DNA from: Mesorhizobium sp. 113-3-3
GTDB taxonomy: Bacteria > Pseudomonadota > Alphaproteobacteria > Rhizobiales > Rhizobiaceae
Direction: 5' to 3'
Length of the DNA: 64,000 nt
Assembly (NCBI RefSeq): GCF_016756495.1
Contig: NZ_AP023243.1
Coordinates: 6,328,501 to 6,392,500, forward strand
In this document: in pieces, positions 1-64,000 of the stretch
How the letters are laid out: the number at the start of each line of letters is the position of its first letter
Numbering within the stretch: the stretch's first letter is position 1
Translations under genes and position numbers: made by a program
The notes under the pieces: model-generated
What the model was told of the DNA's origin: nothing
Seen by the model: only the letters and a program-made list of their open reading frames with translations
Database searches by the model: none

Positions 1-663
1 GCCGTGTCCATCCGCGTCAATGACGTGCTCGGTGTGGCCGGCTTCGTCTTCCCGGGCGACCGAGTAGATGTGCTGCTGACGCGCACGGTGCGCGACACTG
101 ACGGCGCGGACAAGAGTTTTGTCGATGTATTGCTGCAGAGCATGAAGGTGCTCGCCATCGACCAGGTGGCCGACGAGAGCAAGGATAACCCGACTGTGGT
201 CAAGTCGGTGACGCTCGAGGCCAGCACCAAGGATGCGCAAAAACTGACACTGGCGGCAGGCGCCGGCCAATTGTCGTTGGCGCTGCGCCAGGCTGCTGCC
301 AGCAAGGGGGAGACGACCGAGCGGGTGACGCTTTCCGACCTGACCGGCGAAACGCCGGAGGACGTCGCCAAAAGGCAGGCCGAGCTCGACAGGAAGGCAG
401 CCGCCGAAGCTGAGGCCGCAGCCGAGCGCAAGCGCGCCGAAGACAGGATTGCTGGACTGACCCAGGCGGTAGAGCGCGTGGGAAACCGCCTTGATGAGTT
501 GGGCAAGGCCAAGCCGGCTCCGGCGGTAGCCTCGGCCCCGGAAGCCAGGGAAGTCGTCAAGGAAGTGGTGAAATATGTGCAGCCTGAACCGCCGAAGAAC
601 GTGACCGTGGGCGTATTCCGGGGTGTGAAGCTCGAGACGTATGACGTGCCGCGACAACCGTGA
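1..663 (+). CDS. cpaB: Flp pilus assembly protein CpaB, 3' part
   Basis: The window opens inside this gene; the frame is open from base 1 and ends at TGA 661-663, leaving about 220 residues. The first residues (SIRVNDVLGVAGFVFPGDRVDVLLTR when read in pieces) are the typical SAF/RcpC core of CpaB, which sits in the periplasm with the CpaC secretin in Tad pilus systems. A charged Ala/Glu/Lys-rich coiled-coil stretch follows at about residues 120-165, then a short C-terminal tail. The GTG at position 4 is internal and not a start. cpaC begins 60 bp downstream in the same direction, so the two are probably co-transcribed. Confidence 0.85.
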   Translation, partial: AVSIRVNDVLGVAGFVFPGDRVDVLLTRTVRDTDGADKSFVDVLLQSMKVLAIDQVADESKDNPTVVKSVTLEASTKDAQKLTLAAGAGQLSLALRQAAASKGETTERVTLSDLTGETPEDVAKRQAELDRKAAAEAEAAAERKRAEDRIAGLTQAVERVGNRLDELGKAKPAPAVASAPEAREVVKEVVKYVQPEPPKNVTVGVFRGVKLETYDVPRQP

Positions 664-723
664 TATAAGGCGCAGCTAATAATAAGGTGGGGGCTGCCAT
701 CGGCAGCAATCGGGGAGACGGGG

Positions 724-2169
724 ATGCACGGGTTTTGGGTTAGGGTGGCGACGGCCGCTTTGTCCTGTGTGGCGGCGCTGCTGCTATCGAGCCTTGCGGC
801 CGACGCAGCCGACCGCTTCATCGACGTGTCGAACCCCAGCGTCCATCGTATCTTCCTGCCGGTGTCGCAATCGGTGACGGTGCAGGTGAGCGCCAATCTG
901 GGCGATATCGTCGTCGGCGACGAGAAGATCGCCGATGCCCAGCCGATGACCGACCGCACGCTCTATGTCATCGGCAAGGGCGCCGGCACCACCACGGTCA
1001 ATCTGTTTTCCCCGGACAAGCGCTCGCTCGGCGTCATCCAGATCGAGGTCGGCCTCGACGTCAGCGACATGGCGCAGGCGATCCGCCAGGTGGCGCCAAA
1101 GGCGCGCATCGAAATCGGTTCGATCAACGGCAGGGTCAGGCTTGGCGGCCACGTCAGGGATGGCGCCACGCTGGCGGCCATCATGGAAGTCGCGCAGCAA
1201 TATGGCCCCGATGCCATCATCAACTCAGTCACCGTCGATGATAGCCAGCAGGTCAATTTGGCTGTGCGTATATTGGAGGCGAAGCGCAACGCAGGCCGGG
1301 ATCTTGGCGTATCGATCAAGAGCACCAACAGGAGCGGCACGACCAAAGTCGGAACCGGCGACGCCGCTGTCGACGCGGATGGAACGGTGCTCGGAGCGGG
1401 AGACCTTGTCAGTGGTATTCTTTCGAAGGCTAACCCCTTCGCGGCACTGATCACCCGGGTTATCGACAGCAACATCAAGGTTGACCTCATCATAGAGGCG
1501 CTCGAGGCAAAGGGCGTGGTGCGCACGCTGGCAGAGCCCAACCTCACCACGCTTTCAGGCGAGCCTGCCAGCTTTAATGCTGGCGGCGAAGTTCCGATCC
1601 GCAGCGTCGACGCCAATGGCCAGGTCCAAATCCAGTACAAGCAATTCGGCGTCAACCTTCTGTTCACGCCGGTGGTGCTGGAAGACAACAAGATCCACAT
1701 GAAGCTTGCTCCGGAAGTCAGCGACCTGACCAGCTTCACCACCGCCGGCGACCCGATCTTCACCAACCGTAAACTGTCGACCGTGGTTGAGCTGCGCGAC
1801 GGCCAAAGCTTCGCGGTGGGCGGACTGTTGTCGAGCAAAACCACCAAACTGCAGAACCAGGTGCCGTGGCTCGGCCAGGTGCCGGTCATCGGATCGCTGT
1901 TCCGCAATTCGAGCAACCAGAAGGAAGAGACCGAACTGGTCGTGATCGTCACGCCGCATATCGTGCGGCCGGTGAAACCCGGTGAACAGCTGGCGACACC
2001 CTTCGACAAGACGCGGCCGGCCAATGACCCGGAACTCTTCGTGCTCGGTCAGCTCGAGGTGAACAAGGACATGATCCGAAAATACGAAACGGGCGACGGC
2101 GTCACCGGCCCCTATGGCCACATGCTGGACTTCAAATCGAAGGACAAGATGCTCTATGTCAAGAAATAG
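724..2169 (+). CDS. cpaC: Flp pilus secretin CpaC (RcpA family)
   Basis: 481 residues with an N-terminal signal peptide (hydrophobic run at about residues 8-28, ending near ADA). An N-terminal pilus/BON-like region follows, and the C-terminal half is a type II/III secretin domain with the VPWLGQVPVIGSLFR and ELVVIVTPHIVRPV signatures. It should form the outer-membrane ring through which the Flp pilus passes. A purine-rich stretch (GGGGAGACGGGG) lies just upstream of ATG 724. Its 3' end overlaps the next gene by 14 bp, which suggests translational coupling. Confidence 0.9.
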   Translation: MHGFWVRVATAALSCVAALLLSSLAADAADRFIDVSNPSVHRIFLPVSQSVTVQVSANLGDIVVGDEKIADAQPMTDRTLYVIGKGAGTTTVNLFSPDKRSLGVIQIEVGLDVSDMAQAIRQVAPKARIEIGSINGRVRLGGHVRDGATLAAIMEVAQQYGPDAIINSVTVDDSQQVNLAVRILEAKRNAGRDLGVSIKSTNRSGTTKVGTGDAAVDADGTVLGAGDLVSGILSKANPFAALITRVIDSNIKVDLIIEALEAKGVVRTLAEPNLTTLSGEPASFNAGGEVPIRSVDANGQVQIQYKQFGVNLLFTPVVLEDNKIHMKLAPEVSDLTSFTTAGDPIFTNRKLSTVVELRDGQSFAVGGLLSSKTTKLQNQVPWLGQVPVIGSLFRNSSNQKEETELVVIVTPHIVRPVKPGEQLATPFDKTRPANDPELFVLGQLEVNKDMIRKYETGDGVTGPYGHMLDFKSKDKMLYVKK

Positions 2170-2449
2170 CGCCTTGATCCTCGTTCTGTGCGCCGCTTCG
2201 CTGTCGGGCTGCGCCGCGGACTATCTGAACCACTACGACTCGGTGACCTTGGCCGCCGGCGACACGCAGAAGTTCAATTCGATGCTGCAGACGGTCGACC
2301 CGCTCAATCCGGCTTCGAGGAACACGCATATCGAGGGCGACGGCACGCGCGCTGCCGCCGTTGCCCAGAGCTACAAATTTCCACCGCCACCTCCGCCACC
2401 GCCAGCGATCACGGTCAATGTCGGGGGGGCGGGCGTGACAAAGCAGTGA
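2156..2449 (+). CDS. Small lipoprotein of the tad locus
   Basis: 97 residues starting at ATG 2156, inside the 3' end of cpaC. The N-terminus has a lipoprotein signal (hydrophobic run, then LSGC with the lipobox Cys at about residue 18). The rest is hydrophilic with a run of eight prolines near residues 75-82. It sits where many tad loci encode CpaD, but it is far shorter than CpaD (about 200 residues or more) and I see no CpaD domain. A role as pilotin or secretin-associated lipoprotein is an inference from position only. Confidence 0.7.
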   Translation: MSRNSALILVLCAASLSGCAADYLNHYDSVTLAAGDTQKFNSMLQTVDPLNPASRNTHIEGDGTRAAAVAQSYKFPPPPPPPPAITVNVGGAGVTKQ

Positions 2450-2520
2450 GCTGAACGGAAGGATGCGGAGGACGCCGGGCATGCGAGGGGCCTTGGCGCG
2501 AGAAAGCAGAGAGTAAGGTC

Positions 2521-4041
2521 ATGTTGGGGACCATTCGTGCCTTCTGGAACGATCAACGCGGCATAGCGATGATCCTCGTGGCTATCATGCTACCGGTGCT
2601 TATCGGCTTCGCTCTGTTGGCCATCGATATGAGCCGGGCCAACGGACTGCATAACGATCTGCAGAAAGGCGTCGATGCCTACGCGCTTGCGGCAGCCGCT
2701 GAGCTCGACGGCAACAGCGATGCGATCACACGGGCCGACCGCGCGATCGACAATCTTCTTACCAATGGAACCAAGTTTTCAACCTCGGGCGATCACACGC
2801 TGGCGCGCGCCGATCTGACGATCAAATATCTGACGGGTATACCTGCCAGCGACAGCATAACATTGAGTGCCGCAGGCGTTGACGGGAATGGCGTCAATTG
2901 GGCCAGTACCGATCCCAAAGCCGTAAAATTCGCCGAGGTGACGGTAAACGCCTCCGGCGTGGCGGCTGGCGCGGGTGCCTTTGCGACGATCTTCCCCGCG
3001 AGCTTCATCGGCGGCACCGACACGATGGACATTCAGCCACAGGCTGTTGCGGGGTTCACCAACGCATTGTGCCAGTTCACCCCGATGTTCATCTGCAATC
3101 CCTTTACCAACAGTTCGACTTCTCTAAGCGATTTGCAGACCGCCTTGTCAGGCACCAAGAAGCCGATGATCTGGCTCAAAGAGCAGCAAGGTGGCAACAG
3201 CGCCCAGTACGGCCCGGGCAATTATGGTTTCCTATCTTCGCCGGAAGGCGACAAAAATACCGGCGCGATTACTAAAATGTTCGCGGTGACCAATCCGCCG
3301 GCCTGCTACGGCCAGAGCGGGGTGACGACCCGTCCGGGCAACATTCCCCCGGTCAACGACGGCATCAACACCCGCTTCGATATCTTCTCAAATGGCGGTC
3401 CCTACAAAACCGATCCGACCATCAATCCGCCGGCGCCGAACGTTCGTAAAGGGATGGTTGCTTCAAACGCTGGCAAGAAAAATTGCAGCTATGGTGCACC
3501 CAATAGCGGCCAGGCCAAGAACTACAAGGCATTGCCCAGAGACGATTGCTTCTACGCCAATGGAGGTTGCTCGCACGCGGGGGCCCTCGGTGACGGCACC
3601 TGGAATTTCTATCGAGCCCCCACGGATCCAAAATTTGCGACGGATCCTGGCTATTGGAACGTCAATCATCCGAGTGCCACCACCGCTGCCGTGACAGCCG
3701 CCTGCGGCGCAGCACCAAGCCGGTACTGCGTCTACAAATTCGAAATCAACAATCCCGGCTTGAACAGCGGTTCGGAGGCGACAGCACCCCAGTGCAACAC
3801 GACGACGCAGACTGCGGACAGGCGACTGCTCTACGTGGCAGTCATCGACTGCACCGCCAACAACGTTCATGGCGGCGGACAGACCTTGCCGGTCCAGGCG
3901 TTTGCCAGCGTGTTCGTCACCGAACCCGCTGGGGGGGCGCCCAACGCCGACATCTACGGCGAGATGGAGGATATCAGCACGGTGGTTGGATTGGGCACTC
4001 TGAAGAAGCTTCAGCGCAACGAAGCTCAATTGTATCGATAG
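2521..4041 (+). CDS. TadG-like pilus assembly protein
   Basis: 506 residues. The N-terminus has the TadE/TadG plan: a short basic head containing RGIAMI, one membrane segment (about residues 17-37), then a long extracytoplasmic part with many small and polar residues and several Cys. TadG-like proteins are minor pseudopilins or anchors of Tad pili. ATG 2521 follows GAGAGTAAGG closely enough to serve as ribosome binding site. The next TadE-like gene starts 4 bp after the stop codon. Confidence 0.75.
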   Translation: MLGTIRAFWNDQRGIAMILVAIMLPVLIGFALLAIDMSRANGLHNDLQKGVDAYALAAAAELDGNSDAITRADRAIDNLLTNGTKFSTSGDHTLARADLTIKYLTGIPASDSITLSAAGVDGNGVNWASTDPKAVKFAEVTVNASGVAAGAGAFATIFPASFIGGTDTMDIQPQAVAGFTNALCQFTPMFICNPFTNSSTSLSDLQTALSGTKKPMIWLKEQQGGNSAQYGPGNYGFLSSPEGDKNTGAITKMFAVTNPPACYGQSGVTTRPGNIPPVNDGINTRFDIFSNGGPYKTDPTINPPAPNVRKGMVASNAGKKNCSYGAPNSGQAKNYKALPRDDCFYANGGCSHAGALGDGTWNFYRAPTDPKFATDPGYWNVNHPSATTAAVTAACGAAPSRYCVYKFEINNPGLNSGSEATAPQCNTTTQTADRRLLYVAVIDCTANNVHGGGQTLPVQAFASVFVTEPAGGAPNADIYGEMEDISTVVGLGTLKKLQRNEAQLYR

Positions 4042-4045
4042 AGCC

Positions 4046-4540
4046 ATGCTGACCGCGCTTAGACACACGATCAGGAAATTTCATCGCGACGACAAAGGCG
4101 CCGCCCTGGTCGAGGTGGCGATCGCGGCTCCCTTGGTGCTGCTGCTGTCGGCGGGCGTGTTTGAATTTTCCAACATCATCAATACGCGGCTGCTGCTTGC
4201 TGCTGGCGTGGAGGACGGGGCTCGCTATATGGCGCGCTGCAGCGACAGCAACTGGAACAATTGCGTTACGTTGGGGACAAATCTCGCCGTGAACGGTGCC
4301 GTCACCGGCGGCAGCGCCAGGGTCACTGGATGGACCACGCCAGAAGTCCAAGTCACCGTCGCCCATACGCAGGCGGTCGACGGCAGTGGGAACCAGCTCT
4401 ACCTGAGCAACACGGGCAACGTGGATGTCGTCAAGGTCAGCACCACGTTGCCCTACAGCGGCGGCGTGTTTTTGGGTTTTCTGGGTTTTGGAACGATCGA
4501 CATCACCGTATCGCATCAGGAGCGCGTTTTCGGATGGTGA
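4046..4540 (+). CDS. TadE-like pseudopilin
   Basis: 164 residues. The head contains DDKGAALVEVAIAAPLVLLLSAGVFEF, here quoted only for its pattern: a G-A-x-x-V-E cleavage/entry motif followed by one hydrophobic segment (about residues 22-42). This is the TadE family signature, with the conserved Glu five residues after the presumed prepilin processing site. The rest is a small extracytoplasmic domain. It overlaps the next gene by the sequence ATGGTGA at 4534-4540. Confidence 0.75.
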   Translation: MLTALRHTIRKFHRDDKGAALVEVAIAAPLVLLLSAGVFEFSNIINTRLLLAAGVEDGARYMARCSDSNWNNCVTLGTNLAVNGAVTGGSARVTGWTTPEVQVTVAHTQAVDGSGNQLYLSNTGNVDVVKVSTTLPYSGGVFLGFLGFGTIDITVSHQERVFGW

Positions 4541-5166
4541 CTGAGAAAAGCAGATTCGGGGCGGAGCAGTCGGGCGCGACGATGGTCGAGATGGCCATCG
4601 CTCTGCCTGTGCTGCTTGTACTTGTGCTCGGATTCGTGGACTTCGGCTACGCCTACTACCAATGGAACGCGGGCAACAAGGCAGTGCAGGCCGGCGCAAG
4701 ACTGGCGCAGATTTCCACACCCATCGCCATCGGACTTCCGCTGGAAGCACAAACGCCCAGCGATTCCACCCAGGTCGGAGCCGCGGTGCCGGCCGGCACC
4801 TATGATTACACCTGCACTGCGAGCGCAGCAGGCGTCGCCTGCTGCAGTATCGGCGCAGGCACGTGCCTGGCCGCGAATGCGAGCCAGGCCTCGTTCGATG
4901 CGATCTATAACGGCACCGCCCACCGTGCCGGAATGCAAAACTTCCTGCCGATGCTGGAAAAGTCCCAAGTGCGGATCGAATACGCCGCGTCGGGCCTCGG
5001 CTACTGGACGCGCCCTAATGGCCCGGTGCCGACCATCACGGTCAGCATTACCAACCATCCCTTCCAGTTCTTCTTCCTGGGCGGACTGCTCGGGTTCGGA
5101 AACATCACCATGCCCTCCATGCTGAGCACGGTCACGGGCGAAGATCTGAAGAGTACCTATCCATGA
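4534..5166 (+). CDS. TadF/TadE-like pseudopilin
   Basis: 210 residues from ATG 4534, which overlaps the previous stop. The head reads SGATMVEMAIALPVLLVLVLG, again Gly-Ala-x-x-Val-Glu followed by one hydrophobic helix (about residues 17-37). It is a second TadE-superfamily pseudopilin, so the locus has three in a row (TadG-, TadE- and TadF-like). An internal cluster of Cys (CTCTAS..CCSIGAGTC pattern near residues 90-110) could form disulfides. Longer upstream extensions of this frame run through tadE and are not used. Confidence 0.75.
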   Translation: MVTEKSRFGAEQSGATMVEMAIALPVLLVLVLGFVDFGYAYYQWNAGNKAVQAGARLAQISTPIAIGLPLEAQTPSDSTQVGAAVPAGTYDYTCTASAAGVACCSIGAGTCLAANASQASFDAIYNGTAHRAGMQNFLPMLEKSQVRIEYAASGLGYWTRPNGPVPTITVSITNHPFQFFFLGGLLGFGNITMPSMLSTVTGEDLKSTYP

Positions 5167-6326
5167 ACGCCATCAACACCAAGGTTACACCAACCAAGCG
5201 AAAGCAGGTGGCGCTGTTCTCGTCGGATCCGAATTTCAAGCGCGACGTGGCGACACGGCTCGATGCGCTGGCGATCTATGACGTCAGGGTTTCCGAGACG
5301 GATGATTTTCTCAAAGGGCCGCCGGCCGATACGCGCCCGGGCATCGTCATCCTCGATCTCGGCGGTGGCGAGCTGCTCGGCAGGCCAGGCATCGTCGAGG
5401 CGCGCGCGCTGTGGGCGGCGGTGCCGCTGATTGCGGTTTCCGATGAGCTGACGTCGGAACAGACACGCGTGCTGGTGCGCATGAATGCCTCGGACTGGCT
5501 GCACAAGCCGCTCGACGGCAAGGAACTGCTCAACGCGGTGACCTTTCACGATACCGGCAACCAGGGCACCAAGAGCCGGATCGTCACCTTCATCAGCGCC
5601 AGCGGCGGTGCGGGCGCCACGACGCTGGCGCTGTCGGCGGCCGAATTCCTCGCGTCGAAATCGGCTGAGCGCGCGGCTTCGACCTGCCTGGTCGATCTCG
5701 ATTTCCAGAGCGCCAATTGCGGCGCCTATCTCAATCTGTTCAACCAGTTCGATCTCGCGGGCATCATCAGCCAGCCGGAAAGGCTCGACGTCGAGCTGAT
5801 GGATGTCATCAAGCTTACGCGCCCGTCCGGTCTCACCCTCTATGCGTTCGAGCGGCCGCAACTGCCCTTCGAGCCGCACGGCAGCGACTTCGTCTTCCGG
5901 CTGCTGGATCTCGTCGCCTACCGCTTCGACGACATCGTCATCGACCTGCCCAACATCGAAACGCCCTGGCACAATTCGGTGCTATCGACCAGCGACGAGA
6001 TCTTCATCGTATTCGAACTCAACGTCGCTTCGCTGCGGCAAGGCAAGCGGCTCTACAAGAAGATCCGCGAGCTGCGCGGCAATGCGGTCAGCATCACGCT
6101 GGTCGCCAACAAGCACAAGCGCAAATGGTTCGGGAACCATTTTTCGCGCAGTGAGCTCGAGAAGATATTCAAGGCGCCGCACATCAAATCGGTGGCGCTG
6201 GACAACGCCCTTCTAACCGATGCCTTGAACCGGGCGATCCTGCCCGCCGAAGTGGATGGCCGGGCGCGCTTCAACAAGGATCTGAAGAAGATGTTCAAAG
6301 AGCGGCTCGATGACGCTGCCCGGTAG
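5163..6326 (+). CDS. cpaE: Pilus assembly ATPase-like protein CpaE/TadZ
   Basis: 387 residues; ATG overlaps the preceding TGA (ATGA). Residues about 10-125 look like a response-regulator receiver fold (RPGIVILDL, then the KPL segment). Residues about 135-380 are a ParA/MinD-type ATPase domain. The deviant Walker A reads SGGAGATT, without either Lys of the MinD/ParA signature; atypical Walker A motifs are known in the TadZ family. CpaE/TadZ directs Tad pilus machinery to the cell pole. cpaF and tadBC are not downstream, so the motor genes must lie elsewhere, probably before the window. Confidence 0.85.
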   Translation: MNAINTKVTPTKRKQVALFSSDPNFKRDVATRLDALAIYDVRVSETDDFLKGPPADTRPGIVILDLGGGELLGRPGIVEARALWAAVPLIAVSDELTSEQTRVLVRMNASDWLHKPLDGKELLNAVTFHDTGNQGTKSRIVTFISASGGAGATTLALSAAEFLASKSAERAASTCLVDLDFQSANCGAYLNLFNQFDLAGIISQPERLDVELMDVIKLTRPSGLTLYAFERPQLPFEPHGSDFVFRLLDLVAYRFDDIVIDLPNIETPWHNSVLSTSDEIFIVFELNVASLRQGKRLYKKIRELRGNAVSITLVANKHKRKWFGNHFSRSELEKIFKAPHIKSVALDNALLTDALNRAILPAEVDGRARFNKDLKKMFKERLDDAAR

Positions 6327-6900
6327 AGATGGCACCGGTGCGAGGCTGGCCGGCGCCTGCGTGCTCGGCCTGGTACTGACGCTGTCAGCCCAGGACTTCG
6401 CCCAGGCACGGTCGGGGCTTTCGGATCGGCCGCCACTGCCGGCAATGGGTCCCAGCCTGCGCAAGGCGGTTGCCTTCGCGACCACCGAGCAGCCGGGAAC
6501 GATCGTCATCCGCAAGAGCGAGAAGGCGCTTTACCTGGTGACCCGCCAGGGCCAGGCGCTGCGCTACCAGATCAGCGTCGGGCGTGACGGATTTGGCTGG
6601 ACCGGGGTGGTGAAGGTCGGCGCCAAGACGGAATGGCCGCAATGGCGCCCGCCCCGGGAAATGCGGGCCCGCCAGCCGGAACTGCCGGAACAGGTGCCGT
6701 CGGGTCCCTATAATCCGTTGGGCGCGCGGGCGCTGTATCTGCTGCGGGACGGCCGCGACACGCTCTATCGCATCCATGGCACCAACGATCCCTCCGGCGT
6801 GGGATTCGACGGCACGTCGGGCTGCTTTCGCCTTACCAACACGGATGTGATCGATCTCTTCAAGCGCGTGCCAATTGGCACCAAGGTGGTGGTTCAATGA
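6310..6900 (+). CDS. L,D-transpeptidase (YkuD family)
   Basis: 196 residues with an N-terminal signal peptide (about residues 10-35, ending near QAR). The catalytic block reads IHGTN, then GTSGCFRLTN: His, Cys and Arg of the YkuD H...SxGCxR motif are present. This periplasmic enzyme family makes 3-3 peptidoglycan crosslinks or links proteins to peptidoglycan. The start lies 17 bp inside cpaE and the stop overlaps the next start (ATGA), so it appears to be the tail of the pilus operon. A role in local wall remodelling for the pilus is an inference. Confidence 0.85.
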   Translation: MTLPGRDGTGARLAGACVLGLVLTLSAQDFAQARSGLSDRPPLPAMGPSLRKAVAFATTEQPGTIVIRKSEKALYLVTRQGQALRYQISVGRDGFGWTGVVKVGAKTEWPQWRPPREMRARQPELPEQVPSGPYNPLGARALYLLRDGRDTLYRIHGTNDPSGVGFDGTSGCFRLTNTDVIDLFKRVPIGTKVVVQ

Positions 6901-7472
6901 CGACGATCAGTGACCCGCATGTACCGGCCGTAGCCGCCGAGCCGATGGAGCCGAAACTGCTCGACAGGGATGCCAGCCGCTCGCGGCTGGCTGTCGTGGT
7001 CGGTGTCGGGCTGACGCTGTTTGCCGTGCTGAACGCGACCGCCGCCATCTACCTCTATCGAGGCATCAATGACCTGCGAACCGTGGAGGGGCGTCTCGAG
7101 GAACTCGGTGCGTTCGAGCAGCGGATCGTTGCCCGGCTCGACACGGTCAACAACGGTTTTCAAAGCCGGTTTGAAAAGCTGGACAGCCAATTGCAGGGCA
7201 GTTTCAACGAAATCAACGGCAACATAGCCCGGTTGGAACAAAACTCTCCCTTGGCGCGTGAGGACAGCGGCACAAGCGCGGCGGAACCCGTCGTCGTCAC
7301 CAGCACCGTGGCGGACGCATCTTCCGACAACAGCGATGTCGCGGGCGAGCCCGCGGCTGTCGAGACGCCACGGCCACTCAAGCGCAGGAGCGCCGCGCCC
7401 ACCGGCCCGAACCCCGCCTACCAGCGAACGCAAACGCCGGATGGCAAGGTCTATTATCGCAAGATCGATTGA
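6897..7472 (+). CDS. Membrane-anchored coiled-coil protein, unknown function
   Basis: 191 residues, start overlapping the transpeptidase stop. A short cytoplasmic head is followed by one membrane segment (about residues 34-56, VVVGVGLTLFAVLNATAAIY) and a predicted coiled coil (about 60-120, many Leu/Glu/Arg/Gln heptads). The tail is Ser/Ala/Pro-rich and ends in a basic GKVYYRKID. I do not recognise a family. The overlap suggests co-translation with the transpeptidase. Confidence 0.6.
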   Translation: MTTISDPHVPAVAAEPMEPKLLDRDASRSRLAVVVGVGLTLFAVLNATAAIYLYRGINDLRTVEGRLEELGAFEQRIVARLDTVNNGFQSRFEKLDSQLQGSFNEINGNIARLEQNSPLAREDSGTSAAEPVVVTSTVADASSDNSDVAGEPAAVETPRPLKRRSAAPTGPNPAYQRTQTPDGKVYYRKID

Positions 7473-7571
7473 GGCGGCCCGGATTCCGGTGAAGCCGGCC
7501 CGAGCCACACGCCCTCGAAGCTGCTGGCGTCCAGGGATATTGGCGCTCTCTCGAAATGACGTGTGCGCCGG

Positions 7572-8108
7572 CTAAAGATCCCGTCCCAAAGTCATGAGAC
7601 GCAGAGCCAGGGACTCTGCGCGCAGCCGCGTCTCGCGAAGGAACGCGACATGACAGTATGCGCAGGCCGCGAAGCCCAGGACGAGCACCAGGCTGTTTTG
7701 CCCGGTAAGATCGATCTTCAGGGCGAATTGCAGGCCGTTGTACATCGGAAATCCCGCGACCGTGCTCGCCGTCTCCGAATGACTGCTGGAAGCGATCATC
7801 AGTCCGGCGAAAAGCAAGGCGACGTGGTTGGCCAGGAAGAAGGCGGCCGCCGGCCGCACACGGCAAGCGCTCCAACACACCAGTGCCGCGGCAACCAGGA
7901 TGACGGCGTCCAGGGCCATCGAACTGTAGAGATACAGGTCGACCTGCTGCCAGAACATCGCCGACAAGGGGCGCAGTTCAAGCCAGATCCTCCACATTGC
8001 GGGGCTGGCGGGATAGCTCCCGAGCAGCATGGTCGCCATTCGCTCGCAGGCCAGGACCATCAGGATGAAAGCCGGAAAAGCGAAGAGTAGTATCGGCCTG
8101 CGCTTCAT
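7572..8108 (-). CDS. Integral membrane protein, unknown function
   Basis: 178 residues, start ATG at 8108. Four to five hydrophobic segments are visible (about residues 5-25, 63-83, 86-106, 130-155), and a short basic tail follows the last one. No known domain is recognised. It is convergent with the pilus-linked genes and divergent from the type I secretion locus, so it is probably its own transcription unit. Membrane topology supports it being real. Confidence 0.55.
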   Translation of the reverse strand: MKRRPILLFAFPAFILMVLACERMATMLLGSYPASPAMWRIWLELRPLSAMFWQQVDLYLYSSMALDAVILVAAALVCWSACRVRPAAAFFLANHVALLFAGLMIASSSHSETASTVAGFPMYNGLQFALKIDLTGQNSLVLVLGFAACAYCHVAFLRETRLRAESLALRLMTLGRDL

Positions 8109-8436
8109 TTTGACCTCGACAATCTGGTATCAGCATAGATTGCAGAGATTGAGCGAGGCTTAACGCAAGGGCGCCACTTATGTCCGTGCTTGGGAGTTCA
8201 TCCGGGCAGCCCTCAATTCAGTATCGGCCCTTCATGCCGCGGCCGCATGATCTTTGCCGGACGCCTTCAAATTTTCACGGCTGCCTGCCGGCCCATGTGG
8301 GCCTCAGACGATTCTGGCTGGATTGTGCCGTAGGTGCGCCTGGACTTTTCCACACCAGGCGGCGTTTGGCTGAAGCCGCAGCCAACCCATTTTGTGCCAT
8401 TTTTGCTACATTTCTCAACCTTATGGCTCAAAAAAC

Positions 8437-8458
8437 TAATTTAGGCTGCCCTAAATTA
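8437..8458. promoter_or_regulatory. Perfect inverted repeat, candidate operator
   Basis: TAATTTAGG, four bases (CTGC), then CCTAAATTA: two exact 9-bp arms, 107 bp before the start of the TolC-like gene in an AT-rich stretch. The outer TTAGG-N4-CCTAA pattern resembles part of a DtxR/IdeR-type box, but the regulator cannot be told from the sequence. It is the strongest operator candidate for the type I secretion operon. Confidence 0.5.
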
Positions 8459-8496
8459 ATAATCGCTCACATATTTCTTGAAATTGTTGGATAGTC

Positions 8497-8540
8497 GCCT
8501 GAGACAGGCTCAGGCTTGGATCAGCGCCCGCAAAGGGCGC
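8497..8540 (+). promoter_or_regulatory. Two adjacent leader hairpins
   Basis: GCCTGAG/CTCAGGC (7-bp stem, 5-nt loop, 8497-8515) and GCGCCC/GGGCGC (6-bp stem, GCAAA loop, 8524-8540). They lie 24-68 bases before ATG 8565. If transcribed, they would sit in the 5' leader of the secretion operon and could affect translation or attenuation. No T-run follows, so a standard terminator is unlikely. Confidence 0.35.
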
Positions 8541-8564
8541 GGGGGAAATGTTGGGGCGGGTTAG

Positions 8565-10013
8565 ATGAATACGACAAGCATCTCGACTATGGGCAAGCGC
8601 CTTGGTCTTTTGATGGCGGCTACGATGCTGAGCTGCGCAAGTGCGAGTGCACTTACGCTCAAGGAAGCGATGGCGGTTGCCGTCGAATCCAATCCTGAAA
8701 TCGGCCAGGCCATAGAAAATCGCGAAGCAATCGAGTTCGAATTGCGCCAGGCGAAAGGGCTTTATCTCCCCAGTGTCGACCTGGAGGCGTCAGCAGGGGC
8801 TCGCCGCCTCGACAACTCGTCGCGACGCGCACTCGGCATAGAGCACGACGCGCTTTATCCGGCGGAAACCGATCTGACGGTTTCGCAAACGCTCTATGAC
8901 AACGGCGCAAGGCGGGCCGAATTGAACCGCCAGGCCTCGCGCGTCGACGGCGCGTCGTTTCGTGTGCTGGAGCGGTCTGAATTCATCGGGCTCTCGGTTG
9001 TCCAGGACTATCTCGAATACATGCTTCAGGCTTCGATCGTGGTTGAGGCGAAGAAAAACCTGGGCTTCCACCAGGCAATCCTGCACGACATCCAGGAAGG
9101 CATTGCCGGCGGCGGGTTGAACGAGGCCGACCGGCAACAGGCCGAAGAGCGCCTGTTCGCGGCCAAAGCCCGCATGCAGGAAGCCTCGGAGGAACTGGAG
9201 GCCTCGAGGATCCGGTTCTTCAAGACAGTCGGGAAGCCGCTGACCAATGCATCGAGGCCGGCCGATGTTTCCGGCGCGCTGCCGAGGTCGCTGGACGATG
9301 CGATCGGCCTGGCGCGGGAGAGCAATCCGCGCGTCCATATGGCCAACAGCGATATCGCCGCCGCCGCCTCGCTGGTGGACGCGGCCCGTGCGAAATACGG
9401 CCCCTCGATCGTCGCCGAAGGCGTCGCCCGGGCCGGGTATGACATCGACGGCGACAATGGCGACACATCCGACCTGCAGGCGCGCCTGGTGCTGCGGTGG
9501 AACCTGTACCGGGGCGGCATCGACAAGGCCAATGAGCAGGAACAGATCCGTCGCACCAGCGAGCAGCGGCTTGCGCAGCACCAGGTGCTGCGGGAAATCG
9601 AAGAAGCCGTTCGCACGTCGTGGGATCGCCGCTTCCGGCAAGCCGATCTGGCAAAGACGCTGAGACTGCAGGCCGCTTCCAACGAGAAGCTGGTCGCGTC
9701 CTATCGCGAGCAATTCAAGGTCGGGCAGCGCTCGCTGCTCGATGTGCTGGATGCGCAGAATACGCGGTTCAACACGGCGACACTGGCCGACACCGCATCC
9801 TACGCCTCTCTCTTTGCCCAATATCGGCTTCTCGCGGCCACCGGGCAGTTGCTGAAAACGATGGACATCCGCCCGCCAAAGCAGGCTGCGGCCTACGCTC
9901 GGACCGAGTTCGACGCACCGGAAACGGCCGACACGGAAACCTATGCGCGCACGCCGTCGGAACAGAAGAACGACCTGCCATTCGATATCCTGGCACCGGT
10001 CAGGAAAAAGTAG
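8565..10013 (+). CDS. TolC-family outer membrane protein of a type I secretion system
   Basis: 482 residues with a signal peptide (about residues 8-28, ending ASA). The body shows the two-fold repeated outer-membrane efflux protein architecture with long amphipathic helices. Examples are NPEIGQAIENREAIEFELRQAKGLYLPSVDL and, in the second half, QFKVGQRSLLDVLDAQNTRFN, both quoted in part for their family pattern. It should form the outer-membrane channel for the adhesin encoded downstream. The ABC exporter follows after 40 bp in the same direction. Confidence 0.88.
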   Translation: MNTTSISTMGKRLGLLMAATMLSCASASALTLKEAMAVAVESNPEIGQAIENREAIEFELRQAKGLYLPSVDLEASAGARRLDNSSRRALGIEHDALYPAETDLTVSQTLYDNGARRAELNRQASRVDGASFRVLERSEFIGLSVVQDYLEYMLQASIVVEAKKNLGFHQAILHDIQEGIAGGGLNEADRQQAEERLFAAKARMQEASEELEASRIRFFKTVGKPLTNASRPADVSGALPRSLDDAIGLARESNPRVHMANSDIAAAASLVDAARAKYGPSIVAEGVARAGYDIDGDNGDTSDLQARLVLRWNLYRGGIDKANEQEQIRRTSEQRLAQHQVLREIEEAVRTSWDRRFRQADLAKTLRLQAASNEKLVASYREQFKVGQRSLLDVLDAQNTRFNTATLADTASYASLFAQYRLLAATGQLLKTMDIRPPKQAAAYARTEFDAPETADTETYARTPSEQKNDLPFDILAPVRKK

Positions 10014-10053
10014 GCGGATGTAAGGACCGATCGAAAGTCCCTAAGGGCGGATC

Positions 10054-12186
10054 GTGAACCAGCAACCCAACATCCTCTCCCCGAAGGAGGCGTTCAAGGC
10101 CTGCTTCTCGGCCGTTGCCGGATATCTCGGCAGGCCGAGCGCGCAAACGGTGCTGTTCGCCGGCGTGCCGCTGTCGGACACGCGCATCGACATCGACGCC
10201 ATCAGGCATATTGCCGAGCGCATCGGCCTTGAAATCACCGAATTCAGCCATCGCGAGTTTCTTCGGGGACGCATCGACCTCCCGGCAATCGTGTTTCGCG
10301 TCAGTCAATTGCCGGTTGCCCTGCTGGCCGAAACCGAGGACGGCGCATTCACCACCGCTCCCCAGGAAGACGGCCGCGTAACCATCACGAAATCCGAACT
10401 GGCCGCCAGCACCATCAGTGGCGGCGTTTCCTTCTCGATAACATATGCCAACGCCGCCGAAGGGATGAACGTCGGTTCGGCGCCGAAGATCGAGCGGCGG
10501 CATTGGCTGACGGGAACGATGGGCCCGTTCTGGCGCACCTATTCGAAGGTTATCCTGGCGGCGATCTTCATCAACATGCTGGCCATCGCCTCGCCGATCT
10601 TCACCATGAACGTCTATGACAGGATCTTGCCAAACAAGGCGATATCGACGCTGTGGGTGCTGTCGATCGGCATCGGCGCGGTCATCCTGTTCGACCTGCT
10701 CCTGAAAACCGCCAGAGCGTCCCTCATCGACTATGCCGGGCGCAAGGCGGATCTGCGCATTTCCTATTTGCTGTTCGAGAAAGTGCTGAACTCGTCGCTG
10801 TCGGCACGGCCAGGCTCGACGGGCGAATACGCAAATCGGGTGACGCAGTATGAGTTCGTGCGCGAATTCTTCACGTCGAACACCATCAGCGTGTTTATCG
10901 ACACCGCCTTCGTGTTCGTCTTTCTCCTGGTCATCTATGCGATCGGCGGATGGCTGGTCATCATACCGGCGCTCGCCTTCGTGGCTTCCGTGGTCGTCGG
11001 GCTGATCACGCAGCGGCGCATCGGCAAGCGTGTCGCGGCCTCCATGAACGAGGCCTCGCAACGGCAGGCCCTGCTGGTCGAATCCATCTCAACGCTGGAA
11101 ACGATCAAGTCGCTGCGCGCCGAGGCGTATCTGTTGCGAAAATGGGGAGAGCATTCCAAGAATGCGTCCAATACATCCGAGAAGATCAAGCAGCTTTCGG
11201 CGGCCGCCGGCAATATAACGCAGGCCATCCAGCAGCTGGTCACCGTCGCTCTGATCGTGGCCGGCGCTTATGCCTTCTCGGAAGGACACGTCTCCACCGG
11301 AGCTATCATCGGCACGGTCATGCTGGCCAGCCGGGCCGTGTCTCCACTCGGCCAGATCGCCATCACCTTGTCCAGGCTTCGCCAGGCCATGCTCTCGTTG
11401 CGCATGGTGAACTCGATCATGGCGCAGCCGGAGGATCGCCCGGATACGGTGGGTTTCGTCAACCGGCCCATTCGCAGCGGCGCCATGGCGTTCAGGAATG
11501 TCGGCTTTGTCTATCCGGGCTCCGAGAACGAGGTCCTGACCGGCCTGAATTTCTCGGTGAAACCAGGTGAGCGCATCGGCATCATCGGCCGAATAGGTTC
11601 GGGGAAGACAACGATGGGCCGGCTGATCGGCAGGCTGTTCCTGCCGACATCGGGCGAGTTGCTGCTGGACGGGATCGACATCCGCCAATACCACCCTTCG
11701 GAGGTTCGCGCCGCGGTCGGGATCGTCGCGCAGGCCAACGATCTGTTTTCGGGCACCATCAAGGAGAACCTCCTGATGGCATGTCCGGAGGCGACCGATG
11801 AGCAGATCGTCGAAGCGGCCAAGGCTGCCGGCGTCGACGATTTCGTCTCCCGCCACCCGCGTGGCTACGACATGAATGTCGGCGAGCGCGGCACCAATCT
11901 CTCGGGCGGCCAGAGGCAGACGATGGCGATTGCCCGCCTGTTGCTGACCAGACCGAAAATCGTCTTCCTGGACGAGCCTTCGGGTTCGATGGACCTGGCG
12001 TCCGAGCGGCAACTGATCAAGCAGCTCAAAGTGGCTTTCGACCGGAACACGACGCTGATCGTTTCGACGCACCGCTTCAGCATGCTCGAACTGGCCGACC
12101 GCCTTATCGTCATCGAGCAAGGCAGGATCGTTGCCGATGGACCAAAGGATCAAGTGATACAGGCGCTGCAGAAAACAAGCGCCTGA
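10054..12186 (+). CDS. Type I secretion ABC exporter with degenerate C39 domain (LapB/HlyB-like)
   Basis: 710 residues from GTG 10054 (AAGGGCGG upstream). Residues 1-135 form a C39-peptidase-like domain without a catalytic Cys block, as in LapB/HlyB exporters that do not cleave their substrate. Six membrane segments lie at about 160-440. The C-terminal ATPase has Walker A GRIGSGKTT, signature LSGGQ and Walker B IVFLDEP. It moves the adhesin across the inner membrane together with the adaptor encoded next. The gene sits between the TolC-like and HlyD-like genes, the usual order for adhesin-type T1SS. Confidence 0.92.
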   Translation: MNQQPNILSPKEAFKACFSAVAGYLGRPSAQTVLFAGVPLSDTRIDIDAIRHIAERIGLEITEFSHREFLRGRIDLPAIVFRVSQLPVALLAETEDGAFTTAPQEDGRVTITKSELAASTISGGVSFSITYANAAEGMNVGSAPKIERRHWLTGTMGPFWRTYSKVILAAIFINMLAIASPIFTMNVYDRILPNKAISTLWVLSIGIGAVILFDLLLKTARASLIDYAGRKADLRISYLLFEKVLNSSLSARPGSTGEYANRVTQYEFVREFFTSNTISVFIDTAFVFVFLLVIYAIGGWLVIIPALAFVASVVVGLITQRRIGKRVAASMNEASQRQALLVESISTLETIKSLRAEAYLLRKWGEHSKNASNTSEKIKQLSAAAGNITQAIQQLVTVALIVAGAYAFSEGHVSTGAIIGTVMLASRAVSPLGQIAITLSRLRQAMLSLRMVNSIMAQPEDRPDTVGFVNRPIRSGAMAFRNVGFVYPGSENEVLTGLNFSVKPGERIGIIGRIGSGKTTMGRLIGRLFLPTSGELLLDGIDIRQYHPSEVRAAVGIVAQANDLFSGTIKENLLMACPEATDEQIVEAAKAAGVDDFVSRHPRGYDMNVGERGTNLSGGQRQTMAIARLLLTRPKIVFLDEPSGSMDLASERQLIKQLKVAFDRNTTLIVSTHRFSMLELADRLIVIEQGRIVADGPKDQVIQALQKTSA

Positions 12187-12201
12187 GAAACAGACTTATT
12201 G

Positions 12202-12218
12202 AACGCATTCAATGCGTT
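12202..12218 (+). promoter_or_regulatory. Small intergenic hairpin between exporter and adaptor
   Basis: AACGCAT, TCA, ATGCGTT: a 7-bp stem with a 3-nt loop in the 45 bp between the two genes. It could tune relative expression or mRNA stability. No T-run follows. Confidence 0.25.
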
Positions 12219-12231
12219 GGGGTTGTAGGAC

Positions 12232-13521
12232 ATGCTTGCAAGGGAAGACCGGCCGCCGCTTTTCGCGTCGGCGTCCTTGTTCATCATAGGGGCACTCTTT
12301 GTGTCTTCCGTCGCCTGGGCGTCCTTTGCCGAGGTCGACGAAATCGCGCGCGGCGACGGCAAGGTCATACCGGCTTCCAAGACCCAGATCATCCAGGCCA
12401 GCGAGCCGGGCGTCGTTCAGGAAATTGCCGTGAAGATCGGGCAGATCGTCAAGAAGAACGACCTCATCATCCGCCTCGACAACACCATGAACACGTCCAG
12501 CCTCGGCGAGCAGCAGGCCAAGGCACGGGCCCTCGAGACGCGCATTGCGCGGCTGAAATTCGAGCAGACCGGCAATATCGACGGTCCATTTCCCTGTCCG
12601 CCCGAAATCCAGAAGGTTGCGCCGGAAATCTGCGACAACGAGCAGAAGCTGCTCGTTGCGCGCCGTGACAACTTCCAGGTCAAGCTGTCGGTCCTCAAAT
12701 CGCGTCTCGATCAGCGCCTGAACGAACTGGACGAAGCCAACGCCAATCTCGATCGCCTCACCAAAAACCTCGAAGTCAGCGACCGGGAAACGGCGCTGGT
12801 CGAATCCATGGTCAAGAAGGGGCTGATGGCCAGGACCGAGCAGATCCGCGTCGAGCGGGAGCAGACCGAACTGCATGGGCAGTTGAACCTCGCCGGCGAA
12901 ACCATCAAGAAAGCCAAGGGGGCCATCACCGAAGCCCAGCTTCAAGTCAACGAGCTCGGCCTGCAGCTGCAACAGGAAGCGCTGAGCGACCTGACGCAGG
13001 CACTGGCCGATCTTTCGGTGGTCGATGAGACCATACGCGGCGCCACCGACAAGGTGGCGCGCACGGACATCCGTTCGCCTGTCGACGGTATCGTCAACAC
13101 GCTCGACATCAACACGGTCGGCGCCTTCGTGCAGCCAGGCGCGGTCGTGGCCGGCATCGTGCCCACATCCGAGACGCTGCTGGTCGAAGCGCGGGTTTCA
13201 CCGCGCGACGTCGCCTTCATCCGGCCGGACCAGGACGCGCTGATCAAGATAACCGCCTATGATTTCTCGATCTTCGGCGGCATCGAGGGCAAGGTCTCCA
13301 ACATCACCGCCGACAGCCTGGTCGACCAGAAGACGGGCGAGCCCTACTACCAGGTACGCGTCGCAACCGAGAGGTCGACGCTGACACGGGACGGCAAGAC
13401 CTATTCGATCATCCCCGGCATGATCTGTTCGGTCGACATCAAGACCGGACGCAAAACCATCCTCACCTATCTGTTGAAGCCGATCAACAAGGCACGGGAG
13501 GAGGCAATGAGTGAACGATAG
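12232..13521 (+). CDS. HlyD-family periplasmic adaptor of the type I secretion system
   Basis: 429 residues. A short cytoplasmic head and one membrane anchor (about residues 15-35) precede a split lipoyl domain (GDGKVIPASKTQIIQASEPG, then TDIRSPVDGIVNTLDINTVG). Between them lies a long coiled-coil hairpin (about 90-270), and a beta-barrel domain follows, the standard membrane fusion protein plan. It bridges the exporter and the TolC-like channel. The last codons overlap the next gene, which starts with GTG 13511. Confidence 0.9.
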   Translation: MLAREDRPPLFASASLFIIGALFVSSVAWASFAEVDEIARGDGKVIPASKTQIIQASEPGVVQEIAVKIGQIVKKNDLIIRLDNTMNTSSLGEQQAKARALETRIARLKFEQTGNIDGPFPCPPEIQKVAPEICDNEQKLLVARRDNFQVKLSVLKSRLDQRLNELDEANANLDRLTKNLEVSDRETALVESMVKKGLMARTEQIRVEREQTELHGQLNLAGETIKKAKGAITEAQLQVNELGLQLQQEALSDLTQALADLSVVDETIRGATDKVARTDIRSPVDGIVNTLDINTVGAFVQPGAVVAGIVPTSETLLVEARVSPRDVAFIRPDQDALIKITAYDFSIFGGIEGKVSNITADSLVDQKTGEPYYQVRVATERSTLTRDGKTYSIIPGMICSVDIKTGRKTILTYLLKPINKAREEAMSER

Positions 13522-14152
13522 CGTCACCTCTCCCGCCGCCGATCGCGAGCGGCTGCTGCCACCCATGGCGACAGAGGATTTCGGGCTGGAATTCCGGGTT
13601 GTGGCGCGTGGCGGCACGCGACGCGGCATTCGTCTGGAGCGGGCGTTCTGGACCACGCTGAAGCAGATGGCCGAAAGCCGCAAATGCACGATCGGCATGC
13701 TGATCGACGAGATCGCCGAAAGCCACGCCCACACAGGAAACCTGACATCGGCAATCCGGGTGGCCTGCATGCGCGGACTGGCCGACGAAAACCAGACCTT
13801 GCGAAGGCTTGCATCGATCAAGACGATCAATGCCATTCTGGTCGCCTGTCCGTCACCGGCCTTTGCGCTCTCGTCGTCGAAAAGGATCCTGACCTTCAAC
13901 GCGCCGTTCCAACAGCTGGTCAGGCGGCAATTGCCGGTCGCCCCAAGCGAAGATGCGCGCCACGACCTGAAGCTTGCCCTGGATCTCAATGTCGCCGACA
14001 TTTTCGCGCGGCTCGACGCCAATGGCGAAACGCCGGTCGCCACCGGTTTCGTCATCGGCGCCGGCGACCGCCGCTACCGGGGGCAGTTGAACGCGGTGCG
14101 GGCGCCGGTGCTCGAGCCGGAGCTGCTGATGGCATTCGTTTTCGGCGGCTGA
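13511..14152 (+). CDS. Ribbon-helix-helix protein with PAS-like C-terminus
   Basis: 213 residues from GTG 13511, overlapping the adaptor stop by 11 bp. Residues about 33-90 match the RHH_4 pattern (RRGIRLERAFWTTLKQMAE, IDEIAES, NLTSAIRVACM), a DNA-binding ribbon-helix-helix domain. Residues about 100-200 look like a small PAS-like sensor fold (NAILVACPSPAFALSSSKRI is the PAS-like entry). Its position as the last gene of the secretion operon suggests a regulator of the adhesin or of the operon itself. The PAS assignment is weaker than the RHH one. Confidence 0.65.
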   Translation: MNDSVTSPAADRERLLPPMATEDFGLEFRVVARGGTRRGIRLERAFWTTLKQMAESRKCTIGMLIDEIAESHAHTGNLTSAIRVACMRGLADENQTLRRLASIKTINAILVACPSPAFALSSSKRILTFNAPFQQLVRRQLPVAPSEDARHDLKLALDLNVADIFARLDANGETPVATGFVIGAGDRRYRGQLNAVRAPVLEPELLMAFVFGG

Positions 14153-14235
14153 TTCATTCGCCCGAAAGCGACCGCTGCGAGACGACAAGAGAGCGAAGGC
14201 GTCCCGAACCGGCCGCTTCGCCTGTCTCGGGAATG

Positions 14236-15180
14236 CTATGGCTGCAGGCCCTCGCCGGGCGCGACCGTCGCAAGTCCGCCCTTGATATCGGCGACCTGGG
14301 CCGCACCGGGTCTGGTGCCGTGGATCCACGCGCGGTCGGTGCTGAACGAATACAATGGCACGTAGTCGGGAAGATCGCTGTCGCGCGAGACGACGTTGCT
14401 CAGGCTGTCCAGAATGAAGACACCGCTGCCGGTGCTGACGGACAACACGGCATGAAAGAAACCGCGCTTGCGGTCCTGCAGGACGACGAGCGACATGCTC
14501 TGCGCCGGAATGCCGGCACGCAGCAGCGCCGCCATCTTGAGAATGGCGAAATCCTCGCAGTCGCCCGCCCGATGCTCGAGAATTTCGGAAGGCTTGGCCC
14601 AGTAGTCGAGCTTGCCGTAAACCACGCTGTCCTTCCTGTAGGCGATCGCGTGATTTACACTTGAGTTGATGAAGGACAGCTTGTCGACAAACCGCTTGTC
14701 CTTGGCGGCATTGACGATCGCGGTGAAGATGCTGTTCTTGCCGTCGCACGCAGTGCCCGCGGAACAGTCGACGATCGCCTTGTAAACCGGCGCCCAACGC
14801 GCGGAAACCGGAAAATTGTGCATGGACAGCGCGACCGATCCGAACACGCCGGGGATAATCGACGCCGTCTGGACGGGATCGATCCCGGCATTGCCTTGCG
14901 CCATCGAAGAGCCGGTTTCCTGATCGACGGCAGCAGGACCGTAGCTGTCGAGAACCATGCCGATCCTGTAGGCCGAGGCCGGCTGCCAGGGCCGCGGCCG
15001 CAACAGCGAAATGCCACCGAGGGCAGGAGGCGTTTCGACCTTCGCCAGCAGCGGATCGACACGCTCGGCGCCCGTTGGGAAAGTGCTCGCGGACGATGGC
15101 TGCGGCAGGCCCATAATGCCGATTGCCAGCAGCAGCGCTTTGAGCCCGGTTGCCCCCAGGGCAGATTTTTCTTTTGTCAT
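14236..15180 (-). CDS. LapG-like periplasmic transglutaminase-type cysteine protease
   Basis: 314 residues from ATG 15180, preceded by AAAGGTGG; a GTG at 15189 is a poorer start. An N-terminal signal peptide (about residues 10-32) exports it. The bacterial transglutaminase-like cysteine protease triad is intact: Cys208 in AGDCEDFA, His243 in FFHAVL, Asp258 in ILDSLSN. LapG proteins release LapA-type adhesins by cutting near the N-terminal retention module. It is convergent with the secretion operon and divergent from the adhesin gene, both fitting that job. Confidence 0.85.
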   Translation of the reverse strand: MTKEKSALGATGLKALLLAIGIMGLPQPSSASTFPTGAERVDPLLAKVETPPALGGISLLRPRPWQPASAYRIGMVLDSYGPAAVDQETGSSMAQGNAGIDPVQTASIIPGVFGSVALSMHNFPVSARWAPVYKAIVDCSAGTACDGKNSIFTAIVNAAKDKRFVDKLSFINSSVNHAIAYRKDSVVYGKLDYWAKPSEILEHRAGDCEDFAILKMAALLRAGIPAQSMSLVVLQDRKRGFFHAVLSVSTGSGVFILDSLSNVVSRDSDLPDYVPLYSFSTDRAWIHGTRPGAAQVADIKGGLATVAPGEGLQP

Positions 15181-15502
15181 AACGCCCACCTTTGACTGTG
15201 GACGCTACCAATCTCGTCTCAAATTATTGGAAAGGAAGGTGGATAAGGTTCCTGTACTTCATGCCGTCTGTTTTGTGTAAAATTTTATACAAGTTTATAC
15301 TTCTGTTTACCAAGCGATCACAGCCTGGGGCCGCCAAAAGGACCGCAGACCGGCCAATGTATATGGGGTTATATGTTTCGAGTTTACCACGCATAAAAAA
15401 TGCCGAAGCCCGCATATCAGAATATATGAAACAGATTGCGGGACGGTTGCAAAGTAGAAGTGGTCCCTGTCTCTTTCCGGGAAATGCCGGAGGGGTTTGG
15501 CT
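15181..15502. promoter_or_regulatory. AT-rich divergent control region of protease and adhesin
   Basis: 322 bp with no gene, clearly AT-richer than the genes around it. It contains an imperfect dyad (TGTAAAATTTTATACA, 15276-15291), two copies of TTTATAC (15284 and 15294) and repeated TATATG words near 15360-15430. GGAGGGG at 15489-15495 is the ribosome binding site of the adhesin ATG at 15503. Promoters for both directions should lie here. Rhizobial MucR/Ros-type regulators prefer such AT-rich DNA, but this is an inference. Confidence 0.5.
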
Positions 15503-18500
15503 ATGACCACCAGTAACGATTTGGACACCGTCTCTCATTCATGGGACGAGCACTCTGAACATAACGGCCTGCAGGCGCAGATTCAGGTCGCGGAGGCCTC
15601 TGCACAAAAGCCGGCCCCGGCGGCCGCCGAACCGGTTCCCGTCGATGTCGGCAGCGGCACGCCCGTCAAACCGGAAGCGCCCGCGGAGGCGAAGGCACCG
15701 GCGGCAACGGCACCGCATGAATATGTGGCCGACGCCAGCAATGTGGTGAAACTTCCCGCCAATGTCTCGATCGACAACATCAAGGTCGACGGCCATAACC
15801 TCGTGCTCGAGCAGGCGGACGGTTCTGTGATCGTCATCAAGGATGGCGCCCTCAACGTGCCGACCTTCATCATCGGCGATGTCGAAGTGCCGCGCGTTGC
15901 CTTGATCGCGGCGTTGGAAGCAAGCCATGTCGATGTCGCTTTTGGCGCCGATGGATCGATCTCGGCAGGCCCCGGCGGTTCACCCGCGAGTGCCGGCGGA
16001 GACTTCTCGGTTCCCCCCGGCGGCATCGGCGACGGGTTCGGCCTGTCGGCGCTTTTGCCGCCGACGGATCTGGCGTTCGGCCAGCCGGAACATCGCGAAC
16101 TGTTCCCGTCCCTGATCGACAGGCCGGTTTCGGTTGTGGCCACGTCATTGCTCACGCCGGACCAGGCGGCCAGTGAAACCGGCCTCAACGGCGGCCCGTC
16201 GCAGTCGCCGGGCAGCGACGCGCCGAGCAACGCGGAAACCTCCGGCGTCGGATCGATCACTGTCGACGCGCCGGATGGAATCGGGTCAATCGTCATCAAC
16301 GGCGTCGCCGTCACCGCCGCCGGCCAGCAGATTCCAGGGCAGTTCGGCTACATCACGATCCTTTCCTTCGATCCCAACACCGGCCACATCGACTACGATT
16401 ATACGGTCACCCAGTCGGTCACTCATCCGGATCAGACAACCGGATTTGATCCCAACGACACGGTTCCCGACAATTTCAGCGTCACGGTTACGGATGTTGA
16501 CGGCGATTCGGCCAGCACCACCTTTGCCGTCGCTATCGTCGACGACGTGCCGACGGCGGTTGCCGATACGGACAGCATCACGGAAGGCGGCACGGTAAAC
16601 GGCAACGTGATTGCCGGGCTTGGCAGCGACGGCAATCCGGCTGGCGCCGACACCAAGGGCGCCGACGGCGCCTCGGTGAGTGGCGTCACGGGCGCCGGGG
16701 CAACGACGGTGGTGGGCGGCGATTTCCATGTCGTTGGCCAGTACGGCACGCTGACGCTGAGCCCGGACGGGACCTACAGCTACGTTGCCAATGCCAACAT
16801 CAACAACGCTTCGCCGGTGACGGACACGTTCACCTACACGCTGAAGGACGGCGACGGCGACACCTCGCAGACGACGCTGAAGATCACCATCAGCGACGGG
16901 ATTGACCCATCGGTGCTGACCAACGCGGTCATCACGGTGGACGAGGCAGGGCTCGGCACCGTCAATGCGACCGGCAGCGCTGCCGCGACCAATGTCGAGG
17001 ACGGCAGTGGAACGGTATCGTTCCATGCCGGTTCAGACAATATTACCGGGGTCGCGTTCACGTCGGTTGCCGGCATCACGGCTGATGTCAACGGAGTTGC
17101 CGGCGCCGATATCGTCTGGACACTGGTTGGCCCGACGCAGATCACCGGTTCGATCAACGGCGTCGATGCCATCCATATCGACCTGGTCGCGTCGTCGCTG
17201 CCGATCCTGGCGGGCACAGACGGGTCCGCCACCGTCAATGTGACGCTGCTCGACAACTTCCCGCATCCTGACGCGGGTGGGCAGAACGTCATCAACCTGA
17301 CCGGCATCAATGTGGTCGCCACCGATACGGATGGCAGCCAGGCGAGCGCAACGGTACAGATCAACGTCGTCGACGATGTGCCGACGGCCCACGATGACGG
17401 CCCCTACGCGGTCGTCGAGGACGGCGTCAGCACGGTCTCGGGCGATGTGCTTGCCAATGACGCCTCGGGCGCCGATGCCCCCAAGGGCTTCGTGGCCTGG
17501 TCGGGAAGCGACGCGGCGACGATCGCCACGCTCAACACCTACGGCTCGCTGACGCAAGGCGCCAACGGCAGCTGGAGCTACGTGCTCGACAACTCCAAGG
17601 CGGCAACCCAGGCGCTGACCTCGGGCAGCCATCTGAGCTACGACCTGCATTACACGATGACGGACGCCGACGGTGACACCTCGCCGGCAACGCTGACCAT
17701 CACCATCACCGGCACCGACGACACCGCAACCGTGACGACGGCACACGCCCAGGGACCGGACAACACGGTCTATGAGGCAGGCCTCAACCCGAACGGTTCG
17801 GACGCGGCCTCCAGCAGCGAGACCAGCACCGGTTCCTTCGCCATCTCGGCGACCGACGGCATCCAGAACATCGTCATCGGTGGCACCACCTACACCATGG
17901 CCGAGATCCAGGGCTTCAACGGCACCCAGACCATCAACACCGGCGAAGGCGTGCTCACGCTCACCGGCTACACCGGCGACGCCCATTCGGGCACGGTGGC
18001 CTACAGCTACACGCTGAGCGCAACCATCGACAATGACAGCAAGGTGCCGACCGGCAACGACAGCGTCAACGGTTCCGGCTTCAACGACAGCGTCGCGCTC
18101 ACCGTCAACGGCGTCGGCGGCACCACCGCCAGCGACAATCTCATCGTCCATGTCGTCGACGACGTGCCGACGGCCCACGATGACGGCCCCTACGCGGTCG
18201 TCGAGGACGGCGTCAGCACGGTCTCGGGCGATGTGCTTGCCAATGACGCCTCCGGCGCCGATGCCCCCAAGGGCTTCGTGGCCTGGTCGGGAAGCGACGC
18301 GGCGACGATCGCCACGCTCAACACCTACGGCTCGCTGACGCAAGGCGCCAACGGCAGCTGGAGCTACGTGCTCGACAACTCCAAGGCGGCAACCCAGGCG
18401 CTGACCTCGGGCAGCCATCTGAGCTACGACCTGCATTACACGATGACGGACGCCGACGGTGACACCTCGCCGGCAACGCTGACCATCACCATCACCGGCA

Positions 18501-21500
18501 CCGACGACACCGCAACCGTGACGACGGCACACGCCCAGGGACCGGACAACACGGTCTATGAGGCAGGCCTCAACCCGAACGGTTCGGACGCGGCCTCCAG
18601 CAGCGAGACCAGCACCGGTTCCTTCGCCATCTCGGCGACCGACGGCATCCAGAACATCGTCATCGGTGGCACCACCTACACCATGGCCGAGATCCAGGGC
18701 TTCAACGGCACCCAGACCATCAACACCGGCGAAGGCGTGCTCACGCTCACCGGCTACACCGGCGACGCCCATTCGGGCACGGTGGCCTACAGCTACACGC
18801 TGAGCGCAACCATCGACAATGACAGCAAGGTGCCGACCGGCAACGACAGCGTCAACGGTTCCGGCTTCAACGACAGCGTCGCGCTCACCGTCAACGGCGT
18901 CGGCGGCACCACCGCCAGCGACAATCTCATCGTCCATGTCGTCGACGACGTGCCGACGGCCCACGATGACGGCCCCTACGCGGTCGTCGAGGACGGCGTC
19001 AGCACGGTCTCGGGCGATGTGCTTGCCAATGACGCCTCCGGCGCCGATGCCCCCAAGGGCTTCGTGGCCTGGTCGGGAAGCGACGCGGCGACGATCGCCA
19101 CGCTCAACACCTACGGCTCGCTGACGCAAGGCGCCAACGGCAGCTGGAGCTACGTGCTCGACAACTCCAAGGCGGCAACCCAGGCGCTGACCTCGGGCAG
19201 CCATCTGAGCTACGACCTGCATTACACGATGACGGACGCCGACGGTGACACCTCGCCGGCAACGCTGACCATCACCATCACCGGCACCGACGACACCGCA
19301 ACCGTGACGACGGCACACGCCCAGGGACCGGACAACACGGTCTATGAGGCAGGCCTCAACCCGAACGGTTCGGACGCGGCCTCCAGCAGCGAGACCAGCA
19401 CCGGTTCCTTCGCCATCTCGGCGACCGACGGCATCCAGAACATCGTCATCGGTGGCACCACCTACACCATGGCCGAGATCCAGGGCTTCAACGGCACCCA
19501 GACCATCAACACCGGCGAAGGCGTGCTCACGCTCACCGGCTACACCGGCGACGCCCATTCGGGCACGGTGGCCTACAGCTACACGCTGAGCGCAACCATC
19601 GACAATGACAGCAAGGTGCCGACCGGCAACGACAGCGTCAACGGTTCCGGCTTCAACGACAGCGTCGCGCTCACCGTCAACGGCGTCGGCGGCACCACCG
19701 CCAGCGACAATCTCATCGTCCATGTCGTCGACGACGTGCCGACGGCCCACGATGACGGCCCCTACGCGGTCGTCGAGGACGGCGTCAGCACGGTCTCGGG
19801 CGATGTGCTTGCCAATGACGCCTCCGGCGCCGATGCCCCCAAGGGCTTCGTGGCCTGGTCGGGAAGCGACGCGGCGACGATCGCCACGCTCAACACCTAT
19901 GGCACGCTGACGCAAGGCGCCAACGGCAGCTGGAGCTACGTGCTCGACAACTCCAAGGCGGCAACCCAGGCGCTGACCTCGGCCAGCCATCTCAGCTACG
20001 ACCTGCATTACACGATGACGGACGCCGACGGCGACACCTCGCCGGCCACGCTGACCATCACCATCACCGGCACCGACGACACCGCGACGGTGACGACGGC
20101 ACAGGCTCAAGGCCCCGACAACACGGTCTTCGAGGCCGGCCTCAACCCGAACGGTTCGGACGCCGCCTCCAGCAGCGAGACGAGCACCGGCTCCTTCGCC
20201 ATCTCGGCAACCGACGGCATCAAGGACATCGTCATCGGTGGCACCACCTTCAGCATGGCCCAGATCCAGGGCTTCAACGGCACCCAGACCGTCAACACCG
20301 GCGAAGGCGTGCTCACGCTCACCGGCTACACCGGCGACGCCCATTCGGGCACGGTGGCCTACAGCTACACGCTGAGCGCAACCATCGACAATGACAGCAA
20401 GGTGCCGACCGGCAACGACAGCGTCAACGGTTCCGGCTTCAACGACAGCGTCGCGCTCACCGTCAACGGCGTCGGCGGCACCACCGCCAGCGACAATCTC
20501 ATCGTCCATGTCGTCGACGACGTGCCGACGGCCCACGATGACGGCCCCTACGCGGTCGTCGAGGACGGCGTCAGCACGGTCTCGGGCGATGTGCTTGCCA
20601 ATGACGCCTCCGGCGCCGATGCCCCCAAGGGCTTCGTGGCCTGGTCGGGAAGCGACGCGGCGACGATCGCCACGCTCAACACCTATGGCACGCTGACGCA
20701 AGGCGCCAACGGCAGCTGGAGCTACGTGCTCGACAACTCCAAGGCGGCAACCCAGGCGCTGACCTCGGCCAGCCATCTCAGCTACGACCTGCATTACACG
20801 ATGACGGACGCCGACGGCGACACCTCGCCGGCCACGCTGACCATCACCATCACCGGCACCGACGACACCGCGACGGTGACGACGGCACAGGCTCAAGGCC
20901 CCGACAACACGGTCTTCGAGGCCGGCCTCAACCCGAACGGTTCGGACGCCGCCTCCAGCAGCGAGACGAGCACCGGCTCCTTCGCCATCTCGGCAACCGA
21001 CGGCATCAAGGACATCGTCATCGGTGGCACCACCTTCAGCATGGCCCAGATCCAGGGCTTCAACGGCACCCAGACCGTCAACACCGGCGAAGGCGTGCTC
21101 ACGCTCACCGGCTACACCGGCGACGCCCATTCGGGCACGGTGGCCTACAGCTACACGCTGAGCGCAACCATCGACAATGACAGCAAGGTGCCGACCGGCA
21201 ACGACAGCGTCAACGGTTCCGGCTTCAACGACAGCGTCGCGCTCACCGTCAACGGCGTCGGCGGCACCACCGCCAGCGACAATCTCATCGTCCATGTCGT
21301 CGACGACGTGCCGACGGCCCACGATGACGGCCCCTACGCGGTCGTCGAGGACGGCGTCAGCACGGTCTCGGGCGATGTGCTTGCCAATGACGCCTCCGGC
21401 GCCGATGCCCCCAAGGGCTTCGTGGCCTGGTCGGGAAGCGACGCGGCGACGATCGCCACGCTCAACACCTATGGCACGCTGACGCAAGGCGCCAACGGCA

Positions 21501-24500
21501 GCTGGAGCTACGTGCTCGACAACTCCAAGGCGGCAACCCAGGCGCTGACCTCGGCCAGCCATCTCAGCTACGACCTGCATTACACGATGACGGACGCCGA
21601 CGGCGACACCTCGCCGGCCACGCTGACCATCACCATCACCGGCACCGACGACACCGCGACGGTGACGACGGCACAGGCTCAAGGCCCCGACAACACGGTC
21701 TTCGAGGCCGGCCTCAACCCGAACGGTTCGGACGCCGCCTCCAGCAGCGAGACGAGCACCGGCTCCTTCGCCATCTCGGCAACCGACGGCATCAAGGACA
21801 TCGTCATCGGTGGCACCACCTTCAGCATGGCCCAGATCCAGGGCTTCAACGGCACCCAGACCGTCAACACCGGCGAAGGCGTGCTCACGCTCACCGGCTA
21901 CACCGGCGACGCCCATTCGGGCACGGTGGCCTACAGCTACACGCTGAGCGCAACCATCGACAATGACAGCAAGGTGCCGACCGGCAACGACAGCGTCAAC
22001 GGTTCCGGCTTCAACGACAGCGTCGCGCTCACCGTCAACGGCATCGGCGGCACCACCGCCAGCGACACTCTCCTCGTGCATGTCGTCGACGATGTGCCGA
22101 CGGCCCATGCCGACACCGGCAACGTCAATGAAGGCGCGCTCTTGACCGTGGCGGCCGCGGCGGGCGTGCTGATCAATGACGTGGCCGGCGCCGACGGCGC
22201 CACCATCGACGGCGTGCGTGCCGCCGGCGGCAACACCACAACAGCCGTATCGGGCGGTGTCGGCACCGACATTGCCGGCCTGCACGGCACGCTGCACCTC
22301 AATGCCGACGGCTCCTACACCTATCAGTCGACGGCCAACAACATCGCCGCCAACACCACCGACGTGTTCGTCTACACCATCAAGGACGGCGACGGCGACC
22401 TATCGACGACGACACTGACCATCAACCTGACCGATGTAACCATCACAGCACCGGCCGACAGCGACGTGACGGTCAATGAAGCCGCACTGGACCTGGTAAA
22501 GGCTGGTGCCGATCTGGCGGCCGGTACAGTAACCGGCTCGCTGCCGGCCCTGATCACCGAGACCGACGCGACCAACCAGCTCAACGCCTCGGGCGGCGTC
22601 GGCACGCTTCACTACCAGCTGGTCAGTGGCGGCAACGCGGCAACCGCTGGTACCTACGGCACCATCCAGGTCAATGACGACGGCACCTATGTCTATACGC
22701 TGACCAAGCCGTTCGACACCTCACCAGACGCCAACAATGGCACCAACATCGAGAGCGCAGAGAACTTTACCTACAAGGTCACCGACGGCAACGGCAACAC
22801 CAGCACCGGAACCATCACCGTCAACATCGTCGACGATGTGCCCACGGCAAACGCCAATTCGGGCAACGTCAACGAAGGCGCGCTGCTGACCGTGACGGCC
22901 GCGGCCGGCGTGCTGGTCAATGACGTGGCCGGCGCCGATGGTTTCGCCGCCAGTGGCGGCGTGGTCGGCGTACGAGCCGCGGCCGGTGACACCACCACGG
23001 CGGTGACGACCGGCGCGGGCACCGACATTGCCGGCCTGCACGGCACGCTGCACCTCAATGCCGACGGCTCCTACACCTATCAATCGACGGCCAACAACAT
23101 CGCCGCCAACACCACCGACGTGTTCGTCTACACCATCAAGGACGGCGACGGCGACTTGTCGACGACGACGCTGACCATCAACCTCACCGACGCAGGCCTC
23201 GTCGCTCCCGCCGACAATGACGTGACCGTCAACGAAGCCGCCCTCGACACCACGACATCGGGTGCCGACCTCGCGCACGGCACGGTCACCGGCTCGCTGC
23301 CCAGTTCGACCGCCGAGACCGATGCCTCAAACCAGCTCAACGCCTCGGGTGGCGTCGGCGCGCTGACCTATACCGCCCAGACCATCGTCGGCACCTACGG
23401 CACGATCCACATCAACACCGATGGCAGCTATGTCTACACGCTGACGAGCAACTATCTGAATGCGACGGCGAACAATGGCGTCCAGACCATTTCCGGCCTG
23501 GAGAACTTCACCTACACGGTGACCGACAGCGTCGGCAACACCGCCACCGGTTCCATCACCGTCAACATCATCGACGACGTTCCGACGCTCGGGGCCTTCA
23601 CCGCTGCCACGATCCCGAACGAGATCGGATCCGTCGCCGGTCCGTTCTCACTGGTCCCGGGCGCAGACGGTATCGACCATTTCAGCATTACGGGGCCTGC
23701 GATCACGGGGATCACTTACAGCACGACAGTCGCAGCCGACGGCACGACGGTCCTGCACGGAAAGTCGGGGGTGACGGAGGTCTTCTCCCTCACCGTGAAG
23801 CCGGACGGAACGTATCAGTTCGATCTCGTCACGCCGCAGGCATCGACCGTGGTCACTTCAAGCCTGGCCAACCTGGCCTCAGGCAACAACAACTGGACGG
23901 AATTGGCAGACGGCAGCATCGAGTTTTCTTCGCCGGGCAGTGTCAATTCGTCCACGCAAGGCTTCGGCGTCGGCAACAATTTCCTGAACAGTGGTGAAAC
24001 CTTCACCATGGAGTTCCATACCGCCGGAACCGGAGTGGGTGTCGACAACACACCCGCGAGCAATCCAAACTTCGTCGACGCCGTCAATTTCACCGTGAAT
24101 TCGGCCAATGCAGGCGATGCGGTCACGTGGACGGCCACCGACACGGTGCACAACGTCACACAATCTGGAACGGCTTTCGTCGACGCCTCGGGAACACATC
24201 TGCTGATCGACCCGACGATCTCGTTCAACCAGCTTGTCGTCACAGGAGCCACCTCCGGCGAGTCCATGCGACTGACCGCGGCGGCGGTGACGCAGACCAT
24301 CCTGCCGTCAGACCTGAACCTGCAATTCCAGGTTACGGCCACGGACAAGGATGGAGACACCACCGGCGCGCAGTCTCTGAATGTTCACGTGGTGGCAGGG
24401 GACTCATCGGGCAACTTCACCCTTACGGGCACGGCCGGCAACGATGTGATAGCCTCGAGCACACATACAGACACGATGACAGGCGGAGCCGGCGCCGACA

Positions 24501-25843
24501 TTTTCATCATCGGGACCGGCGAATCGACCCCAGTCATAGGCGGAGCCGGCAATGCCGGCACGATCTCCGGCTATGACATCATCACCGACTTCGTGGCCGG
24601 GACCGACAAACTGACCCTGCCCGGCACGCTGGTGGCCGCCACTGCCGGCCTCGTCGACGGCGCGGGAGATTCCGTCCTGACAATCGGTGGAGACACGGTC
24701 GAGTCCCATTCGGTCACGAACGGCATCGCCAGTTTCTTCGGCACCGATGCCGGCACCTCGCCCCTGGCGATCACCACGACATCGGGCGTGGCCGCGGCGG
24801 TCCAGTATCTCATGGGCACCGACATCGGCAATGCAGGCGCAACGCTCGCATTCACGGCAACGATCTCCGGGGTCAATCACACCTATGTCTATACCCAGAC
24901 AACCACCAATGCCGGCGTGGGAGCGCTGGTCGATCTTCAGGGGGTCACGGTCGCGAACCTCAACACCTTGATCGGTGGATCTGTCGATCCCGTCATCCTC
25001 GATCTGAACCACAATGGCTTCACCTTCTCCGATGTCAGCCATGGCGTTCAGTTCGACATGAACGGCGACGGCACCAAGGAGCAACTGGCCTGGAACACGT
25101 CGAAGGACGGCATGCTGGCGGTCGATCTCAACCATGACGGCAAGATCGACGACGGCACCGAACTGTTCACGCCGAACTTCGGTGGCGGGCATTTCGCCAG
25201 CGGGGCGGCCGCACTGGCTTCGCTCGACAGCAACCATGACGGCGTCATCGATCACAACGACGCGGCGTACAGCAGCCTGCTGATCTGGAAGGACGGCAAT
25301 GCCAATGGCACCAGCGACGCCGGAGAACTGTCGAGCCTTGCCGACAACGGGGTTGCCTCCATCAGCACGGCAGCGCACCCGGCTGTCGGCGAAATCGACG
25401 GGCAGGCCGTGACCGGCAACGGCACCTTCCAGATGGCCGACGGCACGACCGGCAACTACGTGGAGGTGGAACTCGATACATCGCTGGTTGCCCCGGCGCA
25501 GCCGTCGGTGGCCTCCGATGGTACCAGGACATTCGCCATCGGCTCGCTCGAAGTCGCCGATCTGATCGCCGACTTCCACGACGGCGCCAATGGCGACAAG
25601 ATCGATCTCTCCGCGCTGCTGAAAGGCCTGGCCGGCGTCACCGATCTCGAAGCCGGCGGCTTTGTGGAGATCTCGCAGTCTTCCGCCAATGCGGCGAATG
25701 CCGAAGTCAAGGTCGACACAAATGGCGGTGGCGACAACTACCATACGGTCGCCGTGCTGGAGAACTATACGTTCCACAGCGCTGCCGAAGCGGTGAAAAT
25801 ACTTTACGATGACAGCCACGGCACCAAGACGGACGTGGCCTAA
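15503..25843 (+). CDS. Giant LapA-like type I secreted adhesin with VCBS/T1SS-143 repeats
   Basis: About 3446 residues from ATG 15503, seven bases after GGAGGGG; an in-frame TTG at 15497 is a poorer start. Residues 1-110 are Ala/Pro-rich. Residues about 75-200 match the retention-type module of secreted biofilm adhesins (VVKLP, DGALNVPTFIIGDVEVPRVAL, AGGDFSVP, LLPPTDLAF). A first T1SS-143 repeat lies near 250-350. Residues 626-2197 hold six 262-residue tandem repeats, each a VCBS/cadherin-like part (DDVPTAHDDG) plus a T1SS-143 part. Two diverged ~248-residue repeats follow, then degenerate RTX sequence (GGAGADIFI), three EF-hand-like loops (DLNHDGKIDDGTE, DSNHDGVIDHND, DGNANGTSDAGE) and a C-terminal secretion signal. 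It should be held in the outer membrane and released by the adjacent LapG-like protease. Confidence 0.9.
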   Translation: MTTSNDLDTVSHSWDEHSEHNGLQAQIQVAEASAQKPAPAAAEPVPVDVGSGTPVKPEAPAEAKAPAATAPHEYVADASNVVKLPANVSIDNIKVDGHNLVLEQADGSVIVIKDGALNVPTFIIGDVEVPRVALIAALEASHVDVAFGADGSISAGPGGSPASAGGDFSVPPGGIGDGFGLSALLPPTDLAFGQPEHRELFPSLIDRPVSVVATSLLTPDQAASETGLNGGPSQSPGSDAPSNAETSGVGSITVDAPDGIGSIVINGVAVTAAGQQIPGQFGYITILSFDPNTGHIDYDYTVTQSVTHPDQTTGFDPNDTVPDNFSVTVTDVDGDSASTTFAVAIVDDVPTAVADTDSITEGGTVNGNVIAGLGSDGNPAGADTKGADGASVSGVTGAGATTVVGGDFHVVGQYGTLTLSPDGTYSYVANANINNASPVTDTFTYTLKDGDGDTSQTTLKITISDGIDPSVLTNAVITVDEAGLGTVNATGSAAATNVEDGSGTVSFHAGSDNITGVAFTSVAGITADVNGVAGADIVWTLVGPTQITGSINGVDAIHIDLVASSLPILAGTDGSATVNVTLLDNFPHPDAGGQNVINLTGINVVATDTDGSQASATVQINVVDDVPTAHDDGPYAVVEDGVSTVSGDVLANDASGADAPKGFVAWSGSDAATIATLNTYGSLTQGANGSWSYVLDNSKAATQALTSGSHLSYDLHYTMTDADGDTSPATLTITITGTDDTATVTTAHAQGPDNTVYEAGLNPNGSDAASSSETSTGSFAISATDGIQNIVIGGTTYTMAEIQGFNGTQTINTGEGVLTLTGYTGDAHSGTVAYSYTLSATIDNDSKVPTGNDSVNGSGFNDSVALTVNGVGGTTASDNLIVHVVDDVPTAHDDGPYAVVEDGVSTVSGDVLANDASGADAPKGFVAWSGSDAATIATLNTYGSLTQGANGSWSYVLDNSKAATQALTSGSHLSYDLHYTMTDADGDTSPATLTITITGTDDTATVTTAHAQGPDNTVYEAGLNPNGSDAASSSETSTGSFAISATDGIQNIVIGGTTYTMAEIQGFNGTQTINTGEGVLTLTGYTGDAHSGTVAYSYTLSATIDNDSKVPTGNDSVNGSGFNDSVALTVNGVGGTTASDNLIVHVVDDVPTAHDDGPYAVVEDGVSTVSGDVLANDASGADAPKGFVAWSGSDAATIATLNTYGSLTQGANGSWSYVLDNSKAATQALTSGSHLSYDLHYTMTDADGDTSPATLTITITGTDDTATVTTAHAQGPDNTVYEAGLNPNGSDAASSSETSTGSFAISATDGIQNIVIGGTTYTMAEIQGFNGTQTINTGEGVLTLTGYTGDAHSGTVAYSYTLSATIDNDSKVPTGNDSVNGSGFNDSVALTVNGVGGTTASDNLIVHVVDDVPTAHDDGPYAVVEDGVSTVSGDVLANDASGADAPKGFVAWSGSDAATIATLNTYGTLTQGANGSWSYVLDNSKAATQALTSASHLSYDLHYTMTDADGDTSPATLTITITGTDDTATVTTAQAQGPDNTVFEAGLNPNGSDAASSSETSTGSFAISATDGIKDIVIGGTTFSMAQIQGFNGTQTVNTGEGVLTLTGYTGDAHSGTVAYSYTLSATIDNDSKVPTGNDSVNGSGFNDSVALTVNGVGGTTASDNLIVHVVDDVPTAHDDGPYAVVEDGVSTVSGDVLANDASGADAPKGFVAWSGSDAATIATLNTYGTLTQGANGSWSYVLDNSKAATQALTSASHLSYDLHYTMTDADGDTSPATLTITITGTDDTATVTTAQAQGPDNTVFEAGLNPNGSDAASSSETSTGSFAISATDGIKDIVIGGTTFSMAQIQGFNGTQTVNTGEGVLTLTGYTGDAHSGTVAYSYTLSATIDNDSKVPTGNDSVNGSGFNDSVALTVNGVGGTTASDNLIVHVVDDVPTAHDDGPYAVVEDGVSTVSGDVLANDASGADAPKGFVAWSGSDAATIATLNTYGTLTQGANGSWSYVLDNSKAATQALTSASHLSYDLHYTMTDADGDTSPATLTITITGTDDTATVTTAQAQGPDNTVFEAGLNPNGSDAASSSETSTGSFAISATDGIKDIVIGGTTFSMAQIQGFNGTQTVNTGEGVLTLTGYTGDAHSGTVAYSYTLSATIDNDSKVPTGNDSVNGSGFNDSVALTVNGIGGTTASDTLLVHVVDDVPTAHADTGNVNEGALLTVAAAAGVLINDVAGADGATIDGVRAAGGNTTTAVSGGVGTDIAGLHGTLHLNADGSYTYQSTANNIAANTTDVFVYTIKDGDGDLSTTTLTINLTDVTITAPADSDVTVNEAALDLVKAGADLAAGTVTGSLPALITETDATNQLNASGGVGTLHYQLVSGGNAATAGTYGTIQVNDDGTYVYTLTKPFDTSPDANNGTNIESAENFTYKVTDGNGNTSTGTITVNIVDDVPTANANSGNVNEGALLTVTAAAGVLVNDVAGADGFAASGGVVGVRAAAGDTTTAVTTGAGTDIAGLHGTLHLNADGSYTYQSTANNIAANTTDVFVYTIKDGDGDLSTTTLTINLTDAGLVAPADNDVTVNEAALDTTTSGADLAHGTVTGSLPSSTAETDASNQLNASGGVGALTYTAQTIVGTYGTIHINTDGSYVYTLTSNYLNATANNGVQTISGLENFTYTVTDSVGNTATGSITVNIIDDVPTLGAFTAATIPNEIGSVAGPFSLVPGADGIDHFSITGPAITGITYSTTVAADGTTVLHGKSGVTEVFSLTVKPDGTYQFDLVTPQASTVVTSSLANLASGNNNWTELADGSIEFSSPGSVNSSTQGFGVGNNFLNSGETFTMEFHTAGTGVGVDNTPASNPNFVDAVNFTVNSANAGDAVTWTATDTVHNVTQSGTAFVDASGTHLLIDPTISFNQLVVTGATSGESMRLTAAAVTQTILPSDLNLQFQVTATDKDGDTTGAQSLNVHVVAGDSSGNFTLTGTAGNDVIASSTHTDTMTGGAGADIFIIGTGESTPVIGGAGNAGTISGYDIITDFVAGTDKLTLPGTLVAATAGLVDGAGDSVLTIGGDTVESHSVTNGIASFFGTDAGTSPLAITTTSGVAAAVQYLMGTDIGNAGATLAFTATISGVNHTYVYTQTTTNAGVGALVDLQGVTVANLNTLIGGSVDPVILDLNHNGFTFSDVSHGVQFDMNGDGTKEQLAWNTSKDGMLAVDLNHDGKIDDGTELFTPNFGGGHFASGAAALASLDSNHDGVIDHNDAAYSSLLIWKDGNANGTSDAGELSSLADNGVASISTAAHPAVGEIDGQAVTGNGTFQMADGTTGNYVEVELDTSLVAPAQPSVASDGTRTFAIGSLEVADLIADFHDGANGDKIDLSALLKGLAGVTDLEAGGFVEISQSSANAANAEVKVDTNGGGDNYHTVAVLENYTFHSAAEAVKILYDDSHGTKTDVA
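17378..22093 (+). repeat. Six tandem 786-bp repeats inside the adhesin gene
   Basis: Copies start at 17378, 18164, 18950, 19736, 20522 and 21308, each exactly 786 bp (262 codons). Copies 1-3 share one version (TYGSLTQ, HAQGPDNTVYEAG, TTYTMAEIQ). Copies 4-6 share a second version (TYGTLTQ, QAQGPDNTVFEAG, TTFSMAQIQ). Within each block the DNA looks almost identical; the main differences are at the outer edges of copies 1 and 6. This points to recent amplification or gene conversion, and copy number is likely to vary between strains. Confidence 0.95.
22094..23578 (+). repeat. Two diverged ~745-bp repeats of a second type
   Basis: Copies 22094-22837 and 22838-23578 encode about 248 and 247 residues. 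Both start with VPTA..NVNEGALLTV and share GTDIAGLHGTLHLNADGSY and the KDGDGDLSTTTLTINLTD block, yet differ at many positions between these blocks. This repeat family differs from the 786-bp one but has the same two-domain plan. Confidence 0.8.
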
Positions 25844-25860
25844 GGGGCGAAAGGGACGAG

Positions 25861-26238
25861 GTGACGAGCATGAACAGAGTTTTGCGTGTGGCTTTCGGGG
25901 CCGGGCTGCTGTCGATTGTTGCGACGGGGCTTGAAGCCGCCGACATCATCGAAGGTCCGACGGGCGACTATTGCCGCGTCGTGGGCACGTCCAACCTGGT
26001 GCTGAACGACGACATCGTCGATCTCAAGCAGCAGGTGGTGAAGCTGATGGACGAATCCGTTGCCGTCGCCAACAGTTCGGAATGGATCAATTCATCCCGG
26101 CCCGCCTTCGTCTGGGCTTCGGAAGCCAAGGTCGCCTGCGGCATGGCCTATGGCTATCTGAAGACGAACTACAAGGACGAAGACACGCTCAACAAATGCG
26201 AGTGTTTCCACGACCGCATGGTCGAGTACATGCACTGA
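25861..26238 (+). CDS. Small secreted protein downstream of the adhesin
   Basis: 125 residues from GTG 25861; ATG 25870 is an equally good start. A signal peptide is clear (hydrophobic run up to about residue 26, ending LEAAD). The mature part of about 100 residues is helical and contains four Cys (DYCRVV, KVACGM, NKCECFHD), which could pair in the periplasm. It begins 17 bp after the adhesin stop and is probably co-transcribed. No family recognised. A role in adhesin folding, retention or release is conceivable but rests only on position. Confidence 0.6.
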   Translation: MTSMNRVLRVAFGAGLLSIVATGLEAADIIEGPTGDYCRVVGTSNLVLNDDIVDLKQQVVKLMDESVAVANSSEWINSSRPAFVWASEAKVACGMAYGYLKTNYKDEDTLNKCECFHDRMVEYMH

Positions 26239-26562
26239 CCGGATGGGCCACGCCTGTTGGCCATCATGACACCAGACGGATCAATTTCATGGGCGATCGC
26301 CGCAACGATCGCTCTGCCCAGTCTTGATCTGTCCGCCGCGCGGGCTGGCGCCAACTGGCTGGGCCTTCCGATTGCCGGCACCGCGTGTTCACGCCCGGGC
26401 CACGACATGACATGCTGCCAACTATCGCACCGCCAGGCGCGTCAAGGCGCCTGCTCCCGGCTTTCGAGGCTAAAGAACAGCAAGACGGCGCGCCAACTCC
26501 GCCGTAACATGAATTGAGGACCAGACCGGGAAATATCCGGCGGCAGACGGGGTGGAGCAATC
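26239..26562. other. Intergenic region after the adhesin unit
   Basis: 324 bp. An imperfect hairpin (GGCCA, 7 nt, TGGCC at 26246-26262) lies just after the small secreted gene and could end its transcript, although no T-run follows. The short open frames here have no coding character. Nothing else is recognised. Confidence 0.4.
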
Positions 26563-27762
26563 ATGGAAGCTGTCCGGCAGGGCCGCAGTCCGCAGATCTG
26601 GGCAGTCGCCCTGGCGCTCGCCATGCCGTTGTCGGGATGCCAGTCGAAGGGCGGCGTTTCCGAAGTGCTCGATCCCGCGGCGGTCGCCGCGCCCGCAGGG
26701 CAGAATGGCGCCGCCAACGCCGGTCCGGCTCAGGCGAGCCAGTCGCTCGGCACCGGTTCGGCCAAAGTCACGATGCTGCTGCCACTGTCCGCCTCCGGGA
26801 CGTCAGGGGAAACCGGCCGGAAGATGCTCGACGGCGCCAAGCTGGCGATGGCGGATATCGGCAATGGATTGCTGACGCTGACGATAGAGGACACGAAAGG
26901 CGACAGCGCTCAGGCCGGCAAACTGGCCGTGCAGGCCATCACGACGGGATCCAAGGTCGTCATCGGTCCGACCGAACTGTCGGCGGCCCAGCATATCGCC
27001 ACGCTGTCCGGCTCGAAACGGCCACCGGTTCTGGCGCTTGCCGACAATTTCGCCGGTAGCGCCGGGGTTTATGCCGTGCGCCTCAGCGAAGCCGACAGCG
27101 CCGCGGCGGGCGCTGCGGGGCTCGCCGCGAAAGGTCGCAAGAAGTTCGTCTTGCTTGTGGCGGAAGGCTCGAACGCCAGCGCCGTGGAGAAGCGGGTGGC
27201 GAACGGCCTCAGCATCTATGGCGCGACGCTCGCGGTCACCCTGCCCTATTCGGCCGGCGACGGTGGCGCCAGGGCGGTCGACCAGATGGGCTCGCTCGTC
27301 GACGCTCCCGACGCGGTCATTGTCGCCAGCGGCGACTCCAGCCCCGCGCCCGTGCTTGCCGCCCTCAAATCAAAGGGCATTCCGGGGAAGGCGGTTTCAG
27401 TCGTCGGAACCGACCGTTGGCTGGAGCGCCCGATGGATCCATTGTTCGAGGGGGCATACATCGCCACGCTCGATCAAAGCGAAACCGGACCGATCGCCGA
27501 CCGCTTCAGGACGACATACAACTACCCTGCCGACGTCAATGTGGCCTATGCCTATGATATGGTTGCCCTGACGGCAGGGATTGCCAGCGCGGTCGGACCC
27601 GACGGCTTCAGCAAACAGACCCTCGAAAATCCGAACGGGTTTCGCGGATCGACGGGTTTGTTCCGGTTTCGGGCTGACGGATCCAGTCAAAGGTCGATGC
27701 CATTCTATCGGATAGAAAAGGGTGCGCTCAAACTGTTTGCCAAATCGACGTCGGGTTTCTGA
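26563..27762 (+). CDS. Periplasmic-binding-like lipoprotein (penicillin-binding protein activator / LivJ-like)
   Basis: 399 residues. A lipoprotein signal ends in LSGC (Cys at about residue 27). After an Ala/Gly-rich linker (about 30-65), a type 1 periplasmic binding fold starts at KVTMLLPLSASGTSGETGRKMLDGAKLAM (pattern quoted in part). It continues with KVVIGPTELSAAQ, KFVLLVAEGS and NVAYAYDMVALTAGIA. This domain occurs in branched-chain amino acid binding proteins and in LpoA-like activators of penicillin-binding proteins. As no ABC transporter genes are adjacent and the protein is lipid-anchored, the activator-like role is somewhat more likely. Ligand unknown. Confidence 0.75.
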   Translation: MEAVRQGRSPQIWAVALALAMPLSGCQSKGGVSEVLDPAAVAAPAGQNGAANAGPAQASQSLGTGSAKVTMLLPLSASGTSGETGRKMLDGAKLAMADIGNGLLTLTIEDTKGDSAQAGKLAVQAITTGSKVVIGPTELSAAQHIATLSGSKRPPVLALADNFAGSAGVYAVRLSEADSAAAGAAGLAAKGRKKFVLLVAEGSNASAVEKRVANGLSIYGATLAVTLPYSAGDGGARAVDQMGSLVDAPDAVIVASGDSSPAPVLAALKSKGIPGKAVSVVGTDRWLERPMDPLFEGAYIATLDQSETGPIADRFRTTYNYPADVNVAYAYDMVALTAGIASAVGPDGFSKQTLENPNGFRGSTGLFRFRADGSSQRSMPFYRIEKGALKLFAKSTSGF

Positions 27763-27780
27763 CCGGCCGCCGGCAGGACC

Positions 27781-28491
27781 TTGCGCGAACGCCGCGCCGG
27801 CTTGATGGGCTGGCATGCCCGCCTCGCGATCGGGGGCCTCGAGCTCGTGCTCGGAATTGCCTTGATCCTGCAGGCGGGAGCCTGGCTTTCTCTCGAGCGG
27901 CCCGCCCGCGCGCCATCCCCGGAAATAGCCGGCGAGCAAGCCACCCCGGCGGCCGCGGCTGGCGGACAATTGCGGGAACCGGCGCGGCGGATTGCCGAGA
28001 GCCTTATCGCTCCGCCGCCGGTTGACGTGACGGAAATCGAGCGGGTCGAAGCCCGCCCGCCGCTCGGAAACCTCGGCCTCGCCGTCCGCCCCAAGACACC
28101 AATGCCGCAAGACTGGCGCGAAACCCTGCTCTACCGCCCGATCGCAACGTCGTCGGCGATTTTCGAATCGATGGGATGGAAGGTGGTCATCAGCGGGGCT
28201 CAGGACATCGGCGCGGCCCAGACCTGTTCGTTCCGCGACGAGGTCTGGCCCTGCGGCCAGCGCGCCCGCGCGGCCTTCAATGCCTGGCTGCGGGGGCGCG
28301 CGCTGAACTGCTTCCTGCCGCCGGAAACCGAGCGTTTTGCCATCGCCGCCCCATGCCGGCTGGGCAAACAGGATGTCGGCGCCTGGCTCGTCGCCAATGG
28401 CTGGGCGATGGCGCTGCCGGGCGGCGTCTACGGCAAGGCGGAAGCAGTTGCCAGGAATGCCGGGATGGGTATCTTCGGGCCGCCGCAGTAG
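27781..28491 (+). CDS. Membrane-anchored degenerate nuclease-like (SNase-fold) protein
   Basis: 236 residues from TTG 27781 (AGGA just upstream); ATG 27805 is an alternative start. One membrane segment lies at about residues 15-38. The C-terminal 115 residues resemble secreted thermonuclease-like proteins (QTCSFRDEVWPCGQRARAAFNAWLRG, then APCRLGKQDVGAWLVANGWAMA, then EAVARNAGMGIF). The block that carries the catalytic Arg/Asp/Glu of staphylococcal nuclease is not conserved here, so nuclease activity is doubtful. It follows the lipoprotein by 18 bp. Confidence 0.6.
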   Translation: MRERRAGLMGWHARLAIGGLELVLGIALILQAGAWLSLERPARAPSPEIAGEQATPAAAAGGQLREPARRIAESLIAPPPVDVTEIERVEARPPLGNLGLAVRPKTPMPQDWRETLLYRPIATSSAIFESMGWKVVISGAQDIGAAQTCSFRDEVWPCGQRARAAFNAWLRGRALNCFLPPETERFAIAAPCRLGKQDVGAWLVANGWAMALPGGVYGKAEAVARNAGMGIFGPPQ

Positions 28492-28654
28492 GCAGGCCGC
28501 AGATGACCGCCAAAAGGCAGGGTTTCCGCAAACGGGCTTCGTCCAGGGCATGACGAAGACGCCATCCGGCATTTTCCATAAAATTGTACGGTTCGGCGAA
28601 ACCGAAATTACGGCAGGCAGGCCTTATACAAGCCGACCTGACAGGAGATTGCCA

Positions 28655-29407
28655 ATGACCCGACCAATGGCGACCACCACTGCCCAGCCCTGGAAGCAGG
28701 TCGCATGGCTGACATTGCTGGGGACCGCCGGGAGCCTCGGCCTTTCCCTCGGCCTCAACTACCTGCTGCTGTTCAGCGACGCGCTGACGCCGTTCGCCCG
28801 CAGCATGATCACCGCGGGACTGCTGCCGGTGATCATCGGCCTGCCGCTGTTCGCGCTGATCGGCTGGAACCGCGTCGAAATCCACCGCTACCGCCAGGAA
28901 CTCAACAAGTCCGGAACGTATGACAGGCTGACGGGCTGCCTGAACGGGCCGGTCTTCACGTCGATGGTCGAACGGCGGGCAGCCAGGCGGCCGGGGCCAG
29001 GACCGCGCTCGGGCGCCTTCCTGATCATTCATCCGCAACACCTTCGGTCCATCAACATGCGCTTTGGCCTTGAATGGGGCGACGAGGCCTTGCGGCTCAT
29101 CGTCTCGACCATACAATCGTCGGTGCGCGAGGAGGACCTGATCGGGCGCATCGGGGCCTCGATGTTCGGGGTTTTCCTCTCGGGCGCGACCGAAGCGGAG
29201 GCCAAGGAGATCGGCGAGCGCATCCGCACGCGCATCGCGCAAGTCTACTTCGCGCCAAAAGGCACCGAGGATGTCCTCACCATCAAGGTCGGCGGCGTGA
29301 TGCTGGAGAACGAGATGGAATTCTCGGACATGTTCCGCTCCGCCGAAGAACACCTGTCCGACGCGCAGGACGAAGCCGCCTTCGAACTGACGCATCTCCA
29401 CAGCTGA
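28655..29407 (+). CDS. Membrane protein with inactive GGDEF-derived domain
   Basis: 250 residues from ATG 28655 with a good ribosome binding site (ACAGGAGA). Two membrane segments lie at about residues 14-41 and 50-71. The rest follows the GGDEF fold: DRLTGCLNGPVF, then INMRFGLEWGDEALR, then DLIGRIGASMFGVFLSG, then AKEIGERIR. The signature itself reads GASMF (residues 167-171) instead of GGDEF, so diguanylate cyclase activity is not expected. It may bind a nucleotide or act as scaffold. Being near a Lap-like adhesin, whose systems answer to c-di-GMP, is suggestive but the gene is not adjacent. Confidence 0.8.
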   Translation: MTRPMATTTAQPWKQVAWLTLLGTAGSLGLSLGLNYLLLFSDALTPFARSMITAGLLPVIIGLPLFALIGWNRVEIHRYRQELNKSGTYDRLTGCLNGPVFTSMVERRAARRPGPGPRSGAFLIIHPQHLRSINMRFGLEWGDEALRLIVSTIQSSVREEDLIGRIGASMFGVFLSGATEAEAKEIGERIRTRIAQVYFAPKGTEDVLTIKVGGVMLENEMEFSDMFRSAEEHLSDAQDEAAFELTHLHS

Positions 29408-29450
29408 CAGCCGGGCGCCAAAGCAGGCCAGTTCGGGGAATCAGGAAATC

Positions 29451-29525
<75 letters not shown>

Positions 29526-29687
29526 CGCTGATGGCGGGGCTTCTGCCATATCGAACCGGCAAGCGCAAGGCCAAGAACAACGCTTCTGTGAAAGGCTTTG
29601 CCGGATAGCTTTCCATGACATGGCGGCGCCACAATGTTGGCTATCCCTGAACGGCAGGTTTGGCCGGTCGCCGGCCGGGATAGGACG

Positions 29688-29864
29688 ATGAGCGACAAGA
29701 CGATTTCACCGAAAAAAGGCGGCACGGACCGCAAGGACCGGCTCGCCGAGCAGTTGCGCGCCAATCTGCAGAAGCGCAAGGCGCAGTCGCGCTCGCGCCG
29801 CACGGGTGAGGCCGACCAGAGGCCGGACGGGCTCGGTTCAGCCAAGGAAATACGGAAAGATTAA
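29688..29864 (+). CDS. Small basic protein, unknown function
   Basis: 58 residues from ATG 29688 (TAGGACG upstream). It is very rich in Lys/Arg and Glu/Asp (PKKGGTDRKDRLAEQLRANLQKRKAQSRSRR) with a helical middle. It lies 128 bp before murA in the same direction. I believe similar short proteins occur before murA in related rhizobia, but this was not checked. Possibly nucleic-acid or ribosome associated by charge only. Confidence 0.55.
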   Translation: MSDKTISPKKGGTDRKDRLAEQLRANLQKRKAQSRSRRTGEADQRPDGLGSAKEIRKD

Positions 29865-29992
29865 CTCAAATCAGCCACTCTTGGCCCGGATGCTTGGAAA
29901 TCCTATTTCTTGAACCAAGCCGGCCGATGGTCTAGACGGGCCGATACTCAAACGATTGAACCGGCCTTTTTGGCCGAGAGGGACGTTCTCCA

Positions 29993-31285
29993 ATGGATCG
30001 CATCAGAATTGTCGGGGGCAACAAGCTCTCCGGAAGCATTCCGATTTCGGGCGCGAAAAACGCCGCCTTGCCGCTGATGATCGCCTCGCTGTTGACCGAC
30101 GACACGCTGACGCTGGAAAACGTGCCGCATCTGGCCGATGTCGAGCAGTTGATCCGCATCCTCGGCAATCACGGCGTCGACTATTCGGTCAACGGCCGCC
30201 GCGAGAAGCAGAATGAGGGCTATTCGCGCACCATCAACTTCTCCGCCCGCAACATCGTCGACACGACGGCGCCTTACGAGCTGGTGTCGAAGATGCGCGC
30301 TTCGTTTTGGGTGATCGGGCCGCTGCTGGCCCGCATGGGCGAGGCCAAGGTGTCGCTGCCCGGCGGTTGCGCCATCGGCACGCGCCCGGTCGACCTCTTC
30401 CTCGAGGGCCTGCAGGCGCTGGGCGCCGATCTCGACGTCGACACCGGCTATGTCATCGCCAAGACCAAGAATGGCCGCCTGATCGGCAACCGCTATGTGT
30501 TCCCCAAGGTCTCGGTCGGTGCCACCCATGTGCTGATGATGGCCGCCTCGCTGGCCAAGGGCGAAACGGTGCTGGAAAACGCCGCCTGCGAGCCCGAAAT
30601 CGTTAACCTCGCCGAATGCCTCAACGCCATGGGCGCGAAAATTTCCGGCGCCGGCACCCCGACCATCACCATCGACGGCGTCGAATCGCTGTCGGGCGCG
30701 CGCGTGCGCGTCATCCCCGACCGCATCGAGACCGGCACCTATGCCATGGCCGTCGTCATGACCGGCGGCGATGTCGTGCTCGAAGGCGCGCGGCCGGAGC
30801 TGCTGCAGACCGCGCTCGACGTGATTTCGCAGACGGGCGCCGAGATCACCCAGACCAATTCCGGTATCCGCGTGAAGCGCAACGGCGCCGGCATTTCGCC
30901 GGTCGACGTGACGACAGCGCCCTTCCCGGCCTTCCCGACCGATCTGCAGGCGCAGTTCATGGGCCTGATGACCATGGCCAAGGGCAAATCGCGCATCACC
31001 GAGACGATCTTCGAGAACCGCTTCATGCACGTCCAGGAACTGGCCCGGCTCGGCGCCCACATCACGCTTTCGGGCCAGACGGCGATCGTCGACGGCGTGG
31101 CGAAGCTGAAAGGCGCGCCGGTCATGGCCACCGATCTTCGCGCTTCCGTCTCACTGGTCATCGCCGGCCTCGCCGCCGAAGGCGAGACCACGGTCAACCG
31201 CGTCTATCATCTCGACCGCGGCTTCGAGCGGCTGGAAGAAAAACTGTCCAACTGCGGCGCGGTGATCGAACGGATTTCCGCCTGA
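29993..31285 (+). CDS. murA: UDP-N-acetylglucosamine 1-carboxyvinyltransferase
   Basis: 430 residues, the usual length. It catalyses the first committed step of peptidoglycan precursor synthesis in the cytoplasm, transferring enolpyruvate from PEP to UDP-GlcNAc. The N-terminus has the GAKNAALP motif (Lys22, Asn23), and the catalytic Cys is Cys126 in [13 protein letters not shown]. The fosfomycin-sensitive Cys form is therefore present. A hairpin follows about 70 bp after the stop. Confidence 0.97.
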
Positions 31286-31355
31286 CGATCGAACGGCCGC
31301 AGCTTCGGAAGGAAACTGGCCCGTACGACCTTCATTGCCTTGCCGGCACCGCAAA

Positions 31356-31375
31356 CCCGAGGCAATTGCCTCGGG
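31356..31375. terminator. Perfect 8-bp stem hairpin after murA
   Basis: CCCGAGGC, AATT, GCCTCGGG: a 20-bp perfect palindrome between murA and the DUF2948 gene. It may end the murA transcript or protect its 3' end. No T-run follows, so it is not a classic intrinsic terminator. Confidence 0.4.
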
Positions 31376-31454
31376 CGCAAGTCGTGTCCCGGTTGCACCG
31401 GCGGGAAAGACCGCCTAACAGAGGGCTGAAACCAACCTTAGGTACGAATTCCGC

Positions 31455-31886
31455 ATGGCCCTCAAGCTTATCGCGCTCGACGACCAGGATCTGAGCATCG
31501 TTTCGGCCCATGTCCAGGATGCCGTGATGAAGGTGTCGGACCTCGAATTCCTGCCTGCGGCCAAGCGTTTCGTGCTGACCATGAACCGTTTCGTCTGGGA
31601 GGCGAAGTCGGGCCTGTTTCGCCAGCACAATGAGCGGCGCCAGGCCGTGCTGCATTTCGACCGGGTGCTGGGCGCCAAGACCAACGGCATTGCCCGCGAC
31701 AAACCGGCCGAGGTGCTGTCCCTGCTGGCGATCAGCTTCATCGAGATCAGCAAGCCTGCCGGAATCGTCGAACTGATCTTTTCGGGCGGCGGCACCATCA
31801 TGCTCGATGTCGAATGCATCGAGGCCCGCCTTGCCGACATAGGCGGCGCGTGGGAAGCCACGTCGCGACCCATCCACAAGGCTTGA
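31455..31886 (+). CDS. DUF2948 family protein
   Basis: 143 residues, start MALKLIALDDQDLSIVSAHVQDAV, the typical head of the DUF2948 family, which is widespread in alphaproteobacteria and often found next to hisD. Function unknown. No signal or membrane segment, so presumably cytosolic. It precedes hisD by 7 bp and is probably co-transcribed with it. Confidence 0.85.
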   Translation: MALKLIALDDQDLSIVSAHVQDAVMKVSDLEFLPAAKRFVLTMNRFVWEAKSGLFRQHNERRQAVLHFDRVLGAKTNGIARDKPAEVLSLLAISFIEISKPAGIVELIFSGGGTIMLDVECIEARLADIGGAWEATSRPIHKA

Positions 31887-31893
31887 GCGTCCC

Positions 31894-33186
31894 ATGGCCA
31901 TCACGCTTCGCCAGTCCGACGCCGATTTCGAGCAGCGCTTTGCCGCTTTCCTGACAACCAAGCGGGAAGTGTCCGAGGACGTCGACGCAGCGGTCCGCCA
32001 GATCATCGCGCGTGTGCGCGCCGAAGGTGACGCGGCGCTGATCGACTACACGCAGCGGTTCGACCGGGCCGATCTGACAAGCATCGGCATTGCCGTGTCG
32101 AAGCAGGACATTGCAGCCGCCTACGAGACGGCCGACCCAAAGGCGATCGAAGCGCTCGAATTCGCGCGCGATCGCATCCGCTCCCACCACAAGCGGCAGC
32201 GGCCGAAGGACGATCGCTACACGGATGCCGCCGGCGTCGAGCTCGGCTGGCGCTGGACGGCGATTGGAGCCGTCGGGCTCTACGTGCCGGGTGGCACGGC
32301 GAGCTATCCAAGCTCGGTGCTGATGAACGCCGTGCCGGCCAAGGTGGCCGGCGTCGAGCGCGTCGTCATGGTCGTGCCGGCACCGGGCGGCATTATCAAT
32401 CCGCTGGTGCTGGTGGCGGCCGACATATCAGGCGTGACCGAGATCTACCGCGTCGGCGGCGCGCACGCGATCGCCGCCCTTGCCTATGGCACCGAGACCA
32501 TAAAGCCGGTTGCCAAGATCGTCGGACCGGGCAATGCCTATGTCGCGGCGGCCAAGCGCCAGGTGTTCGGCACGGTCGGCATCGACATGATCGCCGGCCC
32601 CTCGGAAGTGCTTGTCGTGGCCGACGGCAGCAACAATGCGGACTGGATCGCCGCCGATCTGCTCGCCCAGGCCGAACACGACGTGTCGGCGCAATCGATC
32701 CTGATCACCGACGATCCGGCCTTCGGCCAGGCGGTCGAACAGGCGGTCGAACGGCAATTGCTGAGCCTGCCGCGCGGCGAGACGGCCGCGGCCAGCTGGC
32801 GCGATTTCGGCGCGGTGATCGAGGTTGCGACCATCGAGGCGGCGCTGCCGCTGGTCGACCGCATCGCCGCCGAACATGTCGAACTGGCCATCGACGATGC
32901 CGAAGGTTTCCTGTCGCGGATGCGCAATGCCGGCGCCGTCTTTCTCGGCCGCCACACGCCGGAAGCCATTGGCGACTATGTCGGCGGCTCCAACCACGTG
33001 TTGCCGACGGCACGCTCGGCGCGCTTCTCGTCAGGCCTGTCGGTGCTCGATTTCGTCAAGCGCACCTCGATCCTGAAACTCGGGCCGGAGCAATTGCGCC
33101 TGCTGGCGCCGGCGGCGATCACGCTCGCCAAGGCGGAAGGGCTCGATGCGCATGGCCGCTCCGTCGCTATCCGGCTGAACATGTAG
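31894..33186 (+). CDS. hisD: Histidinol dehydrogenase
   Basis: 430 residues. It oxidises L-histidinol to L-histidine in two NAD-dependent steps. Family motifs seen: GLYVPGGTASYPSSVLMNAVPAKVAGV (in part), IVGPGNAYVAAAKRQVFG, GIDMIAGPSEVLVVAD, LLAQAEHD (metal/catalytic Glu-His) and HTPEAIGDYVGGSNHVLPT. The other his genes are not adjacent, as is usual in Rhizobiales. Confidence 0.97.
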   Translation: MAITLRQSDADFEQRFAAFLTTKREVSEDVDAAVRQIIARVRAEGDAALIDYTQRFDRADLTSIGIAVSKQDIAAAYETADPKAIEALEFARDRIRSHHKRQRPKDDRYTDAAGVELGWRWTAIGAVGLYVPGGTASYPSSVLMNAVPAKVAGVERVVMVVPAPGGIINPLVLVAADISGVTEIYRVGGAHAIAALAYGTETIKPVAKIVGPGNAYVAAAKRQVFGTVGIDMIAGPSEVLVVADGSNNADWIAADLLAQAEHDVSAQSILITDDPAFGQAVEQAVERQLLSLPRGETAAASWRDFGAVIEVATIEAALPLVDRIAAEHVELAIDDAEGFLSRMRNAGAVFLGRHTPEAIGDYVGGSNHVLPTARSARFSSGLSVLDFVKRTSILKLGPEQLRLLAPAAITLAKAEGLDAHGRSVAIRLNM

Positions 33187-33192
33187 GCCGGG

Positions 33193-33678
33193 ATGACGGG
33201 CTCCGATCAAACCCGCGCAAAACTGATCGATGTCGAACTCGATGAATCGATCGGCCGTTCGACGCCCGATATCGAGCATGAGCGGGCGGTGGCGATCTTC
33301 GATTTGATCGAGGAGAACAGCTTTCAGCCCGTCAACGACGCCGGCGCCGGTCCCTACCGGCTGAAACTGTCGTTGGCCGAGCAGCGCCTGGTCTTCGCCG
33401 TGACGCGCGAGGACGGCACCGCGGTGGTCACCCACATCCTTTCGCTGACGCCGCTCAGGCGCATCGTCAAGGATTACTACATGATCTGCGAGAGCTATTA
33501 CGACGCCATCCGCTCCTCGACGCCAAGCCATATCGAGGCCATAGACATGGGCCGGCGCGGTTTGCACAATGAAGGTTCGCAGACGCTGATGGACCGGCTC
33601 TCCGGCAAGATCGACATCGACTTCGACACGGCGCGCCGGCTGTTCACGCTGGTCTGCGTGCTGCACTGGCGGGGCTAG
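33193..33678 (+). CDS. UPF0262 family protein
   Basis: 161 residues; ATG follows the hisD stop by 6 bp. The sequence ([32 protein letters not shown], then [22 protein letters not shown]) is the alphaproteobacterial UPF0262 pattern. Function unknown. The gene lies between hisD and the phosphatase, as in other Rhizobiales, and the phosphatase frame is open across its stop. Confidence 0.85.
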
Positions 33679-33680
33679 CC

Positions 33681-34136
33681 CTGGTACCCGGCGCCCTGCC
33701 CCGCTCGATCCTGTTCGTGTGCGGCATGAATGCCGTGCGCTCGCCGATGGCCGAGCAGCTGGCGCGCCGGATGCTGCCGGCCACCATTTTCGTCGCCTCG
33801 GCCGGCGTGCGCGCCGGCGAGCGGGACCCCTTCGTCGATGCCGTGCTGGCGGAGGAGGGCCTGTCGCTGGGCGAGCGTCACCCCAGGACGCTGGACGACC
33901 TCGAGGACGACTATTTCGACCTGATCGTCACGCTGGCGCCGGAGGCGCATCATGCCGCGCTGGAGCTCACCCGCTCGCTCGCCGTCGAGGTCGAATACTG
34001 GCCGACACAGGACCCGACCAATGCCGCCGGCACGCGCGAGCAGATCATGGCGGCCTATCGCGACGTGCGCGAGCGGCTGAAGTTGCGCATAAGCCGTCGT
34101 TTTTTGGCTTCAGAAGCAGAAAAAGCGACGGATTAA
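33681..34136 (+). CDS. Low-molecular-weight protein-tyrosine phosphatase family protein
   Basis: About 151 residues if started at CTG 33681. The phosphate loop is intact (VCGMNAVRS, the C-x5-R motif, Cys14) and the general-acid region reads TQDPTN. The frame is open from 33573, yet no ATG, GTG or TTG occurs before GTG 33717, which is the codon right before the catalytic Cys and would delete the first beta-strand (SILFV). CTG 33681 lies six bases after GGCGGGG and would give a normal N-terminus. So either a rare CTG start or a lost start codon is present. Confidence 0.75.
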   Translation: MVPGALPRSILFVCGMNAVRSPMAEQLARRMLPATIFVASAGVRAGERDPFVDAVLAEEGLSLGERHPRTLDDLEDDYFDLIVTLAPEAHHAALELTRSLAVEVEYWPTQDPTNAAGTREQIMAAYRDVRERLKLRISRRFLASEAEKATD

Positions 34137-34186
34137 GCGTGTTCACAAGCGGACGATTATCATATAGGTTCCGCCGAAATTCCGGC

Positions 34187-34301
34187 TAGAGTCGGATGAT
34201 TTCAGGTCTGTTCGACCTGAAATCTGAATCCGGCTCTAAACCAAGAAGTAGAGCATGATGTCGTCCGAAAGCCGCTCCACACTTTTCGGCATCATGCTCT
34301 A
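34187..34301. repeat. RIME-like intergenic mosaic element
   Basis: Two large imperfect palindromes in tandem. The first (34187-34238) has arms TAGAG, CGGAT, TTTCAGGTC around a 5-nt loop. The second (34249-34301) has outer arms TAGAGCATGATG/CATCATGCTCTA and inner CCGAAA/TTTTCGG. This two-palindrome layout and the GAGCATGAT core fit the Rhizobium-specific intergenic mosaic elements found in many copies in Rhizobiales genomes. It sits between the phosphatase gene and infA. Confidence 0.7.
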
Positions 34302-34335
34302 AGCGCTGGAACTGCCATCCAAGCAAAGGTATCGA

Positions 34336-34554
34336 ATGCCGAAGGAAGAAGTCCTCGAGTTTCCGGGTGTCGTGACGGAATTGTTGCCGAACGCGATGTT
34401 CCGGGTGAAGCTCGAAAACGAACACGAGATCATCGCCCATACGGCCGGCCGCATGCGCAAGAACCGCATCCGCGTGCTGACCGGCGACAAGGTTCTGGTC
34501 GAGATGACGCCATACGACCTGACCAAGGGCCGCATCACCTACCGCTTCAAGTAA
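34336..34554 (+). CDS. infA: Translation initiation factor IF-1
   Basis: 72 residues, full length. Typical IF-1 S1-like OB fold: [18 protein letters not shown], then [36 protein letters not shown], then [10 protein letters not shown] (quoted in part). It binds the ribosomal A site during initiation. maf follows after 22 bp. Confidence 0.97.
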
Positions 34555-34576
34555 GATCGAGCCCGACTGGTCCGCG

Positions 34577-35203
34577 ATGAGCATTTTGCAGAAGCTGGTG
34601 CTTGCCTCGGGTTCGCCGCGCCGCATCGAACTGTTGCAGCAGGCCGGCATCGAGCCGGACCGCATCCTGCCGGCTGATATCGACGAAACGCCGCTGCGTG
34701 CCGAGCATCCGCGCTCGCTGGCCAAGCGGCTGTCGAAGGAAAAGGCCGAGAAGGCGTTCGCGTCGCTGAAGACCGAGACGGATTATGCGCCAGGCTTCGT
34801 GCTGGCCGCCGACACCGTGGTCGCGGTCGGCCGGCGCATCCTGCCCAAAGCCGAGACGCTTGACGATGCCGCCAACTGCCTCGGGCTGCTGTCCGGCCGC
34901 TCGCACCGGGTCTATTCCGGCATCTGCCTGATCACGCCGGGCGGCAAGCTGCGCCAGCGGCTGGTCGAGACGCGGGTGCGTTTCAAGCGGCTGCCGCGCG
35001 AGGAAATCGAAGCCTATGTCGCCTCGGGCGAATGGCGCGGCAAGGCCGGCGGCTATGCCGTCCAGGGCCTCGCCGGCTCGTTCGTCGTCAAGCTCGTCGG
35101 CTCCTACACCAACATTGTCGGCCTGCCGCTCTATGAGACGGTGGCGTTGCTGTCGGGCGAGGGCTTCAAGATCCATCAGAATTGGCTGACCGCACGGCCA
35201 TGA
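34577..35203 (+). CDS. maf: Maf-family nucleoside triphosphate pyrophosphatase
   Basis: 208 residues. Family motifs: [17 protein letters not shown] at the N-terminus, [17 protein letters not shown] (substrate Asp) and [10 protein letters not shown], then [16 protein letters not shown]. Maf proteins hydrolyse non-canonical or modified nucleoside triphosphates to monophosphates. The stop overlaps the start of yacG (ATGA). Confidence 0.9.
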
Positions 35204-35397
35204 ATTCCGACTCCAAAGTCACGCCGCTGCGCCCAAAGCGCCCCTGCCCCGAATGCGGCAAACCGTCGGCGCGCGACACGTTTCCGTTCTGCTCGACGCG
35301 CTGCAAGGACATCGACCTCAACCGCTGGCTGAAGGGCGCCTACGTCATCAAGGCCCGCGACGACGAGGAAGAACCCGACGCCGACGAGCCCAAGTAA
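35200..35397 (+). CDS. yacG: DNA gyrase inhibitor YacG (zinc-binding)
   Basis: 65 residues from ATG 35200, coupled to maf. The zinc ribbon is complete: CPECGKPS, then [17 protein letters not shown] (four Cys), followed by an acidic tail. YacG binds GyrB and inhibits gyrase. Last gene of the infA-maf-yacG cluster; the next gene is convergent. Confidence 0.92.
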
Positions 35398-35412
35398 GAC
35401 TGAGATCGCCCG

Positions 35413-36783
35413 TCAGGCGGCCTCGGTCTTGCGGCTCACGCGCGCCCAGGCCGGCAGCCAGTCGCCGTGAGCGGCCAGGAGATCATCGACCAGTGACCAG
35501 ATCTGGTCGAGGTCGAGTTCGGCCGCCGTGTGCGGATCCATCATTGCCGCATGGTAGATGTGCTCGCGGTTCTCGCTCATCAGCGCCCGCACCGTCAGTT
35601 CCTGGACATTGATGTTGGTGCGGATCAGCGCCGTCAATTGCGGCGGCAGGTCGCCTATATAGGTCGGCTGGATGCCGGAGGCATCCACCAGGCAGGGCAC
35701 TTCGGCAGCGCAGTCGCGGGGCAGCGAGGTGATGCAGCCATTGTTGCGGACATTGCCGTAGATCACCGACGGCTCGCCGGTCCAGACCGAATTCATGATC
35801 GAAGAGGCATACTCCCTGGACTCCTCGACCTCGATGCGCTGGGCCGAGCGGTAGGCCTGGGCCTGGTCTTTCCAGCGCTCGATCTGCTCGATGCAGCGCT
35901 TGGGGTATTCGTCGAGCGGGATGCCGTATTTCTCGATCAGATCGGGGCGGCCCTCCTTGATGAAATAGGGCGTGTATTCGGCGAAATGCTCCGAGCTCTC
36001 GGTGACGAAATAGCCGAGCCTGGTCAACATCTCGTAGCGCACCTTGTTGGGGCAGCGCGGATTCCAGCCCGGCTTGGGCGCGCGGCCTTCGCGATAGGCA
36101 CGCACGAGGTCGGGATAGAGGTCGCGGTAGGAGCCGTCGGGCTGGCGGTGCTCGAATTTCAGGTAGAAGGCCATGTGGTTGATGCCGGCCGACCGGTAGC
36201 GGATCTCGTCATAAGGCAGGGAGAGGTCGTGGGCGAGTTCCATCGCCGTGCCCTGCACCGAGTGACAGAGCCCGACCTGCTTGATGGTGGGATATTTCTC
36301 CGAAATCGCCCAGGTGTTGATCGCCATCGGATTGACGTATTGCAGCATGATCGCTTCGGGGCAGACGGCGAGCATGTCCTCGCAGATCTTCCACAGATGC
36401 GGCACGGTCCTCAGGCCGCGCATGATGCCGCCGACGCCGAGCGTGTCGGCGATCGTCTGGCGCAGGCCGTATTTCTTCGGCACTTCGAAATCGGTGACGG
36501 TGCAGGGCTCATAGCCGCCGATCTGGAAGGCGGCGACGACGAAATCGGCCCCGGCAAGTGCCTTGCGCTGGTCGGAATAGGTCTCGGCCTTTGCCTCCAC
36601 GCCGAGCGTCGCGATCAGCTTGTTGACGACGATGGCGCTCTCTTCCAGCCGCTGCGGATTGATGTCCATGAGCGCGATCGTCGCGCCCGAGAGTGCCGGC
36701 CGCTGCAGCACGTCGCCGACGATGTTCTTCATGAACACGGTCGAGCCGGCGCCGATGAAAGTGATCCTGGGATGTCTTGCCAC
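35413..36783 (-). CDS. agaL2: GH4 alpha-galactosidase AgaL2/MelA-like
   Basis: 456 residues from GTG 36783, five bases after GGAGG. This start gives the correct family head (RHPRITFIGAGSTVF, the NAD-binding loop). The GH4 metal/catalytic motifs are present: GLCHSVQGT and GINHMAFYL, plus NPMAINTWA. GH4 enzymes cleave glycosides by an NAD- and divalent-metal-dependent redox mechanism. Last gene of the alpha-galactoside operon, 20 bp after the ATPase gene. Confidence 0.9.
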   Translation of the reverse strand: MARHPRITFIGAGSTVFMKNIVGDVLQRPALSGATIALMDINPQRLEESAIVVNKLIATLGVEAKAETYSDQRKALAGADFVVAAFQIGGYEPCTVTDFEVPKKYGLRQTIADTLGVGGIMRGLRTVPHLWKICEDMLAVCPEAIMLQYVNPMAINTWAISEKYPTIKQVGLCHSVQGTAMELAHDLSLPYDEIRYRSAGINHMAFYLKFEHRQPDGSYRDLYPDLVRAYREGRAPKPGWNPRCPNKVRYEMLTRLGYFVTESSEHFAEYTPYFIKEGRPDLIEKYGIPLDEYPKRCIEQIERWKDQAQAYRSAQRIEVEESREYASSIMNSVWTGEPSVIYGNVRNNGCITSLPRDCAAEVPCLVDASGIQPTYIGDLPPQLTALIRTNINVQELTVRALMSENREHIYHAAMMDPHTAAELDLDQIWSLVDDLLAAHGDWLPAWARVSRKTEAA

Positions 36784-36802
36784 GTTAGCCTCCGGCATAT
36801 GT

Positions 36803-38470
<1,668 letters not shown>

Positions 38471-38480
38471 CCCGGCCACC

Positions 38481-39620
38481 TCAATACGGATCGACGGCGT
38501 CGCGCAGCCCGTCGCCCAACGCGTTGAAAGCAAAGACGGTGGCGAGCACGAAACCGACCGGCGACAGGATCCAGGGATAGGTGCCGATGACGGAATAGGT
38601 CGCGGTATCCTGCAGCATCAGGCCCCACGAGATCAGCGGCGGCTTGACCGCAAAGCCGAGGAAGCCGAGGAAGCATTCGAGCAGCACCACCGTCGGGATG
38701 GCCAAGGTGACGGCGACGATCACGTGGCTCATCACGTTGGGCAAGATGTGCTGCAGGATGATGCGCCGGTCGGTGGCGCCGACCGCCATGGCGGCGCGCA
38801 CATACTCGATGCGCGCCAGCGCCAGCGTCTTGCCGCGCACCTCGCGCGACATCTGCGCCCAGCCCAGGGCCGACATGACGATGATGACAAAGGCGAGGAA
38901 GACGTTGGTCGGCGCGGTGACCGGGATCAGCGTCGTGAGCGCCAGATAGAGCGGCAGCTGCGGGAAGGCGAGCACCAGTTCGACGAAACGCTGCATCCAG
39001 ACGTCGAACCGGCCGCCGAAATAGCCGGAAACCATGCCGACGGTGGTGCCAATGACGGTTATGATGAAGACGACGGTCAGCGCGATCATCAGGGAGACGC
39101 GCGAGCCGTGGATGGCGCGCGACAGCACATCACGGCCGAACTTGTCGGTGCCCAGGAAATGCACCGGCTGGCCGTCCGTCGAGGCGAAGAAATGCCGGTC
39201 CGCCGGGATCAGCCCGAAGAGCTTGTAGGGCGCGCCCTCGACAAAGAAGCCAAGCAGCCTCGGATGGTCGTAGTCGGGGCCGACGACGGGCTGGAAGGTG
39301 ACCGGATCGAGGTCGGCCGAATCGGCCAATGCATAGACCCGCGGCCGAGCGGTGAAGTTGCCGTCCTTGTCGTGGAAGGAAGGCAGCTGCGGCGGGGCGA
39401 AGCCGACATCGGTCGCCTTCGGGTCCATCGGCGCCAGGAATTCGGCGAACACGGCCATGACCAGGAGCAGCACGACGAGCCAAAGCCCGGCCATTCCGGT
39501 CCAGGAGCGCTTCAGCCGGCGCCAGACGAGCGCGAGATAGCTCTCATTGCCGCGCGCCGGTTTGGCGACGATGGGTGTGTCGGCCGGCAGCGGTGGGGGT
39601 GACGGATCGCGGGCCAGCAT
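38481..39620 (-). CDS. agpC: ABC transporter permease (DppC type)
   Basis: 379 residues. After a cytoplasmic head, a first membrane segment (about 40-62), a long periplasmic loop of about 100 residues and then five more segments. The DppC coupling motif SREVRGKTLALARIEYVRAAMAVGATDRRIILQHILPN is present (EAA loop, quoted in part). Its start codon directly follows the agpB stop, so the two permeases are translated together. Confidence 0.9.
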   Translation of the reverse strand: MLARDPSPPPLPADTPIVAKPARGNESYLALVWRRLKRSWTGMAGLWLVVLLLVMAVFAEFLAPMDPKATDVGFAPPQLPSFHDKDGNFTARPRVYALADSADLDPVTFQPVVGPDYDHPRLLGFFVEGAPYKLFGLIPADRHFFASTDGQPVHFLGTDKFGRDVLSRAIHGSRVSLMIALTVVFIITVIGTTVGMVSGYFGGRFDVWMQRFVELVLAFPQLPLYLALTTLIPVTAPTNVFLAFVIIVMSALGWAQMSREVRGKTLALARIEYVRAAMAVGATDRRIILQHILPNVMSHVIVAVTLAIPTVVLLECFLGFLGFAVKPPLISWGLMLQDTATYSVIGTYPWILSPVGFVLATVFAFNALGDGLRDAVDPY

Positions 39621-40628
39621 CTAGCTCTCTCCGTATTGGCGGATGCGCGGGTCGAGCAGGACGAGCAGCATGTCGGCGATGATGTTGCCGACGATCAGTG
39701 TCGCCGCCAGCACCATCATGAAGGTTGCGGTGACATAGACATCGCCGACCGCCATCGAGCCGACAACCGCCGGGCCGACGGTCGGCAGCGCGAAGATGAT
39801 CGCCGTCTCGATCTCGCCGGTGAGCATGTAAGGCAGCACCACGCCTTGGTACATGACGAGCGGATGCAGCGCATTTGGCACGGCGTGACGCATGACGACG
39901 GCGCTGCCGGTCAGGCCCTTGGCTCTCGCGGTCTCGACATATTGCGCGTTGAGCGTATCCAGCAGATTGCCGCGCATGACGCGCATATTGTAGGCGAGCC
40001 CGCCGAAAGTGGCGATCGCCACCACCGGCCAGACATGCTTGACGAGGTCGGCGAACTTCGCCCACGACCATGGCGCACCGCCATATTGCGGCGAGAAGAA
40101 CGAGCCGATTTCCGAGACGTTGAACTGGAAGACCAGCAGATAGACGATGATCAGCGCCATCAGGAAACGCGGCACGGTCATGCCGAGGAAGGAGATGGCC
40201 GACAGTGTCGAGTCGATCCAGGTGTACTGCCTTGTCGCCGCCCATATGCCGAAGGTGATGCCCAGCACCGAAGCGAGCAAATGGCAGACCAGCGCCAGGA
40301 GCAGCGTCCGCGGCAAGCGCTCGCCGACCACATCGGCCACCGGCTTGTTGTAATAGAGGCTGTAGCCGAAATCGCCGCGGGTGACGATGCCGCCGATCCA
40401 GTTGAGATACTGGACGGGCAGCGGCTTATCGAGGCCGTGTTCGACGCGGTAGGCCTGGGCCTGCGCATCGGCCTCGGCGAAGGAGGCGCCGCCCTGGTTG
40501 ATCAACTGCGAGCGGATGTAGTCGGCATAGTCACCAGGCGGCGCCTGGATGATGGCGAAGGTGACGAGGCTCAGGATCGCGAGGACCGGTATCGCCGACG
40601 CTATGCGCATAGCCAAGAATCGCAGCAT
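39621..40628 (-). CDS. agpB: ABC transporter permease (DppB type)
   Basis: 335 residues with six membrane segments starting at residue 8. The periplasmic loop after the first segment carries the usual DppB block (GLDKPLPVQYLNWIGGIVTRGDFGYSLYY in part). The EAA coupling loop reads MRVMRGNLLDTLNAQYVETARAKGL. Separated from agpA by 115 bp that hold a strong GC hairpin. Confidence 0.9.
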   Translation of the reverse strand: MLRFLAMRIASAIPVLAILSLVTFAIIQAPPGDYADYIRSQLINQGGASFAEADAQAQAYRVEHGLDKPLPVQYLNWIGGIVTRGDFGYSLYYNKPVADVVGERLPRTLLLALVCHLLASVLGITFGIWAATRQYTWIDSTLSAISFLGMTVPRFLMALIIVYLLVFQFNVSEIGSFFSPQYGGAPWSWAKFADLVKHVWPVVAIATFGGLAYNMRVMRGNLLDTLNAQYVETARAKGLTGSAVVMRHAVPNALHPLVMYQGVVLPYMLTGEIETAIIFALPTVGPAVVGSMAVGDVYVTATFMMVLAATLIVGNIIADMLLVLLDPRIRQYGES

Positions 40629-40691
40629 GGACGGTCGGCTTCCTCATTTCGCCCGACGCCCCGTTGAGGGCCGTTCGGAGGGTTGGTCTGT

Positions 40692-40718
40692 CCCGGCCGC
40701 GCCAGCGGCGCGGCCGGG
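40692..40718 (-). terminator. Strong GC hairpin between agpA and agpB
   Basis: A 12-bp perfect stem (CCCGGCCGCGCC/GGCGCGGCCGGG) with a 3-nt loop between the binding protein gene and the first permease gene. No T-run. Such elements often keep binding-protein mRNA more abundant than the downstream permease mRNA by partial termination or 3' protection. Confidence 0.55.
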
Positions 40719-40743
40719 TCTCTCTTGGTCAGGGGAGGTAAAC

Positions 40744-42825
40744 TTACATCGGGCCCTTGTCTCCGGGTTTGCCGGGAAGCTCTTGCGGGAACAATTCGTA
40801 TTTCGCCTGCTTGTCGGCCGCGACGAAGACCCGTTCGCGCACGATCGAATCCTCGGCCCAGTTGAACATGAAGATCGGCGTGCCCTGCGGAATGTTCGAG
40901 AAGCGCTTGTTGACGATCAGCGCGCCGGGATATTCCGTCAGGCCGACATTGTAGACATGTTCGGTGGAGATCTTCTGGAACTCCTTCATCAGGCTGGCGC
41001 GTTTGTCGTTGTCCTCCGACGCGACGAACTTGTTGACGATATCGACCAGGTCCTTTTCGAAAGGCATCAGGTCGACCTCGCCGCTTTCAGGCGCGCGGTG
41101 GTTCCAGCTGGTCTTCGGGCCGACGGGCGCGAGCTGCTCGGTGTTCTGCACGACCGAGGTCAGTTCCTGGTCGTTGCGCCGGATCAGCCAGTCGAAGCGG
41201 CCCGAATATTGCGAGGCATCGCGCTGGGTGCCGTTGAGGCCCTTGAGCACGACCCGAAGCCCGAGCTTCTCCATCTGGGCGACGACGCCTTCGGCAAGGC
41301 TCTTGTCGGTGCCGTAGTCGTTGTTGACCAGCATGACGATCTCGACGTTCTTGCCGCCGGCGGTGCCGGCCGGGAAGTTCACGAAGCCGTCGCCGTCGGT
41401 ATCCTTGAGGCCGGCCTTTGCGAGTTCAGCCTTGGCGCCCGCGAGGTCGAACGGATAGTAGACGGTCGACTTGCGGTCATAGAAGCTGGTGCCCGAGGAG
41501 AAACCGCCGGGATAGATGGCGGTGAACGGCCCCTTGACCAGGGAGTCGCCCAGCGCCTTGCGGTCCAGCGCCATGGTGACGGCCTTGCGGAAATCCTCGT
41601 TGCGGTTCAGTTCGCGGACGGCCTGGCTGCGCTCGTCCGGATTGCCCCAGCCATTGGCGGAGAAATTCATGCGCAGATTGTAGCCGATGAGGCGTGGACC
41701 GAAGGCGAGCCGTGCCGGCGCGTTCGCTTCAGCGGCGCGCTTCAGCGAGGCGACGAAGTTTTCCGGCTGCTCGAGGTTGGAGAAGTCACCGGAGCCGGCA
41801 ACCGCCTGGACGTCGCGGTCGGCCCAGGTCGACAGCTTGTACTGCAGCTCGTTGAGGTAAGGCAGCTGATTGCCCTTCTCGTCGACCTTCCAATAGTAGG
41901 GATTGCGGCGCATCACGATGATGTCGTCCGGCCGGTATTCGACCGGTACCCAGGCGCCCATCACCGGCATGTTCATATATTCCGGCGGGAAGGCGTTCTT
42001 GAACTGGTCGTAGGTGTTCTTCGAGTATTTGGGATGCTGCGGTTTCAATATGTGCGCCGGGCCGGGGCAGAACGTGCCGTAGGCCATGGCGTAGAGATAC
42101 TGTTTCGGGAAGGCGTCCTTGAAGGTCCACTCGACGGTGTAGTCGTCGATCTTCTTCAGCGTCGTGCCGACGCCGAAGGTTTCCGGTGTGGCGCCATTGA
42201 GCGGCGAGACGTTCGGGTCGACCACCTCGTCATCCCAGTAGAACATGACGTCGTCGGCGTTGAAGGCCACGCCATCGGACCATTTTGCGCCTTCGACAAG
42301 ATGCATGGTCAGCTTGTGACCGTCCTTCGACCAGTCCCAGCTTTTGGCGAGGTTCGGCAGCGGCTCGGTGTCCTTGGCCTCGACCTGGAACAGCGGCGCC
42401 GTGCGCGTCAGGCATTCGGAGAGGCCGATATCGATGCCGCCCCAGCCTTGCGTCTGGCCGGCGCCATAATTCCAGCCCTCGGGACGGCCGCCGATGACAT
42501 GGCGCATGGTGTCGCCATAGACGCCGACACCGTCAGGCATGTTGGCCGTCTTGAAGACCAGCGGCTCCTTCGGCAACCTGTCCTTCACCGGCGGCAGCTT
42601 GCCGGTCTTGACGTATTTTTCAGTCACCCAATCCGGCTCGTGATATTCGGGCAGGGCCTTGAACTCCAGGATGGAGTCACGCGCCACGTATTTGATCTTG
42701 CCCTCGGCCGGAAAGGTCGCCGGCACCGGCGGGACTGTCGGCTCTGAAGCGAAAGCGTTGAGTGCCGGAACAGAGACGCTCAGCGCCAGTCCGGCGGCAA
42801 TGCCAATGCTGCGTAGGTTTCTCAT
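40744..42825 (-). CDS. agpA: Periplasmic substrate-binding protein of the alpha-galactoside transporter
   Basis: 693 residues from ATG 42825 with a strong site (GGGAGGAG) five to six bases upstream. Signal peptide of about 26 residues ending AFA. Large SBP_bac_5 (DppA/OppA) family protein: the lid and core carry LAKSWDWSKDGHKLTMHL, KWSDGVAFNADDVMFYW and RKAVTMALDRKAL. Its length above 600 residues fits the AgpA branch that binds melibiose/raffinose in S. meliloti rather than peptides. Confidence 0.88.
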   Translation of the reverse strand: MRNLRSIGIAAGLALSVSVPALNAFASEPTVPPVPATFPAEGKIKYVARDSILEFKALPEYHEPDWVTEKYVKTGKLPPVKDRLPKEPLVFKTANMPDGVGVYGDTMRHVIGGRPEGWNYGAGQTQGWGGIDIGLSECLTRTAPLFQVEAKDTEPLPNLAKSWDWSKDGHKLTMHLVEGAKWSDGVAFNADDVMFYWDDEVVDPNVSPLNGATPETFGVGTTLKKIDDYTVEWTFKDAFPKQYLYAMAYGTFCPGPAHILKPQHPKYSKNTYDQFKNAFPPEYMNMPVMGAWVPVEYRPDDIIVMRRNPYYWKVDEKGNQLPYLNELQYKLSTWADRDVQAVAGSGDFSNLEQPENFVASLKRAAEANAPARLAFGPRLIGYNLRMNFSANGWGNPDERSQAVRELNRNEDFRKAVTMALDRKALGDSLVKGPFTAIYPGGFSSGTSFYDRKSTVYYPFDLAGAKAELAKAGLKDTDGDGFVNFPAGTAGGKNVEIVMLVNNDYGTDKSLAEGVVAQMEKLGLRVVLKGLNGTQRDASQYSGRFDWLIRRNDQELTSVVQNTEQLAPVGPKTSWNHRAPESGEVDLMPFEKDLVDIVNKFVASEDNDKRASLMKEFQKISTEHVYNVGLTEYPGALIVNKRFSNIPQGTPIFMFNWAEDSIVRERVFVAADKQAKYELFPQELPGKPGDKGPM

Positions 42826-42927
42826 AATCTCCTCCCTCATGTTCAGACGTTTTCTGCTGCTCGTCTTCTGCCCGGAATGCTGACTGCGGTGGACCTGCCT
42901 CCCGTGGATCCGCCGCACCCGGGCTTT

Positions 42928-44394
42928 TCAACCGGCTTGTTTCAGCGCGGCTTTCTCGGCGCGCAATTCCTCGATCGAACGCACGTTTCGCCGTGCGGCG
43001 CCCGCCCATTCGCGGGTCTTGACCGCGGATTTCGACAGCCGCTCCCTGGCGGCAGGAACCGCATGCGCATATTGCGGCAGCCATTGAGCCTGGGCGACGA
43101 CCATTTCGTCCACCATCTGCCAGACTTCCTCCGGCGTCGACACCGCACCGACCAGCGGGTCATGCAGCACGGCCAGTTTCAAGAGATCGATGTCGCCCGA
43201 TACCGCGGCATGGACCGACATGCGCTGGACGTTGATCGAGGCCATGCAGGTGGCCGCGCAGGCTTCCGGCAGCGTGATGCCGGCAGCCATGTTGATGCCG
43301 AAACGGTCGACAAAGCCGGGCGATTCGATGATGGCGTCCTGCGGCAAATTGGTGATCACGCCATTGTTCCTGACGTTGAAGTGGCCGCGATAGACGCGGT
43401 TGGTCTCCAGCGCCTCGAGAATATGACTGGCATGTTCGTTGGAGCGATTGGCCGGATCGATCGGTTTCGACGCCGCGTCGAGGAATTGCGGATATTCCGT
43501 CTCGAACCAGTTGCGGGTTTCGGTGGAGTAGCGGAGATAGCCGCCGGTCTCGCCATGGATCCAGTCAGACATATCGATCCAGCGGGTGATCTCGTCTGGC
43601 CGCTTGCGGTACCAGGGCAGATATTCGGAGAGATGACCGTTGCTCTCGGTCGAATAGACGCCGAAGCGCTTCAAGACATCGATGCGCAGCTTTTCCTGCT
43701 GGGAATAGACCGGATGCGCCTCGAAGGCCGCAACCAGTTCATCCTTGCCGATCTTGCGGCCGTTCAGCCGCAGATCGATGAACCAGGTCTGGTGGTTGAT
43801 GCCGGAACAGACATAATCGAGCTCGTGCCTGGACTTCGCACCCAGCACCTCGGCGATCTGCTCGGCGCCGTGCTGGACGCCGTGGCAGAGGCCGACCGTG
43901 TCGACCTTGCCATACTCGATCGCCGCCCAGGTGTTCATGGCCATAGGGTTGGCGTAGTTGAGGAATTTGGCCCCCGTCGCGGCGACCTCGCGTATGTCCT
44001 TGCAGAAGTCGAGGATCACCGGGATGTTGCGCTGGCCATAGAGGATGCCGCCGGCGCAGATCGTATCGCCGACGCACTGGTCGATGCCATATTTCAGCGG
44101 AATACGGATGTCGTCGGCGTAGGCCTCCAGGCCGCCGACCCGCACGCAGCTGATGATATAGCGCGCGCCTTCGAGCGCCTTGCGGCGATCGGTTGTCGCC
44201 GTCACCCGGGTTGGCAACCCGTTCGCCTCGACGACCTTGTCGAGGATAGCCTTGATCATCCCGAGATTGTGCTCGCTGAGGTCGGTCAGCGCGAATTCGA
44301 TATCCCTGAATTCGGGTACGCACAGGATGTCGGTGAACAGTTTCTTGGTGAATCCGACGCTGCCGGCGCCGATGATAGCGATTTTGAAACTCAT
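42928..44394 (-). CDS. agaL1: GH4 alpha-galactosidase AgaL1-like
   Basis: 488 residues from ATG 44394 (GGATGAGGTG upstream; GTG 44403 is an alternative). NAD-binding loop FKIAIIGAGSVGFTKKLF at the start; the GH4 motifs NPMAMNTWA, GLCHGVQHG and GINHQTWF follow. It is a second GH4 enzyme, clearly different in sequence from the one at the operon end (longer, different metal-site surroundings), so the two may favour different alpha-galactosides. First gene of the operon, divergent from the AraC-type regulator. Confidence 0.9.
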   Translation of the reverse strand: MSFKIAIIGAGSVGFTKKLFTDILCVPEFRDIEFALTDLSEHNLGMIKAILDKVVEANGLPTRVTATTDRRKALEGARYIISCVRVGGLEAYADDIRIPLKYGIDQCVGDTICAGGILYGQRNIPVILDFCKDIREVAATGAKFLNYANPMAMNTWAAIEYGKVDTVGLCHGVQHGAEQIAEVLGAKSRHELDYVCSGINHQTWFIDLRLNGRKIGKDELVAAFEAHPVYSQQEKLRIDVLKRFGVYSTESNGHLSEYLPWYRKRPDEITRWIDMSDWIHGETGGYLRYSTETRNWFETEYPQFLDAASKPIDPANRSNEHASHILEALETNRVYRGHFNVRNNGVITNLPQDAIIESPGFVDRFGINMAAGITLPEACAATCMASINVQRMSVHAAVSGDIDLLKLAVLHDPLVGAVSTPEEVWQMVDEMVVAQAQWLPQYAHAVPAARERLSKSAVKTREWAGAARRNVRSIEELRAEKAALKQAG

Positions 44395-44403
44395 CAGCTG
44401 CAC

Positions 44404-44606
44404 CTCATCCTATTCCAATGACAGGTCGGGAATGACAGGGATGGGTTGCAGCCGCATGCCGTGGCATGTGTGCACGACAAGCCGGATTCCGGCCTGCCAC
44501 CTCCCTGTCCGCTCCTCGCCTGCGGATCTCTCTCGCTTTTCGAGGGGGAGTATGCCCTTATTCACGAGCGCGACCAGAGAAGGATTATGCTTTCAAGGGT
44601 AATTTT
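44404..44606. promoter_or_regulatory. Divergent control region of the alpha-galactoside operon
   Basis: 203 bp between agaL1 and the regulator gene. It contains a direct repeat AATGACAGG at 44417 and 44431 (14-bp spacing, close to the agaL1 start) and a dyad CATGCC-GT-GGCATG at 44455-44468. These are candidate binding sites for the AraC-type activator, which typically contacts direct repeats near the promoter. Confidence 0.4.
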
Positions 44607-45515
44607 GTGCTACGAGATTTGATCGCCAACGGACAGTCGATGCGCACGATCTCGCTGCCGCGCGGCCGGCAGCGCCTGCATGCCATGCCGACAAGCACCG
44701 GCTACGAGGTGCGCGAGGACGAGATCTATGACTGGGACGGGCGCAGGCGCGGCCAGACGCCGTTCACCGTGCTCCAGCACACCATCAGCGGCACCGGCCG
44801 GCTGCGCTACGAGAACCGCAACTACCGCCTGCAAGAGAATGACACGCTGCTGGTGCTGGTGCCGCACAACCACCGCTACTGGCTGGCGAGCGACGAGCGC
44901 TGGGAATATTTCTGGATCTCGATGAACGGCGAGGAGGCGCTGCGCATCCACAAGTCGATCCTCAGCATCTCCGGTCCGGTGTTCCGGCTGCAGCCGGCGA
45001 CAATCGATCATCTTGCCGATTGCAGCCTGCGCCTCATCAAGGGGGCGGCCTCACCGGGTGCCGCGTCCGCTATCGCCTACGAGGCGGCGATGGCGCTCTA
45101 CGACGATGTCTTCGGCTCGCATGCCTTTGCAGAGAAACTCAGCGCCATGCAGCCGGTCATCGATCATATCAACGCCAATCTCGACAAGCCGCTGCCGGTT
45201 GCGGACCTCGTCCAGATCAGTGGCCTCAGCCGGGCCCATTTCTCGCGCTGCTTCGCGGAGAGCGAAGGTCTGCCGCCCGCCGAGTTCGTGCTGCAGCAGC
45301 GCCTGCAGCGGGCGGCGAAGCTGTTGACCAAGGCGGACTTCCTGCCGGTGAAGGAAGTCGCCATCCTGTGCGGCTTCGAGGATGCGAACTATTTTTCGAA
45401 GGTCTTTCGCCGCCTCTACGGCACCACGCCCAGCCAGTTCCGTACCACCGGCATGTATGCCAGTCTGCGAACCCCGACCAGGGGCGGCGTCAGGGTGTCT
45501 GATAACGAGACCTGA
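44607..45515 (+). CDS. agpT: AraC-family activator, AgpT-like
   Basis: 302 residues from GTG 44607 (CAAGGGT upstream); ATG 44640 is an alternative. The N-terminal half is an AraC-type sugar-binding cupin (TGRLRYENRNYRLQENDTLLVLVPHNHRYW). The C-terminal 100 residues carry two helix-turn-helix units (LPVADLVQISGLSRAHFSRCFAE, then VKEVAILCGFEDANYFSKVFRRLYGTTPSQFR). Its divergent place before agaL1 matches agpT of S. meliloti, the activator needed for growth on alpha-galactosides. Confidence 0.85.
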   Translation: MLRDLIANGQSMRTISLPRGRQRLHAMPTSTGYEVREDEIYDWDGRRRGQTPFTVLQHTISGTGRLRYENRNYRLQENDTLLVLVPHNHRYWLASDERWEYFWISMNGEEALRIHKSILSISGPVFRLQPATIDHLADCSLRLIKGAASPGAASAIAYEAAMALYDDVFGSHAFAEKLSAMQPVIDHINANLDKPLPVADLVQISGLSRAHFSRCFAESEGLPPAEFVLQQRLQRAAKLLTKADFLPVKEVAILCGFEDANYFSKVFRRLYGTTPSQFRTTGMYASLRTPTRGGVRVSDNET

Positions 45516-45536
45516 CGCCGCTTCGGGCCTGCATTG

Positions 45537-47564
45537 TCAGGCCGCGTGCAGGCTGCCGCCATCCAGCCACTCGAGATCATCAGGCGAAAGCGCGATGTCC
45601 AGCGCCCGCAGGCTGTCTTCCAACTCGCCCAGCGTGCGCGGCCCGATCAGCGGAACCGACGGGAAAGGCTGGTTGAGCACATAGGCCAGGGCAACGTGGA
45701 TCGGGCTCTTGCGGAGTCGAGCGGCGAGATCGATGGCGCGGTCGCGGCGGCCGAAATTGCGCTCCGAATACCAGACCCGAACCAGTTCCTCGCTGTCGCG
45801 CCGGTCGCGCCCGGCGCGGTCGGTGAAGAAGCCGCGTCCCTGGCTCGACCAGGCGAAATTCGGCATCTGCCTGGATGTCAGCCAGGCCTTCCAGTCGTCG
45901 GTGGACGAAGCCACACAACCCGCCCAGATCGGCTCCAGCATTTCTGCCAGCGAAAAATTGTTGGAGAGCGCGCCGGGCTTCTGCTTGCCGGTGCGCTCGG
46001 CATAGGCAATCGCCTCGTCCATGCGCTGCATCGTCCAGTTCGAGCCGCCGAACGGGCCGCGGATGCGGCCTGCCTTCACCTCACGGTCCATGGCATCGAC
46101 GAACTCGCCGACCGGCACGTCCGGATTGTCGCGGTGCATGAAATAGACGTCGACATGGTCCGTCTGCAGGCGGTCGAGCGATTGGGCAAGCTGCTTGCCG
46201 ATCACGTCGGGATAGCAGAGCGGCGAATGCGCGCCCTTGGCGATGATCACAGACTGCTCGCGCACGCCGCGGTTCTGCAACCACTGGCCAAGCAGCGTCT
46301 CGGTGTAGCCGCCACCGTAGACATAGCCGGTGTCGAACAGATTGCCGCCGGCCTCGAAGAAGGCATCGAGCAGGATCGAGCCCGAGGAGAAGGTGCGGAA
46401 ATCCTCGAAGCCGAGCGCCACCACCGATGCCGGCTTCGCCAGGCCCGGAATGGCGCGCTTGCCGATCGCCGTTCCGCCAGACCGCAGAGGCCGGCCGGAG
46501 ATGGTGCCGGTGCGCAGCGGGGCCTTTTCGATCTCATATTCCAGCCCGACGGCAGCGCGCCATCCGTCAAGCACGCGCAAGGTGCCGAGACTGTCGGCCC
46601 AATCCATGCCCGGCCAGGCGAATTCCTGCCGTCCGGCGAGGATCGCCTCGCCGGCGCCGTCGACCTCGAATGAATAGACATGGCGTTTTTCGTCGACGCT
46701 GATTGTCTCGCGCGAACCGTCGGCGCCGATCACATCGATCCGGCCGAGGCCGACATCGCGATTTCCCCCGGCGAACCAGAAGTCCGGCACTTCGATGCGG
46801 CCCTTGGTGCCGAGGACGCGCAACACATTGTCCTGGTTCAGCGAGATGCTGCAGGAGACTTCGGCGACGATGCCGCCGGCAAAGTGCAACAGCGCCGAGG
46901 CCCATTCGTCGACGCCGGACTGGCCAAGGTGGGCTGTACCAACCACCTTGTCGGGCTCGGCAAAGGGGAGGCCCGCCGCCGCCCCGGCAATCAGCCGCAC
47001 CATCGAGACGGTATAGCCGCCGACGTCCAGTATGCCGCCGCCGGCGGAATCGTTGGCGTAGAGCCGGTGCTGCGGCATGAAGCCCGGCATGGCAAAGCCG
47101 AAGCTCGACTTGATCATCCGGACCTCGCCGATGACGCCGGACTTGATCAATTCCACCAGCTTCAACGTCTGCGGGTGCAGCCGGTACATGAAGGCTTCGC
47201 CGAGAAAGGTGCCGGCCTTGCGCGCGGCATGGAACATGGCGTCGGCCTCGAAGGCGGTCAGCGCCAGCGGCTTTTCGCACAGCACATGCTTGCCCGCTTC
47301 CGCCGCCCGGATCGCCCATTGCGCATGGCCGGGATGCGGGATCGCGATGTAGACGGCATCGATGTCGGAATCGGCAAGCAGCGCTTCATAGCCGTGGACA
47401 ATACGGGCGCCGGGAAATTTCTCGGCGAGGCCCGGCTTGGCGGGATCGCGTGCGCCGATGGCGACCAGTTTTCCGGTGCGCGAAGCGGCCACGCCGCCGG
47501 CGAAGGCCTGGGCGATGCTGCCCGGGCCGAGAATGCCCCAGCGAATGGGCGTGGTTGCGGTCAT
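45537..47564 (-). CDS. Gfo/Idh/MocA oxidoreductase fused to an aldo/keto reductase
   Basis: 675 residues from ATG 47564, seven bases after AAGGAG; ATG 47570 is too close to that site. Residues 1-335 are a Gfo/Idh/MocA dehydrogenase (RWGILGPGSIAQAFA, HVLCEKPLALT, GGGILDVGGYTV). Residues about 345-675 are an aldo/keto reductase (LDAFFEAGGNLFDTGYVYGGGYTE, VDVYFMHRDNP, then VLNQPFPSVPLIGPRT). The fusion suggests two successive NAD(P)-linked redox steps on one sugar. It follows the sugar ABC transporter genes by 36 bp and should work on the imported substrate. Confidence 0.9.
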   Translation of the reverse strand: MTATTPIRWGILGPGSIAQAFAGGVAASRTGKLVAIGARDPAKPGLAEKFPGARIVHGYEALLADSDIDAVYIAIPHPGHAQWAIRAAEAGKHVLCEKPLALTAFEADAMFHAARKAGTFLGEAFMYRLHPQTLKLVELIKSGVIGEVRMIKSSFGFAMPGFMPQHRLYANDSAGGGILDVGGYTVSMVRLIAGAAAGLPFAEPDKVVGTAHLGQSGVDEWASALLHFAGGIVAEVSCSISLNQDNVLRVLGTKGRIEVPDFWFAGGNRDVGLGRIDVIGADGSRETISVDEKRHVYSFEVDGAGEAILAGRQEFAWPGMDWADSLGTLRVLDGWRAAVGLEYEIEKAPLRTGTISGRPLRSGGTAIGKRAIPGLAKPASVVALGFEDFRTFSSGSILLDAFFEAGGNLFDTGYVYGGGYTETLLGQWLQNRGVREQSVIIAKGAHSPLCYPDVIGKQLAQSLDRLQTDHVDVYFMHRDNPDVPVGEFVDAMDREVKAGRIRGPFGGSNWTMQRMDEAIAYAERTGKQKPGALSNNFSLAEMLEPIWAGCVASSTDDWKAWLTSRQMPNFAWSSQGRGFFTDRAGRDRRDSEELVRVWYSERNFGRRDRAIDLAARLRKSPIHVALAYVLNQPFPSVPLIGPRTLGELEDSLRALDIALSPDDLEWLDGGSLHAA

Positions 47565-47600
47565 TGTCATTCTCCTTGAAGGCTGGGAGGGGGCGGCCGG

Positions 47601-48680
<1,080 letters not shown>

Positions 48681-48688
48681 GCTGCCTC

Positions 48689-49525
48689 TTATTTGACTGC
48701 GCCGGCGGCGATGCCGGCGATGAAATGGCGCTGCAGGAGGACGAAGACGATGAGCATCGGCACGGTCAGCATCACGGCCCCCGCCATGATACCGCCCCAC
48801 GACACTTTGGTGAGGCCGATCAGCGTGCCGAGCGCCACCGGCGCCGTCATCGAACCGGGTTGGCTGTTGATCAAAAGCGGCCAGAGGTAGTTGTTCCAGG
48901 AGGAGAGGAACAGGATGATGGCGAGTGCGGCCAGCATCGGCCGCGCCAGCGGCAGCGCGACGAAGAGGAAGATGCGCCACTCTTTCACGCCTTCGACACG
49001 GGCGGCGTCGAACAGATCGTCCGGCATCATCGAAAAACTCTGCCGCATGAACAGCACGCCAAGCGAATTGAACAACGGCGGCACGATCAGCGCCACCCAG
49101 GTGTTGGCGAGCTGGAAGTCGCGCGCCACCATGATGAATTGCGGGATCAGCACCACCGCATAGGGCAGCGTGATGGTGCCGAAGATGATGCCGACAACCA
49201 CGCCTTTGCCGAAGAACTGGTAGCGCGCCAGCGCCCAGCCAGCCATCGACGTCAACAGCACCGACAGGAAGGTGTAGGTCACCGCTACCGAGACGGAGAT
49301 GCCGATGGCGCCGACGAAGTTGGTGTCGCGCTGCAGATTGTTGAAATTGTCGACGAAATTGCCGTGCGGCAAAAGCTCGATGCCGGGGCTGAAGATGCCG
49401 TTGTCGGGCATGGTCGAGAACACCACCATCATCCACAGCGGGAACAGCCAGATCAGCGCCAGCGGGGTGAGGAAAAGATGCAGCGCAATGCTGCGCCTCA
49501 GGCGGGCGGAAGAGAGCGAGCTCAT
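48689..49525 (-). CDS. Sugar ABC transporter permease (MalG type)
   Basis: 278 residues from ATG 49525, which overlaps the preceding permease stop (ATGA). Six membrane segments; the EAA loop reads [31 protein letters not shown]. Second permease of a CUT1 carbohydrate transporter, 8 bp before the ATPase gene. Confidence 0.92.
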
Positions 49526-50382
49526 TGCTTTTCCCTCGTCAGCCACAGTTGCACCAGCGTGATCGCGATCGCCAGCGCCGCCATGGTGTAGGCGACGGCC
49601 GAGGCATAGCCGAAATTGAGCGACCGGAACCCCTGGCGATAAAGTAGCAGGCCGAGCGTCTCGGTGCCGCCACCCGGCCCGCCGCGCTCGGTGATCAGGA
49701 AGGGCTCGGTGAACAATTGCATGGTGCCGATGATCGACAGCACCAGGCAGAAGACGATGACCGGCTTCAAGAGCGGCAAGGTGATGTGGAAGAACTGCTT
49801 GAGCTTGCTGACCCGGTCGAGCGTCGCCGCCTCGTAGACATCCTCGGGGATGGATTGCATGCCGGCCAGCAGGATGATGGCGTTGTAGCCGGCCCAGCGC
49901 CAGGTGACCGCGATCATGATCAGCGCCATGGCCGGCGTGACATTGGAGAACCAGTCGATCTTGGGCAGGCCGATGCTGTTCAGGAGCTTGTTGACGATGC
50001 CGAAATCGAGGCTGAACATCAGCCGGAACACCGCCGAATAGGCGACCTCGCCGACGACGACGGGAGCAAAGAAGGCGAAGCGGTAGAGCCCCCTCGCCTT
50101 CAGAAGCGGCGAATTCAAAAGCACGGCCATAACCATGGCCAGCGCGATCATCACCGGCACCTGGATGACGAGGATGAGCAGCGTATTCTTCAGCGCGTTA
50201 AAAAACGCCGGATCGCCGATCAGCCGGCCCCAGTTGAAGCCCGGCGCGAAGCGCCAGGGCACGGTGCGCGTCGCCTGGAAGGAGATCATGAACGAAGAGA
50301 TGATCGGCCACACCCAGAAGACGGAAAAGATCAGGAGATAGGGCGCCAGGAAACGATAGGCCGTGGCGTTGCGGTTGCGCAT
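49522..50382 (-). CDS. Sugar ABC transporter permease (MalF type)
   Basis: 286 residues; GGGAGGAGGAAG precedes ATG 50382. Six membrane segments; EAA loop [30 protein letters not shown]. First permease of the CUT1 system. Separated from the binding protein gene by about 90 bp holding a GC hairpin. Confidence 0.92.
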
Positions 50383-50429
50383 CTTCCTCCTCCCTCATAT
50401 CCGGTGTTTCAGACAAGCTCGCAGGCGCA

Positions 50430-50460
50430 GGGCCCGGGCGGCAAGAGCCGTCCCGGACCC
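50430..50460 (-). terminator. GC hairpin between binding protein and permease genes
   Basis: Arms GGGCCCGGGCGGC and GCCGTCCCGGACCC around AAGA, with one mismatch and one bulge. No T-run. It has the same position as the hairpin in the alpha-galactoside operon, just after the binding protein gene, and may likewise set the binding-protein to permease ratio. Confidence 0.5.
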
Positions 50461-50473
50461 CGTCCCTGGGAGG

Positions 50474-51745
50474 TTACGATTTGACCGGCAATCCGGTCGC
50501 CGCGGCAATCTGTTTTGCGGCGTCGTCGAGCGCTGCCTTGGCGTCGGGATAGCCGCCGCCCAGATATTTGGTCTGCACCGCGCGAACGATGATTTCGGCA
50601 TCGCTCTGGAACTGTGTGCCGCGGCTGGGGACGACCTTGGGCAAGGTGCCCAGAATATCCTTCCACACCGCCTGGCCACCCCAGTAGGGCAGGCCTTGCG
50701 AGACGTATGGATCGTTCAGCGCCGAGACCAGCGAGGGGACGAGGCCGAACTCCTTCAGCATGGTGATCTGGCCTTCATTGGTTCCAAGCGTGTATTTCAG
50801 GTACTCGTAGGCCGCTTCCTTGTTCTGCGAGGCTGAGGTGATGGCCAGCGACGACCCGCCGAGATTGGCGGCACGCGGACCGTCTGATGTAAGGCTCGGC
50901 ATCAGGTAGACGCCCCATTTGCCGTTCTCGCCTGCCGATTCGGTGCGGATGGTGCCTTCATACCAGCCGCCATAGACCTGGGTGGCGACGGTGCCCGCCG
51001 TGTTGTTGGTGATCTTGGTGCCCCAGTCGGCGGACGAGACGATGCCGGCGTCCTTCATCTCCTTGACCTTGGTCATGGCGTCGACGCATTTGGGCTCGCT
51101 GACCGTGATCGACTGGCCGTCCTCGGCGAAATAGGCGCAGCCCTGCTCGTTGGAGATCATGCGGAAGAATTCGGTGTCGCCGTTGAAATCGGCGTTGGTC
51201 ATCGAGACGCCCGGATTGGCGGCCTGGATCTTCTTGCCGGCGGCGATGAAATCGTCCCAGGTCTTGATCGATGCCGGATCGACGCCGGCCTTTTCGTAGA
51301 AGTCGCGGCGATAGAAGGCGGCGACCGGGCCGGAATCCCACGGCATGGCATAGGCCTTGTCGCCGACCTCGAGTTCGGTGCGCTTGAAATCGGGGAATTT
51401 CTTCTGGTCTTCCGCCGTGTAGCCCAGCGTGTGCAGGTCGACGAAGCAGTCGGGGAACTGGCTCCAGTAATTCTCCGCCTCGCCATTCTCGATGGTGACG
51501 ATGTCGGGCAGGCCGACGCCGCCGGCGGCACATCCGGCGATCGACTTGTCGTAGGTCGGCTGGTTGCCGAGATCCTGGACGGTGACCTTGATGTCGGGAT
51601 GCAGCTTGTTGAAGCCGGCCACCGTTGCCTTCAGCGACGAAGCGGCGACATTCCAGCTCCAGATGGTGATTTCGCCGGACTGCGCAAAGGCCGGGGCTGA
51701 GCCCAGGGCAAGCGCGAGCGCGGCGCAGGTCAGTGTGATGCGCAT
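50474..51745 (-). CDS. Extracellular sugar-binding protein (CUT1)
   Basis: 423 residues, ATG 51745 after GGGAGGATTTCA. Signal peptide of 21 residues ending AFA. SBP_bac_1 family: EITIWSWNVAASSLKATVAGFNKLHPDIKV, then KAYAMPWDSGPVAAFYRRDFYEKAGVDP, then KEAAYEYLKYTLG. First gene of the operon, divergent from the AraC-type regulator. The sugar cannot be named from sequence. Confidence 0.9.
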   Translation of the reverse strand: MRITLTCAALALALGSAPAFAQSGEITIWSWNVAASSLKATVAGFNKLHPDIKVTVQDLGNQPTYDKSIAGCAAGGVGLPDIVTIENGEAENYWSQFPDCFVDLHTLGYTAEDQKKFPDFKRTELEVGDKAYAMPWDSGPVAAFYRRDFYEKAGVDPASIKTWDDFIAAGKKIQAANPGVSMTNADFNGDTEFFRMISNEQGCAYFAEDGQSITVSEPKCVDAMTKVKEMKDAGIVSSADWGTKITNNTAGTVATQVYGGWYEGTIRTESAGENGKWGVYLMPSLTSDGPRAANLGGSSLAITSASQNKEAAYEYLKYTLGTNEGQITMLKEFGLVPSLVSALNDPYVSQGLPYWGGQAVWKDILGTLPKVVPSRGTQFQSDAEIIVRAVQTKYLGGGYPDAKAALDDAAKQIAAATGLPVKS

Positions 51746-51849
51746 TGAAATCCTCCCATTTCATTTGCTCTCTCTGCGAGCGTGGCTAGACTATGCAGCG
51801 CGGAAGGCTTGTCGCCGACAAAGGGAATACGAAATTGGCGGAAAGTAAG

Positions 51850-52722
51850 ATGCCCGAACGGCCGTTTTACCAGCCGGGCGCCAGCAGCGTCGAAGGCCTC
51901 CCGCTGCTCCTGCAGATGTTTCACACCGCTCCGCTGGTGATGCTGAAGCCGCATTGGCATGCCCAGGTGGAGGTGAATTTCATCGTGCGCGGCAGCGTGC
52001 ACTACCGCATGAACGAGCACGAAATCTCGCTTTCGGCCGGCGAGATGTGCTTCTTCTGGGGCGGTCTGCCGCACCAGATGGACGATCTCAGCGACGACGC
52101 CATCTATGCCGGCGCGCATCTGCCGTTGGTGCATTTCTTCCGGCTGCATCTGCCGGCCGACGTGCGCCACCGGCTGATGACCGGTGCGACGCTGGTGACC
52201 GGCGCCACCGACCAATCCGACAACGACAATTTCTTCCGCTGGAACAGCTATGCCCGCTCGGGCGATCCGGCCAGGGCCGAGCATGCCGTCAACGAGCTCC
52301 TGCTGCGGCTGGAGCGGGTGCGGTTCGAACCCTACCGGCTGGTTCCCGAAACCGCGGCCGGACAGGAAGCCGGCAGTGCCTTCGACCAGCAATCCTCGCG
52401 CAATGTCGGGCGTATGTGTGACTTCATCGCCGAGAATTTCCTCTACGACATCGATTGCATGAACATAGCGGCGGCGGCCGATATCCATCCCAAATACGCC
52501 ATGAGCCTGTTCAAGAAATCGACCGGCATGACGCTCAACGAATATGTCAACCTGTTGCGGCTGAGCTATGCGCAGGCGCTGTTGATGCATCAGGACGCCA
52601 ATGTGCTGCGCGTCGCCATGGACTCCGGCTTCGGCTCGCTCAGCGCCTTCAACAAATCCTTCCGCAAGCTGGCCGGTATGACCCCCTCCGACTTCCGCAA
52701 GGGCGTGGCCGGCGCCAGGTAG
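51850..52722 (+). CDS. AraC-family transcriptional regulator of the sugar transporter
   Basis: 290 residues from ATG 51850; an ATG at 51793 would add 19 residues without a clear ribosome binding site. The N-terminal cupin has the sugar-sensing HWHAQVEVNFIVRGSVHYRMNEHEISLSAGEMCFFWGG pattern (in part). The C-terminal HTH pair reads MNIAAAADIHPKYAMSLFKKSTG and VLRVAMDSGFGSLSAFNKSFRKLAGMTPSDFRK. Divergent from the binding protein gene, which it most likely controls. Confidence 0.85.
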   Translation: MPERPFYQPGASSVEGLPLLLQMFHTAPLVMLKPHWHAQVEVNFIVRGSVHYRMNEHEISLSAGEMCFFWGGLPHQMDDLSDDAIYAGAHLPLVHFFRLHLPADVRHRLMTGATLVTGATDQSDNDNFFRWNSYARSGDPARAEHAVNELLLRLERVRFEPYRLVPETAAGQEAGSAFDQQSSRNVGRMCDFIAENFLYDIDCMNIAAAADIHPKYAMSLFKKSTGMTLNEYVNLLRLSYAQALLMHQDANVLRVAMDSGFGSLSAFNKSFRKLAGMTPSDFRKGVAGAR

Positions 52723-53045
52723 AAGCAACAGCCCCTCGCCGCTTGCAGATGATCGGAACACATTGGCCTCCCGATTGTCGGCTAAGGACGGCCCCCGGCG
52801 GTCACAGTGCGCCATGGCGGCGCCGGGACGGAGGCCAAAGTGCCGAAAGAGGCCAATCACGCCCCATTGTGGTGACGAAAGCGCCTGATGGGGCCGGCCT
52901 TTCCACAGGCTCGCTTTTCCTGCCGGAAATCGCCACCTAGGCGCTGGACAGGCAAAATTCCCGTGCTATAACCCACGCGCTTTCAAAGGGTGCCCCGCGG
53001 CGCCTTCATGAAATCCGGCTCACGCTTTTTCGTTTGCCGGAACAG
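52723..53045. other. Intergenic region before tRNA-Phe
   Basis: 323 bp without a convincing gene; the open frames seen are extensions from the regulator gene. It contains the putative tRNA promoter listed separately. Nothing else is recognised. Confidence 0.5.
52945..52972 (+). promoter_or_regulatory. Putative promoter of tRNA-Phe
   Basis: TGGACA (52945-52950), 16-bp spacer, TATAAC (52967-52972): five of six consensus bases in each box. It lies 73 bp before the tRNA gene in the right orientation. Confidence 0.45.
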
Positions 53046-53121
53046 GCCCAGATAGCTCAGTTGGTAGAGCAGCGGATTGAAAATCCGCGTGTCGGTGGTT
53101 CGAATCCGCCTCTGGGCACCA
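53046..53121 (+). tRNA. tRNA-Phe (GAA), island insertion site
   Basis: Acceptor GCCCAGA pairs with TCTGGGC; D-arm TAGCTCAGTTGGTAGAGC; anticodon stem GCGGA/TCCGC with loop TTGAAAA (GAA); T-arm GGTGGTTCGAATCCGCC; encoded CCA to 53121. 76 bases. An integrase gene starts 212 bp downstream in the same direction, so the tRNA 3' end is the probable attachment site. No second copy of the 3' end is visible inside the window. Confidence 0.95.
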
Positions 53122-53268
53122 TCCCCTCTTCTCCCGACAGTCCCTTTCGCCGAAGCTTCTACTCTCCTGTCTCGGCAACTAGCTGAAATACTTACTGATT
53201 TCGCTGCCCAAAGCGCGGATGGTCGGGTTTCGTGGAATTTCGGCGCAGTTGGTCCAACGAGGCGGGGG

Positions 53269-53289
53269 GCTGGTATTTTCGCTGGTATT
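53269..53289 (+). repeat. Direct repeat near the integrase, candidate arm-type site
   Basis: GCTGGTATT occurs at 53269-53277 and 53281-53289, exactly 12 bp apart, in the 212 bp between tRNA-Phe and the integrase. Tyrosine integrases use short direct repeats as arm-binding sites in this position. Assignment is tentative. Confidence 0.3.
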
Positions 53290-53333
53290 GGAGATCCTGA
53301 TGGTATCGATGCAGCCAAATGGAGGTCCCGAAA

Positions 53334-54644
53334 ATGGCTCTTTCCGACGTAAAATGCCGTAATGCCCGACCCGCTTCCAAGCTCGTGAAATTGTCTGACG
53401 GTGGCGGGCTCCAGCTTTGGGTGCAGCCTACCGGATCTCGCCTATGGCGCCTCGCCTATCGTTTTGGCGGCAAGCAGAAGCTTCTGGCGTTGGGCAGCTA
53501 TCCCCTCATCTCCCTCGCTGAGGCACGCGAGGCGCGCGATACCGCCAAACGTCTCCTCCTACGTGGCATCGACCCCGCACAGGAGCGTAAGTCGCAAAAG
53601 GCTTCGGCGGAGGACACCTTTCGCTCAATCGCGGAGGACTATGTCGACAAGCTGAAGAAGGAGGGACGTGCCGACCGGACCATCACCAAGGTCAAATGGC
53701 TGCTCGACTTTGCCTATCCAACGTTTGGGGACAAAAGCGTTCGGGAGATCGATCCGGCCACAATTCTTGCCGCTCTCCGCAGCGTGGAGGTTCGTGGTCG
53801 ATACGAGTCGGCCAGGCGAATGCGCTCCACCATCGGCAGCGTGTTTCGATATGCAATCGCAACCGCACGCGCCGATGTAGATCCGACGATCGCCCTGAGG
53901 GGCGCACTCGTCGGTCCGACGGTCACGCCCCGTGCCGCGGTTACCGATCCTAAGGCCTTGGGAGGCTTGCTGAGGGCGATTAATGCATTTGACGGACAGC
54001 CTACAACCCGAGCCGCTCTGAAGCTGATGGCCCTGCTATTTCCCCGCCCCGGCGAGCTGCGCGCGGCCGGATGGGACGAGTTCGATTTCGAAAGCTCGGT
54101 GTGGAGCATCCCTGAAGGACGCATGAAGATGCGACGGCCGCACCGCGTACCTCTTTCCACGCAGGCCGTCAGCGTCCTGACCTCACTTAGAGAAATCTCT
54201 GGTGGTGGATCGCTGTTGTTTCCTAGTGTTCGATCGGGTTCGCGTCCGATTTCCGACAACACGCTTAACGCCGCCCTTCGCCGTATGGGCTATGGCAAAG
54301 AAGAAGCTACCGCGCACGGCTTTCGAGCAACGGCATCAACTCTGCTAAACGAATGCGGCAAGTGGCACCCGGACGCCGTAGAGCGGCAGCTGGCCCACAT
54401 TGAGAACAACGACGTTCGGCGCGCCTATGCCCGGGCAGAGCACTGGGAAGAGCGCGTCAGGATGATGCAATGGTGGGCCGATTATCTGGATGAACTCGAG
54501 AGCAAAAACTCGCGGGTGGTCTCAATCGGGGGACGCGAGGCAAGCCTGCTGTCCATACATCCTCGCGAGGGTCTAGTTTGGAAGCCAACAGCGACGGTTC
54601 GCCAAACGACGAGACGAACCTCCAATCTCCGAAAATCACACTGA
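53334..54644 (+). CDS. P4-type tyrosine integrase
   Basis: 436 residues from ATG 53334, seven bases after GGAGGT; an upstream ATG at 53319 overlaps that site. Residues 1-90 match the Arm DNA-binding domain of P4-like integrases (LSDGGGLQLWVQPTGSRLWRLAYRF, in part). The catalytic domain has Arg238 (RPGELR), Lys265, His328/Arg331 (AHGFRATASTLLNE), His355 (LAHIE) and Tyr365 (RRAYARAEHW). All residues for recombination are present, so it may be active. It integrates and excises the island at tRNA-Phe. Confidence 0.95.
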   Translation: MALSDVKCRNARPASKLVKLSDGGGLQLWVQPTGSRLWRLAYRFGGKQKLLALGSYPLISLAEAREARDTAKRLLLRGIDPAQERKSQKASAEDTFRSIAEDYVDKLKKEGRADRTITKVKWLLDFAYPTFGDKSVREIDPATILAALRSVEVRGRYESARRMRSTIGSVFRYAIATARADVDPTIALRGALVGPTVTPRAAVTDPKALGGLLRAINAFDGQPTTRAALKLMALLFPRPGELRAAGWDEFDFESSVWSIPEGRMKMRRPHRVPLSTQAVSVLTSLREISGGGSLLFPSVRSGSRPISDNTLNAALRRMGYGKEEATAHGFRATASTLLNECGKWHPDAVERQLAHIENNDVRRAYARAEHWEERVRMMQWWADYLDELESKNSRVVSIGGREASLLSIHPREGLVWKPTATVRQTTRRTSNLRKSH

Positions 54645-55143
54645 ACCCCGTCGAAAACACCGAAACTGGGCGACCAATGTTGCAGGCCCGGAGGGTCATC
54701 GTTTTCCACAGGAAATCAATTGGCCACACATTTCCTTCGTATTCTCTCGTATGGTCTGGCGAACCTAAGGACCAGGAGGAGGACTAGTATTCCCTCCGCG
54801 GTGTCTCGTCGTCCACAAGAAGGGTCGATTAACCCGTGACGAACGTGGCTGGTTTGGGGCCGTGTCCAGACGGTCCGGTTGCGGCAAACTCGCGGCAGTA
54901 AGCTGCCATTCCGCAGCCGACGCCATTGCGGTCATTTGCTCTTCTTCGGAACAACGACCGGGCCTAAAGTTGCCCCTTACATTGGGATTTGAGAAGTCGA
55001 AGGGTGTGAGAGCTGATGTGCCTACCTTGGCGCTGATCCTCGTGACCCGTCCTGACAATGGACAAGATTGCAGTCTTACAAATTTTTCTACAATCAGTCG
55101 TACCGAAAAACTATTGGATGCACTATTGGGAGATGCACTGCTA
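54645..55143. other. Non-coding stretch after the integrase
   Basis: 499 bp. Open frames exist on both strands (for example 54765-55241 minus) but none has a start with ribosome binding site or recognisable sequence, and the plus-strand one merely extends the DUF3800 frame upstream. Nothing else recognised. Confidence 0.5.
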
Positions 55144-56073
55144 ATGAGGATCATTTTTGCCTGCGACGAGTCAGGTGCGAAGGGGTACGCGGATCGCGAC
55201 GAGGCATTCGACGGTGAAGTTGGCCTCTTCGCAGGTGTCATGGTGCCCGAAAGCCATCTTGCAGCGGTAGAGGCCGACCTGCAAATCGTCGTGCAGAGGT
55301 ATCAGACTGACGCTCAGAAGCTGCATATCGCCGACTTACCGCCTGACCGACAGGGAGCTCTGCGCGATGACATCTATGCGGTCATTCGCAAACATCAACT
55401 TCCTTGCTTTTGGTACGCCATCCACGTCGCCGGCTTTCATGCCTGGCACCTCAGCCAGATCGAGGCACGCAAGCAGGCGAAGGCCCTGCCCGCCGCCGCT
55501 TCAAGCCAACCTCCGCGCTATAAGGGAGGCAGTCCAAGAGAAACCCCGGATTCGTTGCACGTCGCGATTTTTGACGGTCTCTACGCCCATCTTGTTGCCT
55601 TCCTCGAGGAGCGCGGCTGCAAGGATGTCGAGATCGAGGTGCGGACCGACCGTGTGGACAATCCTATTGTTAAGGATTTCATCGCGGTCGCCGAAAGACT
55701 ATTGGGCGACATGACTTTCACTAGGACGTCCCGCCGCTTCGATACGGTTACCAAGACGTTGGTCGATAGGCAAATCCGCATCTGTACAGTTCTCCCTCCC
55801 GAGTTGCAGATTGAGCTGCAGGTGAGGAGCCTCGAGATCAACGCTGTCGATCACGACAGTGACGGTCTGGTGCTGGCTGCAGACGTGCTGGCAAACAGTC
55901 TCGCCTACCTTTTCAAACAGCGCATCGGCACCGAGAAGTACACTAGGCTGAACTGGCCCGATGCCGTGACCGGCCACCCCTTGGAGGAAAATCTACTGAC
56001 CTTCAACAACTGGGGCGACGGCGACCTCGTCGGGGACGTTCTCTACCGGCATCCTAAGGCGGTTGCTGGCTAG
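55144..56073 (+). CDS. DUF3800 family protein
   Basis: 309 residues from ATG 55144; the longer frame from 54862 has no family-like sequence before this point. DUF3800 hallmarks: FACDESG at residues 6-11 (Asp-Glu of an RNase H-like fold), an internal EVRTDRVDNP block and DGLVLAADVLANSLAYLF near the C-terminus, where family members carry the final acidic residue. DUF3800 proteins are frequent cargo of phages and defence islands; nuclease activity is suspected for the family but not certain. It stands alone, on the same strand as the integrase. Confidence 0.75.
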   Translation: MRIIFACDESGAKGYADRDEAFDGEVGLFAGVMVPESHLAAVEADLQIVVQRYQTDAQKLHIADLPPDRQGALRDDIYAVIRKHQLPCFWYAIHVAGFHAWHLSQIEARKQAKALPAAASSQPPRYKGGSPRETPDSLHVAIFDGLYAHLVAFLEERGCKDVEIEVRTDRVDNPIVKDFIAVAERLLGDMTFTRTSRRFDTVTKTLVDRQIRICTVLPPELQIELQVRSLEINAVDHDSDGLVLAADVLANSLAYLFKQRIGTEKYTRLNWPDAVTGHPLEENLLTFNNWGDGDLVGDVLYRHPKAVAG

Positions 56074-56243
56074 ACCTGCCACGGCGCGGGGGACCGCTAC
56101 TGGCGCGCAGCAGTCGCTAATGCCTCTACATAGGACTCACCCCAGTCCGGCCGTAGGCGTCCGGCCGCCTTGCTGCACATTGGGAAATGGACGCTTCGAG
56201 CTTCCCGAGCGCTCCGATCGAAACTGAAGGATCTCAAACTGTA

Positions 56244-57113
56244 TCAGCCGGCAGCGCCGTGAGGCTCGCGAACTTGCATCTCCACTTGCAAGCCGGCGGC
56301 AGCAGCCATGTTGACCAGTGCGTCGAGGCCGAACAGGTCGACTTTGCCGCGGGTAAGGTCTGAGATCCGCGGCTGGGTCACCCCAAAGACTTTGGCCGCT
56401 TGAGACTGACTTAAATGCGTGCGGGAAATATGCTCTTTGAGCGCCGTCATGAGCACCGCGCGTAACTTTGCGCTCTCGCTCTGTTGCGGGCTCGGCTCGG
56501 CAGGTGCCGCCGGCTCCAGATCCTTCACCGGGCCTGCAGACGATTCGCTATTCGCACCGATGTCCAGCAAGAATTGCTCGTTGGCGATACTGGCGATTTT
56601 CGCGGTGAGGCCGATCTTCTCTTCCGCCTTTGCGCGAGCATGATCCGACATGAAGGCGAGAAGGCGCTCCAAGCCACCCTTGTCCGATACGGTTACAAAA
56701 TCCTTGTTCTTGTTCACGAAGACCACGGACTTCTTCTTTTCTCGAAGAAGCTCGATGACATTGCTTAGTGTGCCGGTGCTTTTGCAATCCCAGACCATGA
56801 GGCCATAGTCGCTGTTGCGCGCCATCTCCAGGTCTTTGGCGGTAAAATAGGCGCGCGTGCCAGCCTTCGCCTTCGAGACGACCCTGTGGACCGGCCATTC
56901 TGCGACATTGTTCCGGGGCGAATCGCCGGTGCAATACACAGTCACCTTTCTGGCTTGGTACTGCTGGAGGCATTCTTGAATTGAGGTATCGGCACCATCG
57001 GCATCTCCGACCACGACGTCGAAGTCTGAAGATACGATCTTGTTGATCCTATCCGCCACCTTCTCATGCAGGCGACTGATGGAGATTGATCCGGCGATGA
57101 AGACAGTGGTCAT
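56244..57113 (-). CDS. SLOG-like nucleotide-sensor domain fused to an antitoxin-type HTH
   Basis: 289 residues from ATG 57113, 4 bp after the phosphoribosyltransferase gene. Residues 1-135 look like a Rossmann-type SLOG/DUF2493-like domain: FIAGSISISRLHEKVADRI, VVVGDADGADTSIQECLQQY (the GDADGAD loop at 36-42) and MARNSDYGLMVWDCKSTGT with KKSVVFVN. Residues 135-225 are a charged linker. Residues about 227-280 are an XRE/HTH_37 helix-turn-helix as in HigA2-like antitoxins (SQSQAAKVFGVTQPRISDLTRGKVDLFGLDAL). It could sense a nucleotide and control transcription. The SLOG call is by pattern, not by search. Confidence 0.65.
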   Translation of the reverse strand: MTTVFIAGSISISRLHEKVADRINKIVSSDFDVVVGDADGADTSIQECLQQYQARKVTVYCTGDSPRNNVAEWPVHRVVSKAKAGTRAYFTAKDLEMARNSDYGLMVWDCKSTGTLSNVIELLREKKKSVVFVNKNKDFVTVSDKGGLERLLAFMSDHARAKAEEKIGLTAKIASIANEQFLLDIGANSESSAGPVKDLEPAAPAEPSPQQSESAKLRAVLMTALKEHISRTHLSQSQAAKVFGVTQPRISDLTRGKVDLFGLDALVNMAAAAGLQVEMQVREPHGAAG

Positions 57114-57117
57114 GGCA

Positions 57118-57708
57118 TTACTTCCATGTGATCGAAGCGGCGTAGATATGGTTGATTTTCTTGTACGTGCGCAGCGTTTTGCAGACGGCGTCCATCGTGG
57201 CGCCCGTGTCGAAAAGGTCATCAAGGACAAGCGCGTTCCAACACCCTTCGTTGGTGATGGACGGGTTGATGCTGAACCGTCCCTCCAATGCGGCGTCCTT
57301 AGCCTCGCGGCCATGCAGATTCTTGAGCTGCGGGCTACCTTCCGGCGCTGGCGCCTTGACGATGATATCATCGAACACCGGCGTTTTCGTCAGTTTGCCG
57401 AGTTCGTTGGCGATCTCATTGACCGGCTGGCGCGCGCGCACCGTGGAGGCCGGCATCGGGATAATAAGGCCAATCTTGCCGAACAAAGGCAGCAAGGATT
57501 GCTGCACTTGCGCTGCGAGCGCTTGCACCTGATTCCAATCGGCTCGATATTTAAGCTGGTATAACGCCTCGCCGGGCTCTGAGCGCGTCGTGTCAAATCG
57601 AGGGTGGCCGTATTCGTCGTCGCCCAGGTAGACGCTCGACAGCGTATGCTTGTGCAGCGCGTAACCGAGATCCCAACTGCCTTCGAGCTTTCGAACCTGA
57701 ACCTTCAT
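57118..57708 (-). CDS. ComF-like phosphoribosyltransferase
   Basis: 196 residues from ATG 57708. The PRPP-binding loop is clear: WNALVLDDLFDTGATMDAVCKTL (residues about 155-177, two Asp then TGAT), preceded by LIIPMPASTVRARQPVNEIANEL, the ComF-type substrate region. It lacks the N-terminal zinc finger of ComF. The enzyme should act on PRPP and a base or nucleoside. It is the first gene of a two-gene operon with the SLOG-HTH protein, which suggests that one makes or consumes a nucleotide the other senses. Confidence 0.75.
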   Translation of the reverse strand: MKVQVRKLEGSWDLGYALHKHTLSSVYLGDDEYGHPRFDTTRSEPGEALYQLKYRADWNQVQALAAQVQQSLLPLFGKIGLIIPMPASTVRARQPVNEIANELGKLTKTPVFDDIIVKAPAPEGSPQLKNLHGREAKDAALEGRFSINPSITNEGCWNALVLDDLFDTGATMDAVCKTLRTYKKINHIYAASITWK

Positions 57709-57764
57709 GATGATGAGTATTCCTTGCAGGCCCTGGGAACGCCAACTGCGCGCCCACCTTATAT

Positions 57765-57780
57765 ATACAAAATATTGTAT
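57765..57780. promoter_or_regulatory. Inverted repeat in the divergent promoter region
   Basis: ATACAA, AATA, TTGTAT: perfect 6-bp arms in an AT-rich patch between the phosphoribosyltransferase operon and the helicase operon, 57 bp before the ATG of the former. Candidate operator for the HTH part of the SLOG-HTH protein. Confidence 0.4.
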
Positions 57781-57853
57781 GAGACGCAATGGCCCCGGGG
57801 CGGCTCGTCAATGGCATCCGGAGCTCACGGCGCCAGCGTAGTCACGTCGGGGA

Positions 57854-57891
57854 TTGACCAATTGCGTAAGGTTGCATAATGTTGCCGTATG
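57854..57891 (+). promoter_or_regulatory. Promoter-like boxes and 10-bp TTGC repeats at the helicase start
   Basis: TTGACC (57854-57859), 15-bp spacer, CATAAT (57875-57880), then ATG at 57889, so the transcript may start within a few bases of the start codon. No Shine-Dalgarno sequence is present. TTGC recurs at 57862, 57872 and 57882, exactly 10 bp apart and overlapping both the -10 box and the start codon, as expected for a regulator binding one face of the helix. Confidence 0.45.
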
Positions 57892-59943
57892 TCACAGAAT
57901 GATGCCCCCGATTTCCTGACCCTTGCCGAGGCCGCAGAGTATGTTGGCGTCTCGAAGGACACGCTTCGACGGTGGGATGCCTCGGGCAAGCTCAAGCCCG
58001 TGCGCCGTCCAGGGAGCGGCTATCGCTTCTATCGCCGGCCTGACCTTGAGCCCTTCCGCCTCGAGTACCGGCGCGCCGAACAGGCCGCCAACGAGCCGGA
58101 CCATATGTTTCAGACCCTGACCGCAGATATTGAAGCGAACCCCAAGATACGCGAGCCGCAACAGGGCGCGCACCGGGCAGTGCGGACCCACTTCGAAGCC
58201 TCGAACGAGCCGGTGATCCTGCAGATACCCGTCGGATGCGGAAAGACTGGCGTCATCGCGACATTGCCCTTCGGCGTCGCCAAAGGGCGCGCGCTCGTCA
58301 TCACACCGAACCTGACGATACGGTCGGGTGTCGCGGAGTCGCTCGACATCAGCAACCCGAAGAATTTCTGGCGGCGGACAGGGGCGCTCCACGATTTTTC
58401 CGCGGGGCCATTCCGCGCTGTTTTGGATGGCGTTGATGCCAATCTCCACGACTGCAACGCAAGCCAGTTCGTCGTGACCAACATCCACCAGTTGGCCAGC
58501 TCGGCCGATCGTTGGCTCCCGCAGTTTCCGCCGAACTATTTCGACATGATTATGATCGACGAGGGCCACCACAACGTGGCGCCGAGTTGGGCGAAGGTCT
58601 TCGACCGCTTTCCGAACGCCAAGGTCGTCAGCCTGACGGCGACGCCGTTCAGGGGTGACGGAACGCGGCCGGTCGGCAAGGTGATCTATCGCTACCCGTT
58701 CACTCGGGCGATGGTGAAGGGGTACATCAAGCAGATTCACTCTCGGAACGTCGCGCCGTCAGAGCTGTCCTTCACCTACCGTGACGACATGAAGCGGCAC
58801 ACACTGGAAGAGGTGTTGGCCTTGCGAGAACATGCCTGGTTCCGGCGAGGTGTCGCGTTGGCGCCCGAGTGCAATCGTCACATCGTTGATGCCAGCATCA
58901 AATATCTCCAGGAGCTGCGAGAGCGCAGCGGTGTCCGTCACCAGATCATCGCCGTTGCCTGTTCCGTCGACCATGCCCGCCAAGTGCGAGGGCTGTACGA
59001 AGAGCGGGGCCTGAAGGCGGCCGAAATCTATGGTGAGATGGATCGTGAAAAGCAGGACGTCGTTCTTGCCGATCTGCGCAGCGGCAAGCTCGATTGTATC
59101 GTGCAGGTGCAGATGCTCGGGGAGGGCTTCGATCATCCGCCTCTGAGTGTCGCGGCCATCTTCCGGCCGTACGCGAGCTTGTCGCCTTACATCCAATTCG
59201 TCGGGCGCGTGATGCGCGTCGTCCACGAGGCGAAGCCGGACCACCCGGACAACCACGCATTCGTGGTCTCCCATGTGGGCTTGAACACCGACGCCCATTG
59301 GGACGATTTCCGGGAGCTCGACTTCGACGATCAGGCGATGGTCAAAAAGTGGCTGGAGGCCGGTGACGAGAATGGCGATGGCGACGGCTCAGGAGAGCCC
59401 CGTCGCTTCGATATCGGTATGCTGGTCGATAACGAGATCGTCGGCTCATTCATCAATCGGTCGTTCCTTGATCCCGAAGACGATCGCGTCCTCGAAGAAA
59501 TGCTGGATCATGAGATCGGCGCAGGCCTCCGCCTGCGCGACGTCATCGCGAAGGACAAGCTCCGGGAGACGCTGCGCCGAAAGCAAGCGGAGCTGTCCCA
59601 GGTCAGCAGTTCCGGTGACCTTCCGGTGCAGCCGCAGGCGCGGCGGGTCGGCGCGCGCAAGCGGCTTTCCGAACGCACAGGCTCCGTGGTCGCCCGCATT
59701 CTCAAGGACCTGAAGCTCTCGCCCGCCGGGCGCGAGGTCGGCCAGCGAGACAAGACCGTCGCGGGGCGTGACAACCGGGCCGCCGTTACATCGCTGCTGA
59801 ACAAGGCGATCAACGAACATCTCGGGATCAAGTCCGGGAGCCGCAAGGCACCCGACGCGGGCGACAATGAGGACGCTTTGGCTGCGCTCGATATGCTGGG
59901 AGACAACGTGCGCGACGCCCTGAAAGGGAAGAACGATGGCTAA
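57889..59943 (+). CDS. SF2 DEAD/DEAH helicase with N-terminal MerR/excisionase-type HTH
   Basis: 684 residues. Residues 9-57 form a MerR/excisionase HTH (FLTLAEAAEYVGVSKDTLRRWD, then GYRFYRRPDLEPF). Helicase motifs: Walker A PVGCGKTG (114-121), motif II DEGHH (224-228), motif III LTATPFRG (249-256), motif VI IQFVGRVMRV (435-444). The last 200 residues include an acidic Gly/Asp linker and a basic region. DNA or RNA unwinding is expected; the fused HTH may target specific DNA or regulate its own promoter. The next gene overlaps its stop, so an operon with the two small Cys/His proteins is likely. Confidence 0.85.
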   Translation: MSQNDAPDFLTLAEAAEYVGVSKDTLRRWDASGKLKPVRRPGSGYRFYRRPDLEPFRLEYRRAEQAANEPDHMFQTLTADIEANPKIREPQQGAHRAVRTHFEASNEPVILQIPVGCGKTGVIATLPFGVAKGRALVITPNLTIRSGVAESLDISNPKNFWRRTGALHDFSAGPFRAVLDGVDANLHDCNASQFVVTNIHQLASSADRWLPQFPPNYFDMIMIDEGHHNVAPSWAKVFDRFPNAKVVSLTATPFRGDGTRPVGKVIYRYPFTRAMVKGYIKQIHSRNVAPSELSFTYRDDMKRHTLEEVLALREHAWFRRGVALAPECNRHIVDASIKYLQELRERSGVRHQIIAVACSVDHARQVRGLYEERGLKAAEIYGEMDREKQDVVLADLRSGKLDCIVQVQMLGEGFDHPPLSVAAIFRPYASLSPYIQFVGRVMRVVHEAKPDHPDNHAFVVSHVGLNTDAHWDDFRELDFDDQAMVKKWLEAGDENGDGDGSGEPRRFDIGMLVDNEIVGSFINRSFLDPEDDRVLEEMLDHEIGAGLRLRDVIAKDKLRETLRRKQAELSQVSSSGDLPVQPQARRVGARKRLSERTGSVVARILKDLKLSPAGREVGQRDKTVAGRDNRAAVTSLLNKAINEHLGIKSGSRKAPDAGDNEDALAALDMLGDNVRDALKGKNDG

Positions 59944-60178
59944 AGTCAGGGACATTCTAATCGACGTGAGGATCGAGCAGGCGCAGCGCCAGCGCAAATG
60001 TCGAAGGAACAGCTCCCACGTCATCCCGAAGGGCGAGTGGTGTCTCGTTGTTCGAACCAACGCGACCAACGATGACTACAGCTACAGCCGAGACGCTGCG
60101 AAACCCATGCTCGATGCGGCTTGGGCGAAGCTCAGGACCATCTACGAAGGACTCGGAATGTCACCGCCTGATGGCTAA
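59936..60178 (+). CDS. Small Cys/His protein after the helicase
   Basis: 80 residues; ATG lies 8 bp inside the helicase gene. It has one Cys-x5-His-x7-Cys cluster (Cys22, His28, Cys36 in RKCRRNSSHVIPKGEWCLVV), possibly a partial metal site similar in pattern to PARP-type fingers, and a helical tail. No family recognised. Overlap with the helicase argues for a linked function. Confidence 0.6.
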   Translation: MAKVRDILIDVRIEQAQRQRKCRRNSSHVIPKGEWCLVVRTNATNDDYSYSRDAAKPMLDAAWAKLRTIYEGLGMSPPDG

Positions 60179-60189
60179 AGGACGGGGGA

Positions 60190-60657
60190 ATGAGCGACGG
60201 ATACAACTTTCAGCAACTCAAGGCCGCGATTTTAGCGCTGAGCCGGGCCACTGATTGGGAAGTGGCCAAAAAGGAGTGGCGCCTCGTCGAGATTTCCGAA
60301 GCCGACGAGCCCGAGACCTGTCTGTGCGGCCATTTCCCAATCATCGAGTTGTGCACCATCTCCAATGCTACGACCCGAAAATCGGTGGACGTAGGCAACG
60401 TCTGCGTGAAGCGGTTCTTGGGTTTCCGCTCCGATTTGATTTTCCAGTCTCTGAAGCGTGTCCGAGCCGACCCAGATAAGCCGATCGGCCCGGATGCCAC
60501 CGCGTTCTTTCACGAACGCGGGGTCATCAACGATTGGGAGTATCAGTTCCAGCAGAGCACCATGCGGAAGCGCAACCTGTCTCAACGGCAGTTGGCGACC
60601 AGGCGTTCGATAAATCAGAAAGTGATTGCGGCCGTGCGGCGTCGTGGTCTTTCATAA
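60190..60657 (+). CDS. Zinc-finger-like protein of a mobile-element family
   Basis: 155 residues, GGACGGGGGA before ATG 60190, 11 bp after the previous gene. A compact metal motif is visible: Cys44-x-Cys46-x-His48, Cys55, Cys72 (TCLCGHFPIIELCTISN, then VDVGNVCVKRFLG). The CxCGHxxIxxxCxIxN...VGNxCVKxFLG pattern is familiar from uncharacterised phage and plasmid proteins. The basic C-terminus (RKRNLSQRQLATRRSINQK) suggests nucleic acid contact. Confidence 0.65.
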   Translation: MSDGYNFQQLKAAILALSRATDWEVAKKEWRLVEISEADEPETCLCGHFPIIELCTISNATTRKSVDVGNVCVKRFLGFRSDLIFQSLKRVRADPDKPIGPDATAFFHERGVINDWEYQFQQSTMRKRNLSQRQLATRRSINQKVIAAVRRRGLS

Positions 60658-61146
60658 TCCCGGGGCGACGCCGGCTCCCGGCCTCTCTCCTACGAGCCAT
60701 AAGAGTGCGGCTGCAGGAACTCCGTCTCCTGCTTGGTCAGCACCCTCCAGAGGCCCGGCCGCGGTCACACCTTAGCAATAAGGTACAGCTCGACGTTGAA
60801 TCCCAAAAATTGAAAGCCCTCCGCAACCGCGATTGGCGCACCACTCTCAAGCTGGCCGTGAGGTCTGGGCACAAGGGCGACTTCGGTCGTCGAGATGGCG
60901 TCGTACACCAAGCTGCTCGGACGGCGGCTTTCAGGATCGCTGGCTGGGGTTGGGAACGAGGGAAATCGAGGCGCTAAGCGGACGCTCCAGATAGGCTGCG
61001 CCGCCGTGCTGCAGGCCTGCAATTTGCTCGATACTTCAGTCAGATATGAGCAATGCCAAGAAGATTCTGTGGTCGCGTTCATAAGAATCAGATCAGATAT
61101 TGTCTGGTGCGTAAGAATTAAGGACAAAAGGAGCACGCAAGCGCAA
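60658..61146. other. Stretch without a confident gene
   Basis: 489 bp. On the minus strand an open frame (60765-61082 from an internal ATG, up to 61256 from an earlier one) ends in a protein-like tail (EGFQFLGFNVELYLIAKV) and could be a gene remnant, but its upstream half is not convincing. AAGGAG at about 61128 may serve the next gene. Confidence 0.35.
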
Positions 61147-62280
61147 ATGGCGAGGGCTCCCAGATACTTCGGCGCATGGGGCAACGTGCCCGTAGATGAT
61201 GATGTGCGGCCGTTCAGCATGATCAATCCCGTGGGGAGCAATGCCAACCGGACCAACCGCCGACATCACTTTATCTCGGCCGTCTATATGAACGGCTTCG
61301 CGGATGACCGGGGCCGAGTGCTGGCCTATCTTTGCGAGGCGCCCGAAGACCCGCTGCCGCCAATGAATCCACGGGCCATTGGTTTCGAGCGAGACTACTA
61401 TTCCCAGAAGCTGCCCGGGGGTGGTCAGGAAAACCATTGTTTCGAGGATCTGTGGAACACCATCGAGACCGGATGGCCGGAAACGGTGCGGGCGCTCGCG
61501 GCACGCCGCCTGTCGGCCGCCATCTCCTTCAACGTGCTCGGCATGCAAACGATCTTGCGCGCGCGTGTTCCGGCGACGCGCGATCGGCACGCGCTGATGA
61601 TCGAGGCCAAAATTCGCTGCGAGCACAAGATCGGCGAAGAACTCGGCGTCCTTCCTCCGCCGCTCGAGCGCTATGCGGGCCAGTTCGACACCGTGCCGAT
61701 AGGCGTCAACCCACATGAAACGCTGCTGGCAATGAAAGGTGAGTTCAAGGATTTCGGCGACCTCTGTTTCCGCCTCGGCTTCGAGGTGCTCCACAACAGG
61801 ACAAGCACGCCTTTCCTCACATCGGACAATCCGGTCTGCAGCTACGATCCGCGTCAGGCGTTCCATGCGCGTACGCCTTACGAGCATTCCGGCGAGGTCG
61901 AGCTGATCTTCCCGGTTTCGGCGCACATGCTTGTGCGCGGTTCCAGCAAGCGCGGGCCGGTGAACATGATCTCGCGCCATCGCGATATCTCCGACAGCCA
62001 CAAGGTGCGGCAACTCAATCGCACGATCGCGCAGTTTTCCTATCGCATGACCATCGGCCAGGATCGCTCTAGCGACGACCTGATCCGCGCCCATGGCGCG
62101 ATCGTGCCGACCATCACCACTAGAGTGCGGCGACTTGGGAAAGAGGTGCATATCATCTGCCGGAATGTTTTCGGTCCCCGGCCGAGGTTATCTCAATACA
62201 TCGACACGCCTGAAAAGGCCGCGCGCCTTGAGGCCAGGATGGCTGCTACATCGAGCCACGCGGACCCGATCCTCGAATGA
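61147..62280 (+). CDS. DUF4238 family protein
   Basis: 377 residues from ATG 61147 (AAGGAG 13 bases upstream); the frame is open from 60895, and ATG 61219 is another option. The family head reads NRRHHFISAVYMNGFADDRGRVLAY, the DUF4238 pattern of an N-terminal His-rich strand, and an internal TSDNPVCSYDP block is also typical. Function unknown; members are scattered in mobile regions of many bacteria. No neighbour overlaps it. Confidence 0.7.
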   Translation: MARAPRYFGAWGNVPVDDDVRPFSMINPVGSNANRTNRRHHFISAVYMNGFADDRGRVLAYLCEAPEDPLPPMNPRAIGFERDYYSQKLPGGGQENHCFEDLWNTIETGWPETVRALAARRLSAAISFNVLGMQTILRARVPATRDRHALMIEAKIRCEHKIGEELGVLPPPLERYAGQFDTVPIGVNPHETLLAMKGEFKDFGDLCFRLGFEVLHNRTSTPFLTSDNPVCSYDPRQAFHARTPYEHSGEVELIFPVSAHMLVRGSSKRGPVNMISRHRDISDSHKVRQLNRTIAQFSYRMTIGQDRSSDDLIRAHGAIVPTITTRVRRLGKEVHIICRNVFGPRPRLSQYIDTPEKAARLEARMAATSSHADPILE

Positions 62281-62999
62281 CCGGATTGATGGAAGAGCCT
62301 TCCGTTTGCGCGGTGTTTTGGACTGCCGGGGTCAAATGCGACCATTCGCGGCATCACCGGAAGGCGACAGATGGTATTTCCCACCCAACCATGCCCGTAA
62401 CAATCACGCGGTTTTGTCTCTCACGCGAGAACACCCCTGATGGAGAAAGCGAAGCTCTCCGAGTTGAAAAAGCTGCGACATCTCAACATCGAAACCTTGA
62501 ATGGTCGGGTCATCAACATGATGCCGCTCTTGGGAGGACCGATCCTGGCACCTCTGGATTCCGAACCTCGATGGCACGCTGATGGAGATGTGTCCGGTTG
62601 ACGCCGCCCATTCGCCTATTGGGGAAAGAGTGCCGCCCGCGACGAAGACGTGTGCTTCGGCCTGCTCGAGATATTGTGGCAACGCGCGAGCTTTCCAGAC
62701 GTTGTGCAGGCGTATTTGCTCTTGTCGGCGCGTACCTATTGTGGGTTCAAATCCAGCGTCAAAGACGCCAGTTGCGATTTGAGAGCGAATGGATCGCGCT
62801 CAAACGCAAACGTGAGAACCTGGCGGCCCGCATCGGGCTTCCACACGCGCTCGCAGAGCTCAGCAGATATTGGGCTGCCTCGTTCGAGTCCTCGCGCAGC
62901 CTGGTCGCAGCGTCGCGTGCTTCCGCAATCTCTGGAGAATCATTTGGAGTCGCCTGTATTTTCCTGGTCGTATATCCTAGCCGGCGCGACCGGCGAAGT

Positions 63000-63232
63000 T
63001 CGGCCAAGCGATCGGCCAAATCGACCTACCGATCGCAAATTCGTATATGCTATCAATGCGCTAAGCATAGCGAATATCGGCCATCATCGGCATCGGCATT
63101 GGCGTCGTCGATCAACCGTCTCGGTGAAGCTGAGGTAGCGCCTAACATCGGCCAAATGATCGGCCAGTTATGGGCGCTCAGCTAAAATTTCTGTTGACAT
63201 ATACGTACTTAGCGCGATCTAACATCGGCCAA
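63000..63232. promoter_or_regulatory. Cluster of TCGGCCA repeats before the Fic gene
   Basis: TCGGCCA occurs at 63000, 63012, 63077, 63148, 63160 and 63225. Two pairs are spaced exactly 12 bp. CTAACATCGGCCAA (14 bp) is repeated at 63142 and 63219; the second copy overlaps the presumed -10 box and ends two bases before the Fic start codon. Likely operator sites of a regulator controlling the Fic gene. Confidence 0.45.
63194..63223 (+). promoter_or_regulatory. Putative promoter of the Fic gene
   Basis: TTGACA (63194-63199, perfect -35), 18-bp spacer, TCTAAC (63218-63223, four of six). A start near 63230 would leave a leader of only about five bases before ATG 63235, with no Shine-Dalgarno site. 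Confidence 0.45.
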
Positions 63233-63234
63233 TC

Positions 63235-64000
63235 ATGGAAGAGACCGTACAGCGCATCGAGCCGGCGCGCCTGGAAGACGTTGCGGAGCCTATCTCCGAC
63301 GCGCTGGCTGAGCTGTCAGCAAGCTCGGCGGTTCTCGGCGCCAAGCTGCATCCGCGCACGGCCGCGAACCTGGCGGATCTCGTGCGCATCATGAACACCT
63401 ATTACAGCAACCTGATCGAGGGCCACAACACGCGCCCCCGCGACATCGAACGCGCCCTCGCCGGCGAATTCGACAAAGACCAGGAACGACGCAACCTGCA
63501 GGTGGAAGCCGCGGCCCATGTTCGACTGCAGGGGGAAATCGATCGCCTGGCCGCAGAGGGTCAGCTCCCAGAACCGGCTTCGCTTGATTTTTTGCGCTGG
63601 CTGCATGCGGAATTCTACCGTGACGCCGATGAGGCGATGTTGCGCATTCGCGGCGCAGACAGAGAATTCTTGATGGTTCCGGGTCGGTGGCGATCACAGC
63701 CCGAACATGATGTCACTGTCGGCCGCCACCAGCCGCCGTCAAGCGATCGCGTCGAAGCGTTCATGGAGCATTTCGCTAGCCGGTACCGCTTCCAACGTAC
63801 GGGCAAAGCGGCTAGGATATTGGCGATTCCGGCCGCGCATCATCGGTTCAATTACATTCATCCCTTCCCAGACGGCAATGGACGCGTCAGCCGCTTGATG
63901 AGTCACGCCATGGCCCATGAGGCAGGAATAGCCGCGCATGGGCTGTGGTCGATTTCCCGAGGCCTGGCGCGGGGTCTGGAAAGCCGCGGCGACTATAAAC
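63235..64000 (+). CDS. Fic-family protein (N-terminal part, cut by window end)
   Basis: Open from ATG 63235 to the window end (255 codons). The Fic core is complete: [12 protein letters not shown] with catalytic His209 and Arg217. An inhibitory helix motif (S/T)xxxE(G/N) is present as SNLIEG at residues 58-63, placing it with Fic proteins that carry their own N-terminal brake. Such enzymes usually transfer AMP to a target protein. No separate antitoxin gene is needed in this class. The C-terminal part, often a winged helix that could bind the repeats upstream, is not in the window. Confidence 0.9.

Follow-up and report, generated by a model that had tools for sequence, protein, structure and literature searches.

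The closest described relatives of the locus presented here are pairs of a phosphoribosyltransferase (PRTase) and a SLOG- or DprA-type protein, for which passages in PMC4670107 and PMC12593503 describe the PRTase as the toxin and the SLOG/DprA protein as the antitoxin. In PsyrTA/RqlHI, a RecQ-like helicase is fused to the PRTase toxin and the antitoxin is a DprA/MoCo-HTH protein; rqlH is located upstream of rqlI according to the relevant passage of PMC4670107. ShosTA consists of a PRTase and a DprA-like protein and functions in defence in P2-type phage hotspots. One passage of a review (PMC12593503, citing Pu 2025) describes ShosT as a phosphoribosyltransferase/pyrophosphatase whose activity upsets purine metabolism and ShosA as a DNA-binding protein, and names T7 Gp0.7 as the trigger of the ShosTA module; a second published statement gives the trigger differently. 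Besides, a DprA-PRTase pair is described in PMC9122126, in the passage concerned, as protecting E. coli from T7 and lambda.

In the window (the whole stretch of 64,000 nucleotides that was analysed), two operons were shown to meet head to head, with 180 bp separating the PRT-SLOG operon from the helicase operon, and an ORF check confirmed all five ORFs. The features are as follows:

56244-57113, minus strand: SLOG-HTH, 289 aa, with SLOG at residues 1-180 and HTH_37 at about 208-283; predicted antitoxin/autorepressor.
57118-57708, minus strand: PRT (phosphoribosyltransferase), 196 aa, with the PRPP motif DDLFDTGAT; predicted toxin.
57765-57780, no strand assigned: palindromic candidate operator ATACAANATTTTGTAT upstream of PRT, from shuffles and locus comparison.
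57862-57885, plus strand: 10-bp direct repeats TTGC(G/A)TAA.. immediately 5′ of the helicase start; predicted operator of the helicase HTH.
57889-59943, plus strand: SF2 helicase, 684 aa, with an N-terminal MerR/excisionase-type HTH and intact Walker A, DEGH and motif VI.
59936-60178, plus strand: S80, a small partner whose ORF overlaps the end of the helicase gene; it represents a degenerate zinc-finger-like protein.
60190-60657, plus strand: S155, with four invariant Cys; present as the third gene in some copies of the helicase operon and, in other places, without the helicase.

PRT ends 4 bp before the SLOG-HTH start. The window genes showed dN/dS values of about 0.02-0.23 compared to their relatives, i.e., purifying selection, which excludes chance ORFs; the five ORFs and the head-to-head layout described in the initial annotation are thus real.

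PRT is best read as the predicted toxin of the pair. The window PRT matched the PADLOC models of PsyrT (E 1e-6) and ShosT (E 2.6e-3), and its match to Pfam Pribosyltran was below threshold (E 0.0011). All 55 members of the PRT family matched PsyrT, and 53 of them matched ShosT when counted at E <= 0.1. A PRPP-binding motif is present, and its residues D163 and D164 were invariant in all 55 members of the family alignment. In an Enterobacter plasmid (L009), an IS3-family insertion was found to split PRT, with SLOG intact.

SLOG-HTH is best read as the predicted antitoxin and autorepressor. Pfam HTH_37 matched its C-terminus (E 1.1e-20), and the SLOG fold was confirmed by an AF2 model (mean pLDDT 87.3) and by alignment to solved PDB SLOG folds, which bears out the combination of a SLOG domain with an antitoxin-type HTH proposed from the first reading. 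No model in Pfam, NCBIfam or PADLOC convincingly matched the SLOG part; among phage families, phrog_289 ("GTP-binding domain") matched SLOG residues 2-143 (E 6.3e-8). Weak matches of the SLOG family were seen to PADLOC PsyrA (4 of 57 members, best E 0.0039) and ShosA (3 of 57, best E 0.0023), the window member matching neither. In most loci SLOG is 183-186 aa long and without HTH, and in two near-identical loci (L008 and L044) SLOG and HTH are separate ORFs. A SLOG fused to a different C-terminal region (weak DUF5677 match), with no HTH and no palindrome, was found in L043 (8001-9299). The second contig of the window's own genome contains a lone 178-aa SLOG relative (L155:14055-14591; 39% over residues 1-134) with no PRT recognised within 2.5 kb upstream.

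Where the initial annotation could name no described system, the left pair was found to match the ShosTA/PsyrTA/RqlHI kind. The conflict-system context suggested there is supported. As in PsyrTA/RqlHI, the toxin gene lies 5′ of the antitoxin gene, the partner combines a DprA/SLOG-type fold and a C-terminal HTH, and a helicase is involved; PRT aligned with positions 541-679 of the 689-position PsyrT profile, its PRTase part. However, PRT is a free protein, and the helicase is separate, divergently oriented, carries its own HTH and scores with RadD/phrog_16 rather than RecQ. Filing as PsyrTA proper was rejected since no RecQ helicase is fused to the PRTase. Compared to ShosTA, the ShosT-matching PRTase and its adjacent DprA/SLOG-fold partner are in common, but the SLOG parts are little alike in sequence, HTH_37 is present at the C-terminus, and the window cassette includes a helicase, whereas none is mentioned for ShosTA in the literature passages at hand. 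The Rossmann part of the window SLOG aligned with ShosA residues 130-291 and the SLOG fold begins at residue 1; the region before the fold in ShosA is therefore missing. Because both this region and a ShosA-level sequence match are missing, classification as ShosTA proper was rejected and the pair is called "ShosTA-like". Thus, a known kind of PRTase-SLOG toxin-antitoxin pair is present, and unusual here are the HTH-bearing SLOG, a defined candidate operator and the joined mobile helicase operon.

The distribution of the pair was analysed in 97 SLOG loci, i.e., the best 80 of 108 relatives from a genome-contig scan (SLOG alignment) and 17 viral loci. PRT evidence was found directly upstream of SLOG in 90 of these loci, some of it truncated; six loci had none and one was at a contig edge. 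Occurrence of PRT-SLOG was patchy and often plasmid- or prophage-borne. Among 289 genomes drawn from the class, the window's own genome being one of them, 5 had a match at E <= 1e-6. The pair was located near plasmid replication, partition or recombinase genes in Methylorubrum (L006), Roseomonas (L016), Sagittula (L017) and Klebsiella (L018). In 298 Pseudomonas genomes, scored by the best first-look candidates per genome, 21 contained an intact SLOG, with a full PRT in 14 and a truncated or missing PRT in seven, one of which was without only about the first 40 residues. Two further genomes had a broken SLOG and no adjoining PRT, and 14 of the 15 full PRTs of the family were found with SLOG and one without. 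The resulting asymmetry of 7 against 1 gave a sign test p of 0.07, the loci being related. In a non-random scan, PRT remnants of at most 68 residues, or none, preceded an intact SLOG in 11 of 24 Pseudomonas loci (L056, L057, L059-L061, L064, L067, L072, L075, L081, and L087). This decay asymmetry, small and drawn from related loci, would be consistent with a PRT toxin and a SLOG antitoxin.

The 16-bp palindrome begins 55-85 bp before PRT. When up to two mismatches within 160 bp were allowed, it was found upstream of PRT in 18 of the 19 loci in which the SLOG match runs into an HTH, compared to none of the 78 others, a comparison that ignores kinship of the loci, counts L043 with its long SLOG among the 78, includes L131 without upstream sequence, and may miss the old promoter within 160 bp where PRT is truncated or absent. 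The exact 14-bp core was present in 25 of 166 collected loci, every time upstream of PRT, and zero occurrences of the palindrome are expected by chance in the window (100 shuffles). Since the palindrome tracks the HTH domain, the HTH_37 of SLOG-HTH most likely autoregulates the PRT-SLOG operon through it. On this comparison, the locus appears to have a conserved candidate operator tied to the antitoxin HTH, as in autoregulated toxin-antitoxin systems.

On the right arm, the helicase was shown to contain MerR/HTH_17 plus ResIII/Helicase_C domains (Pfam). Its core is similar to RadD/YejH and to phage helicases, matching phrog_16 with E 7.1e-52; against the RadD model (NCBIfam NF053632), however, it scored E 2.8e-22 and 78.7 bits, below the cut-off of 720, and, unlike RadD, it carries a MerR/Xis HTH and is accompanied by a small partner gene. 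The residues of Walker A, DE[GA]H and motif VI were invariant among eight aligned helicase relatives. The HTH matched MerR, excisionase and BldC models, and three 10-bp direct repeats, of which zero are expected in shuffles, precede the helicase start. The repeats were kept with the helicase in L010, L015, and L153, all without PRT-SLOG. The MerR-like BldC is reported to form cooperative multimers on direct repeats (PMC5859096), and excision of a Mesorhizobium element is reported to be under the control of the wHTH factor RdfS (PMC11963761). In view of the repeats, the repeat binding by BldC and the role of RdfS, separate autoregulation of the helicase operon through its own HTH seems likely. 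The promoter repeats would fit the head-to-tail binding of BldC/RdfS-type winged HTHs, from which the window HTH, with its predicted binding, differs in being fused to a helicase.

A helicase relative at E <= 1e-40 was carried by 7 out of 397 genomes of the order. Two of the seven helicases (own genome and G537) face PRT-SLOG; the other five had no facing PRT-SLOG within the examined sequence, one being at a contig end. Most collected helicase relatives, whether from plasmids, phage-like contigs or chromosomes, have no PRT-SLOG beside them, and some of those on plasmids adjoin Shedu, restriction genes or HipA. On enterobacterial plasmids of 5.9-10.9 kb the helicase gene lies immediately 3′ of the replication initiator, and on other plasmids it is located away from Rep. 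The helicase operon is a separately mobile unit.

A small ORF that starts no more than 31 nt from the helicase stop, and in most cases overlaps it, was found in 47 of 55 helicase rows (some records appear twice). Outside the window clade it was zinc-finger-like in 24 of 35 rows, with the pattern C-x5-H..C-x2-C (L111, L112, L114-L116, L118, L121, L149, L150, L157, L158, L164, L166, and L167) or C-x2-C..C-x2-C (L012-L014, L109, and L148); in the other rows the ORF was Cys-poor (four), intermediate (two, both Rhodococcus) or not found (five). The helicase and a small zinc-finger-like gene are thus a recurrent two-gene module on plasmids, phage-like contigs and chromosomes. S80 and S155 matched nothing in Pfam, and S80 of the window had no match in PADLOC. 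Both had been described initially as metal-site proteins, which fits S155 with its conserved Cys set (44, 46, 55, and 72) but does not hold for S80 in the window clade: there, C22 was kept in 24 of 25 aligned rows, H28 was lost in 8 of 25, and the CxxC was lost in this clade and in its Mesorhizobium relatives, the full C..H..CxxC being found in distant relatives. Behind S80, a full S155 was found in the window, L027, L029, and L031 and a partial one in L030; S155 also occurs in other contexts, with 755 database relatives at E <= 0.001.

The two operons were found joined in 12 distinct copies, i.e., the window, L004, L005, L025-L031, L039, and L106 (= L128), which span several alphaproteobacterial families and have mostly different flanks. 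PRT-SLOG and the helicase were thereby shown to travel together in different islands, a pattern that the initial annotation had named as support. In most copies, the block aligned to the window begins at 56233-56276 and extends to 60168 (S80) or about 60657 (S155). L004, however, ends within the helicase, which is truncated there with S80 missing, L031 spans 56189 to 60742, and L039 spans 56607-60286; the blocks of L030 and L028 are cut short by contig ends, and in L029 an insertion separates the helicase from S80. Long flanks are common to L025, L026, and L128, and L005 has 0.2-0.35 kb of flank in common with these three. The flanks of L005 and L027 have common pieces at about 72-83%, and those of L004 and L027 have 0.2 kb in common. 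All other flank pairs had nothing of at least 150 bp in common (L028 being almost without flank). Hence "unrelated flanks" does not hold for every copy. In the PRT+SLOG tree (92 rows), two changes are required for the distribution of the cassette label, i.e., two gains or a gain plus losses, which fall within a 16-row clade (support 98/88) that also includes L032-L034 and L040. Between L039 and the window, dS was 1.68 for SLOG-HTH, 1.25 for PRT, 1.13 for the helicase and 1.68 for S80, with dN/dS of 0.03-0.11 in the four genes. Since all four L039 genes are near synonymous saturation, the union of both operons is, judged by these substitution values, old and under purifying selection.

A tRNA-Phe (53046-53121) and an integrase (53319-54644) are present in the window, and a search reaching 119 kb downstream revealed no exact second copy (at least 14 bp) of the tRNA and its following 60 bp; the tRNA-borne island proposed initially is thus suggested by the first two features and lacks the repeat. 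Families identified in a neighbour scan of 52 of the 73 flanking ORFs of ten copies (longest-ORF rule) and three window neighbours include Hachiman HamAB (L005 and L029), SIR2/short pAgo (L027) and Lamassu LmuA (L025); metabolic genes, integrases and transposases were also present. Near the window cassette, a DUF4238 gene was found (61147-62280). Because single-gene phage defence by DUF4238 has been described (in a passage of PMC9122126), the window island may hold a second defence gene. Between the integrase and SLOG-HTH lies a 403-aa ORF (54862-56073) with no match in Pfam, NCBIfam or PADLOC. Elsewhere in the window, a 3448-aa ORF (15497-25843) with large near-identical repeat blocks looks like a large secreted adhesin with secretion genes, the ORFs near it reading in the ORF list like an ABC transporter and a membrane-fusion protein.

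We consider it probable that the locus combines a toxin-antitoxin module of ShosTA/PsyrTA(RqlHI)-like type with a mobile helicase operon. By precedent, the PRT toxin would disturb PRPP/purine nucleotide pools and the SLOG domain would neutralise it, probably by direct binding as for RqlI. HTH_37 is predicted to bind the palindrome and repress the PRT-SLOG operon, and the MerR/Xis-like HTH of the helicase to bind the three direct repeats at its own promoter. The two operons would have been joined into one cassette at least once, long ago, followed by horizontal transfer, several times to sites beside other defence systems. Most likely, the cassette would serve in abortive defence against phages and/or keep its carrier element stable, with replication or recombination DNA as the target of the helicase; the helicase might control the toxin, as reported for the fused helicase domain of RqlH.

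Functional coupling of the two operons, which would make the cassette a split counterpart of the helicase-fused PsyrT/RqlH, is a plausible hypothesis. Long co-retention is the best evidence for such a working link, although two linked selfish genes would look alike. Because most PRT-SLOG loci are without the helicase and most helicase loci without PRT-SLOG, the coupling may be incidental. Homologues standing singly among unrelated neighbours, which the initial annotation regarded as contrary evidence, were found in part (the helicase was absent from the examined sequence of 88 of the 97 SLOG loci, four of these 88 having <500 bp before PRT, and S155 occurs with other neighbours). A serious possibility, against which we lean slightly, is that the helicase operon is an unrelated neighbour, either a replication-maintenance set of plasmids and phages or a separate defence set, which is carried along while both operons act independently. 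Helicase relatives without PRT-SLOG, the position directly behind the replication initiator on small enterobacterial plasmids and the separate candidate operators argue for this, whereas on other plasmids the helicase is located away from Rep, and the near-saturated L039 shows that the union has outlived much divergence. Rather unlikely, in our view, is that PRT-SLOG mainly serves plasmids and islands as an addiction module and plays no part in defence against phages: the copies near plasmid replication, partition and recombinase genes speak for it, but other copies adjoin Hachiman, Lamassu or pAgo genes, and the DprA-PRTase pair is protective in the passage cited above. The two roles are compatible.

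In the initial annotation, PRT was thought to make a nucleotide signal, SLOG to sense it and the helicase arm to be the effector. SLOG domains can bind nucleotides, according to literature passages, and the helicase motifs are intact; however, the cited precedent has the PRTase as toxin, the Pseudomonas decay pattern points the same way, and the pair seems to work without a helicase effector since so many loci show no such helicase. This model is very improbable and was rejected on the toxin precedent and the 88 loci. Hardly credible, and likewise rejected, is a ComF-like competence or nucleotide-salvage gene in a housekeeping operon, for which an automatic annotation ("ComF family protein") and a weak TIGR00201 match (E 0.0033) could be cited, against a score of 17.4 bits compared to the ComF cut-off of 233.55, a patchy, mobile occurrence and a TA-like candidate operator.

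Within the preferred reading of a toxin-antitoxin module joined to a mobile helicase operon, a more specific and so far doubtful proposal is that the cassette is a split helicase-fused PRTase toxin. A recruited mobile helicase and its zinc-finger-derived partner would then act in trans to license or trigger PRT and SLOG-HTH, so that sensing of replication or recombination DNA by the helicase feeds a PRPP-consuming toxin. If true, the split form would link ShosTA (without helicase) and PsyrTA/RqlHI (with fused helicase) as states of one modular kind. How PRTase-SLOG pairs sense phages, and why some are fused to a helicase, are questions that the cassette could address: with a distinct helicase beside a free PRTase, separate predicted operators and a transferable unit, the role of the helicase is directly testable, and the palindrome offers a handle for assaying the antitoxin HTH. 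The cassette could thus show how such toxins get wired to DNA sensing.
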